Source: Rhabditoides inermis (lineage: Eukaryota; Nematoda; Chromadorea; Rhabditida; Rhabditidae). Taken from it: 64,000 nt of DNA. The position numbers and the translations under genes were made by a program. The stretch covers positions 456,001 to 520,000 of the forward strand of contig CAWZYM010000318.1 in the NCBI GenBank assembly GCA_963966185.1. Direction: 5' to 3'. The notes beneath the pieces are model-generated. The model was not told where the DNA came from. It did no database searches and worked only from the letters and a program-made list of their open reading frames with translations. Below, piece by piece: positions 1 to 64,000 of the stretch. Each line of letters begins with the position of its first letter. The first letter of the stretch is position 1.

Positions 1-2050
1 ATAGACAACAGTCTGACCACTGTCTCACTCTTTGCACTCGTCTTCTTTCTACTTCAGACAACTTTATTATTGATTTGCCGGAAAACCGAACAGTTTTTAG
101 GAGCCGGATAAAAGGGCCGAATATTAATTTTGTTCCGGACAATATTCGGCTCGCCAAACCCGCGCTCATTTTAAAGACTCTGTCTTTGCTACAGAGATCA
201 TGTGTGGTCCAAAGTAGTTTGTGAGGTGTCAAAAACGAGAAAAGGACGCATTACCGCATCGTCTCAGTCGTTTACAACAGTTCGGCAGTTGTGAACATGT
301 ATATCACACGTTTCAGGTGAGTTGAGGAATTCTCTGCAAACCACTAGACAACAGTCTGACCACTGTCTTTGCACTCGTCTTCTTTCTACTTCAGACAACT
401 TTATTATTGATTTGCCGGAAAACCGAACAGTTTTTAGGAGCCGGATAAAAGGGCCGAATATTAATTTTGTTCCGGACAATATTCGGCTCGCCAAATCCGC
501 GCTCATTTTAAAGACTCTGTCTTTGCTACAGAGATCATGTGTGGTCCAAAGTAGTTTGTGAGGTGTCAAAAACGAGAAAAGGACGCATTACCGCACCGTC
601 TCAGTCGTTTACAACAGTTCGGCAGTTGTGAACATGTATATCACACGTTTCAGGTGAGTTGGGGAATTCTCTGCAAACCACTAGAAAACAGTTTGACCAC
701 TGTCTTACTCTTTGCACTCGTCTTTTTTCTACTTCAGACAACTTCATTATTGATTTGCCGGAAAACCGAACAGTTTTTAGGAGCCGGATAAAAGGGCAGG
801 ATATTAATTTTGTTCCGGACAATATTCGGCTCGCCAAATCCGCGCTCATTTTAAAGACTCTGTCTTTGCTACAGAGATCATGTGTGGTTCAAAGTAGTTT
901 GTGAGGTGTCAAAAACGAGAAAAGGACGCATTACCGTATCGTCTCAGTCGTTTACAACAGTTCGGCAGTTGTGAACATGTATATCACACGTTTCAATTGA
1001 GTTGGGGAATTCTCTGCAAACCACTATAGACAACAGTCTGACCACTGTCTCACTCTTTGCACTCGTCTTCTTTCTACTTCAGACAACTTTATTATTGATT
1101 TGCCGGAAAACCGAACAGTTTTTAGGAGCCGGATAAAAGGGCCGAATATTAATTTTGTTCCGGACAATATTCGGCTCGCCAAACCCGCGCTCATTTTAAA
1201 GACTCTGTCTTTGCTACAGAGATCATGTGTGGTCCAAAGTAGTTTGTGAGGTGTCAAAAACGAGAAAAGGACGCATTACCGCATCGTCTCAGTCGTTTAC
1301 AACAGTTCGGCAGTTGTGAACATGTATATCACACGTTTCAGGTGAGTTGAGGAATTCTCTGCAAACCACTAGACAACAGTCTGACCACTGTCTTTGCACT
1401 CGTCTTCTTTCTACTTCAGACAACTTTATTATTGATTTGCCGGAAAACCGAACAGTTTTTAGGAGCCGGATAAAAGGGCCGAATATTAATTTTGTTCCGG
1501 ACAATATTCGGCTCGCCAAATCCGCGCTCATTTTAAAGACTCTGTCTTTGCTACAGAGATCATGTGTGGTCCAAAGTAGTTTGTGAGGTGTCAAAAACGA
1601 GAAAAGGACGCATTACCGCACCGTCTCAGTCGTTTACAACAGTTCGGCAGTTGTGAACATGTATATCACACGTTTCAGGTGAGTTGGGGAATTCTCTGCA
1701 AACCACTAGAAAACAGTTTGACCACTGTCTTACTCTTTGCACTCGTCTACTTTCTACTTCAGACAACTTCATTATTGATTTGCCGGAAAACCGAACATTT
1801 TTAGGAGCCGGATAAAAGGGCCGAATATTAATTTTGTTCCGGACAATATTCGGCTCGCCAAATCCGCGGTCATTTTAAAGACTCTGTCTTTGCTACAGAG
1901 ATCATGTGTGGTCCAAAGTAGTTTGTGAGGTGTCAAAAACGAGAAAAGAACGCATTACCGTATCGTCTCAGTCGTTTACAACAGTTCGGCAGTTGTGAAC
2001 ATGTATATCACACGTTTCAGGTGAGTTGGGGAATTCTCTGCAAACCACTA
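1..2050 (-). repeat. 1,025 bp trimeric higher-order repeat, two copies
   Basis: The blocks 1-1,025 and 1,026-about 2,050 match almost base for base, including the ctatagac two-base insertion and the 6 bp deletion monomer. A few substitutions distinguish them, for example near 1,748 and 1,797. The next 1.1 kb keeps the monomer but not the strict trimer, so the HOR decays toward the inversion junction. Confidence 0.85.
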
Positions 2051-3175
2051 GACAACAGTCTGACCACTGTCTCACTCTTTGCACTCGTCTTCTTTCTACT
2101 TCAGACAACTTCATTATTGATTTGCCGGAAAACCGAACAGTTTTTAGGAGCCGGATAAAAGGGCCGAATATTAATTTTGTTCCGGACAATATTCGGCTCG
2201 CCAAATCCGCGCTCATTTTAAAGACTCTGTCTTTGCTACAGAGATCATGTGTGGTTCAAAGTAGTTTGTGAGGTGTCAAAAACGAGAAAAGGACGCATTA
2301 CCGCATCGTCTCAGTCGTTTACAACAGTTCGGCAGTTGTGAACATGTATATCACACGTTTCAGGTGAGTTGGGGACTTCTCTGCAAACCACTAGACAACA
2401 GTCTGACCACTGTCTCACTCTTTGCACTCGTCTTCTTTCTACTTCAGACAACTTTATTATTGATTTGCCGGAAAACCGAACAGTTTTTAGGAGCCGGATA
2501 AAAGGGCCGAATATTAATTTTGTTCCGGACAATATTCGGCTCGCCAAACCCGCGCTCATTTTAAAGACTCTGTCTTTGCTACAGAGATCATGTGTGGTCC
2601 AAAGTAGTTTGTGAGGTGTCAAAAACGAGAAAATTACGCATTACCGCATCGTCTCAGTCGTTTACAACAGTTCGGCAGTTGTGAACATGTATATCACACG
2701 TTTCAGGAGAGTTGAGGAATTCTCTGCAAACCACTAGACAACAGTCTGACCACTGTCTTTGCACTCGTCTTCTTTCTACTTCAGACAACTTTATTATTGA
2801 TTTGCCGGAAAACCGAACAGTTTTTAGGAGCCGGATAAAAGGGCCGAATATTAATTTTGTTCCGGACAATATTCGGCTCGCCAAATCCGCGCTCATTTTA
2901 AAGACTCTGTCTTTGCTACAGAGATCATGTGTGGTCCAAAGTAGTTTGTGAGGTGTCAAAAACGAGAAAAGGACGCATTACCGCATCGTCTCAGTCGTTT
3001 ACAACAGTTCGGCAGTTGTGAACATGTATATATATCACACGTTTCGGGTGAGTTGGGGAATTCTCTGCAAACCACTAGACAACAGTCTGACCACTGTCTC
3101 ACTCTTTGCACTCGTCTTCTTTCTACTTCAGACAACTTCATTATTGAATTGCCGGAAAACCGAACAGTTTTTAGG
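1..3175 (-). repeat. Satellite array, reverse orientation (section 1)
   Basis: About nine head-to-tail monomers run opposite to all later satellite. The unit is 343 bp, with a 337 bp variant lacking 6 bp (gtcttt where others have gtctcactcttt) and a 345 bp variant with 2 extra bases (ctatagac for ctagac at about 1,024). The series 345+337+343 repeats as a 1,025 bp trimer: the text at 1 recurs at 1,026, and the 337 bp variant recurs at the same phase and again near 2,654. No gene is supported here; the short open frames change with each length variant. Confidence 0.97.
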
Positions 3176-3206
3176 CCCTTTTATCCGGCTCCTAAAAACT
3201 GTTCGG
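3160..3206. repeat. Satellite inversion junction (head-to-head palindrome centre)
   Basis: Reverse-orientation satellite ends at 3,175 and forward satellite starts at 3,174/3,176. The left arm ccgaacagtttttagg (3,160-3,175) is the exact reverse complement of cctaaaaactgttcgg (3,191-3,206), with a 15 bp spacer. Outside this core the two arrays stay complementary, with only three mismatches in the first 130 bp or so. The bases gg (3,174-3,175) fit both the broken left monomer and the broken right monomer, so the join has 2 bp of microhomology. Confidence 0.9.
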
Positions 3207-6200
3207 TTTTCCGGCAAATCAATAATGAAGTTGTTCGAAGTAGAAAGAAGACGAGTGCAAAGAGTGAGACAGTGGTCAGACTGTTGTCTAGTGGTTTGCA
3301 GAGAATTCCCCAACTCACCTGAAACGTGTGATATACATGTTCACAACTGCCGAACTGTTGTAAACGACTGAGACGATACGGTAATGCGTCCTTTTCTCGT
3401 TTTTGACACCTCACAAACTACTTTGGACCACACATGATCTCTGTAGCAAAGACAGAGTCTTTAAAATGAGCGCGGATTTGGCGAGCCGAATATTGTCCGG
3501 AACAAAATTAATATTCGGCCTTTTTATCCGGCTCCTAAAAACTGTTCGGTTTTCCGGCAAATCAATAATGAAGTTGTCTGAAGTAGAAAGAAGACGAGTG
3601 CAAAGAGTGAGACAGTGGTCAGACTGTTGTCTAGTGGTTTGCAGAGAATTTCCCAACTCACCTGAAACGTGTGATATACATCTTCACAACTGCCGAACTG
3701 TTGTAAACGACTGAGACGATACGGTATTGCGTCCTTTTCTCGTTTTTGACACCTCACAAACTACTTTGGACCACACATGATCTCTGTAGCAAAGACAGAG
3801 TCTTTAAAATGAGCGCGGACTTGGCGAGCCGAATATTGTCCGGAACAAAATTAATATTCGGCCTTTTTATCCGGCTCCTAAAAACTGTTCGGTTTTCCGG
3901 CAAATAAATAATGAAGTTGTCTGAAGTAGAAAGAAGACGAGTGCAAAGAGTGAGACAGTGGTCAGACTGTTGTCTAGTGGTTTGCAGAGAATTCCCCAAC
4001 TCACCTGAAACGTGTGATATATGTACATCTTCACAACTGCCGAACTGTTGTAAACGACTGAGACGATACGGTAATGCGTCCTTTTCTCGTTTTTGACACC
4101 TCACAAACTACTTTGGACCACACATGATCTCTGTAGCAAAGACAGAGTCTTTAAAATGAGCGCGGATTAGGCGAGCCGAATATTGTCCGGAACAAAATTA
4201 ATATTCGGCCTTTTTATCCGGCTCCTAAAAACTGTTCGGTTTTCCGGCAAATCAATAATGAAGTTGTCTGAAGTAGAAAGAAGACGAGTGCAAAGAGTGA
4301 GACAGTGGTCAGACTGTTGTCTAGTGGTTTGCAGAGAATTCCCCAACTCACCTGAAACGTGTGATATACATACATGTTCACAACTGCCGAACTGTTGTAA
4401 ACGACTGAGACGATACGGTAATGCGTCCTTTTCTCGTTTTTGACACCTCACAAACTACTTTGGACCACACATGATCTCTGTAGCAAAGACAGAGTCTTTA
4501 AAATGAGCGCGGATTTGGCGAGCCGAATATTGTCCGGAACAAAATTAATATTCGGCCCTTTTATCCGGCTCCTAAAAACTGTTCGGTTTTCCGGCAAATC
4601 AATAATGAAGTTGTCTGAAGTAGAAAGTAGACGAGTGCAAAGAGTGAGACCGTGGTCAGACTGTTGTCTAGTGGTTTGCAGAGAATTCCCCAACTCACCT
4701 GAAACGTGTGATATACATGTTCACAACTGCCGAACTGTTGTAAACGACTGAGACGATACGGTAATGCGTCCTTTTCTCGTTTTTGACACCTCACAAACTA
4801 CTTTGGACCACACATGATCTCTGTAGCAAAGACAGAGTCTTTAAAATGAGCGCGGATTTGGCGAGCCGAATATTGTCCGGAACAAAATTAATATTCGGCC
4901 CTTTTATCCGGCTCCTAAAAACTGTTCGGTTTTCCGGCAAATCAATAATGAAGTTGTCTGAAGTAGAAAGAAGACGAGTGCAAAGAGTGAGACCGTGGTC
5001 AGACTGTTGTCTAGTGGTTTGCAGAGAATTCCCCAACTCACCTGAAACGTGTGATATACATGTTCACAACTGCCGAACTGTTGTAAACGACTGAGACGAT
5101 ACGGTAATGCGTCCTTTTCTCGTTTTTGACACCTCACAAACTACTTTGGACCACACATGATCTCTGTAGCAAAGACAGAGTCTTTAAAATGAGCGCGGAT
5201 TTGGCGAGCCGAATATTGTCCGGAACAAAATTAATATTCGGCCCTTTTATCCGGCTCCTAAAACCTGTTCGGTTTTCCGGCAAATCAATAATGAAGTTGT
5301 CTGAAGTAGAAAGAAGACGAGTGCAAAGAGTGAGACCGTGGTCAGACTGTTGTCTAGTGGTTTGCAGAGAATTCCCCAACTCACCTGAAACATGTGATAT
5401 ACATGTTCACAACTGCCGAACTGTTGTAAACGACTGAGACGAAACGGTAATGCGTCCTTTTCTCGTTTTTGACACCTCACAAACTACTTTGGACCACACA
5501 TGATCTCTGTAGCAAAGACAGAGTCTTTAAAATGAGCGCGGATTTGGCGAGCCGAATATTGTCCGGAACAAAATTAATATTCGGCCTTTTTATCCGGCTC
5601 CTAAAAACTGTTCGGTTTTCCGGCAAATCAATAATGAAGTTGTCTGAAGTAGAAATAAGACGAGTGCAAAGAGTGAGACAGTGGTCAGACTGTTGTCTAG
5701 TGGTTTGCAGGGAATTCCCCAACTCACCTGAAACGTGTGATATATGTACATGTTCACAACTGCCGAACTGTTGTAAACGACTGAGACGATACGGTAATGC
5801 GTCCTTTTCTCGTTTTTGACACCTCACAAACTACTTTGGACCACACATGATCTCTGTAGCAAAGACAGAGTCTTTAAAATGAGCGCGGATTTGGCGAGCC
5901 GAATATTGTCCGGAACAAAATTAATATTCGGCCTTTTTATCCGGCTCCTAAAAACTGTTCGGTTTTCCGGCAAATAAATAATGAAGTTGTCTGAAGTAGA
6001 AAGAAGACGAGTGCAAAGAGTGAGACAGTGGTCAGACTGTTGTCTAGTGGTTTGCAGAGAATTCCCCAACTCACCTGAAACGTGTGATATATGTACATCT
6101 TCACAACTGCCGAACTGTTGTAAACGACTGAGACGATACGGTAATGCGTCCTTTTCTCGTTTTTGACACCTCACAAACTACTTTGGACCACACATGATCT

Positions 6201-7468
6201 CTGTAGCAAAGACAGAGTCTTTAAAATGAGCGCGGATTAGGCGAGCCGAATATTGTCCGGAACAAAATTAATATTCGGCCTTTTTATCCGGCTCCTAAAA
6301 ACTGTTCGGTTTTCCGGCAAATCAATAATGAAGTTGTCTGAAGTAGAAAGAAGACGAGTGCAAAGAGTGAGACAGTGGTCAGACTGTTGTCTAGTGGTTT
6401 GCAGAGAATTCCCCAACTCACCTGAAACGTGTGATATATGTACATCTTCACAACTGCCGAACTGTTGTAAACGACTGAGACGATACGGTAATGCGTCCTT
6501 TTCTCGTTTTTGACACCTCACAAACTACTTTGGACCACACATGATCTCTGTAGCAAAGACAGAGTCTTTAAAATGAGCGCGGATTAGGCGAGCCGAATAT
6601 TGTCCGGAACAAAATTAATATTCGGCCTTTTTATCCGGCTCCTAAAAACTGTTCGGTTTTCCGGCAAATCAATAATGAAGTTGTCTGAAGTAGAAAGAAG
6701 ACGAGTGCAAAGAGTGAGACAGTGGTCAGACTGTTGTCTAGTGGTTTGCAGAGAATTCCCCAACTCACCTGAAACGTGTGATATACATACATGTTCACAA
6801 CTGCCGAACTGTTGTAAACGACTGAGACGATACGGTAATGCGTCCTTTTCTCGTTTTTGACACCTCACAAACTACTTTGGACCACACATGATCTCTGTAG
6901 CAAAGACAGAGTCTTTAAAATGAGCGCGGATTTGGCGAGCCGAATATTGTCCGGAACAAAATTAATATTCGGCCCTTTTATCCGGCTCCTAAAAACTGTT
7001 CGGTTTTCCGGCAAATCAATAATGAAGTTGTCTGAAGTAGAAAGAAGACGAGTGCAAAGAGTGAGACAGTGGTCAGACTGTTGTCTAGTGGTTTGCAGAG
7101 AATTCCCCAACTCACCTGAAACGTGTGATATACATGTTCACAACTGCCGAACTGTTGTAAACGACTGAGACGATACGGTAATGCGTCTTTTTCTCGTTTT
7201 TGACACCTCACAAACTTCTTTGGACCACACATGATCTCTGTAGCAAAGACAGAGTCTTTAAACTGAGCGCGGATTTGGCGAGCCGAATATTGTCCGGAAC
7301 AAAATTAAAATTCGGCCCTTTTATCCGGCTCCTAAAAACTGTTCGGTTTTCCGGCAAATCAATAATGAAGTTGTCTGAAGTAGAAAGAAGACGAGTATGT
7401 ACATCTTCACAACTCCCGAACTGTTGTAAACGACTGAGACGATACGGTATTGCGTCCTTTTCTCGTTT
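3176..7468 (+). repeat. Segmental duplication within satellite, copy 1
   Basis: The order of diagnostic monomers here is repeated at 12,434-16,808. Shared markers in the same order are gttcgaag (3,233 and 12,491), the caaataaataatg monomer, the gattaggcg monomers, the aaacctgttc monomer with acatgtgat, the gaaataagacg monomer with a ggg variant, and the tttaaactgagcg monomer. The offset steps from 9,258 to 8,915 to 9,262, so the copies differ by whole monomers gained or lost (343 and 347 bp). The last monomer in this copy has also lost 78 bp. Confidence 0.8.
7200..7468 (+). repeat. Deleted satellite monomer (269 bp)
   Basis: The text runs from gacgagt straight into atgtacatcttc. It lacks 78 bp present in other monomers (the gcaaagagtgagac... 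to ...gtgatat stretch). The paralogous monomer at 16,462 is full length, so the deletion followed the segmental duplication. Confidence 0.85.
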
Positions 7469-7842
7469 TTGACACCTCACAAACTACTTTGGACCACACA
7501 TGATCTCTGTAGCAAAGACAGAGTCTTTAAAATGAGCGCGGATTTGGCGAGCCGAATATTGTCCGGAACAAAATTAATATTCGGCCTTTTTATCCGGCTC
7601 CTAAAAACTGTTCGGTTTTCTTGCAAATCAATAATGAAGTTGTCTGAAGTAGAAAGAAGACCACCAACTAGACAACCACTAGACAACAGTCTGACCAGAG
7701 TGAGACAGTGGTCAGACTGTTGTCTAGTGGTTTGCAGAAAATTTCCCAACTCGTCTGAAACGTGTGATATATGTACATGTTCACAACTGCCGAACTGTTG
7801 TAAACGACTGAGACGATACGGTAATGAGTCCTTTTCTCGTTT
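7469..7842 (+). repeat. Isolated A-type monomer with inverted duplication (374 bp)
   Basis: This is the only monomer before 34 kb that carries the A-type insertion: a reverse-complement copy of the ccactagacaacagtctgacca stretch placed 11 bp before the normal copy. It also shares the A-type base change ttttcttgcaaatc. It has the 4 bp longer gatatatgtacatg form, giving 374 bp rather than the 370 bp seen in the later HOR domain. Confidence 0.85.
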
Positions 7843-8883
7843 TTGACACCTCACAAACTACTTTGGACCACACATGATCTCTGTAGCAAAGACAGAGTCT
7901 TTAAAATGAGCGCGGATTTGGCGAGCCGAATATTGTCCGGAACAAAATTAATATTCGGCCCTTTTATCCGGCTCCTAAAAACTGTTCGGTTTTCCGGCAA
8001 ATCAATGATGAAGTTGTCTGAAGTAGAAAGAAGACGAGTGCAAAGAGTGAGACAGTGGTCAGACTGTTGTCTAGTGGTTTGCAGAGAATTCCCCAACTCA
8101 CCTGAAAAGTGTGATATATGTACATGTTCACAACTGCCGAACTGTTGTAAACGACTTAGACGATACGGTAATGAGTCCTTTTCTCGTTTTTGACACCTCA
8201 CAAACTACTTTGGACCACACATGATCTCTGTAGCAAAGACAGAGTCTTTAAAATGAGCGCGGATTTGGCGAGCCGAATATTGTCCGGAACAAAATTAATA
8301 TTCGGCCTTTTTATCCGGCTCCTAAAAACTGTTCGGTTTTCCGGCAAATCAATAATGAAGTTGTCTGAAGTAGAAAGAAGACGAGTGCAAAGAGTGAGAC
8401 AGTGGTCAGACTGTTGTCTAGTGGTTTGCAGAGAATTCCCCAACTCACCTGAAACGTGTGATATATGTACATCTTCACAACTGCCGAACTGTTGTAAACG
8501 ACTGAGACGATACGGTATTGCGTCCTTTTCTCGTTTTTGACACCTCACAAACTACTTTGGACCACACATGATCTCTGTAGCAAAGACAGAGTCTTCAAAA
8601 TGAGCGCGGATTTGGCAAGCCGAATATTGTCCGGAACAAAATTAATATTCGGCCCTTTTATCCGGCTCCTAAAAACTGTTCGGTTTTCCGGCAAATCAAT
8701 AATGAAGTTGTCTGAAGTAGAAAGAAGACGAGTGCAAAGAGTGAGACAGTGGTCAGACTGTTGTCTAGTGGTTTGCAGAGAATTCCCCAACTCACCTGAA
8801 ACGTGTGATATATGTACATGTTCACAACTGCCGAACTGTTGTAAACGACTGAGACGATACGGTAATGAGTCCTTTTCTCGTTT

Positions 8884-9561
8884 TTGACACCTCACAAACT
8901 ACTTTGGACCACACATGATCTCTGTAGCAAAGACAGAGTCTTCAAAATGAGCGCGGATTTGGCGAGCCGAATATTGTCCGGAACAAAATTAATATTCGGC
9001 CCTTTTATCCGGCTCCTAAAAACTGTTCGGTTTTCCGGCAAATCAATAATGAAGTTGTCTGAAGTAGAAAGAAGACGAGTGCAAAGAGTGAGACAGTGGT
9101 CAGACTTTTGTCTAGTGGTTTGCAGAGAATTCCCCAACTCACCTGAAACGTGTGATATACATGTTCACAACTGCCGAACTGTTGTAAACGACTGAGACGA
9201 TACGGTAATGCGTCCTTTTCTCGTTTTTGACACCTCACAAACTACTTTGAACCACACATGATTTCTGTAGCAAAGACAGAGTCTTTAAAATGAGCGCGGA
9301 TTTGGCGAGCCGAATATTGTCCGGAACAAAATTAATATTCGGCCCTTTTATCCGGCTCCTAAAAACTGTTCGGTTTATAATGAAGTTGTCTGAAGTAGAA
9401 AGAAGACGAGTGCAAAGAGTGAGACAGTGGTCAGACTGTTGTCTAGTGGTTTGCAGAGAATTCCCCAACTCACCTGAAACGTGTGATATACATACATGTT
9501 CACAACTGCCGAACTGTTGTAAACGACTGAGACGATACGGTAATGCGTCCTTTTCTCGTTT
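8884..9561 (+). repeat. Local duplication, copy 1 (with 335 bp monomer)
   Basis: A 343 bp monomer is followed by the 335 bp cggtttataatg monomer, which has ttgaaccacac and gatttctg at its head. The same pair recurs 2,066 bp later at 10,950-11,627. The copies differ by a substitution near 9,107 (cttttg for ctgttg). Confidence 0.75.
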
Positions 9562-10602
9562 TTGACACCTCACAAACTACTTTGGACCACACATGATCTC
9601 TGTAGCAAAGACAGAGTCTTTAAAATGAGCGCGGATTTGGCGAGCCGAATATTGTCCGGAACAAAATTAATATTCGGCCCTTTTATCTGGCTCCTAAAAA
9701 CTGTTCGGTTTTCCGGCAAATCAATAATGAAGTTGTCTGAAGTAGAAAGTAGACGAGTGCAAAGAGTGAGACCGTGGTCAGACTGTTGTCTAGTGGTTTG
9801 CAGAGAATTCCCCAACTCACCTGAAACGTGTGATATATGTACATGTTCACAACTGCCGAACTGTTGTAAACGACTGAGACGATACGGTAATGCGTCCTTT
9901 TCTCGTTTTTGACACCTCACAAACTACTTTGGACCACACATGATCTCTGTAGCAAAGACAGAGTCTTTAAAATGAGCGCGGATTTGGCGAGCCGAATATT
10001 GTCCGGAACAAAATTAATATTCGGCCCTTTTATCTGGCTCCTAAAAACTGTTCGGTTTTCCGGCAAATCAATAATGAAGTTGTCTGAAGTAGAAAGTAGA
10101 CGAGTGCAAAGAGTGAGACCGTGGTCAGACTGTTGTCTAGTGGTTTGCAGAGAATTCCCCAACTCACCTGAAACGTGTGATATATGTACATGTTCACAAC
10201 TGCCGAACTGTTGTAAACGACTGAGACGATACGGTAATGCGTCCTTTTCTCGTTTTTGACACCTCACAAACTACTTTGGACCACACATGATCTCTGTAGC
10301 AAAGACAGAGTCTTTAAAATGAGCGCGGATTTGGCGAGCCGAATATTGTCCGGAACAAAATTAATATTCGGCCCTTTTATCTGGCTCCTAAAAACTGTTC
10401 GGTTTTCCGGCAAATCAATAATGAAGTTGTCTGAAGTAGAAAGTAGACGAGTGCAAAGAGTGAGACCGTGGTCAGACTGTTGTCTAGTGGTTTGCAGAGA
10501 ATTCCCCAACTCACCTGAAACGTGTGATATATGTACATGTTCACAACTGCCGAACTGTTGTAAACGACTGAGACGATACGGTAATGCGTCCTTTTCTCGT
10601 TT
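9562..10602 (+). repeat. Three identical consecutive 347 bp monomers
   Basis: Monomers starting at 9,562, 9,909 and 10,256 share private bases (tttatctggctcc, gaaagtagacg, gagaccgtgg) and appear identical in both strands' translations. They are a recent local amplification inside an otherwise mixed array. Confidence 0.8.
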
Positions 10603-10949
10603 TTGACACCTCACAAACTACTTTGGACCACACATGATCTCTGTAGCAAAGACAGAGTCTTCAAAATGAGCGCGGATTTGGCGAGCCGAATATTGTCCGG
10701 AACAAAATTAATATTCGGCCCTTTTATCCGGCTCCTAAAAACTGTTCGGTTTTCCGGCAAATCAATGATGAAGTTGTCTGAAGTAGAAAGAAGACGAGTG
10801 CAAAGAGTGAGACAGTGGTCAGACTGTTGTCTAGTGGTTTGCAGAGAATTCCCCAACTCACCTGAAACGTGTGATATATGTACATGTTCACAACTGCCGA
10901 ACTGTTGTAAACGACTGAGACGATACGGTAATGAGTCCTTTTCTCGTTT

Positions 10950-11627
10950 TTGACACCTCACAAACTACTTTGGACCACACATGATCTCTGTAGCAAAGAC
11001 AGAGTCTTCAAAATGAGCGCGGATTTGGCGAGCCGAATATTGTCCGGAACAAAATTAATATTCGGCCCTTTTATCCGGCTCCTAAAAACTGTTCGGTTTT
11101 CCGGCAAATCAATAATGAAGTTGTCTGAAGTAGAAAGAAGACGAGTGCAAAGAGTGAGACAGTGGTCAGACTGTTGTCTAGTGGTTTGCAGAGAATTCCC
11201 CAACTCACCTGAAACGTGTGATATACATGTTCACAACTGCCGAACTGTTGTAAACGACTGAGACGATACGGTAATGCGTCCTTTTCTCGTTTTTGACACC
11301 TCACAAACTACTTTGAACCACACATGATTTCTGTAGCAAAGACAGAGTCTTTAAAATGAGCGCGGATTTGGCGAGCCGAATATTGTCCGGAACAAAATTA
11401 ATATTCGGCCCTTTTATCCGGCTCCTAAAAACTGTTCGGTTTATAATGAAGTTGTCTGAAGTAGAAAGAAGACGAGTGCAAAGAGTGAGACAGTGGTCAG
11501 ACTGTTGTCTAGTGGTTTGCAGAGAATTCCCCAACTCACCTGAAACGTGTGATATACATACATGTTCACAACTGCCGAACTGTTGTAAACGACTGAGACG
11601 ATACGGTAATGCGTCCTTTTCTCGTTT
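10950..11627 (+). repeat. Local duplication, copy 2 (with 335 bp monomer)
   Basis: This is the partner of 8,884-9,561 at an offset of 2,066 bp, with the same private 12 bp deletion and head variants. Confidence 0.75.
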
Positions 11628-12433
11628 TTGACACCTCACAAACTACTTTGGACCACACATGATCTCTGTAGCAAAGACAGAGTCTTTAAAATGAGCGCGG
11701 ATTTGGCGAGCCGAATATTGTCCGGAACAAAATTAATATTCGGCCCTTTTATCCGGCTCCTAAAACCTGTTCGGTTTTCCGGCAAATCAATAATGAAGTT
11801 GTCTGAAGTAGAAAGAAGACGAGTGCAAAGAGTGAGACCGTGGTCAGACTGTTGTCTAGTGGTTTGCAGAGAATTCCCCAACTCACCTGAAACGTGTGAT
11901 ATACATGTTCACAACTGCCGAACTGTTGTAAACGACTGAGACGATACGGTAATGCGTCCTTTTCTCGTTTTTGACACCTCACAAACTACTTTGGACCACA
12001 CATGATCTCTGTAGCAAAGACAGAGTCTTTAAAATGAGCGCGGATTTGGCGAGCCGAATATTGTCCGGAACAAAATTAATATTCGGCCTTTTTATCCGGC
12101 TCCTAAAAACTGTTCGGTTTTCCGGCAAATCAATAATGAAGTTGTCTGAAGTAGAAATAAGACGAGTGCAAAGAGTGAGACAGTGGTCAGACTGTTGTCT
12201 AGTGGTTTGCAGAGAATTCCCCAACTCACCTGAAACGTGTGATATATGTACATCTTCACAACTGCCGAACTGTTGTAAACGACTGAGACGATACGGTAAT
12301 GCGTCCTTTTCTCGTTTTTGACACCTCACAAACTACTTTGGACCACACATGATCTCTGTAGCAAAGACAGAGTCTTTAAAATGAGCGCGGATTTGGCGAG
12401 CCGAATATTGTCCGGAACAAAATTAATATTCGG

Positions 12434-15400
12434 CCCTTTTATCCGGCTCCTAAAAACTGTTCGGTTTTCCGGCAAATCAATAATGAAGTTGTTCGAAGTA
12501 GAAAGAAGACGAGTGCAAAGAGTGAGACAGTGGTCAGACTGTTGTCTAGTGGTTTGCAGAGAATTCCCCAACTCACCTGAAACGTGTGATATACATGTTC
12601 ACAACTGCCGAACTGTTGTAAACGACTGAGACGATACGGTATTGCGTCCTTTTCTCGTTTTTGACACCTCACAAACTACTTTGGACCACACATGATCTCT
12701 GTAGCAAAGACAGAGTCTTTAAAATGAGCGCGGACTTGGCGAGCCGAATATTGTCCGGAACAAAATTAATATTCGGCCTTTTTATCCGGCTCCTAAAAAC
12801 TGTTCGGTTTTCCGGCAAATAAATAATGAAGTTGTCTGAAGTAGAAAGAAGACGAGTGCAAAGAGTGAGACAGTGGTCAGACTGTTGTCTAGTGGTTTGC
12901 AGAGAATTCCCCAACTCACCTGAAACGTGTGATATATGTACATCTTCACAACTGCCGAACTGTTGTAAACGACTGAGACGATACGGTAATGCGTCCTTTT
13001 CTCGTTTTTGACACCTCACAAACTACTTTGGACCACACATGATCTCTGTAGCAAAGACAGAGTCTTTAAAATGAGCGCGGATTAGGCGAGCCGAATATTG
13101 TCCGGAACAAAATTAATATTCGGCCTTTTTATCCGGCTCCTAAAAACTGTTCGGTTTTCCGGCAAATCAATAATGAAGTTGTCTGAAGTAGAAAGAAGAC
13201 GAGTGCAAAGAGTGAGACAGTGGTCAGACTGTTGTCTAGTGGTTTGCAGAGAATTCCCCAACTCACCTGAAACGTGTGATATACATACATGTTCACAACT
13301 GCCGAACTGTTGTAAACGACTGAGACGATACGGTAATGCGTCCTTTTCTCGTTTTTGACACCTCACAAACTACTTTGGACCACACATGATCTCTGTAGCA
13401 AAGACAGAGTCTTTAAAATGAGCGCGGATTTGGCGAGCCGAATATTGTCCGGAACAAAATTAATATTCGGCCCTTTTATCCGGCTCCTAAAAACTGTTCG
13501 GTTTTCCGGCAAATCAATAATGAAGTTGTCTGAAGTAGAAAGTAGACGAGTGCAAAGAGTGAGACCGTGGTCAGACTGTTGTCTAGTGGTTTGCAGAGAA
13601 TTCCCCAACTCACCTGAAACGTGTGATATACATGTTCACAACTGCCGAACTGTTGTAAACGACTGAGACGATACGGTAATGCGTCCTTTTCTCGTTTTTG
13701 ACACCTCACAAACTACTTTGGACCACACATGATCTCTGTAGCAAAGACAGAGTCTTTAAAATGAGCGCGGATTTGGCGAGCCGAATATTGTCCGGAACAA
13801 AATTAATATTCGGCCCTTTTATCCGGCTCCTAAAAACTGTTCGGTTTTCCGGCAAATCAATAATGAAGTTGTCTGAAGTAGAAAGAAGACGAGTGCAAAG
13901 AGTGAGACCGTGGTCAGACTGTTGTCTAGTGGTTTGCAGAGAATTCCCCAACTCACCTGAAACGTGTGATATACATGTTCACAACTGCCGAACTGTTGTA
14001 AACGACTGAGACGATACGGTAATGCGTCCTTTTCTCGTTTTTGACACCTCACAAACTACTTTGGACCACACATGATCTCTGTAGCAAAGACAGAGTCTTT
14101 AAAATGAGCGCGGATTTGGCGAGCCGAATATTGTCCGGAACAAAATTAATATTCGGCCCTTTTATCCGGCTCCTAAAACCTGTTCGGTTTTCCGGCAAAT
14201 CAATAATGAAGTTGTCTGAAGTAGAAAGAAGACGAGTGCAAAGAGTGAGACCGTGGTCAGACTGTTGTCTAGTGGTTTGCAGAGAATTCCCCAACTCACC
14301 TGAAACATGTGATATACATGTTCACAACTGCCGAACTGTTGTAAACGACTGAGACGAAACGGTAATGCGTCCTTTTCTCGTTTTTGACACCTCACAAACT
14401 ACTTTGGACCACACATGATCTCTGTAGCAAAGACAGAGTCTTTAAAATGAGCGCGGATTTGGCGAGCCGAATATTGTCCGGAACAAAATTAATATTCGGC
14501 CTTTTTATCCGGCTCCTAAAAACTGTTCGGTTTTCCGGCAAATCAATAATGAAGTTGTCTGAAGTAGAAATAAGACGAGTGCAAAGAGTGAGACAGTGGT
14601 CAGACTGTTGTCTAGTGGTTTGCAGGGAATTCCCCAACTCACCTGAAACGTGTGATATATGTACATGTTCACAACTGCCGAACTGTTGTAAACGACTGAG
14701 ACGATACGGTAATGCGTCCTTTTCTCGTTTTTGACACCTCACAAACTACTTTGGACCACACATGATCTCTGTAGCAAAGACAGAGTCTTTAAAATGAGCG
14801 CGGATTTGGCGAGCCGAATATTGTCCGGAACAAAATTAATATTCGGCCTTTTTATCCGGCTCCTAAAAACTGTTCGGTTTTCCGGCAAATAAATAATGAA
14901 GTTGTCTGAAGTAGAAAGAAGACGAGTGCAAAGAGTGAGACAGTGGTCAGACTGTTGTCTAGTGGTTTGCAGAGAATTCCCCAACTCACCTGAAACGTGT
15001 GATATATGTACATCTTCACAACTGCCGAACTGTTGTAAACGACTGAGACGATACGGTAATGCGTCCTTTTCTCGTTTTTGACACCTCACAAACTACTTTG
15101 GACCACACATGATCTCTGTAGCAAAGACAGAGTCTTTAAAATGAGCGCGGATTAGGCGAGCCGAATATTGTCCGGAACAAAATTAATATTCGGCCTTTTT
15201 ATCCGGCTCCTAAAAACTGTTCGGTTTTCCGGCAAATCAATAATGAAGTTGTCTGAAGTAGAAAGAAGACGAGTGCAAAGAGTGAGACAGTGGTCAGACT
15301 GTTGTCTAGTGGTTTGCAGAGAATTCCCCAACTCACCTGAAACGTGTGATATATGTACATCTTCACAACTGCCGAACTGTTGTAAACGACTGAGACGATA

Positions 15401-16808
15401 CGGTAATGCGTCCTTTTCTCGTTTTTGACACCTCACAAACTACTTTGGACCACACATGATCTCTGTAGCAAAGACAGAGTCTTTAAAATGAGCGCGGATT
15501 AGGCGAGCCGAATATTGTCCGGAACAAAATTAATATTCGGCCTTTTTATCCGGCTCCTAAAAACTGTTCGGTTTTCCGGCAAATCAATAATGAAGTTGTC
15601 TGAAGTAGAAAGAAGACGAGTGCAAAGAGTGAGACAGTGGTCAGACTGTTGTCTAGTGGTTTGCAGAGAATTCCCCAACTCACCTGAAACGTGTGATATA
15701 CATACATGTTCACAACTGCCGAACTGTTGTAAACGACTGAGACGATACGGTAATGCGTCCTTTTCTCGTTTTTGACACCTCACAAACTACTTTGGACCAC
15801 ACATGATCTCTGTAGCAAAGACAGAGTCTTTAAAATGAGCGCGGATTAGGCGAGCCGAATATTGTCCGGAACAAAATTAATATTCGGCCTTTTTATCCGG
15901 CTCCTAAAAACTGTTCGGTTTTCCGGCAAATCAATAATGAAGTTGTCTGAAGTAGAAAGAAGACGAGTGCAAAGAGTGAGACAGTGGTCAGACTGTTGTC
16001 TAGTGGTTTGCAGAGAATTCCCCAACTCACCTGAAACGTGTGATATACATACATGTTCACAACTGCCGAACTGTTGTAAACGACTGAGACGATACGGTAA
16101 TGCGTCCTTTTCTCGTTTTTGACACCTCACAAACTACTTTGGACCACACATGATCTCTGTAGCAAAGACAGAGTCTTTAAAATGAGCGCGGATTTGGCGA
16201 GCCGAATATTGTCCGGAACAAAATTAATATTCGGCCCTTTTATCCGGCTCCTAAAAACTGTTCGGTTTTCCGGCAAATCAATAATGAAGTTGTCTGAAGT
16301 AGAAAGAAGACGAGTGCAAAGAGTGAGACAGTGGTCAGACTGTTGTCTAGTGGTTTGCAGAGAATTCCCCAACTCACCTGAAACGTGTGATATACATGTT
16401 CACAACTGCCGAACTGTTGTAAACGACTGAGACGATACGGTAATGCGTCTTTTTCTCGTTTTTGACACCTCACAAACTTCTTTGGACCACACATGATCTC
16501 TGTAGCAAAGACAGAGTCTTTAAACTGAGCGCGGATTTGGCGAGCCGAATATTGTCCGGAACAAAATTAAAATTCGGCCCTTTTATCCGGCTCCTAAAAA
16601 CTGTTCGGTTTTCCGGCAAATCAATAATGAAGTTGTCTGAAGTAGAAAGAAGACGAGTGCAAAGAGTGAGACAGTGGTCAGACTGTTGTCTAGTGGTTTG
16701 CAGAGAATTCCCCAACTCACCTGAAACGTGTGATATACATACATGTTCACAACTGCCGAACTGTTGTAAACGACTGAGACGATACGGTAATGCGTCCTTT
16801 TCTCGTTT
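12434..16808 (+). repeat. Segmental duplication within satellite, copy 2
   Basis: This is the partner of 3,176-7,468, carrying the same ordered variants. It keeps the intact 347 bp version (16,462-16,808) of the monomer that is shortened to 269 bp in copy 1. It also has an extra gattaggcg monomer near 15,775-16,121. It is uninterrupted on its left, whereas copy 1 is cut there by the inversion junction. Confidence 0.8.
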
Positions 16809-18987
16809 TTGACACCTCACAAACTACTTTGGACCACACATGATCTCTGTAGCAAAGACAGAGTCTTTAAAATGAGCGCGGATTTGGCGAGCCGAATATT
16901 GTCCGGAACAAAATTAATATTCGGCCTTTTTATCCGGCTCCTAAAAACTGTTCGGTTTTCCGGCAAATCAATAATGAAGTTGTCTGAAGTAGAAAGAAGA
17001 CGAGTGCAAAGAGTGAGACAGTGGTCAGACTGTTGTCTAGTGGTTTGCAGAGAATTCCCCAACTCACCTGAAACGTGTGATATATGTACATCTTCACAAC
17101 TGCCGAACTGTTGTAAACGACTGAGACGATACGGTATTGCGTCCTTTTCTCGTTTTTGACACCTCACAAACTACTTTGGACCACACATGATCTCTGTAGC
17201 AAAGACAGAGTCTTTAAAATGAGCGCGGATTAGGCGAGCCGAATATTGTCCGGAACAAAATTAATATTCGGCCTTTTTATCCGGCTCCTAAAAACTGTTC
17301 GGTTTTCCGGCAAATCAATAATGAAGTTGTCTGAAGTAGAAAGAAGACGAGTGCAAAGAGTGAGACAGTGGTCAGACTGTTGTCTAGTGGTTTGCAGAGA
17401 ATTCCCCAACTCACCTGAAACGTGTGATATACATACATGTTCACAACTGCCGAACTGTTGTAAACGACTGAGACGATACGGTAATGCGTCCTTTTCTCGT
17501 TTTTGACACCTCACAAACTACTTTGGACCACACATGATCTCTGTAGCAAAGACAGAGTCTTTAAAATGAGCGCGGATTTGGCGAGCCGAATATTGTCCGG
17601 AACAAAATTAATATTCGGCCCTTTTATCCGGCTCCTAAAAACTGTTCGGTTTTCCGGCAAATCAATAATGAAGTTGTCTGAAGTAGAAAGTAGACGAGTG
17701 CAAAGAGTGAGACCGTGGTCAGACTGTTGTCTAGTGGTTTGCAGAGAATTCCCCAACTCACCTGAAACGTGTGATATACATGTTCACAACTGCCGAACTG
17801 TTGTAAACGACTGAGACGATACGGTAATGCGTCCTTTTCTCGTTTTTGACACCTCACAAACTACTTTGGACCACACATGATCTCTGTAGCAAAGACAGAG
17901 TCTTTAAAATGAGCGCGGATTTGGCGAGCCGAATATTGTCCGGAACAAAATTAATATTCGGCCCTTTTATCCGGCTCCTAAAACCTGTTCGGTTTTCCGG
18001 CAAATCAATAATGAAATTGTCTGAAGTAGAAAGAAGACGAGTGCAAAGAGTGAGACAGTGGTCAGACTGTTGTCTAGTGGTTTGCAGAGAATTCCCCAAC
18101 TCACCTGAAACGTGTGATATACATGTTCACAACTGCCGAACTGTTGTAAACGACTGAGACGATACGGTATTGCGTCCTTTTCTCGTTTTTGACACCTCAC
18201 AAACTACTTTGGACCACACATGATCTCTGTAGCAAAGACAGAGTCTTTAAAATGAGCGCGGATTTGGCGAGCCGAATATTGTCCGGAACAAAATTAATAT
18301 TCGGCCCTTTTATCCGGCTCCTAAAAACTGTTCGGTTTTCCGGCAAATCAATAATGAAGTTGTCTGAAGTAGAAAGTAGACGAGTGCAAAGAGTGAGACC
18401 GTGGTCAGACTGTTGTCTACTGGTTTGCAGAGAATTCCCCAACTCACCTGAAACGTGTGATATACATGTTCACAACTGCCGAACTGTTGTAAACGACTGA
18501 GACGATACGGTAATGCGTCCTTTTCTCGTTTTTGACACCTCACAAACTACTTTGGACCACACATGATCTCTGTAGCAAAGACAGAGTCTTTAAAATGAGC
18601 GCGGATTTGGCGAGCCGAATATTGTCCGGAACAAAATTAATATTCGGCCCTTTTATCCGGCTCCTAAAAACTGTTCGGTTTTCCGGCAAATCAATAATGA
18701 AGTTGTCTGAAGTAGAAAGTAGACGAGTGCAAAGAGTGAGACCGTGGTCAGACTGTTGTCTAGTGGTTTGCAGAGAATTCCCCAACTCACCTGAAACGTG
18801 TGATATACATGTTCACAACTGCCGAACTGTTGTAAACGACTGAGACGATGCGGTAATGCGTCCTTTTCTCGTTTTTGACACCTCACAAACTACTTTGGAC
18901 CACACATGATCTCTGTAGCAAAGACAGAGTCTTTAAACTGAGCGCGGATTTGGCGAGCCGAATATTGTCCGGAACAAAATTAATATT

Positions 18988-19064
18988 ATAACTCCACTAC
19001 GCTACGTTATAACGCTGATTTACCCTCCGCACACCGATAAATCAACAAAAAGGGGGAGGGACCA
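18988..19064 (-). repeat. R repeat, copy at outer end (B2-like)
   Basis: This 77 bp sequence is identical to 20,660-20,736 and 23,793-23,869. It contains the palindrome cgttataacg and the arm ccgcacaccgata, which is inverted relative to L. Its outer edge abuts satellite at att|ataactcc. Confidence 0.95.
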
Positions 19065-19471
19065 TTTATTGCAATCGCCGAAACCAACACCACACACCGA
19101 TACCAGCAAGCGAAAATGGGCAAAGAGGTCGGAACGGCGTCTTGAGAGACGCTTCCGACTTGTGACGAGGTGTGTGCGTGTAGTATCTTGTGCCGTCTGA
19201 AAAAAATATAAATGGGGCGCGACGGCGCCCGCAGACAGTAGCCCATCACGAGACTCACAGGATGGTTTATTGATGCCACAAACAAGCAAGGCATAACGAG
19301 AACGGTCGAAAACGAGAACGGACAAAACAAGAACGGAATAAACGTAACGATATATTAACCACGTAACAGAATCTATATATATATATATGCATATATATGT
19401 GTAACAGAATCTATATATATGCAACGATAAAATGCATCGTATCCGACCGAGTGAGAGGGGAGGTAGAAGAA
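19065..19471 (-). other. Non-coding 3' part of the YR cassette
   Basis: This stretch between the YR stop and R has no supported gene. It holds three degenerate copies of a 16-18 bp word containing gagaacgg / aagaacgg (about 19,291-19,338). It also holds two copies of gtaacagaatctatatat (from about 19,363 and 19,401) inside a (TA)n tract with gcatatatatg. Open frames running through it (for example 19,007-19,330) cross into R and have no homology that I recognise. Confidence 0.6.
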
Positions 19472-20455
19472 TCATAGCCCGACAAACGACGGGGTCGGCT
19501 TGACGTAGCTGGCAAGCGTACCCTGGGCCTTTCAGCGACCGTGCTCCATGATCTGCTGAATGGAAGCTCCGGTAGCCGCCCTGCACGAGGCTCCTCCTGA
19601 CCTGAGTCCGTGAGGGCGGAGATCTCCGCAGTCCGCCGATGCCTTCGCCAAATCCTTCCTTATGAGGTCGGTGGACGCCTTCCGCCCAGTCACCGTCTTC
19701 AACACGCGGTCCGAGCTTGAGTAGAATCGCTCGAACAGGAGACGGCGGGGGTCGGAGGGACCGCCGATCTCGACGACGGTCGTAGCACCCTGGGCGTATT
19801 GGTCGGTCTTGGAGGACCGCACGACGACTCGCAAGATGTCGCCCTCCAACGTCACATCATCTACAACGGATTGACGGTAAGGCTCTTATGACTCCTAACT
19901 CACCCCATCGCAACTCCGTGATCTCCGACACTCTTAGCAAGCCGTAAAAACCGAAGAGGGCGGTAAGTGCAGCCCGGCTCTCGCCCAGTGATGCCGGATT
20001 CGCTAGTCCCTTTGCGATGACCGAATCCACCTCAGCCCGAGTAGCGGGCCGGCTGTGGATGGCAGGCGGGCGGGCTCTAGCGGCAGCCTCCCTTAGTGCC
20101 TGGAGCACCGGCGACAGCACCTGGTCCTGAACACCGAGGTACTCGAGTCTGCATCACTGGCATACCTGATGGCCCACAAAAAATTGTAGGCAGCGCAGAG
20201 CGTGCTGACCGAGGCCAAGCCCGTGCCAGCGGCGAACTTGCGGGCGATGCAGATAACGAGGGCCTTGAAGTCGTCAGGTGCAAGACCGTCTTCTGCCGCA
20301 CACTTCGCCAGGGAGCGGAATGCGTTGTGGTAGGCAAGCACCGTACTGGGGGCCCGCCTCTCCCATAGTGCCCGCACCACGGCGTCTCTCACTCCGGACC
20401 CGACCGGCAACGCCTTCAGCGCCTCCGCCAAGGGACCAGCTGAAAAACGAACCAT
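19472..20455 (-). pseudogene. Tyrosine recombinase (YR), intron-containing, damaged
   Basis: This is a DIRS/Ngaro-type tyrosine recombinase, which in such elements integrates circular cDNA. The start chosen is the ATG at 20,453-20,455 (MVRFSAGPL), 69 bp inside the end of L. An N-terminal helical SAM-like domain contains APSTVLAYHNAF. The catalytic set is visible: R in LLRVSE (19,932-19,934), K in SSKTDQ (about 19,810), HxxR in HGLRSGGAS (H about 19,612, R about 19,603), H in MEHGR (about 19,543) and Y in LASYVKP (19,505-19,507). The reading frame is continuous only if a 43 nt intron (19,861-19,903) is removed and a 1 nt loss near 20,148 is accepted. In addition, TGA (19,532-19,534) stands where the family normally has W right after HGR, cutting off the catalytic Y. 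The final stop is TGA at 19,472-19,474. As it stands the copy should be inactive, unless the TGA is read through. Confidence 0.8.
19861..19903 (-). other. 43 nt GT-AG intron in the YR gene
   Basis: On the minus strand the segment begins GTGAGT and ends TTGTAG. Retained, it introduces stops and breaks the recombinase after ELRW. Removed, the codons join as TGG-GAT-GAT-GTG, giving ...LRWDDVTLEGD..., which fits the conserved LRW-x-DV block between the R and K boxes. Its length is not a multiple of 3, so the frame change across it matches splicing exactly. No expression data are available here. Confidence 0.7.
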
Positions 20456-20523
20456 CGGGGTGGTGGGTGGGTGACGTTCTTCCCCAATTGGGCATTGCTG
20501 TGGGTGGGAGGGCGAGGAAAACT

Positions 20524-20736
20524 GCAATGTCCCAGAATGACTTGAACGCGCCGCGTCCCAAACCATTTCACAGTCGCGCGTCGCGGTTGCACTTTGGGGC
20601 TCCGCCCCCTCAGCCGGCTCGCCACACGAGTATCGGTGTGTGCGGGGAAATCGCACATTATAACTCCACTACGCTACGTTATAACGCTGATTTACCCTCC
20701 GCACACCGATAAATCAACAAAAAGGGGGAGGGACCA
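20524..20736 (-). repeat. L-R joint (B1-A2-like) between YR and gag-pol units
   Basis: On the plus strand L is 20,524-20,659 and R is 20,660-20,736, joined at ATT (20,657-20,659). An imperfect inverted repeat flanks the joint: tatcggtgtgtgcgg (20,631-20,645) and ccgcacaccgata (20,699-20,711). The word ttataac occurs at 20,658 and again at 20,679, 21 bp apart, the second inside the palindrome cgttataacg (20,677-20,686). A ggggc-tcc-gcccc hairpin lies at 20,596-20,608. This layout suits a tyrosine recombinase core site with paired arms; that role is inferred. Confidence 0.75.
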
Positions 20737-20750
20737 GAGCAGCAAAGTAG

Positions 20751-22985
20751 TCAGCAGGAGCAATCGAAGTTGAGAAAGGCGAAAGGGAAGTGAATGCGCT
20801 CTGATTTGAACTTTTCGTTGCCGCGAGGTGCTGGGGTGAGAATGCGCGCGCCCGGCCCGTACACTAGCGCGTCCTTCACGAAAGGTGCCCACGCGTCTCC
20901 GTTCTTTACCAGCGGGTAGAACGGTGCACTAGGCCAAAGAGGCAACGCAAGGGTACCTACTGCTTTCCTGTCCATAACCTCAGCTATCACCCGCGGAAGC
21001 ATCCGAGGGGGAGGGCACAGCCACACTCTCCCCTCCCAAGCCTCGTCGTACCTGAAACAGTCCACTCCCGCGGACCGGGTTTCGGGTCTTCTAGTGTAGA
21101 AGCGGGGGAGCTTGGCGGAACTGGCGGAGCTGAATAAGTCGGCGGCGTGTTCGCCGAAGCGAGCGGAGACGAGTCTGAAGACACTTGGTAGAATACCCCA
21201 GTCGTCCGCTTCCGTCACCCTACTTTCCGCATCCGCTTCCCCGTTCAGTTCCCTTGGAATCCACCTGCACTCTACCGCAAACCCCTTACTATTCGCCAGG
21301 CTCCAGAATCGCTCAGTCAGGTCGTGCAGCGCTGACGACATACTACCTCTCGCAATGATTATTGACGCAGACGTGCTGTCAGTGTTGAACTCGATCTTGC
21401 GGTCGCGCCACTCGTCACCGAAACACTCGACAGCAAACAGAATACCCAACACTTCACGCGCTGCACTAGATGACCGTGCCTCGTCGTCCGTGAAATCGCG
21501 AGAAGCAGCAGTTTTCTTGCCACCTTCAAGCATCACAACTCCTACACCTGTAGCTGACGCGTCAGAAAACACCCTAATATCGCAAGCTCGACTTTCGGTG
21601 AAGGGCCGGCTTGCTCCCTCGCATAAGCGTTTGCACCACCAGTCCACTTCCCTCCAATGCATTTCAGACAGAGTGACCCGCTTACCTAGAGCAGGTTTAG
21701 ATGCTCGCGCTCCTGTGCCGTCCTCTCCGAGCTCGTCGCCGCTCGCCCAGGCCCACCTCCACTGCCCGTTCACCACCGCCAGCTGCAGCAGCCTTCTCGC
21801 GAACCGAAGACCCTCTGGAACACAGAGTGTGAGTGAGCACATTGTCCCAAGAGCACTTAACAAGTCTCTCAATGTCACTTCCGGGCTCTTCAGCCTGTCC
21901 AGCCTTTCCAACGCTCTATACCTGCGTGGCTGTGAGGGTACGGCGGCTCCCTTGAGTAAGTCAAACTCAAACCCTAGCCAGGTGAAAGTCACGTCCGGCA
22001 CCCACTGACACTTCTCATCGGCTGTGCACATCCCAGCTGCGGCTAGATCTTCCCTTACCATAGACACTGCTTTCCTCGCCTCTTCCTCCGATTTACCTAA
22101 GACCACGCCATCGTCCAGGTACATGAACACCATAATTCCTCGCGCGCGCCAACTGGTAACAAGCGGCCGAACAAACTTAGTGAACACAAACGGCGCTGCT
22201 GACATACCAAACGGAAGAGCAGCGAAAGCAAGAAACCTAGGCTGGCCGTCTTCGTCCTTTCCCCACTCAAAAGCCAACCAAGGTACATCCTCCTTGTGAA
22301 TTCCGACGTGATGATATCCGCTGCGCAGATCGAAAGTCGCGCCGTGAGTAAACTGGGTCAAGAGGGGCCACAGCGTCTGCGCATCTTCATACTTGAATTT
22401 CGTCGCGAGGCAGTGTTTGTTGAGCTCACTCAGATCCAAAATCAGCCGCTTTTTGCCTGCGCTACTAACGACGACAGACAATGGAGAAATGAACTTGGGT
22501 TTCTCGCAGACAACTACCACTCCTTCTCGCACATACTGAGCAACAGTGGAGCTGACAAACTCGTGGTGCATGTTGGCTGAAAACCTGTTAGGTTGTATAC
22601 ACTTGGGTTCCTGGGTCGGAACGTCTACCCAGTTAACCCTGTACCCACTACGCACTACCGATAAGACAAACTCTGATGCACCCAACCCGCGCCAGAAATC
22701 AATGTTTTTACGCACCGCGAGAAAGAGAGCCTTACCAGTTTTTGCAATCGCGCCGGTAATGCCCGGCTTGGCCGCACTTGTGGCACCTAGCGCTAGCTCC
22801 GGCAGAGTGAGCAGAGGACGACTGGCCAGCGTGGCTGCCTCCCCGTCCGTGGGAGGAGCCACCCTGCCGAAAGGGCTGGGAATATCGGGGTCGCTTGGCG
22901 GGCACCGGCTGACTGGCCGACTGAAACAGCTGCGAAAACATGACCATCTGCATTGGGTCCATGGAGGATCCTCCGGCGAGAGCAC
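20751..22985 (-). CDS. Reverse transcriptase-RNase H (pol) polyprotein
   Basis: This long open frame (744 codons from a GTG) makes the cDNA of the element. RT covers roughly residues 90-345, with FDLRSGYHHVGI (D219), the LPFGMSAAPFVF block near 257 and the YLDDG active site (289-293). RNase H follows, with D475 (FSDAS), E511, D536 (FNTDS) and D585 (GEADAESR), so the acidic quartet is complete. After RNase H comes a segment of about 145 residues with GVDCF and GTLALPLWPSAPFYPL, which I know as common in Ngaro/DIRS pol proteins. No ATG precedes the RT core (first M at 139), and the frame overlaps gag by about 250 bp in the +1 frame. A gag-pol frameshift, splicing or non-ATG start is therefore likely, and the true N-terminus is unknown. 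The frame is undamaged. It ends 15 bp before R, and no YR follows before R. Confidence 0.9.
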   Translation of the reverse strand: MLSPEDPPWTQCRWSCFRSCFSRPVSRCPPSDPDIPSPFGRVAPPTDGEAATLASRPLLTLPELALGATSAAKPGITGAIAKTGKALFLAVRKNIDFWRGLGASEFVLSVVRSGYRVNWVDVPTQEPKCIQPNRFSANMHHEFVSSTVAQYVREGVVVVCEKPKFISPLSVVVSSAGKKRLILDLSELNKHCLATKFKYEDAQTLWPLLTQFTHGATFDLRSGYHHVGIHKEDVPWLAFEWGKDEDGQPRFLAFAALPFGMSAAPFVFTKFVRPLVTSWRARGIMVFMYLDDGVVLGKSEEEARKAVSMVREDLAAAGMCTADEKCQWVPDVTFTWLGFEFDLLKGAAVPSQPRRYRALERLDRLKSPEVTLRDLLSALGTMCSLTLCVPEGLRFARRLLQLAVVNGQWRWAWASGDELGEDGTGARASKPALGKRVTLSEMHWREVDWWCKRLCEGASRPFTESRACDIRVFSDASATGVGVVMLEGGKKTAASRDFTDDEARSSSAAREVLGILFAVECFGDEWRDRKIEFNTDSTSASIIIARGSMSSALHDLTERFWSLANSKGFAVECRWIPRELNGEADAESRVTEADDWGILPSVFRLVSARFGEHAADLFSSASSAKLPRFYTRRPETRSAGVDCFRYDEAWEGRVWLCPPPRMLPRVIAEVMDRKAVGTLALPLWPSAPFYPLVKNGDAWAPFVKDALVYGPGARILTPAPRGNEKFKSERIHFPFAFLNFDCSC

Positions 22986-23382
22986 GGACGCTCTCCATCT
23001 GGTCGGCCATCGTGAGCAGCGAGGGGTTGGTATCTGCCGCCTTCAGCACGTTGAGGCGGCTCTCAACCATGTTACCAATGTCCTTGAACTTCGTGGGGTC
23101 CTGGCTGCGGGCTCCTTCGTCAAGAGCCAACAACACCCTATGCAGAAAGGAGGCATGAGCCGCGAGATCCGCCGACGCGAACAACGGCAGGGGCGGACGC
23201 TGCTCCTGGGGCTGCAGGAGCGGTTGAATCATTGCCGCGAGCTGCGCAAGAGGCAACTGCGGCTGCGCCTGCGGGGCAGCTCCAGGCATGACCGGCGGCG
23301 CGGCGGCTCCGGGATTCGGCGGGGCTCCGGCATTCGCCACAGGAGCACCATTCGGATTGGGGTTAGGGGGCAGGGGGTTCAT
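22732..23382 (-). CDS. Gag-like nucleocapsid protein with CCHC knuckle
   Basis: This is a 216 residue protein, likely the RNA-binding structural protein of the element. The start chosen is the ATG at 23,380-23,382 (MNPLPPNPNP), 5 bp after a strong splice acceptor; the frame is open further upstream, but that part lies on the intronic side. Residues 1-70 are rich in P, A, N and Q. A helical middle follows (about 70-130). Then comes an RGG-like basic stretch (about 164-185) and one zinc knuckle, C200-C203-H208-C213 (CHKCGQAGHYRRDC), three residues from the stop. The gene overlaps the RT frame at its 3' end. The single knuckle and the position before RT support the gag call; the N-terminal part has no family that I recognise. 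Confidence 0.85.
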   Translation of the reverse strand: MNPLPPNPNPNGAPVANAGAPPNPGAAAPPVMPGAAPQAQPQLPLAQLAAMIQPLLQPQEQRPPLPLFASADLAAHASFLHRVLLALDEGARSQDPTKFKDIGNMVESRLNVLKAADTNPSLLTMADQMESVRALAGGSSMDPMQMVMFSQLFQSASQPVPAKRPRYSQPFRQGGSSHGRGGSHAGQSSSAHSAGASARCHKCGQAGHYRRDCKNW

Positions 23383-23656
23383 AAGTCCTGTAAATAAAAG
23401 AATAGTTATCACCAAAAAAACGCGAAAGACAGCAAGGACAGACAAAAAGAACCCAGAAATCGGCTTAATTCCAAAAATCACTCGAGTTCACAGTTCCTCG
23501 AGAGAAAGCACAAGTAAGGAAGAGGACCACTTCCTACTATCAAGCCAATATGAGAGTTGAATTATAGAAACGCAAATTATCAAACAACAAATGAAAAAAA
23601 AGGCTATACAGAATTTCGAAACAGAAAAATCCTAAAATTCGGCGATTCGGGAAACA
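23383..23656 (-). other. Leader between L and gag, ending in a splice acceptor
   Basis: This AT-richer 274 bp stretch has no supported gene. On the minus strand its end reads ttcttttatttacag|g, with the AG at 23,388-23,389 and five bases before the gag ATG. It is a good polypyrimidine-AG acceptor. I see no clear GTAAG-type donor between L and this point, so it could pair with a donor further upstream or be a trans-splice acceptor. It also has a perfect gaactgtgaactcgag-type word near 23,480 and a poly-T run near 23,595 on the minus strand. Confidence 0.45.
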
Positions 23657-23869
23657 GCAATGTCCCAGAATGACTTGAACGCGCCGCGTCCCAAACCATT
23701 TCACAGTCGCGCGTCGCGGTTGCACTTTGGGGCTCCGCCCCCTCAGCCGGCTCGCCACACGAGTATCGGTGTGTGCGGGGAAATCGCACATTATAACTCC
23801 ACTACGCTACGTTATAACGCTGATTTACCCTCCGCACACCGATAAATCAACAAAAAGGGGGAGGGACCA
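23657..23869 (-). repeat. L-R joint between gag-pol units 2 and 1
   Basis: This 213 bp block is identical to 20,524-20,736, with L at 23,657-23,792 and R at 23,793-23,869. The core ATT is at 23,790-23,792. Past L the two blocks diverge at once: here caaacagcag-type leader on the element strand leads to gag, while the other leads to YR. Confidence 0.9.
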
Positions 23870-25097
23870 GAGCAGCAAAGTAGTCAGCAGGAGCAATCGA
23901 AGTTGAGAAAGGCGAAAGGGAAGTGAATGCGCTCTGATTTGAACTTTTCGTTGCCGCGAGGTGCTGGGGTGAGAATGCGCGCGCCCGGCCCGTACACTAG
24001 CGCGTCCTTCACGAAAGGTGCCCACGCGTCTCCGTTCTTTACCAGCGGGTAGAACGGTGCACTAGGCCAAAGAGGCAACGCAAGGGTACCTACTGCTTTC
24101 CTGTCCATAACCTCAGCTATCACCCGCGGAAGCATCCGAGGGGGAGGGCACAGCCACACTCTCCCCTCCCAAGCCTCGTCGTACCTGAAACAGTCCACTC
24201 CCGCGGACCGGGTTTCGGGTCTTCTAGTGTAGAAGCGGGGGAGCTTGGCGGAACTGGCGGAGCTGAATAAGTCGGCGGCGTGTTCGCCGAAGCGAGCGGA
24301 GACGAGTCTGAAGACACTTGGTAGAATACCCCAGTCGTCCGCTTCCGTCACCCTACTTTCCGCATCCGCTTCCCCGTTCAGTTCCCTTGGAATCCACCTG
24401 CACTCTACCGCAAACCCCTTACTATTCGCCAGGCTCCAGAATCGCTCAGTCAGGTCGTGCAGCGCTGACGACATACTACCTCTCGCAATGATTATTGACG
24501 CAGACGTGCTGTCAGTGTTGAACTCGATCTTGCGGTCGCGCCACTCGTCACCGAAACACTCGACAGCAAACAGAATACCCAACACTTCACGCGCTGCACT
24601 AGATGACCGTGCCTCGTCGTCCGTGAAATCGCGAGAAGCAGCAGTTTTCTTGCCACCTTCAAGCATCACAACTCCTACACCTGTAGCTGACGCGTCAGAA
24701 AACACCCTAATATCGCAAGCTCGACTTTCGGTGAAGGGCCGGCTTGCTCCCTCGCATAAGCGTTTGCACCACCAGTCCACTTCCCTCCAATGCATTTCAG
24801 ACAGAGTGACCCGCTTACCTAGAGCAGGTTTAGATGCTCGCGCTCCTGTGCCGTCCTCTCCGAGCTCGTCGCCGCTCGCCCAGGCCCACCTCCACTGCCC
24901 GTTCACCACCGCCAGCTGCAGCAGCCTTCTCGCGAACCGAAGACCCTCTGGAACACAGAGTGTGAGTGAGCACATTGTCCCAAGAGCACTTAACAAGTCT
25001 CTCAATGTCACTTCCGGGCTCTTCAGCCTGTCCAGCCTTTCCAACGCTCTATACCTGCGTGGCTGTGAGGGTACGGCGGCTCCCTTGAGTAAGTCAA
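23793..25097 (-). mobile_element. Truncated gag-pol cassette (unit 1, 1,305 bp)
   Basis: This unit has R (23,793-23,869) followed, on the plus strand, by the RNaseH and part of the RT region, matching 20,660-21,964 at an offset of 3,133 bp with no difference that I could find. It stops at tcaa (25,094-25,097), where unit 2 continues actcaaacc, and satellite resumes with tgcggtaatg. The gag, leader and L ends of this unit are gone. Confidence 0.85.
23884..25097 (-). pseudogene. Truncated RT-RNase H (C-terminal part)
   Basis: This matches residues from about 343 to 744 of the adjacent pol protein with no amino-acid change that I can find. It contains the RNase H domain and the post-RNase H segment but lacks the whole RT catalytic core, including YLDDG. 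It is cut at 25,097 by the junction with satellite. The stop and the spacing to R are the same as in the intact unit. It is a dead fragment of a tandem copy. Confidence 0.9.
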
Positions 25098-28000
25098 TGC
25101 GGTAATGCGTCCTTTTCTCGTTTTTGACACCTCACAAACTACTTTGGACCACACATGATCTCTGTAGCAAAGACAGAGTCTTTAAACTGAGCGCGGATTT
25201 GGCGAGCCGAATATTGTCCGGAACAAAATTAATATTCGGCCTTTTTATCCGGCTCCTAAAAACTGTTCGGTTTTCCGGCAAATCAATAATGAAGTTGTCT
25301 GAAGTAGAAAGAAGACGAGTGCAAAGAGTGAGACAGTGGTCAGACTGTTGTCTAGTGGTTTGCAGAGAACTCCCCAACTCACCTGAAACGTGTGATATAC
25401 AAATACATGTTCACAACTGCCGAACTGTTGTGAACGACTGAGACGATGCGGTAATGCGTCCTTTTCTCGTTTTTGACACCTCACAAATTACTTTGGACCA
25501 CACATGATCTCTGTAGCAAAGACAGAGTCTTTAAAATGAGCGCGGATTTGGCGAGCCGAATATTGTCCGGAACAAAATTAATATTCGGCCCTTTTATCCG
25601 GCTCCTAAAAACTGTTCGGTTTTTCCGGCAAATCAATAATGAAGTTGTCTGAAGTAGAAAGAAGACGAGTGCAAAGGGTGAGACAGTGGTCAGACTGTTG
25701 TCTAGTGGTTTGCAAAGAAGTCCCCAACTCACCTGAAACGTGTGATATACATGTTCACAACTGCCGAACTGTTGTAAACGACTGAGACGATGCGGTAATG
25801 CGTCCTTTTCTCGTTTTTGACACCTCACAAACTACTTTGGACCACACATGATCTCTGTAGCAAAGACAGAGTCTTTAAAATGAGCGCGGATTTGGCGAGC
25901 CGAATATTGTCCGGAACAAAATTAACATTCGGCCCTTTTATCCGGCTCCTAAAAACTGTTCGGTTTTCCGGCAAATCAATAATGAAGTTGTCTGAAGTAG
26001 AAAGAAGACGAGTGCAAAGAGTGAGACAGTGGTCAGACTGTTGTCTAGTGGTTTGCAGAGAATTCCCCAACTCACCTGAAACGTGTGATATACATGTTCA
26101 CAACTGCCGAACTGTTGTAAACGACTGAGACGATACGGTAATGCGTCCTTTTCTCGTTTTTGACACCTCACAAACTACTTTGGACCACACATGATCTCTG
26201 TAGCAAAAACAGAGTCTTTAAAATGAGCGCGGATTTGGCGAGCCGAATATTGTCCGGAACAAAATTAATATTCGGCCCTTTTATCCGGCTCCTAAAAACT
26301 GTTCGGTTTTCCGGCAAATCAATAATGAAGTTGTCTGAAGTAGAAAGTAGACGAGTGCAAAGAGTGAGACCGTGGTCAGACTGTTGTCTAGTGGTTTGCA
26401 GGGAATTCCCCAACTCACCTGAAACGTGTGATATATGTACATGTTCACAACTGCCGAACTGTTGTAAACGACTGAGACGATACGGTAATGCGTCCTTTTC
26501 TCGTTTTTGACACCTCACAAACTACTTTGGACCACACATGATCTCTGTAGCAAAGACAGAGTCTTTAAAATGAGCGCGGATTTGGCGAGCCGAATATTGT
26601 CCGGAACAAAATTAATATTCGGCCTTTTTATCCGGCTCCTAAAAACTGTTCGGTTTTCCGGCAAATCAATAATGAAGTTGTCTGAAGTAGAAAGAAGACG
26701 AGTGCAAAGAGTGAGACAGTGGTCAGACTGTTGTCTAGTGGTTTGCAGAGAATTCCCCAACTCACCTGAAACGTGTGATATACATACATGTTCACAACTG
26801 CCGAACTGTTGTAAACGACTGAGACGATACGGTAATGCGTCCTTTTCTCGTTTTTGACACCTCACAAACTACTTTGGACCACACATGATCTCTGTAGCAA
26901 AGACAGAGTCTTTAAAATGAGCGCGGATTAGGCGAGCCGAATATTGTCCGGAACAAAAATTAATATTCGGCCCTTTTATCCGGCTCCTAAAAACTGTTCG
27001 GTTTTCCGGCAAATCAATAATGAAGTTGTCTGAAGTAGAAAGAAGACGAGTGCAAAGAGTGAGACAGTGGTCAGACTGTTGTCTAGTGGTTTGCAGAGAA
27101 TTCCCCAACTCACCTGAAACGTGTGATATACATACATGTTCACAACTGCCGAACTGTTGTAAACGACTGAGACGATACGGTAATGCGTCCTTTTCTCGTT
27201 TTTGACACCTCACAAACTACTTTGGACCACACATGATCTCTGTAGCAAAGACAGAGTCTTTAAAATGAGCGCGGATTTGGCGAGCCGAATATTGTCCGGA
27301 ACAAAATTCATATTCGGCCCTTTTATCCGGCTCCTAAAAACTGTTCGGTTTTCCGGCAAATCAATAATGAAGTTGTCTGAAGTAGAAAGTAGACGAGTGC
27401 AAAGAGTGAGACCGTGGTCAGACTGTTGTCTAGTGGTTTGCAGAGAATTCCCCAACTCACCTGAAACGTGTGATATACATGTTCACAACTGCCGAACTGT
27501 TGTAAACGACTGAGACGATACGGTAATGCGTCCTTTTCTTGTTTTTGACACCTCACAAACTACTTTGGACCACACATGATCTCTGTAGCAAAGACAGAGT
27601 CTTTAAAATGAGCGCGGATTTGGCGAGCCGAATATTGTCCGGAACAAAATTAATATTCGGCCCTTTTATCCGGCTCCTAAAACCTGTTCGGTTTTCCGGC
27701 AAATCAATAATGAAGTTGTCTGAAGTAGAAAGAAGACGAGTGCAAAGAGTGAGACAGTGGTCAGACTGTTGTCTAGTGGTTTGCAGAAAATTCCCCAACT
27801 CACCTGAAACGTGTGATATATGTACATGTTCACAACTGCCGAACTGTTGTAAACGACTGAGACGATACGGTAATGCGTCCTTTTCTCGTTTTTGACACCT
27901 CACAAACTACTTTGGACCACACATGATCTCTGTAGCAAAGACAGAGTCTTTAAACTGAGCGCGGATTTGGCGAGCCGAATATTGTCCGGAACAAAATTAA

Positions 28001-31000
28001 TATTCGGCCCTTTTATCCGGCTCCTAAAAACTGTTCGGTTTTCCGGCAAATCAATAATGAAGTTGTCTGAAGTAGAAAGAAGACGAGTGCAAAGAGTGAG
28101 ACAGTGGTCAGACTGTTGTCTAGTGGTTTGCAGAGAATTCCCCAACTCACCTGAAACGTGTGATATATGTACATGTTCACAACTGCCGAACTGTTGTAAA
28201 CGACTGAGACGATACGGTAATGCGTCCTTTTCTCGTTTTTGACACCTCACAAACTACTTTGGACCACACATGATCTCTGTAGCAAAGACAGAGTCTTTAA
28301 AATGAGCGCGGATTTGGCGAGCCGAATATTGTCCGGAACAAAATTAATATTCGGCCTTTTTATCCGGCTCCTAAAAACTGTTCGGTTTTCCGGCAAATCA
28401 ATAATGAAGTTGTCTGAAGTAGAAAGAAGACGAGTGCAAAGAGTGAGACAGTGGTCAGACTGTTGTCTAGTGATTTGCAGAGAATTTCCCAACTCACCTG
28501 AAACGTGTGATATATGTACATCTTCACAACTGCCGAACTGTTGTAAACGACTGAGACGATACGGTATTGCGTCCTTTTCTCGTTTTTGACACCTCACAAA
28601 CTACTTTGGACCACACATGATCTCTGTAGCAAAGACAGTGTCTTTAAAATGAGCGCGGATTAGGCGAGCCGAATATTGTCCGGAACAAAATTAATATTCG
28701 GCCCTTTTATCCGGCTCCTAAAAACTGTTCGGTTTTCCGGCAAATCAATAATGAAGTTGTCTGAAGTAGAAAGAAGACGAGTGCAAAGAGTGAGACAGTG
28801 GTCAGACTGTTGTCTAGTGGTTTGCAGAGAATTCCCCAACTCACCTGAAACGTGTGATATATGTACATCTTCACAACTGCCGAACTGTTGTAAACGACTG
28901 AGACGATACGGTAATGCGTCCTTTTCTCGTTTTTGACACCTCACAAACTACTTTGGACCACACATGATCTCTGTAGCAAAGACAGAGTCTTTAAAATGAG
29001 CGCGGATTTGGCGAGCCGAATATTGTCCGGAACAAAATTAATATTCGGCCTTTTTATCCGGCTCCTAAAAACTGTTCGGTTTTCCGGCAAATCAATAATG
29101 AAGTTGTCTGAAGTAGAAAGAAGACGAGTGCAAAGAGTGAGACAGTGGTCAGACTGTTGTCTAGTGGTTTGCAGAAAATTTCCCAACTCACCTGAAACGT
29201 GTGATATATGTACATCTTCACAACTGCCGAACTGTTGTAAACGACTGAGACGATACGGTATTGCGTCCTTTTCTCGTTTTTGACACCTCACAAACTACTT
29301 TGGACCACACATGATCTCTGTAGCAAAGACAGAGTCTTTTAAATGAGCGCGGATTTGGCGAGCCGAATATTGTCCGGAACAAAATTAATATTCGGCCTTT
29401 TATCCGACTCCTAAAAACTGTTCGGTTTTCCGGCAAATCAATAATGAAGTTGTCTGAAGTAGAAAGAAGACGAGTGCAAAGAGTGAGACAGTGGTCAGAC
29501 TGTTGTCTAGTGGTTTGCAGGGAATTCCCCAACTCACCTGAAACGTGTGATATATGTACATGTTCACAACTGCCGAACTGTTGTAAACGACTGAGACGAT
29601 ACGGTAATGCGTCCTTTTCTCGTTTTTGACACCACACAAACTACTTTGGACCACACATGATCTCTGTAGCAAAGACAGAGTCTTTAAAATGAGCGCGGAT
29701 TTGGCGAGCCGAATATTGTCCGGAACAAAATTAATATTCGGCCTTTTTATCCGACTCCTAAAAACTGTTCGGTTTTCCGGCAAATCAATAATGAAGTTGT
29801 CTGAAGTAGAAAGAAGACGAGTGCAAAGAGTGAGACAGTGGTCAGACTGTTGTCTAGTGGTTTGCAGAGAATTCCCCAACTCACCTGAAACGTGTGATAT
29901 ATGTACATCTTCACAACTGCCGAACTGTTGTAAACGACTGAGACGATACGGTATTGCGTCCTTTTCTCGTTTTTGACACCTCACAAACTACTTTGGACCA
30001 CACATGATCTCTGTAGCAAAGACAGAGTCTTTAAAATGAGCGCGGATTTGGCGAGCCGAATATTGTCCGGAACAAAATTAATATTCGGCCTTTTTATCCG
30101 GCTCCTAAAAACTGTTCGGTTTTCCGGCAAATCAATAATGAAGTTGTCTGAAGTAGAAAGAAGACGAGTGCAAAGAGTGAGACAGTGGTCAGACTGTTGT
30201 CTAGTGGTTTGCAGAGAATTTCCCAACTCACCTGAAACGTGTGATATATGTACATCTTCACAACTGCCGAACTGTTGTAAACGACTGAGACGATACGGTA
30301 TTGCGTCCTTTTCTCGTTTTTGACACCTCACAAACTACTTTGGACCACACATGATCTCTGTAGCAAAGACAGAGTCTTTTAAATGAGCGCGGATTTGGCG
30401 AGCCGAATATTGTCCGGAACAAAATTAATATTCGGCCTTTTTATCCGACTCCTAAAAACTGTTCGGTTTTCCGGCAAATCAATAATGAAGTTGTCTGAAG
30501 TAGAAAGAAGACGAGTGCAAAGAGTGAGACAGTGGTCAGACTGTTGTCTAGTGGTTTGCAGAGAATTCCCCAACTCACCTGAAACGTGTGATATACATAC
30601 ATGTTCACAACTGCCGAACTGTTGTAAACGACTGAGACGATACGGTATTGCGTCCTTTTCTCGTTTTTGACACCTCACAAACTACTTTGGACCACACATG
30701 ATCTCTGTAGCAAAGACAGAGTCTTTAAAATGAGCGCGGATTTGGCGAGCCGAATATTGTCCGGAACAAAATTAATATTCGGCCCTTTTATCCGGCTCCT
30801 AAAAACTGTTCGGTTTTCCGGCAAATCAATAATGAAGTTGTCTGAAGTAGAAAGAAGACGAGTGCAAAGAGTGAGACAGTGGTCAGACTGTTGTCTAGTG
30901 GTTTGCAGAGAATTCCCCAACTCACCTGAAACGTGTGATATACATGTTCACAACTGCCGAACTGTTGTAAACGACTGAGACGATACGGTAATGCGTCTTT

Positions 31001-34000
31001 TTCTCGTTTTTGACACCTCACAAACTTCTTTGGACCACACATGATCTCTGTAGCAAAGACAGAGTCTTTAAACTGAGCGCGGATTTGGCGAGCCGAATAT
31101 TGTCCGGAACAAAATTAAAATTCGGCCCTTTTATCCGGCTCCTAAAAACTGTTCGGTTTTCCGGCAAATCAATGATGAAGATGTCTGAAGTAGAAAGAAG
31201 ACGAGTGCAAAGAGTGAGACAGTGGTCAGACTGTTGTCTAGTGGTTTGCAGAGAATTCCACAACTCACCTGAAACGTGTGATATACATGTTCACAACTGC
31301 CGAACTGTTGTAAACGACTGAGACAATACGGTAATGCGTCCTTTTCTCGTTTTTGACACCTCACAAACTACTTTGGACCACACATGATCTCTGTAGCAAA
31401 GACAGAGTCTTTAAAATGAGCGCGGATTTGGCGAGCGGAATATTGTCCGGAACAAAATTAAATATCGGCCCTTTTATCCGGCTCCTAAAAACTGTTCGGT
31501 TTTCCGGCAAATCAATAATGAAGATGTCTGAAGTAGAAAGAAGACGAGTGCAAAGAGTGAGACAGTGGTCAGACTGTTGTCTAGTGGTTTGCAGAGAATT
31601 CCCCAACTCACCTGAAACGTGTGATATACATGTTCACAACTGCCGAACTGTTGTAAACGACTGAGACAATACGGTAATGCGTCCTTTTCTCGTTTTTGAC
31701 ACCTCACAAACTACTTTGGACCACACATGATCTCTGTAGCAAAGACAGAGTCTTTAAAATGAGCGCGGATTAGGCGAGCCGAATATTGTCCGGAACAAAA
31801 TTAATATTCGGCCCTTTTATCCGGCTCCTAAAAACTGTTCGGTTTTCCGGCAAATCAATAATGAAGTTGTCTGAAGTAGAAAGAAGACGAGTGCAAAGAG
31901 TGAGACAGTGGTCAGACTGTTGTCTAGTGGTTTGCAGGGAATTCCCCAACTCACCTGAAACGTGTGATATATGTACATGTTCACAACTGCCGAACTGTTG
32001 TAAACGACTGAGACGATACGGTAATGCGTCCTTTTCCCGTTTTTGACACCTCACAAACTACTTTGGACCACACATGATCTCTGTAGCAAAGACAGAGTCT
32101 TTAAAATGAGCGCGGATTTGGCGAGCCGAATATTGTCCGGAAGAAAATTAATATTCGGCCCTTTTATCCGGCTCCTAAAAACTGTTCGGTTTTCCGGCAA
32201 ATCAATAATGAAGTTGTCTGAAGTAGAAAGAAGACGAGTGCAAAGAGTGAGACAGTGGTCAGACTGTTGTCTAGTGGTTTGCAGAGAATTCCCCAACTCA
32301 CCTGAAACGTGTGATATACATGTTCACAACTGCCGAACTGTTGTAAACGACTGAGACGATACGGTAATGCGTCTTTTTCTCGTTTTTGACACCTCACAAA
32401 CTTCTTTGGACCACACATGATCTCTGTAGCAAAGACAGAGTCTTTAAACTGAGCGCGGATTTGGCGAGCCGAATATTGTCCGGAACAAAATTAAAATTCG
32501 GCCCTTTTATCCGGCTCCTAAAAACTGTTCGGTTTTCCGGCAAATCAATAATGAAGTTGTCTGAAGTAGAAAGAAGACGAGTGCAAAGAGTGAGACAGTG
32601 GTCAGACTGTTGTCTAGTGGTTTGCAGAGAATTCCCCAACTCACCTGAAACGTGTGATATACATACATGTTCACAACTGCCGAACTGTTGTAAACGACTG
32701 AGACGATACGGTAATGCGTCCTTTTCTCGTTTTTGACACCTCACAAACTACTTTGGACCACACATGATCTCTGTAGCAAAGACAGAGTCTTTAAAATGAG
32801 CGCGGATTTGGCGAGCCGAATATTGTCCGGAACAAAATTAATATTCGGCCCTTTTATCCGGCTCCTAAAAACTGTTCGGTTTTCCGGCAAATCAATAATG
32901 AAGTTGGCTGAAGTAGAAAGTAGACGAGTGCAAAGAGTGAGACCGTGGTCAGACTGTTGTCTAGTGGTTTGCAGAGAATTCCCCAACTCACCTCCACCTG
33001 AAACGTGTGATATACATGTTCACAACTGCCGAACTGTTGTAACGACTGAGACGATACGGTAATGCGTCCTTTTCTCGTTTTTGACACCTCACAAACTACT
33101 TTGGACCACACATGATCTCTGTAGCAAAGACAGAGTCTTTAAACTGAGCGCGGATTTGGCGAGCCGAATATTGTCCGGAACAAAATTAATATTCGGCCCT
33201 TTTATCCGGCTCCTAAAAACTGTTCGGTTTTCCGGCAAATCAATAATGAAGTTGTCTGAAGTAGAAAGAAGACGAGTGCAAAGAGTGAGACAGTGGTCAG
33301 ACTGTTGTCTAGTGGTTTGCAGAGAATTCCCCAACTCACCTGAAACGTGTGATATACATGTTCACAACTGCCGAACTGTTGTAAACGACTGAGACGATAC
33401 GGTAATGCGTCTTTTTCTCGTTTTTGACACCTCACAAACTTCTTTGGACCACACATGATCTCTGTAGCAAAGACAGAGTCTTTAAACTGAGCGCGGATTT
33501 GGCGAGCCGAATATTGTCCGGAACAAAATTAAAATTCGGCCCTTTTATCCGGCTCCTAAAAACTGTTCGGTTTTCCGGCAAATCAATAAGGAAGTTGTCT
33601 GAAGTAGAAAGAAGACGAGTGCAAAGAGTGAGACAGTGGTCAGACTGTTGTCTAGTGGTTTGCAGAGAATTCCCCAACTCACCTGAAACGTGTGATATAC
33701 ATGTTCACAACTGCCGAACTGTTGTAAACGACTGAGACAATACGGTAATGCGTTCTTTTCTCGTTTTTGACACCTCACAAACTACTTTGGACCACACATG
33801 ATCTCTGTAGCAAAGACAGAGTCTTTAAAATGAGCGCGGATTTGGCGAGACGAATATTGTCCGGAACAAAATTAATATTCGGCCCTTTTATCCGGCTCCT
33901 AAAAACTGTTCGGTTTTCCGGCAAATCAATAATAAAGTTGTCTGAAGTAGAAAGAAGACGATTGCAAAGAGTGAGACAGTGGTCAGACTGTTGTCTAGTG

Positions 34001-34109
34001 GTTTGCAGAGAATTCCCCAACTCACCTGAAACGTGTGATATACATGTTCACAACTGCCAAACTGTTGTAAACGACTGAGACGATACGGTAATGCGTCCTT
34101 TTCTCGTTT
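25098..34109 (+). repeat. Satellite array, forward orientation (section 3)
   Basis: About 26 monomers of the same 343/347 bp classes as section 2 share its variants (gattaggcg, tttaaactgagcg, ttaaaattcggcc, gagaccgtgg). The first 139 bp (25,098-25,236) equal the last 139 bp before the retroelement (18,849-18,987) and then continue into the unbroken aatattcggcc. Sporadic changes include an extra T at about 25,621, a ccacct duplication at about 32,995, and a lost A in gttgtaacgac near 33,040. Confidence 0.96.
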
Positions 34110-36567
34110 TTGACACCTCACAAACTACTTTGAACCACACATGATCTCTGTAGCAAAGACAGAGTCTTTTAAATGAGCGCGGATTTGGCGAGCCGAATAT
34201 TGTCCGGAACAAAATTAATATTCGGCCCTTTTATCAGGCTCCTAAAAACTGTTCGGTGTTCCGGCAAATCAATAATGAAGTTTTCTGAAGTAGAAAGTAG
34301 ACGAGTGTAAAGAGTGAGACAGTGGTCAGACTGTTGTCTAGTGGTTTGCAGAAAATTCCCCAACTCACCTGAAACGTGTGATATACATGTTCACAACTGC
34401 CGAACTGTTGTAAACGACTGAGACGATACGGTAATGCGTCCTTTTCTCGTTGTTGACACCTCACAAACTACTTTGGACCACATATGATCTCTGTAGCAAA
34501 GACAGAGTCTTTAAAATGAGCGCGGATTTGGCGAGCCGAATATTGTCCGGAACAAAATTAATATTCGGCCCTTTTATCCGGCTCCTAAAAACTGTTCGGT
34601 TTTCCGGCAAATCAATAATGAAGTTGTCTGAAGTAGAAAGAAGACGAGTGCAAAGAGTAAGACAGTGGTCAGACTGTTGTCTAGTGGTTTGCAGAGAATT
34701 CCCCAACTCACCTGAAACGTGTGTTATACATGTTCACAACTGCCGAACTGTTGTAAACGACTGAGACGATACGGTAATGCGTCCTTTTTTTCGTTTTTGA
34801 CACCTCACAAACTACTTTGGACCACACATGATCTCTGTAGCAAAGACAGAGTCTTTAAAATGAGCGCGGATTTGGCGAGCCGAATATTGTCCGGAACAAA
34901 ATTAGTATTCGGCCCTTTTATCCGGCTCCTAAAAACTGTTCGGTTTTCCGGCAAATCAATAATGAAGTTGTCTGAAGTAGAAAGAAGACGAGTGCAAAGA
35001 GTGAGACAGTGGTCAGACTGTTGTCTAGTGGTTTGCAGAGAATTCCCCAACTCACCTGTAACGTGTGTTATATGTACATGTTCACAACTGCCGAACTGTT
35101 GTAAACGACTGAGACGATACGGTATTGCGTCGTTTTCTCGTTTTTGACACCTCACAAACTACTTTGGACCACACATGATCTCTGTAGCAAAGACAGAGTC
35201 TTTAAAATGAGCGCGGAATTGGCGAGCCGAATATTGTCCGGAACAAAATGAATATTCGGCCTTTTTATCCGGCTCCTAAAAACTGTTCGGTTTTCTTGCA
35301 AATCAATAATGAAGTTGTCTGAAGTAGAAAGAAGACCACCAACTAGACAACCACTAGACAACAGTCTGACCAGAGTGAGACAGTGGTCAGACTGTTGTCT
35401 AGTGGTTTGCAGAAAATTCCCCAACTCACCTGAAACGTGTGATATACATGTTCACAACTGCCGAACTGTTGTAAACGACTGAGACGATGCGGTAATGCGT
35501 CCTTTTCTCGTTTTTGACACCTCACAAACTACTTTGGACCACACATGATCTCTGTAGCAAAGACAGAGTCTTTAAAATGAGCGCGGATTTGGCGAGCCGA
35601 ATATTGTCCGGAACAAAATTAATATTCGGCCCTTTTATCCGGCTCCTAAAAACTGTTCGGTTTTCCGGCAAATCAATAATGAAGTTGTCTGAAGTAGAAA
35701 GAAGACGAGTGCAAAGAGTGAGTCAGTGGTCAGACTGTTGTCTAGTGGTTTGCAGAGAATTCCCCAACTCACCTGAAACGTGTGATATACATGTTCACAA
35801 CTGCCGAACTGTTGTAAACGACTGAGACGATACGGTATTGCGTCCTTTCCTCGTTTTTGACACCTCACAAACTACTTTGGATCACACATGATCTCTGTAG
35901 CAAAGACCGAGTCTTTAAAATGAGCGCGGATTTGGCGAGCCGAATATTGTCCGGAACAAAATTAATTTTCGGCCCTTTTATCCGGCTCCTAAAAACTGTA
36001 TCCGGCAAATCAATAATAAAGTTGTCTGAAGTAGAAAGAAGACGAGTGCAAAGAGTGAGACAGTGGTCAGACTGTTGTCTAGTGGTTTGCAGAGAATTCC
36101 CCAACTCACCTGTAACGTGTGTTATATGTACATGTTCACAACTGCCGAACTGTTGTAAACGACTGAGACGATACGGTATTGCGTCCTTTTCTCGTTTTTG
36201 ACACCTCACAAACTACTTTGGACCACACATGATCTCTGTAGCAAAGACAGAGTCTTTAAAATGAGCGCGGAATTGGCGAGCCGAATATTGTCCGGAACAA
36301 AATGAATATTCGGCCTTTTTATCCGGCTCCTAAAAACTGTTCGGTTTTCTTGCAAATCAATAATGAAGTTGTCTGAAGTAGAAAGAAGACCACCAACTAG
36401 ACAACCACTAGACAACAGTCTGACCAGAGTGAGACAGTGGTCAGACTGTTGTCTAGTGGTTTGCAGAAAATTCCCCAACTCACCTGAAACGTGTGATATA
36501 CATGTTCACAACTGCCGAACTGTTGTAAACGACTGAGACGATGCGGTAATGCGTCCTTTTCTCGTTT
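34110..36567 (+). repeat. 2,458 bp HOR block F-G-H-A-B-C-A, copy 1
   Basis: Seven monomers (343+344+347+370+343+341+370 bp) are followed at once by a second copy at 36,568. Copies differ at few sites: the first F has ttgaacc and cttttaaatg at its head, and G has gagtaagac in copy 1 but gagtgagac in copy 2. Confidence 0.85.
35349..35407. repeat. 24 bp perfect inverted duplication typical of A monomers (example)
   Basis: The arm at 35,349-35,372 (aaccactagacaac...ctgacca) is the exact reverse complement of 35,384-35,407, with the 11 bp spacer gagtgagacag. The right arm exists in every monomer. The left arm is an extra reversed copy that replaces gagtgcaaagag, with a short partial repeat (aactagac) before it. 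The same structure occurs in 25 monomers in the window: at about 7,660 and in the A monomers from 35,144 to 62,985. Confidence 0.93.
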
Positions 36568-39025
36568 TTGACACCTCACAAACTACTTTGGACCACACAT
36601 GATCTCTGTAGCAAAGACAGAGTCTTTAAAATGAGCGCGGATTTGGCGAGCCGAATATTGTCCGGAACAAAATTAATATTCGGCCCTTTTATCAGGCTCC
36701 TAAAAACTGTTCGGTGTTCCGGCAAATCAATAATGAAGTTTTCTGAAGTAGAAAGTAGACGAGTGTAAAGAGTGAGACAGTGGTCAGACTGTTGTCTAGT
36801 GGTTTGCAGAAAATTCCCCAACTCACCTGAAACGTGTGATATACATGTTCACAACTGCCGAACTGTTGTAAACGACTGAGACGATACGGTAATGCGTCCT
36901 TTTCTCGTTGTTGACACCTCACAAACTACTTTGGACCACATATGATCTCTGTAGCAAAGACAGAGTCTTTAAAATGAGCGCGGATTTGGCGAGCCGAATA
37001 TTGTCCGGAACAAAATTAATATTCGGCCCTTTTATCCGGCTCCTAAAAACTGTTCGGTTTTCCGGCAAATCAATAATGAAGTTGTCTGAAGTAGAAAGAA
37101 GACGAGTGCAAAGAGTGAGACAGTGGTCAGACTGTTGTCTAGTGGTTTGCAGAGAATTCCCCAACTCACCTGAAACGTGTGTTATACATGTTCACAACTG
37201 CCGAACTGTTGTAAACGACTGAGACGATACGGTAATGCGTCCTTTTTTTCGTTTTTGACACCTCACAAACTACTTTGGACCACACATGATCTCTGTAGCA
37301 AAGACAGAGTCTTTAAAATGAGCGCGGATTTGGCGAGCCGAATATTGTCCGGAACAAAATTAGTATTCGGCCCTTTTATCCGGCTCCTAAAAACTGTTCG
37401 GTTTTCCGGCAAATCAATAATGAAGTTGTCTGAAGTAGAAAGAAGACGAGTGCAAAGAGTGAGACAGTGGTCAGACTGTTGTCTAGTGGTTTGCAGAGAA
37501 TTCCCCAACTCACCTGTAACGTGTGTTATATGTACATGTTCACAACTGCCGAACTGTTGTAAACGACTGAGACGATACGGTATTGCGTCCTTTTCTCGTT
37601 TTTGACACCTCACAAACTACTTTGGACCACACATGATCTCTGTAGCAAAGACAGAGTCTTTAAAATGAGCGCGGAATTGGCGAGCCGAATATTGTCCGGA
37701 ACAAAATGAATATTCGGCCTTTTTATCCGGCTCCTAAAAACTGTTCGGTTTTCTTGCAAATCAATAATGAAGTTGTCTGAAGTAGAAAGAAGACCACCAA
37801 CTAGACAACCACTAGACAACAGTCTGACCAGAGTGAGACAGTGGTCAGACTGTTGTCTAGTGGTTTGCAGAAAATTCCCCAACTCACCTGAAACGTGTGA
37901 TATACATGTTCACAACTGCCGAACTGTTGTAAACGACTGAGACGATGCGGTAATGCGTCCTTTTCTCGTTTTTGACACCTCACAAACTACTTTGGACCAC
38001 ACATGATCTCTGTAGCAAAGACAGAGTCTTTAAAATGAGCGCGGATTTGGCGAGCCGAATATTGTCCGGAACAAAATTAATATTCGGCCCTTTTATCCGG
38101 CTCCTAAAAACTGTTCGGTTTTCCGGCAAATCAATAATGAAGTTGTCTGAAGTAGAAAGAAGACGAGTGCAAAGAGTGAGTCAGTGGTCAGACTGTTGTC
38201 TAGTGGTTTGCAGAGAATTCCCCAACTCACCTGAAACGTGTGATATACATGTTCACAACTGCCGAACTGTTGTAAACGACTGAGACGATACGGTATTGCG
38301 TCCTTTCCTCGTTTTTGACACCTCACAAACTACTTTGGATCACACATGATCTCTGTAGCAAAGACCGAGTCTTTAAAATGAGCGCGGATTTGGCGAGCCG
38401 AATATTGTCCGGAACAAAATTAATTTTCGGCCCTTTTATCCGGCTCCTAAAAACTGTATCCGGCAAATCAATAATAAAGTTGTCTGAAGTAGAAAGAAGA
38501 CGAGTGCAAAGAGTGAGACAGTGGTCAGACTGTTGTCTAGTGGTTTGCAGAGAATTCCCCAACTCACCTGTAACGTGTGTTATATGTACATGTTCACAAC
38601 TGCCGAACTGTTGTAAACGACTGAGACGATACGGTATTGCGTCCTTTTCTCGTTTTTGACACCTCACAAACTACTTTGGACCACACATGATCTCTGTAGC
38701 AAAGACAGAGTCTTTAAAATGAGCGCGGAATTGGCGAGCCGAATATTGTCCGGAACAAAATGAATATTCGGCCTTTTTATCCGGCTCCTAAAAACTGTTC
38801 GGTTTTCTTGCAAATCAATAATGAAGTTGTCTGAAGTAGAAAGAAGACCACCAACTAGACAACCACTAGACAACAGTCTGACCAGAGTGAGACAGTGGTC
38901 AGACTGTTGTCTAGTGGTTTGCAGAAAATTCCCCAACTCACCTGAAACGTGTGATATACATGTTCACAACTGCCGAACTGTTGTAAACGACTGAGACGAT
39001 GCGGTAATGCGTCCTTTTCTCGTTT
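36568..39025 (+). repeat. 2,458 bp HOR block F-G-H-A-B-C-A, copy 2
   Basis: This tandem partner of 34,110-36,567 has the same monomer order and private bases. It is followed by an H monomer at 39,026 without F and G, so the block ends in a different register. Confidence 0.85.
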
Positions 39026-42000
39026 TTGACACCTCACAAACTACTTTGGACCACACATGATCTCTGTAGCAAAGACAGAGTCTTTAAAATGAGCGCGGAT
39101 TTGGCGAGCCGAATATTGTCCGGAACAAAATTAGTATTCGGCCCTTTTATCCGGCTCCTAAAAACTGTTCAGTTTTCCGGCAAATCAATAATGAAGTTGT
39201 CTGAAGTAGAAAGAAGACGAGTGCAAAGAGTGAGACAGTGGTCAGACTGTTGTCTAGTGGTTTGCAGAGAATTCCCCAACTCACCTGTAACGTGTGTTAT
39301 ATGTACATGTTCACAACTGCCGAACTGTTGTAAACGACTGAGACGATGCGGTAATGCGTCCTTTTCTCGTTTTTGACACCTCACAAACTACTTTGGACCA
39401 CACATGATCTCTGTAGCAAAGACCGAGTCTTTAAAATGAGCGCGGATTTGGCGAGCCGAATATTGTCCGGAACAAAATTAATTTTCGGCCCTTTTATCCG
39501 GCTCCTAAAAACTGTATCCGGCAAATCAATAATAAAGTTGTCTGAAGTAGAAAGAAGACGAGTGCAAAGAGTGAGACAGTGGTCAGACTGTTGTCTAGTG
39601 GTTTGCAGAGAATTCCCCAACTCACCTGTAACGTGTGTTATATGTACATGTTCACAACTGCCGAACTGTTGTAAACGACTGAGACGATACGGTATTGCGT
39701 CCTTTTCTCGTTTTTGACACCTCACAAACTACTTTGGACCACACATGATCTCTGTAGCAAAGACAGAGTCTTTAAAATGAGCGCGGAATTGGCGAGCCGA
39801 ATATTGTCCGGAACAAAATGAATATTCGGCCTTTTTATCCGGCTCCTAAAAACTGTTCGGTTTTCTTGCAAATCAATAATGAAGTTGTCTGAAGTAGAAA
39901 GAAGACCACCAACTAGACAACCACTAGACAACAGTCTGACCAGAGTGAGACAGTGGTCAGACTGTTGTCTAGTGGTTTGCAGAAAATTCCCCAACTCACC
40001 TGAAACGTGTGATATACATGTTCACAACTGCCGAACTGTTGTAAACGACTGAGACGATGCGGTAATGCGTCCTTTTCTCGTTTTTGACACCTCACAAACT
40101 ACTTTGGACCACACATGATCTCTGTAGCAAAGACAGAGTCTTTAAAATGAGCGCGGATTTGGCGAGCCGAATATTGTCCGGAACAAAATTAATATTCGGC
40201 CCTTTTATCCGGCTCCTAAAAACTGTTCGGTTTTTCGGCAAATCAATAATGAAGTTGTCTGAAGTAGAAAGAAGACGAGTGCAAAGAGTGAGTCAGTGGT
40301 CAGACTGTTGTCTAGTGGTTTGCAGAGAATTCCCCAACTCACCTGAAACGTGTGATATACATGTTCACAACTGCCGAACTGTTGTAAACGACTGAGACGA
40401 TACGGTATTCCGTCCTTTCCTCGTTTTTGACACCTCACAAACTACTTTGGATCACACATGATCTCTGTAGCAAAGACCGAGTCTTTAAAATGAGCGCGGA
40501 TTTGGCGAGCCGAATATTGTCCGGAACAAAATTAATTTTCGGCCCTTTTATCCGGCTCCTAAAAACTGTATCCGGCAAATCAATAATAAAGTTGTCTGAA
40601 GTAGAAAGAAGACGAGTGCAAAGAGTGAGACAGTGGTCAGACTGTTGTCTAGTGGTTTGCAGAGAATTCCCCAACTCACCTGTAACGTGTGTTATATGTA
40701 CATGTTCACAACTGCCGAACTGTTGTAAACGACTGAGACGATACGGTATTGCGTCCTTTTCTCGTTTTTGACACCTCACAAACTACTTTGGACCACACAT
40801 GATCTCTGTAGCAAAGACAGAGTCTTTAAAATGAGCGCGGAATTGGCGAGCCGAATATTGTCCGGAACAAAATGAATATTCGGCCTTTTTATCCGGCTCC
40901 TAAAAACTGTTCGGTTTTCTTGCAAATCAATAATGAAGTTGTCTGAAGTAGAAAGAAGACCACCAACTAGACAACCACTAGACAACAGTCTGACCAGAGT
41001 GAGACAGTGGTCAGACTGTTGTCTAGTGGTTTGCAGAAAATTCCCCAACTCACCTGAAACGTGTGATATACATGTTCACAACTGCCGAACTGTTGTAAAC
41101 GACTGAGACGATACGGTAATGCGTCCTTTTCTCGTTTTTGACACCTCACAAACTACTTTGGACCACACATGATCTCTGTAGCAAAGACAGAGTCTTTAAA
41201 ATGAGCGCGGATTTGGCGAGCCGAATATTGTCCGGAACAAAATTAATATTCGGCCCTTTTATGCGGCTCCTAAAAACTGTTCGGTTTTCCTGCAAATCAA
41301 TAATGAAGTTGTCTGAAGTAGAAAAAAGACGAGTGCAAAGAGTGAGACAGTGGTCAGACTGTTGTCTAGTGGTTTGCAGAGAATTCCCCAACTCACCTGA
41401 AACGTGTGATATACATGTTCACAACTGCCGAACTGTTGTAAACGACTGAGACGATACGGTAATGCGTCCTTTTTTCGTTTTTGACACCTCACAAACTACT
41501 TTGGACCACACATGATCTCTGTAGCAAAGACAGAGTCTTTAAAATGAGCGCGGATTTGGCGAGCCGAATATTGTCCGAAACAAAATTATTATTCGGCCCT
41601 TTTATCCGGCTCCTAAAAACTGTTCGGTTTTCCGGCAAATCAATAATGAAGTTGTCTGAAGTAGAAAGAAGACGAGTGCAAAGAGTGATACAGTGGTCAG
41701 ACTGTTGTCTAGTGGTTTGCTGAGAATTCCCCAACTCACCTGAAACGTGTGATATATGTACATGTTCACAACTGTCGAACTGTTGTAAACGACTGAGACG
41801 ATACGGTAATGCGTCCTTTACTCGTTTTTGACACCTCACAAACTACTTTGGACCACACATGATCTCTGTAGCAAAGACAGAGTCTTTAAAATGAGCGCGG
41901 AATTGGCGAGCCGAATATTGTCCGGAACAAAATGAATATTCGGCCTTTTTATCCGGCTCCTAAAAACTGTTCGGTTTTCTTGCAAATCAATAATGAAGTT

Positions 42001-44305
42001 GTCTGAAGTAGAAAGAAGACCACCAACTAGACAACCACTAGACAACAGTCTGACCAGAGTGAGACAGTGGTCAGACTGTTGTCTAGTGGTTTGCAGAAAA
42101 TTCCCCAACTCACCTGAAACGTGTGATATACATGTTCACAACTGCCGAACTGTTGTAAACGACTGAGACGATGCGGTAATGCGTCCTTTTCTCGTTTTTG
42201 ACACCTCACAAACTACTTTGGACCACACATGATCTCTGTAGCAAAGACAGAGTCTTTAAAATGAGCGCGGATTTGGCGAGCCGAATATTGTCCGGAACAA
42301 AATTAATATTCGGCCCTTTTATCCGGCTCCTAAAAACTGTTCGGTTTTCCGGCAAATCAATAATGAAGTTGTCTGAAGTAGAAAGAAGACGAGTGCAAAG
42401 AGTGAGTCAGTGGTCAGACTGTTGTCTAGTGGTTTGCAGAGAATTCCCCAACTCACCTGAAACGTGTGATATACATGTTCACAACTGCCGAACTGTTGTA
42501 AACGACTGAGACGATACGGTATTGCGTCCTTTCCTCGTTTTTGACACCTCACAAACTACTTTGGATCACACATGATCTCTGTAGCAAAGACCGAGTCTTC
42601 AAAATGAGCGCGGATTTGGCGAGCCGAATATTGTCCGGAACAAAATTAATTTTCGGCCCTTTTATCCGGCTCCTAAAAACTGTATCCGGCAAATCAATAA
42701 TAAAGTTGTCTGAAGTAGAAAGAAGACGAGTGCAAAGAGTGAGACAGTGGTCAGACTGTTGTCTAGTGGTTTGCAGAGAATTCCCCAACTCACCTGTAAC
42801 GTGTGTTATATGTACATGTTCACAACTGCCGAACTGTTGTAAACGACTGAGACGATACGGTATTGCGTCCTTTTCTCGTTTTTGACACCTCACAAACTAC
42901 TTTGGACCACACATGATCTCTGTAGCAAAGACAGAGTCTTTAAAATGAGCGCGGAATTGGCGAGCCGAATATTGTCCGGAACAAAATGAATATTCGGCCT
43001 TTTTATCCGGCTCCTAAAAACTGTTCGGTTTTCTTGCAAATCAATAATGAAGTTGTCTGAAGTAGAAAGAAGACCACCAACTAGACAACCACTAGACAAC
43101 AGTCTGACCAGAGTGAGGTAGTGGTCAGACTGTTGTCTAGTGGTTTGCAGAAAATTCCCCAACTCACCTGAAACGTGTGATATACATGTTCACAACTGCC
43201 GAACTGTTGTAAACGACTGAGACGATGCGGTAATGCGTCCTTTTCTCGTTTTTGACACCTCACAAACTACTTTGGACCACACATGATCTCTGTAGCAAAG
43301 ACAGAGTCTTTAAAATGAGCGCGGATTTGGCGAGCCGAATATTGTCCGGAACAAAATTAATATTCGGCCCTTTTATCCGGCTCCTAAAAACTGTTCGGTT
43401 TTCCGGCAAATCAATAATGAAGTTGTCTGAAGTAGAAAGAAGACGAGTGCAAAGAGTGAGTCAGTGGTCAGACTGTTGTCTAGTGGTTTGCAGAGAATTC
43501 CCCAACTCACCTGAAACGTGTGATATACATGTTCACAACTGCCGAACTGTTGTAAACGACTGAGACGATACGGTATTGCGTCCTTTCCTCGTTTTTGACA
43601 CCTCACAAACTACTTTGGATCACACATGATCTCTGTAGCAAAGACCGAGTCTTTAAAATGAGCGCGGATTTGGCGAGCCGAATATTGTCCGGAACAAAAT
43701 TAATTTTCGGCCCTTTTATCCGGCTCCTAAAAACTGTATCCGGCAAATCAATAATAAAGTTGTCTGAAGTAGAAAGAAGACGAGTGCAAAGAGTGAGACA
43801 GTGGTCAGACTGTTGTCTAGTGGTTTGCAGAGAATTCCCCAACTCACCTGTAACGTGTGTTATATGTACATGTTCACAACTGCCGAACTGTTGTAAACGA
43901 CTGAGACGATACGGTATTGCGTCCTTTTCTCGTTTTTGACACCTCACAAACTACTTTGGACCACACATGATCTCTGTAGCAAAGACAGAGTCTTTAAAAT
44001 GAGCGCGGAATTGGCGAGCCGAATATTGTCCGGAACAAAATGAATATTCGGCCTTTTTATCCGGCTCCTAAAAACTGTTCGGTTTTCTTGCAAATCAATA
44101 ATGAAGTTGTCTGAAGTAGAAAGAAGACCACCAACTAGACAACCACTAGACAACAGTCTGACCAGAGTGAGACAGTGGTCAGACTGTTGTCTAGTGGTTT
44201 GCAGAAAATTCCCCAACTCACCTGAAACGTGTGATATACATGTTCACAACTGCCGAACTGTTGTAAACGACTGAGACGATACGGTAATGCGTCCTTTTCT
44301 CGTTT

Positions 44306-44652
44306 TTGACACCTCACAAACTACTTTGGACCACACATGATCTCTGTAGCAAAGACAGAGTCTTTAAAATGAGCGCGGATTTGGCGAGCCGAATATTGTC
44401 CGGAACAAAATTAATATTCGGCCCTTTTATCCGGCTCCTAAAAACTGTTCGGTTTTCCTGCAAATCAATAATGAAGTTGTCTGAAGTAGAAAAAAGACGA
44501 GTGCAAAGAGTGAGACAGTGGTCAGACTGTTGTCTAGTGGTTTGCAGAGAATTCCCCAACTCACCTGTAACGTGTGTTATATGTACATGTTCACAACTGC
44601 CGAACTGTTGTAAACGACTGAGACGATACGGTATTGCGTCCTTTTCTCGTTT
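44306..44652 (+). repeat. Hybrid D/C monomer
   Basis: The 5' part has D markers (ttttcctgcaaatc, gaaaaaagacg). The 3' part has C/H markers (gtaacgtgtgttatatg) and ends like C. It lies between two A monomers in place of a two-monomer D-E or B-C pair, so one monomer was lost by unequal exchange and the A-to-A spacing drops to 717 bp. Confidence 0.8.
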
Positions 44653-47600
44653 TTGACACCTCACAAACTACTTTGGACCACACATGATCTCTGTAGCAAA
44701 GACAGAGTCTTTAAAATGAGCGCGGAATTGGCGAGCCGAATATTGTCCGGAACAAAATGAATATTCGGCCTTTTTATCCGGCTCCTAAAAACTGTTCGGT
44801 TTTCTTGCAAATCAATAATGAAGTTGTCTGAAGTAGAAAGAAGACCACCAACTAGACAACCACTAGACAACAGTCTGACCAGAGTGAGACAGTGGTCAGA
44901 CTGTTGTCTAGTGGTTTGCAGAAAATTCCCCAACTCACCTGAAACGTGTGATATACATGTTCACAACTGCCGAACTGTTGTAAACGACTGAGACGATGCG
45001 GTAATGCGTCCTTTTCTCGTTTTTGACACCTCACAAACTACTTTGGACCACACATGATCTCTGTAGCAAAGACAGAGTCTTTAAAATGAGCGCGGATTTG
45101 GCGAGCCGAATATTGTCCGGAACAAAATTAATATTCGGCCCTTTTATCCGGCTCCTAAAAACTGTTCGGTTTTCCGGCAAATCAATAATGAAGTTGTCTG
45201 AAGTAGAAAGAAGACGAGTGCAAAGAGTGAGTCAGTGGTCAGACTGTTGTCTAGTGGTTTGCAGAGAATTCCCCAACTCACCTGAAACGTGTGATATACA
45301 TGTTCACAACTGCCGAACTGTTGTAAACGACTGAGACGATACGGTATTGCGTCCTTTCCTCGTTTTTGACACCTCACAAACTACTTTGGATCACACATGA
45401 TCTCTGTAGCAAAGACCGAGTCTTTAAAATGAGCGCGGATTTGGCGAGCCGAATATTGTCCGGAACAAAATTAATTTTCGGCCCTTTTATCCGGCTCCTA
45501 AAAACTGTATCCGGCAAATCAATAATAAAGTTGTCTGAAGTAGAAAGAAGACGAGTGCAAAGAGTGAGACAGTGGTCAGACTGTTGTCTAGTGGTTTGCA
45601 GAGAATTCCCCAACTCACCTGTAACGTGTGTTATATGTACATGTTCACAACTGCCGAACTGTTGTAAACGACTGAGACGATACGGTATTGCGTCCTTTTC
45701 TCGTTTTTGACACCTCACAAACTACTTTGGACCACACATGATCTCTGTAGCAAAGACAGAGTCTTTAAAATGAGCGCGGAATTGGCGAGCCGAATATTGT
45801 CCGGAACTAAATGAATATTCGGCCTTTTTATCCGGCTCCTAAAAACTGTTCGGTTTTCTTGCAAATCAATAATGAAGTTGTCTGAAGTAGAAAGAAGACC
45901 ACCAACTAGACAACCACTAGACAACAGTCTGACCAGAGTGAGACAGTGGTCAGACTGTTGTCTAGTGGTTTGCAGAAAATTCCCCAACTCACCTGAAACG
46001 TGTGATATACATGTTCACAACTGCCGAACTGTTGTAAACGACTGAGACGATGCGGTAATGCGTCCTTTTCTCGTTTTTGACACCTCACAAACTACTTTGG
46101 ACCACACATGATCTCTGTAGCAAAGACAGAGTCTTTAAAATGAGCGCGGATTTGGCGAGCCGAATATTGTCCGGAACAAAATTAATATTCGGCCCTTTTA
46201 TCCGGCTCCTAAAAACTGTTCGGTTTTCCGGCAAATCAATAATGAAGTTGTCTGAAGTAGAAAGAAGACGAGTGCAAAGAGTGAGTCAGTGGTCAGACTG
46301 TTGTCTAGTGGTTTGCAGAGAATTCCCCAACTCACCTGAAACGTGTGATATACATGTTCACAACTGCCGAACTGTTGTAAACGACTGAGACGATACGGTA
46401 TTGCGTCCTTTCCTCGTTTTTGACACCTCACAAACTACTTTGGATCACACATGATCTCTGTAGCAAAGACCGAGTCTTTAAAATGAGCGCGGATTTGGCG
46501 AGCCGAATATTGTCCGGAACAAAATTATATTTCGGCCCTTTTACCCGGCTCCTAAAAACTGTATCCGGCAAATCAATAATAAAGTTGTCTGAAGTAGAAA
46601 GAAGACGAGTGCAAAGAGTGAGACAGTGGTCAGACTGTTGTCTAGTGGTTTGCAGAGAATTCCCCAACTCACCTGTAACGTGTGTTATATGTACATGTTC
46701 ACAACTGCCGAACTGTTGTAAACGACTGAGACGATACGGTATTGCGTCCTTTTCTCGTTTTTGACACCTCACAAACTACTTTGGACCACACATGATCTCT
46801 GTAGCAAAGACAGAGTCTTTAAAATGAGCGCGGAATTGGCGAGCCGAATATTGTCCGGAACAAAATGAATATTCGGCCTTTTTATCCGGCTCCTAAAAAC
46901 TGTTCGGTTTTCTTGCAAATCAATAATGAAGTTGTCTGAAGTAGAAAGAAGACCACCAACTAGACAACCACTAGACAACAGTCTGACCAGAGTGAGACAG
47001 TGGTCAGACTGTTGTCTAGTGGTTTGCAGAAAATTCCCCAACTCACCTGAAACGTGTGATATACATGTTCACAACTGCCGAACTGTTGTAAACGACTGAG
47101 ACGATACGGTAATGCGTCCTTTTCTCGTTTTTGACACCTCACAAACTACTTTGGACCACACATGATCTCTGTAGCAAAGACAGAGTCTTTAAAATGAGCG
47201 CGGATTTGGCGAGCCGAATATTGTCCGGAACAAAATTAATATTCGGCCCTTTTATCCGGCTCCTAAAAACTGTTCGGTTTTCCTGCAAATCACTAATGAA
47301 GTTGTCTGAAGTAGAAAAAAGACGAGTGCAAAGAGTGAGACAGTGGTCAGACTGTTGTCTAGTGGTTTGCAGAGAATTCCCCAACTCACCTGAAACGTGT
47401 GATATACATGTTCACAACTGCCGAACTGTTGTAAACGACTGAGACGATACGGTAATGCGTCCTTTTTTCGTTTTTGACACCTCACAAACTACTTTGGACC
47501 ACACATGATCTCTGTAGCAAAGACAGAGTCTTTAAAATGAGCGCGGATTTGGCGAGCCGAATATTGTCCGAAACAAAATTATTATTCGGCCCTTTTATCC

Positions 47601-50600
47601 GGCTCCTAAAAACTGTTCGGTTTTCCGGCAAATCAATAATGAAGTTGTCTGAAGTAGAAAGAAGACGAGTGCAAAGAGTGATACAGTGGTCAGACTGTTG
47701 TCTAGTGGTTTGCAGAGAATTCCCCAACTCACCTGAAACGTGTGATATATGTACATGTTCACAACTGTCGAACTGTTGTAAACGACTGAGACGATACGGT
47801 AATGCGTCCTTTACTCGTTTTTGACACCTCACAAACTACTTTGGACCACACATGATCTCTGTAGCAAAGACAGAGTCTTTAAAATGAGCGCGGAATTGGC
47901 GAGCCGAATATTGTCCGGAACAAAATGAATATTCGGCCTTTTTATCCGGCTCCTAAAAACTGTTCGGTTTTCTTGCAAATCAATAATGAAGTTGTCTGAA
48001 GTAGAAAGAAGACCACCAACTAGACAACCACTAGACAACAGTCTGACCAGAGTGAGACAGTGGTCAGACTGTTGTCTAGTGGTTTGCAGAAAATTCCCCA
48101 ACTCACCTGAAACGTGTGATATACATGTTCACAACTGCCGAACTGTTGTAAACGACTGAGACGATACGGTAATGCGTCCTTTTCTCGTTTTTGACACCTC
48201 ACAAACTACTTTGGACCACACATGATCTCTGTAGCAAAGACAGAGTCTTTAAAATGAGCGCGGATTTGGCGAGCCGAATATTGTCCGGAACAAAATTAAT
48301 ATTCGGCCCTTTTATCCGGCTCCTAAAAACTGTTCGGTTTTCCTGCAAATCACTAATGAAGTTGTCTGAAGTAGAAAAAAGACGAGTGCAAAGAGTGAGA
48401 CAGTGGTCAGACTGTTGTCTAGTGGTTTGCAGAGAATTCCCCAACTCACCTGAAACGTGTGATATACATGTTCACAACTGCCGAACTGTTGTAAACGACT
48501 GAGACGATACGGTAATGCGTCCTTTTTTCGTTTTTGACACCTCACAAACTACTTTGGACCACACATGATCTCTGTAGCAAAGACAGAGTCTTTAAAATGA
48601 GCGCGGATTTGGCGAGCCGAATATTGTCCGAAACAAAATTATTATTCGGCCCTTTTATCCGGCTCCTAAAAACTGTTCGGTTTTCCGGCAAATCAATAAT
48701 GAAGTTGTCTGAAGTAGAAAGAAGACGAGTGCAAAGAGTGATACAGTGGTCAGACTGTTGTCTAGTGGTTTGCAGAGAATTCCCCAACTCACCTGAAACG
48801 TGTGATATATGTACATGTTCACAACTGTCGAACTGTTGTAAACGACTGAGACGATACGGTATTGCGTCCTTTTCTCGTTTTTGACACCTCACAAACTACT
48901 TTGGACCACACATGATCTCTGTAGCAAAGACAGAGTCTTTAAAATGAGCGCGGAATTGGCGAGCCGAATATTGTCCGGAACAAAATGAATATTCGGCCTT
49001 TTTATCCGGCTCCTAAAAACTGTTCGGTTTTCTTGCAAATCAATAATGAAGTTGTCTGAAGTAGAAAGAAGACCACCAACTAGACAACCACTAGACAACA
49101 GTCTGACCAGAGTGAGACAGTGGTCAGACTGTTGTCTAGTGGTTTGCAGAAAATTCCCCAACTCACCTGAAACGTGTGATATACATGTTCACAACTGCCG
49201 AACTGTTGTAAACGACTGAGACGATGCGGTAATGCGTCCTTTTCTCGTTTTTGACACCTCACAAACTACTTTGGACCACACATGATCTCTGTAGCAAAGA
49301 CAGAGTCTTTAAAATGAGCGCGGATTTGGCGAGCCGAATATTGTCCGGAACAAAATTAATATTCGGCCCTTTTATCCGGCTCCTAAAAACTGTTCGGTTT
49401 TCCGGCAAATCAATAATGAAGTTGTCTGAAGTAGAAAGAAGACGAGTGCAAAGAGTGAGTCAGTGGTCAGACTGTTGTCTAGTGGTTTGCAGAGAATTCC
49501 CCAACTCACCTGAAACGTGTGATATACATGTTCACAACTGCCGAACTGTTGTAAACGACTGAGACGATACGGTATTGCGTCCTTTCCTCGTTTTTGACAC
49601 CTCACAAACTACTTTGGATCACACATGATCTCTGTAGCAAAGACCGAGTCTTTAAAATGAGCGCGGATTTGGCGAGCCGAATATTGTCCGGAACAAAATT
49701 AATTTTCGGCCCTTTTATCCGGCTCCTAAAAACTGTATCCGGCAAATCAATAATAAAGTTGTCTGAAGTAGAAAGAAGACGAGTGCAAAGAGTGAGACAG
49801 TGGTCAGACTGTTGTCTAGTGGTTTGCAGAGAATTCCCCAACTCACCTGTAACGTGTGTTATATGTACATGTTCACAACTGCCGAACTGTTGTAAACGAC
49901 TGAGACGATACGGTATTGCGTCCTTTTCTCGTTTTTGACACCTCACAAACTACTTTGGACCACACATGATCTCTGTAGCAAAGACAGAGTCTTTAAAATG
50001 AGCGCGGAATTGGCGAGCCGAATATTGTCCGGAACAAAATGAATATTCGGCCTTTTTATCCGGCTCCTAAAAACTGTTCGGTTTTCTTGCAAATCAATAA
50101 TGAAGTTGTCTGAAGTAGAAAGAAGACCACCAACTAGACAACCACTAGACAACAGTCTGACCAGAGTGAGACAGTGGTCAGACTGTTGTCTAGTGGTTTG
50201 CAGAAAATTCCCCAACTCACCTGAAACGTGTGATATACATGTTCACAACTGCCGAACTGTTGTAAACGACTGAGACGATACGGTAATGCGTCCTTTTCTC
50301 GTTTTTGACACCTCACAAACTACTTTGGACCACACATGATCTCTGTAGCAAAGACAGAGTCTTAAAAATGAGCGCGGATTTGGCGAGCCGAATATTGTCC
50401 GGAACAAAATTAATATTCGGCCCTTTTATCCGGCTCCTAAAAACTGTTCGGTTTTCCTGCAAATCAATAATGAAGTTGTCTGAAGTAGAAAAAAGACGAG
50501 TGCAAAGAGTGAGACAGTGGTCAGACTGTTGTCTAGTGGTTTGCAGAGAATTCCCCAACTCACCTGAAACGTGTGATATACATGTTCACAACTGCCGAAC

Positions 50601-53600
50601 TGTTGTAAACGACTGAGACGATACGGTAATGCGTCCTTTTCTCGTTTTTGACACCTCACAAACTACTTTGGACCACACATGATCTCTGTAGCAAAGACAG
50701 AGTCTTTAAAATGAGCGCGGATTTGGCGAGCCGAATATTGTCCGGAACAAAATTAATATTCGGCCCTTTTATCCGGCTCCTAAAAACTGTTCGGTTTTCC
50801 TGCAAATCACTAATGAAGTTGTCTGAAGTAGAAAAAAGACGAGTGCAAAGAGTGAGACAGTGGTCAGACTGTTGTCTAGTGGTTTGCAGAGAATTCCCCA
50901 ACTCACCTGAAACGTGTGATATACATGTTCACAACTGCCGAACTGTTGTAAACGACTGAGACGATACGGTAATGCGTCCTTTTTTCGTTTTTGACACCTC
51001 ACAAACTACTTTGGACCACACATGATCTCTGTAGCAAAGACAGAGTCTTTAAAATGAGCGCGGATTTGGCGAGCCGAATATTGTCCGAAACAAAATTATT
51101 ATTCGGCCCTTTTATCCGGCTCCTAAAAACTGTTCGGTTTTCCGGCAAATCAATAATGAAGTTGTCTGAAGTAGAAAGAAGACGAGTGCAAAGAGTGATA
51201 CAGTGGTCAGACTGTTGTCTAGTGGTTTGCAGAGAATTCCCCAACTCACCTGAAACGTGTGATATATGTACATGTTCACAACTGTCGAACTGTTGTAAAC
51301 GACTGAGACGATACGGTATTGCGTCCTTTTCTCGTTTTTGACACCTCACAAACTACTTTGGACCACACATGATCTCTGTAGCAAAGACAGAGTCTTTAAA
51401 ATGAGCGCGGAATTGGCGAGCCGAATATTGTCCGGAACAAAATGAATATTCGGCCTTTTTATCCGGCTCCTAAAAACTGTTCGGTTTTCTTGCAAATCAA
51501 TAATGAAGTTGTCTGAAGTAGAAAGAAGACCACCAACTAGACAACCACTAGACAACAGTCTGACCAGAGTGAGACAGTGGTCAGACTGTTGTCTAGTGGT
51601 TTGCAGAAAATTCCCCAACTCACCTGAAACGTGTGATATACATGTTCACAACTGCCGAACTGTTGTAAACGACTGAGACGATGCGGTAATGCGTCCTTTT
51701 CTCGTTTTTGACACCTCACAAACTACTTTGGACCACACATGATCTCTGTAGCAAAGACAGAGTCTTTAAAATGAGCGCGGATTTGGCGAGCCGAATATTG
51801 TCCGGAACAAAATTAATATTCGGCCCTTTTATCCGGCTCCTAAAAACTGTTCGGTTTTCCGGCAAATCAATAATGAAGTTGTCTGAAGTAGAAAGAAGAC
51901 GAGTGCAAAGAGTGAGTCAGTGGTCAGACTGTTGTCTAGTGGTTTGCAGAGAATTCCCCAACTCACCTGAAACGTGTGATATACATGTTCACAACTGCCG
52001 AACTGTTGTAAACGACTGAGACGATACGGTATTGCGTCCTTTCCTCGTTTTTGACACCTCACAAACTACTTTGGATCACACATGATCTCTGTAGCAAAGA
52101 CCGAGTCTTTAAAATGAGCGCGGATTTGGCGAGCCGAATATTGTCCGGAACAAAATTAATTTTCGGCCCTTTTATCCGGCTCCTAAAAACTGTATCCGGC
52201 AAATCAATAATAAAGTTGTCTGAAGTAGAAAGAAGACGAGTGCAAAGAGTGAGACAGTGGTCAGACTGTTGTCTAGTGGTTTGCAGAGAATTCCCCAACT
52301 CACCTGTAACGTGTGTTATATGTACATGTTCACAACTGCCGAACTGTTGTAAACGACTGAGACGATACGGTATTGCGTCCTTTTCTCGTTTTTGACACCT
52401 CACAAACTACTTTGGACCACACATGATCTCTGTAGCAAAGACAGAGTCTTTAAAATGAGCGCGGAATTGGCGAGCCGAATATTGTCCGGAACAAAATGAA
52501 TATTCGGCCTTTTTATCCGGCTCCTAAAAACTGTTCGGTTTTCTTGCAAATCAATAATGAAGTTGTCTGAAGTAGAAAGAAGACCACCAACTAGACAACC
52601 ACTAGACAACAGTCTGACCAGAGTGAGACAGTGGTCAGACTGTTGTCTAGTGGTTTGCAGAAAATTCCCCAACTCACCTGAAACGTGTGATATACATGTT
52701 CACAACTGCCGAACTGTTGTAAACGACTGAGACGATACGGTAATGCGTCCTTTTCTCGTTTTTGACACCTCACAAACTACTTTGGACCACACATGATCTC
52801 TGTAGCAAAGACAGAGTCTTTAAAATGAGCGCGGATTTGGCGAGCCGAATATTGTCCGGAACAAAATTAATATTCGGCCCTTTTATCCGGCTCCTAAAAA
52901 CTGTTCGGTTTTCCTGCAAATCAATAATGAAGTTGTCTGAAGTAGAAAAAAGACGAGTGCAAAGAGTGAGACAGTGGTCAGACTGTTGTCTAGTGGTTTG
53001 CAGAGAATTCCCCAACTCACCTGAAACGTGTGATATACATGTTCACAACTGCCGAACTGTTGTAAACGACTGAGACGATACGGTAATGCGTCCTTTTTTC
53101 GTTTTTGACACCTCACAAACTACTTTGGACCACACATGATCTCTGTAGCAAAGACAGAGTCTTTAAAATGAGCGCGGATTTGGCGAGCCGAATATTGTCC
53201 GAAACAAAATTATTATTCGGCCCTTTTATCCGGCTCCTAAAAACTGTTCGGTTTTCCGGCAAATCAATAATGAAGTTGTCTGAAGTAGAAAGAAGACGAG
53301 TGCAAAGAGTGATACAGTGGTCAGACTGTTGTCTAGTGGTTTGCAGAGAATTCCCCAACTCACCTGAAACGTGTGATATATGTACATGTTCACAACTGTC
53401 GAACTGTTGTAAACGACTGAGACGATACGGTAATGCGTCCTTTACTCGTTTTTGACACCTCACAAACTACTTTGGACCACACATGATCTCTGTAGCAAAG
53501 ACAGAGTCTTTAAAATGAGCGCGGATTTGGCGAGCCGAATATTGTCCGGAACAAAATTAATATTCGGCCCTTTTATCAGGCTCCTAAAAACTGTTCGGTG

Positions 53601-54138
53601 TTCCGGCAAATCAATAATGAAGTTTTCTGAAGTAGAAAGTAGACGAGTGTAAAGAGTGAGACAGTGGTCAGACTGTTGTCTAGTGGTTTGCAGAAAATTC
53701 CCCAACTCACCTGAAACGTGTGATATACATGTTCACAACTGCCGAACTGTTGTAAACGACTGAGACGATACGGTAATGCGTCCTTTTCTCGTTGTTGACA
53801 CCTCACAAACTACTTTGGACCACATATGATCTCTGTAGCAAAGACAGAGTCTTTAAAATGAGCGCGGATTTGGCGAGCCGAATATTGTCCGGAACAAAAT
53901 TAATATTCGGCCCTTTTATCCGGCTCCTAAAAACTGTTCGGTTTTCCGGCAAATCAATAATGAAGTTGTCTGAAGTAGAAAGAAGACGAGTGCAAAGAGT
54001 AAGACAGTGGTCAGACTGTTGTCTAGTGGTTTGCAGAGAATTCCCCAACTCACCTGAAACGTGTGTTATACATGTTCACAACTGCCGAACTGTTGTAAAC
54101 GACTGAGACGATACGGTAATGCGTCCTTTTTTTCGTTT

Positions 54139-54855
54139 TTGACACCTCACAAACTACTTTGGACCACACATGATCTCTGTAGCAAAGACAGAGTCTTTAA
54201 AATGAGCGCGGATTTGGCGAGCCGAATATTGTCCGGAACAAAATTAATATTCGGCCCTTTTATCCGGCTCCTAAAAACTGTTCGGTTTTCCGGCAAATCA
54301 ATAATGAAGTTGTCTGAAGTAGAAAGAAGACCACCAACTAGACAACCACTAGACAACAGTCTGACCAGAGTGAGACAGTGGTCAGACTGTTGTCTAGTGG
54401 TTTGCAGAGAAGTCCCCAACTCACCTGAAACGTGTGATATACATGTTCACAACTGCCGAACTGTTGTAAACGACTGAGACGATACGGTAATGCGTCCTTT
54501 TCTCGTTGTTGACACCTCACAAACTACTTTGGACCACATATGATCTCTGTAGCAAAGACAGAGTCTTTAAAATGAGCGCGGATTTGGCGAGCCGAATATT
54601 GTCCGGAACAAAATTAATATTCGGCCCTTTTATCCGGCTCCCAAAAACTGTTCGGTTTTCCGGCAAATCAATAATGAAGTTGTCTGAAGTAGAAAGAAGA
54701 CGAGTGCAAAGAGTGATACAGTGGTCAGACTGTTGTCTAGTGGTTTGCAGAGAATTCCCCAACTCACCTGAAACGTGTGATATATGTACATGTTCACAAC
54801 TGTCGAACTGTTGTAAACGACTGAGACGATGCGGTAATGCGTCCTTTACTCGTTT
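54139..54855 (+). repeat. Hybrid monomers H/A and G/E
   Basis: The monomer at 54,139 follows G and has the head and normal ttttccggcaaatc of other types, but it carries the A-type inverted duplication and an agtcccc variant (gagaagtccc). The next, at 54,509, begins as G (ccacatatg after gttgttgac) and ends as E (gtgatacag, ctgtcgaac, tttactcg). Both mark exchange points between HOR variants. Confidence 0.75.
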
Positions 54856-57800
54856 TTGACACCTCACAAACTACTTTGGACCACACATGATCTCTGTAGC
54901 AAAGACAGAGTCTTTAAAATGAGCGCGGAATTGGCGAGCCGAATATTGTCCGGAACAAAATGAATATTCGGCCTTTTTATCCGGCTCCTAAAAACTGTTC
55001 GGTTTTCTTGCAAATCAATAATGAAGTTGTCTGAAGTAGAAAGAAGACCACCAACTAGACAACCACTAGACAACAGTCTGACCAGAGTGAGACAGTGGTC
55101 AGACTGTTGTCTAGTGGTTTGCAGAAAATTCCCCAACTCACCTGAAACGTGTGATATACATGTTCACAACTGCCGAACTGTTGTAAACGACTGAGACGAT
55201 ACGGTAATGCGTCCTTTTCTCGTTTTTGACACCTCACAAACTACTTTGGACCACACATGATCTCTGTAGCAAAGACAGAGTCTTTAAAATGAGCGCGGAT
55301 TTGGCGAGCCGAATATTGTCCGGAACAAAATTAATATTCGGCCCTTTTATCCGGCTCCTAAAAACTGTTCGGTTTTCCTGCAAATCACTAATGAAGTTGT
55401 CTGAAGTAGAAAAAAGACGAGTGCAAAGAGTGAGACAGTGGTCAGACTGTTGTCTAGTGGTTTGCAGAGAATTCCCCAACTCACCTGAAACGTGTGATAT
55501 ACATGTTCACAACTGCCGAACTGTTGTAAACGACTGAGACGATACGGTAATGCGTCCTTTTTTCGTTTTTGACACCTCACAAACTACTTTGGACCACACA
55601 TGATCTCTGTAGCAAAGACAGAGTCTTTAAAATGAGCGCGGATTTGGCGAGCCGAATATTGTCCGAAACAAAATTATTATTCGGCCCTTTTATCCGGCTC
55701 CTAAAAACTGTTCGGTTTTCCGGCAAATCAATAATGAAGTTGTCTGAAGTAGAAAGAAGACGAGTGCAAAGAGTGATACAGTGGTCAGACTGTTGTCTAG
55801 TGGTTTGCAGAGAATTCCCCAACTCACCTGAAACGTGTGATATACATGTTCACAACTGCCAAACTGTTGTAAACGACTGAGACGATACGGTATTGCGTCC
55901 TTTTCTCGTTTTTGACACCTCACAAACTACTTTGGACCACACATGATCTCTGTAGCAAAGACAGAGTCTTTAAAATGAGCGCGGAATTGGCGAGCCGAAT
56001 ATTGTCCGGAACAAAATGAATATTCGGCCTTTTTATCCGGCTCCTAAAAACTGTTCGGTTTTCTTGCAAATCAATAATGAAGTTGTCTGAAGTAGAAAGA
56101 AGACCACCAACTAGACAACCACTAGACAACAGTCTGACCAGAGTGAGACAGTGGTCAGACTGTTGTCTAGTGGTTTGCAGAAAATTCCCCAACTCACCTG
56201 AAACGTGTGATATACATGTTCACAACTGCCGAACTGTTGTAAACGACTGAGACGATGCGGTAATGCGTCCTTTTCTCGTTTTTGACACCTCACAAACTAC
56301 TTTGGACCACACATGATCTCTGTAGCAAAGACAGAGTCTTTAAAATGAGCGCGGATTTGGCGAGCCGAATATTGTCCGGAACAAAATTAATATTCGGCCC
56401 TTTTATCCGGCTCCTAAAAACTGTTCGGTTTTCCGGCAAATCAATAATGAAGTTGTCTGAAGTAGAAAGAAGACGAGTGCAAAGAGTGAGTCAGTGGTCA
56501 GACTGTTGTCTAGTGGTTTGCAGAGAATTCCCCAACTCACCTGAAACGTGTGATATACATGTTCACAACTGCCGAACTGTTGTAAACGACTGAGACGATA
56601 CGGTATTGCGTCCTTTCCTCGTTTTTGACACCTCACAAACTACTTTGGATCACACATGATCTCTGTAGCAAAGACCGAGTCTTTAAAATGAGCGCGGATT
56701 TGGCGAGCCGAATATTGTCCGGAACAAAATTAATTTTCGGCCCTTTTATCCGGCTCCTAAAAACTGTATCCGGCAAATCAATAATAAAGTTGTCTGAAGT
56801 AGAAAGAAGACGAGTGCAAAGAGTGAGACAGTGGTCAGACTGTTGTCTAGTGGTTTGCAGAGAATTCCCCAACTCACCTGTAACGTGTGTTATATGTACA
56901 TGTTCACAACTGCCGAACTGTTGTAAACGACTGAGACGATACGGTATTGCGTCCTTTTCTCGTTTTTGACACCTCACAAACTACTTTGGACCACACATGA
57001 TCTTTGTAGCAAAGACAGAGTCTTTAAAATGAGCGCGGAATTGGCGAGCCGAATATTGTCCGGAACAAAATGAATATTCGGCCTTTTTATCCGGCTCCTA
57101 AAAACTGTTCGGTTTTCTTGCAAATCAATAATGAAGTTGTCTGAAGTAGAAAGAAGACCACCAACTAGACAACCACTAGACAACAGTCTGACCAGAGTGA
57201 GACAGTGGTCAGACTGTTGTCTAGTGGTTTGCAGAAAATTCCCCAACTCACCTGAAACGTGTGATATACATGTTCACAACTGCCGAACTGTTGTAAACGA
57301 CTGAGACGATACGGTAATGCGTCCTTTTCTCGTTTTTGACACCTCACAAACTACTTTGGACCACACATGATCTCTGTAGCAAAGACAGAGTCTTTAAAAT
57401 GAGCGCGGATTTGGCGAGCCGAATATTGTCCGGAACAAAATTAATATTCGGCCCTTTTATCCGGCTCCTAAAAACTGTTCGGTTTTCCTGCAAATCAATA
57501 ATGAAGTTGTCTGAAGTAGAAAAAAGACGAGTGCAAAGAGTGAGACAGTGGTCAGACTGTTGTCTAGTGGTTTGCAGAGAATTCCCCAACTCACCTGAAA
57601 CGTGTGATATATGTACATGTTCACAACTGTCGAACTGTTGTAAACGACTGAGACGATACGGTAATGCGTCCTTTACTCGTTTTTGACACCTCACAAACTA
57701 CTTTGGACCACACATGATCTCTGTAGCAAAGACAGAGTCTTTAAAATGAGCGCGGATTTGGCGAGCCGAATATTGTCCGGAACAAAATTAATATTCGGCC

Positions 57801-58638
57801 CTTTTATCAGGCTCCTAAAAACTGTTCGGTGTTCCGGCAAATCAATAATGAAGTTTTCTGAAGTAGAAAGTAGACGAGTGTAAAGAGTGAGACAGTGGTC
57901 AGACTGTTGTCTAGTGGTTTGCAGAAAATTCCCCAACTCACCTGAAACGTGTGATATACATGTTCACAACTGCCGAACTGTTGTAAACGACTGAGACGAT
58001 ACGGTAATGCGTCCTTTTCTCGTTGTTGACACCTCACAAACTACTTTGGACCACATATGATCTCTGTAGCAAAGACAGAGTCTTTAAAATGAGCGCGGAT
58101 TTGGCGAGCCGAATATTGTCCGGAACAAAATTAATATTCGGCCCTTTTATCCGGCTCCTAAAAACTGTTCGGTTTTCCGGCAAATCAATAATGAAGTTGT
58201 CTGAAGTAGAAAGAAGACGAGTGCAAAGAGTAAGACAGTGGTCAGACTGTTGTCTAGTGGTTTGCAGAGAATTCCCCAACTCACCTGAAACGTGTGTTAT
58301 ACATGTTCACAACTGCCGAACTGTTGTAAACGACTGAGACGATACGGTAATGCGTCCTTTTTTTTCGTTTTTGACACCTCACAAACTACTTTGGACCACA
58401 CATGATCTCTGTAGCAAAGACAGAGTCTTTAAAATGAGCGCGGATTTGGCGAGCCGAATATTGTCCGGAACAAAATTAGTATTCGGCCCTTTTATCCGGC
58501 TCCTAAAAACTGTTCGGTTTTCCGGCAAATCAATAATGAAGTTGTCTGAAGTAGAAAGAAGACGAGTGCAAAGAGTGAGACAGTGGTCAGACTGTTGTCT
58601 AGTGGTTTGCAGAGAATTCCCCAACTCACCTGTAACGT

Positions 58639-58647
58639 GTGTTATAT
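58639..58647. repeat. Target-site duplication, left (gtgttatat)
   Basis: This nine-base copy of satellite sequence precedes the transposon and matches 59,199-59,207. Confidence 0.85.
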
Positions 58648-59198
58648 TAGGGACCACAATGAGATTTTCAAATATTTGGATATGGTACAGCAATAAATTC
58701 AATAATGTAGTTCATTTCAAGCTGATTTCAAAAATATATAATGTTCAAAGGGTTCATCGTTCACATTGCGCTCTAATTCCGCACGGCGCCGCGCCCCAGA
58801 GTGCGCGCTCACATAGGGAAAGTGCGACATAGGGCGGCTAGATCAAAGCACTGATGACGTCATCGATAGTTAAATAATGAACATATTCGTTTATAATAGT
58901 ACCACTAGGTTTTGTTTGACTGTAATCGATAAGTACTCGATGAATTACGTCTCTTATGTTAGCATTTTTCATTACTCACTTTGAGCGATGGCGGCTAGAT
59001 CAAAGAAATATGACGTCATCGTATCACTTTTTACCGAGTTTAACTACTTTACAGGGTACATGATCCCATAAAAAAGATACCGTTAGAATCAGCGCGAAAT
59101 GGCGAATCGTTCTATGCTAATTAGAGCACGTCATGTGTCCAGTGAGAAAATGTTACATGATTTCGCCGGGCTCTCTGCAACTCACGTTGTGGTTCCTA
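58648..59198. mobile_element. 551 bp non-autonomous DNA transposon (hAT-like ends), copy 1
   Basis: The termini are TAGGGACCACAA and, inverted, TAGGAACCACAA (11 of 12 match; similarity continues weakly as TGAG). The 9 bp gtgttatat flanks both sides (58,639-58,647 and 59,199-59,207). The uninterrupted H monomers read gtgttatatgtacatg once, and removing element plus duplication restores a 347 bp monomer. TAGGG fits the YARNG start of hAT ends, but hAT makes 8 bp duplications, so an 8 bp reading with one unpaired terminal base, or a Mutator-like 9 bp element, remain possible. Inside is a direct repeat beginning ggcggctagatcaaag (58,833 and 58,990), each copy followed by the palindrome TGACGTCA (58,855-58,862; 59,011-59,018). 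No protein is encoded. Confidence 0.88.
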
Positions 59199-59207
59199 GT
59201 GTTATAT
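59199..59207. repeat. Target-site duplication, right (gtgttatat)
   Basis: This nine-base copy follows the transposon; the monomer then continues gtacatgttc as in uninterrupted H monomers. Confidence 0.85.
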
Positions 59208-60331
59208 GTACATGTTCACAACTGCCGAACTGTTGTAAACGACTGAGACGATACGGTATTGCGTCCTTTTCTCGTTTTTGACACCTCACAAACTACTTTG
59301 GACCACACATGATCTCTGTAGCAAAGACAGAGTCTTTAAAATGAGCGCGGAATTGGCGAGCCGAATATTGTCCGGAACAAAATGAATATTCGGCCTTTTT
59401 ATCCGGCTCCTAAAAACTGTTCGGTTTTCTTGCAAATCAATAATGAAGTTGTCTGAAGTAGAAAGAAGACCACCAACTAGACAACCACTAGACAACAGTC
59501 TGACCAGAGTGAGACAGTGGTCAGACTGTTGTCTAGTGGTTTGCAGAAAATTCCCCAACTCACCTGAAACGTGTGATATACATGTTCACAACTGCCGAAC
59601 TGTTGTAAACGACTGAGACGATGCGGTAATGCGTCCTTTTCTCGTTTTTGACACCTCACAAACTACTTTGGACCACACATGATCTCTGTAGCAAAGACAG
59701 AGTCTTTAAAATGAGCGCGGATTTGGCGAGCCGAATATTGTCCGGAACAAAATTAATATTCGGCCCTTTTATCCGGCTCCTAAAAACTGTTCGGTTTTCC
59801 GGCAAATCAATAATGAAGTTGTCTGAAGTAGAAAGAAGACGAGTGCAAAGAGTGAGTCAGTGGTCAGACTGTTGTCTAGTGGTTTGCAGAGAATTCCCCA
59901 ACTCACCTGAAACGTGTGATATACATGTTCACAACTGCCGAACTGTTGTAAACGACTGAGACGATACGGTATTGCGTCCTTTCCTCGTTTTTGACACCTC
60001 ACAAACTACTTTGGATCACACATGATCTCTGTAGCAAAGACCGAGTCTTTAAAATGAGCGCGGATTTGGCGAGCCGAATATTGTCCGGAACAAAATTAAT
60101 TTTCGGCCCTTTTATCCGGCTCCTAAAAACTGTATCCGGCAAATCAATAATAAAGTTGTCTGAAGTAGAAAGAAGACGAGTGCAAAGAGTGAGACAGTGG
60201 TCAGACTGTTGTCTAGTGGTTTGCAGAGAATTCCCCAACTCACCTGTAACGTGTGTTATATGTACATGTTCACAACTGCCGAACTGTTGTAAACGACTGA
60301 GACGATACGGTATTGCGTCCTTTCCTCGTTT

Positions 60332-63300
60332 TTGACACCTCACAAACTACTTTGGATCACACATGATCTCTGTAGCAAAGACCGAGTCTTTAAAATGAGC
60401 GCGGATTTGGCGAGCCGAATATTGTCCGGAACAAAATTAATTTTCGGCCCTTTTATCCGGCTCCTAAAAACTGTATCCGGCAAATCAATAATAAAGTTGT
60501 CTGAAGTAGAAAGAAGACGAGTGCAAAGAGTGAGACAGTGGTCAGACTGTTGTCTAGTGGTTTGCAGAGAATTCCCCAACTCACCTGTAACGTGTGTTAT
60601 ATGTACATGTTCACAACTGCCGAACTGTTGTAAACGACTGAGACGATACGGTATTGCGTCCTTTTCTCGTTTTTGACACCTCACAAACTACTTTGGACCA
60701 CACATGATCTTTGTAGCAAAGACAGAGTCTTTAAAATGAGCGCGGAATTGGCGAGCCGAATATTGTCCGGAACAAAATGAATATTCGGCCTTTTTATCCG
60801 GCTCCTAAAAACTGTTCGGTTTTCTTGCAAATCAATAATGAAGTTGTCTGAAGTAGAAAGAAGACCACCAACTAGACAACCACTAGACAACAGTCTGACC
60901 AGAGTGAGACAGTGGTCAGACTGTTGTCTAGTGGTTTGCAGAAAATTCCCCAACTCACCTGAAACGTGTGATATACATGTTCACAACTGCCGAACTGTTG
61001 TAAACGACTGAGACGATACGGTAATGCGTCCTTTTCTCGTTTTTGACACCTCACAAACTACTTTGGACCACACATGATCTCTGTAGCAAAGACAGAGTCT
61101 TTAAAATGAGCGCGGATTTGGCGAGCCGAATATTGTCCGGAACAAAATTAATATTCGGCCCTTTTATCCGGCTCCTAAAAACTGTTCGGTTTTCCTGCAA
61201 ATCAATAATGAAGTTGTCTGAAGTAGAAAAAAGACGAGTGCAAAGAGTGAGACAGTGGTCAGACTGTTGTCTAGTGGTTTGCAGAGAATTCCCCAACTCA
61301 CCTGAAACGTGTGATATATGTACATGTTCACAACTGTCGAACTGTTGTAAACGACTGAGACGATACGGTAATGCGTCCTTTACTCGTTTTTGACACCTCA
61401 CAAACTACTTTGGACCACACATGATCTCTGTAGCAAAGACAGAGTCTTTAAAATGAGCGCGGATTTGGCGAGCCGAATATTGTCCGGAACAAAATTAATA
61501 TTCGGCCCTTTTATCAGGCTCCTAAAAACTGTTCGGTGTTCCGGCAAATCAATAATGAAGTTTTCTGAAGTAGAAAGTAGACGAGTGTAAAGAGTGAGAC
61601 AGTGGTCAGACTGTTGTCTAGTGGTTTGCAGAAAATTCCCCAACTCACCTGAAACGTGTGATATACATGTTCACAACTGCCGAACTGTTGTAAACGACTG
61701 AGACGATACGGTAATGCGTCCTTTTCTCGTTGTTGACACCTCACAAACTACTTTGGACCACATATGATCTCTGTAGCAAAGACAGAGTCTTTAAAATGAG
61801 CGCGGATTTGGCGAGCCGAATATTGTCCGGAACAAAATTAATATTCGGCCCTTTTATCCGGCTCCTAAAAACTGTTCGGTTTTCCGGCAAATCAATAATG
61901 AAGTTGTCTGAAGTAGAAAGAAGACGAGTGCAAAGAGTAAGACAGTGGTCAGACTGTTGTCTAGTGGTTTGCAGAGAATTCCCCAACTCACCTGAAACGT
62001 GTGTTATACATGTTCACAACTGCCGAACTGTTGTAAACGACTGAGACGATACGGTAATGCGTCCTTTTTTTTCGTTTTTGACACCTCACAAACTACTTTG
62101 GACCACACATGATCTCTGTAGCAAAGACAGAGTCTTTAAAATGAGCGCGGATTTGGCGAGCCGAATATTGTCCGGAACAAAATTAGTATTCGGCCCTTTT
62201 ATCCGGCTCCTAAAAACTGTTCGGTTTTCCGGCAAATCAATAATGAAGTTGTCTGAAGTAGAAAGAAGACGAGTGCAAAGAGTGAGACAGTGGTCAGACT
62301 GTTGTCTAGTGGTTTGCAGAGAATTCCCCAACTCACCTGTAACGTGTGTTATATTAGGGACCACAATGAGATTTTCAAATATTTGGATATGGTACAGCAA
62401 TAAATTCAATAATGTAGTTCATTTCAAGCTGATTTCAAAAATATATAATGTTCAAAGGGTTCATCGTTCACATTGCGCTCTAATTCCGCACGGCGCCGCG
62501 CCCCAGAGTGCGCGCTCACATAGGGAAAGTGCGACATAGGGCGGCTAGATCAAAGCACTGATGACGTCATCGATAGTTAAATAATGAACATATTCGTTTA
62601 TAATAGTACCACTAGGTTTTGTTTGACTGTAATCGATAAGTACTCGATGAATTACGTCTCTTATGTTAGCATTTTTCATTACTCACTTTGAGCGATGGCG
62701 GCTAGATCAAAGAAATATGACGTCATCGTATCACTTTTTACCGAGTTTAACTACTTTACAGGGTACATGATCCCATAAAAAAGATACCGTTAGAATCAGC
62801 GCGAAATGGCGAATCGTTCTATGCTAATTAGAGCACGTCATGTGTCCAGTGAGAAAATGTTACATGATTTCGCCGGGCTCTCTGCAACTCACGTTGTGGT
62901 TCCTAGTGTTATATGTACATGTTCACAACTGCCGAACTGTTGTAAACGACTGAGACGATACGGTATTGCGTCCTTTTCTCGTTTTTGACACCTCACAAAC
63001 TACTTTGGACCACACATGATCTCTGTAGCAAAGACAGAGTCTTTAAAATGAGCGCGGAATTGGCGAGCCGAATATTGTCCGGAACAAAATGAATATTCGG
63101 CCTTTTTATCCGGCTCCTAAAAACTGTTCGGTTTTCTTGCAAATCAATAATGAAGTTGTCTGAAGTAGAAAGAAGACCACCAACTAGACAACCACTAGAC
63201 AACAGTCTGACCAGAGTGAGACAGTGGTCAGACTGTTGTCTAGTGGTTTGCAGAAAATTCCCCAACTCACCTGAAACGTGTGATATACATGTTCACAACT

Positions 63301-64000
63301 GCCGAACTGTTGTAAACGACTGAGACGATGCGGTAATGCGTCCTTTTCTCGTTTTTGACACCTCACAAACTACTTTGGACCACACATGATCTCTGTAGCA
63401 AAGACAGAGTCTTTAAAATGAGCGCGGATTTGGCGAGCCGAATATTGTCCGGAACAAAATTAATATTCGGCCCTTTTATCCGGCTCCTAAAAACTGTTCG
63501 GTTTTCCGGCAAATCAATAATGAAGTTGTCTGAAGTAGAAAGAAGACGAGTGCAAAGAGTGAGTCAGTGGTCAGACTGTTGTCTAGTGGTTTGCAGAGAA
63601 TTCCCCAACTCACCTGAAACGTGTGATATACATGTTCACAACTGCCGAACTGTTGTAAACGACTGAGACGATACGGTATTGCGTCCTTTCCTCGTTTTTG
63701 ACACCTCACAAACTACTTTGGATCACACATGATCTCTGTAGCAAAGACCGAGTCTTTAAAATGAGCGCGGATTTGGCGAGCCGAATATTGTCCGGAACAA
63801 AATTAATTTTCGGCCCTTTTATCCGGCTCCTAAAAACTGTATCCGGCAAATCAATAATAAAGTTGTCTGAAGTAGAAAGAAGACGAGTGCAAAGAGTGAG
63901 ACAGTGGTCAGACTGTTGTCTAGTGGTTTGCAGAGAATTCCCCAACTCACCTGTAACGTGTGTTATATGTACATGTTCACAACTGCCGAACTGTTGTAAA
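60332..64000 (+). repeat. 3,707 bp tandem duplication, copy 2 (runs off the window)
   Basis: This repeats copy 1 at an offset of 3,707 bp, including both transposon ends and its target duplication. The window ends about 38 bp before this copy would be complete. Confidence 0.88.
62355..62905. mobile_element. 551 bp non-autonomous DNA transposon, copy 2
   Basis: This is the same element at an offset of 3,707 bp, with target duplications at 62,346-62,354 and 62,906-62,914. I see no difference from copy 1. The same insertion site in the same monomer type shows it was copied by the 3,707 bp satellite duplication rather than by a second insertion. TGACGTCA occurs at 62,562-62,569 and 62,718-62,725. 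Confidence 0.9.

Follow-up and report, generated by a model that had tools for sequence, protein, structure and literature searches.

Positions 18988–23792 of the window very probably hold a nematode-form Pat1-like element, a complete PAT retrotransposon ordered A1-gag-RT-RH-MT-B1A2-YR-B2, which sits at an ATT within satellite DNA of a Litoditis-like nematode host and which would move by the published split-direct-repeat route. A and B stand here for the left and right repeats L and R, and YR for the tyrosine recombinase. By the window we mean the whole stretch of 64,000 nucleotides that was analysed (C318:456001-520000); genome searches were made in the 172.6-Mb, 599-contig assembly to which it belongs.

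Nearly the whole window is a satellite array with a period of ~345 bp, and a single insert lies within it (Table 1). Before about 3174 the satellite consensus is apparently on the opposite strand. Read on the minus strand, the insert consists of a truncated RT-RH-MT, an R, then L-gag-RT-RH-MT-R and L-YR-R, after which the satellite resumes. The original prediction had described a gag-RT-RH cassette followed by a YR cassette, both with the same L and R ends, with R/L joints at ATT and with YR between A2 and B2, and this description was borne out. The three R copies, the third of them at 23793-23869, are identical over 77 bp and the two L copies over 136 bp; each L copy closes in ATT, so that both inner joints carry this trinucleotide, which occurs once more just outside the last R. 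Chance does not produce exact repeats of such lengths, and the split direct repeats A1-B1-A2-B2 are present both in the window element and in a second copy on contig C367. The sequence 23657-25097 matches 20524-21964 at 1,441 of 1,441 bp and the C367 copy at all but one base of the same length; the most likely reading of the extra gag-pol unit is therefore that it was recently duplicated from the adjoining unit and afterwards lost its own 5' side.

Table 1. Features of the insert and its satellite setting (window coordinates; a slash marks a joint)
Feature	Position	Strand	Remarks
Satellite array	1-18984 and 25098-64000		monomers about 343 and 347 bp
ATT, presumed crossover trinucleotide, B2/satellite joint	18985..18987	.	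satellite monomers: ...TTAATATT/CGGCC
Complete element	18988-23792	-	exactly one L...R...L...R
B2 (right repeat R, element 3' end)	18988..19064	-	77 bp, same as the two other R copies
YR coding part	19532..20656	-	open in three pieces: 20093-20656, 19857-20120, 19532-19855
Intron-like insert GTGAGT...TTGTAG in YR gene	19861..19903	-	43 bp; unchanged in 3/3 family copies
A2 (left repeat L)	20524..20659	-	136 bp, no difference from A1; ATT at R/L joint
B1 (right repeat R)	20660..20736	-	77-bp R copy
RT-RNase H-MT-like ORF	20751..22985	-	744 aa; Pfam RVT_1, RT_RNaseH, Dam
gag-like ORF with CCHC zinc knuckle	22732..23481	-	other frame, overlaps RT ORF; Pfam zf-CCHC
A1 (L copy that opens the complete element, 5' side)	23657..23792	-	136 bp; outer end clean in C367 copy
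Extra 5'-truncated gag-pol unit (remaining RT-RH-MT plus R)	23793..25097	-	R/L joint to A1, satellite beyond

The gag ORF contains a Gag zinc finger (PF00098, 22.6 bits against a cut-off of 20.8), and the 744-aa ORF matches RVT_1 with an E value of 1.9e-20. The match to RT_RNaseH is weak (1.2e-4, 22.7 bits, cut-off 24.8), as is that to Dam (PF05869, E 0.0023, 18.1 bits, cut-off 28.1), which marks an MT-like domain C-terminal to RNase H. Of 7 relatives scanned, 6 have a Dam match in the corresponding position, every time below the Pfam cut-off, and it was absent from the seventh, a partial Pristionchus mayeri protein (P0005). YR has the same orientation as RT and is not inverted. Its coding part in the window is interrupted: the first frame break lies near 20093-20160, outside the intron-like insert, and the last piece carries a stop directly ahead of the catalytic tyrosine, as judged by alignment with the C367 and C283 copies and by tblastn with a related open YR. 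The YR of C367 continues past the position of this stop, but its frame is interrupted elsewhere. Several PAT families share this feature: inserts occur at the matching YR site in three of five other cassettes compared (L015, L033 and L037), while none is present in L044 or in the query L027, and the reading of the fifth, L022, is ambiguous. It is plausible that 19861-19903 is a spliceosomal intron. If the insert is spliced, the genomic RNA must evade splicing, as these elements presumably replicate through RNA.

Genome-wide, a search with the 77-bp R gave six places, of which C318 has three, C367 two and C283 one, and a 138-bp query containing L also gave six, two in each of these contigs. C367 holds the whole unit at an unrelated site, with 99.5% identity over 4.8 kb. 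Its flanks, ...TTTGATT/R...L/ATTCACC, contain one ATT per side with no further duplication seen; the window satellite was not matched in them, and this copy is instead adjoined by another tandem repeat, with a unit of about 313 bp. The copy in C283 is older (93-97%) and keeps the order, and it is cut within YR and is without B2. Since the C367 copy is whole and the C283 copy retains the order, the unit moves as a whole, and the two cassettes are one element and not a chimera. As the YR frame is broken in the window and interrupted in C367, it is the 99.5% identity that suggests recent activity. Searches of the genome with L and R yielded no solo unit of the window's own family beyond the extra piece in the window. 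PAT copies adjoin tandem-repeat arrays in the window, in L012 (the C367 copy), in L026 and in L048, which may reflect a target preference or chance.

A wider survey was made with the YR C-terminal piece as query, which gave 48 rows corresponding to at least 43 places by our own count. We read 39 of these 43, mostly with about 1.5 kb per side, the remaining four being C308:451836, C254:84910, C283:152162 and C212:420631. The order MT-B1-YR-B2, with A2 between B1 and YR, was found in 25 of the 39 places, the window and C367 included, and these 25 fall into 12 families by our own reading of the tree. Eight more are solo A-YR-B units (L016, L034, L035, L036, L038, L043, L045 and L051, where the contig stops within B), and the other six, L013, L020, L028, L040, L046 and L047, are either cut or interrupted. 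The Ngaro order, with both of the element's B repeats downstream of YR, was found in none of the 39 places. Direct repeats do lie downstream of YR in L011, L012, L026, L046, L047 and L048; these belong to tandem arrays external to the element, except in L046 and L047, where a block is repeated. In these two (C308) the YR fragments lie within nearly identical tandem repeats, a PAT piece having been caught in the repeated block. L017, L018 and L019 (twice in C397 and once in C398) are full PAT elements of one family that are identical over the YR cassette, from either a very recent burst or segmental duplication.

The assignment of some places changed on closer reading. L020 was considered as a solo YR unit and was rejected as such, as about 60 bp upstream of B1 are retained and it is a 5'-truncated copy. 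The 52-bp and 25-bp repeat pair around the YR of L016 had been taken for CT-rich flank repeats, and comparison with L017 identified a solo unit. L040 was thought to be truncated; C196 holds A1, the joint and B2, and its YR is more likely interrupted.

The original prediction had seen in the order of repeats and YR a possible new arrangement, and this did not stand; the comparison had been with Ngaro alone, which is the wrong relative. According to PMC4157794, DIRS elements, PAT included, bear a putative MT; PAT elements have A1-B1-A2-B2 repeats, and the Gag of Pat1-like ones carries a zinc finger. For the nematode-form Pat1-like elements and for Kangaroo, that account places the internal repeats between MT and YR. 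The tested structural features of the window element match this published layout, and the arrangement is therefore a known one, already described in nematodes, of which the element itself is a further example. The nematode-form Pat1-like elements named there, Panagrellus redivivus Pat1 and those of Pristionchus pacificus and Caenorhabditis briggsae, have the order seen here. What differs from these published elements is that ours belong to other families in a Litoditis-like genome, with intron-like YR inserts and solo cassettes. Kangaroo of Volvox is a PAT element with internal repeats between MT and YR as here, but its YR is inverted, and the algal Toc3 is a PAT element like that of the window; the same account describes both Toc3 and Kangaroo as without a Gag zinc finger (PMC4157794). 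Ngaro shares split direct repeats, YR and gag-RT-RH with the window element, but in that account it lacks MT and has its internal repeats after YR (PMC4157794), while in the element described here these repeats precede YR and an MT-like match is present.

The host is in keeping with this assignment. Within Chromadoria, a passage of PMC4157794 reports the nematode form only from Rhabditomorpha and Diplogasteromorpha, and the COX1 of the assembly has 98% identity to Litoditis, a genus of Rhabditomorpha. In a quick tree built with 26 of 31 relatives (P0015, P0018, P0025, P0030 and P0031 omitted) and with an outgroup of six rows that are Gypsy-like by our own reading of domain lists, the window RT belongs to a clade of six rows (SH-aLRT 99) that includes P. 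mayeri P0005; its relatives in the clade are unnamed or 'hypothetical' proteins. Four of the five YR relatives of the sister-family cassette L027 are from Pristionchus. No protein in either comparison is annotated as Pat1, and a grouping of RT and YR with PAT is thus tentative. A literature search for Litoditis together with transposable elements found no paper.

The predicted presence of solo units elsewhere in the genome was confirmed by the eight L-YR-R units of the survey and by a single solo L-gag-pol-R. The latter came from joint queries made for six further families, all six of which have full A1...B1A2...B2 sets; it is in C126 (L042), and its gag has the CCHC motif. To these comes L056, the ninth solo YR piece, which is clean at its A end and is without B. 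The matches of solo YR units to full relatives begin within about 7 bases of the joint. The B match of L035 is only 25 bp, and the left and right trinucleotides of L016 are unlike each other. Also found were four short A-B units bounded by PAT ends, L052 (C320), L053 (C272), L054 (C7) and L055 (C183), which measure 140-648 bp and have longest stop-free stretches of 41-116 aa. L052 has AAT at both ends and a 36-bp interior without a clear match, L053 and L054 are each a B beside a shortened A, and the B end of L055 is degraded. L055 was considered as a carrier of new cargo, and gag-pol traces in its interior make it better read as an internal deletion. These short units may be non-autonomous elements or internal deletions; by their sequence they look like internal deletions, whether formed on the spot or moved in trans, and not like simple products of repeat recombination. 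Solo A-YR-B or A-gagpol-B units of PAT are mentioned neither in the titles and abstract openings of the matches listed nor in the passages of PMC4157794 consulted, whose main text contains neither 'solo' nor 'non-autonomous'. For Ngaro, isolated AB repeats in Cafeteria have been compared to solo LTRs in a passage of PMC8547959.

The solo YR units were placed on a quick DNA tree, made with no bootstrap, in which nine solo YR cassettes, among them L051 and L056, stand beside 25 full ones. By our own reading the solo units fall in six families, and no spreading solo lineage was seen among these 34 cassettes. The solo label needs nine changes for nine solo rows, of which at least seven are firm (starred branches), and all 500 of 500 label shuffles need nine changes or fewer. 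Open forks hold two solo pairs, L035/L038 and L043/L056, several families are small, and the joining of the window family to the L017 group is possibly false; solo units that jumped singly and rarely would hardly be noticed on such a tree. As the solo rows are dispersed and need so many changes, the solo units appear not to be a lineage, and most of them look like fresh products.

Both the layout and the ATT are accounted for by the published model. An RNA spanning A1 to B2 would be copied by RT, with the internal B1A2 as the template for those end sequences that the copy lacks. A circular DNA bearing R/L joints would then form, and YR would recombine an R/L joint with a genomic ATT, leaving no target duplication. 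For DIRS1, a passage of PMC3266345 describes a joint of 3 bp that has the sequence of the target and arises with no duplication. The RNA and circle stages are those that we infer for the movement of this element. Since A1/A2 and B1/B2 are direct repeats, and YR presumably also acts at every R/L joint, halves can be lost or gained after integration. Recombination of A1 with A2 would remove gag-pol-B1 and leave A-YR-B, while recombination of B1 with B2 would remove A2-YR and leave A-gagpol-B, and direct-repeat recombination of this kind is the probable source of the solo YR and solo gag-pol units. Unequal exchange between A1 and A2 would add a second gag-pol, giving the gag-pol/gag-pol-YR order of the window, and this seems the simplest account of the extra unit at 23793-25097, which is 5'-truncated and comes from one locus.

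A sizeable, though minority, possibility is that the element is the same and that its solo and tandem units arise not from homologous recombination but from the action of YR on ATT joints, through excision, minicircles and re-insertion. The breakpoints lie at joints, each of which is a presumed YR site, a circle with two R/L joints could conceivably resolve into gag-pol and YR minicircles, and the short unit L052 is flanked by AAT on both sides. Recombination between identical A or B repeats, however, gives equal end points, and the two routes cannot be told apart by sequence. Another reading, which we consider improbable, is that any A...B stretch is the basic mobile unit, that Pat1-type elements are composites in which two cassettes sharing their ends can be exchanged, and that gag-pol, YR and short cassettes are each cut out and put back by YR on their own. 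If it were true, a Crypton-like YR unit would be repeatedly released from a retrotransposon and could rejoin it.

Still less probable, and in our view very unlikely, is a system of two components, in which a Crypton-like A-YR-B and a separate A-gagpol-B would each insert at ATT, with YR acting in trans, and full elements would be joined pairs. The solo YR, solo gag-pol and short A-B units, most of whose ends are at or near a joint, could be taken for the parts of such a system, as could the extra gag-pol unit of the window, which is without a YR of its own. Against this, the nine solo rows are dispersed on the tree and give no sign of a spreading solo lineage, so that a YR cassette moving gag-pol units in trans, as the original prediction had suggested, is not supported; full elements are also commoner than solo YR units (25 against 8 of 39), the window's family has no solo unit outside the window, and repeat recombination yields solo YR and solo gag-pol units without mobility. 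Cryptons consist of YR alone (a passage of PMC4157794), and YR-only units do exist here, but the solo A-YR-B units have PAT ends and are dispersed among full PAT elements, and the tree of solo and full cassettes gives no sign of YR-only proliferation, which is a Crypton trait. The least credible reading is an assembly chimera or a local rearrangement of an ordinary Ngaro-type element, an outcome for which the prediction itself had allowed. Long identical repeats inside a satellite array are a typical place for misassembly, but the same order recurs at 24 YR places besides the window, among them the whole C367 copy, and in the cut C283 copy, and Ngaro-type placement of the B repeats is seen at none of the 39 places read; for the layout, this reading is refuted.

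With the element at 18988-23792 read as a nematode-form Pat1-like PAT retrotransposon, the interest that remains lies in the recurrent release of YR and gag-pol cassettes with intact ends. What is added to the published picture is a count of how such elements decay, in which two pairs of direct repeats would free YR and gag-pol units whose ends are intact. The possible interconversion of Crypton-like YR units and YR retrotransposons thereby becomes testable within a single genome.
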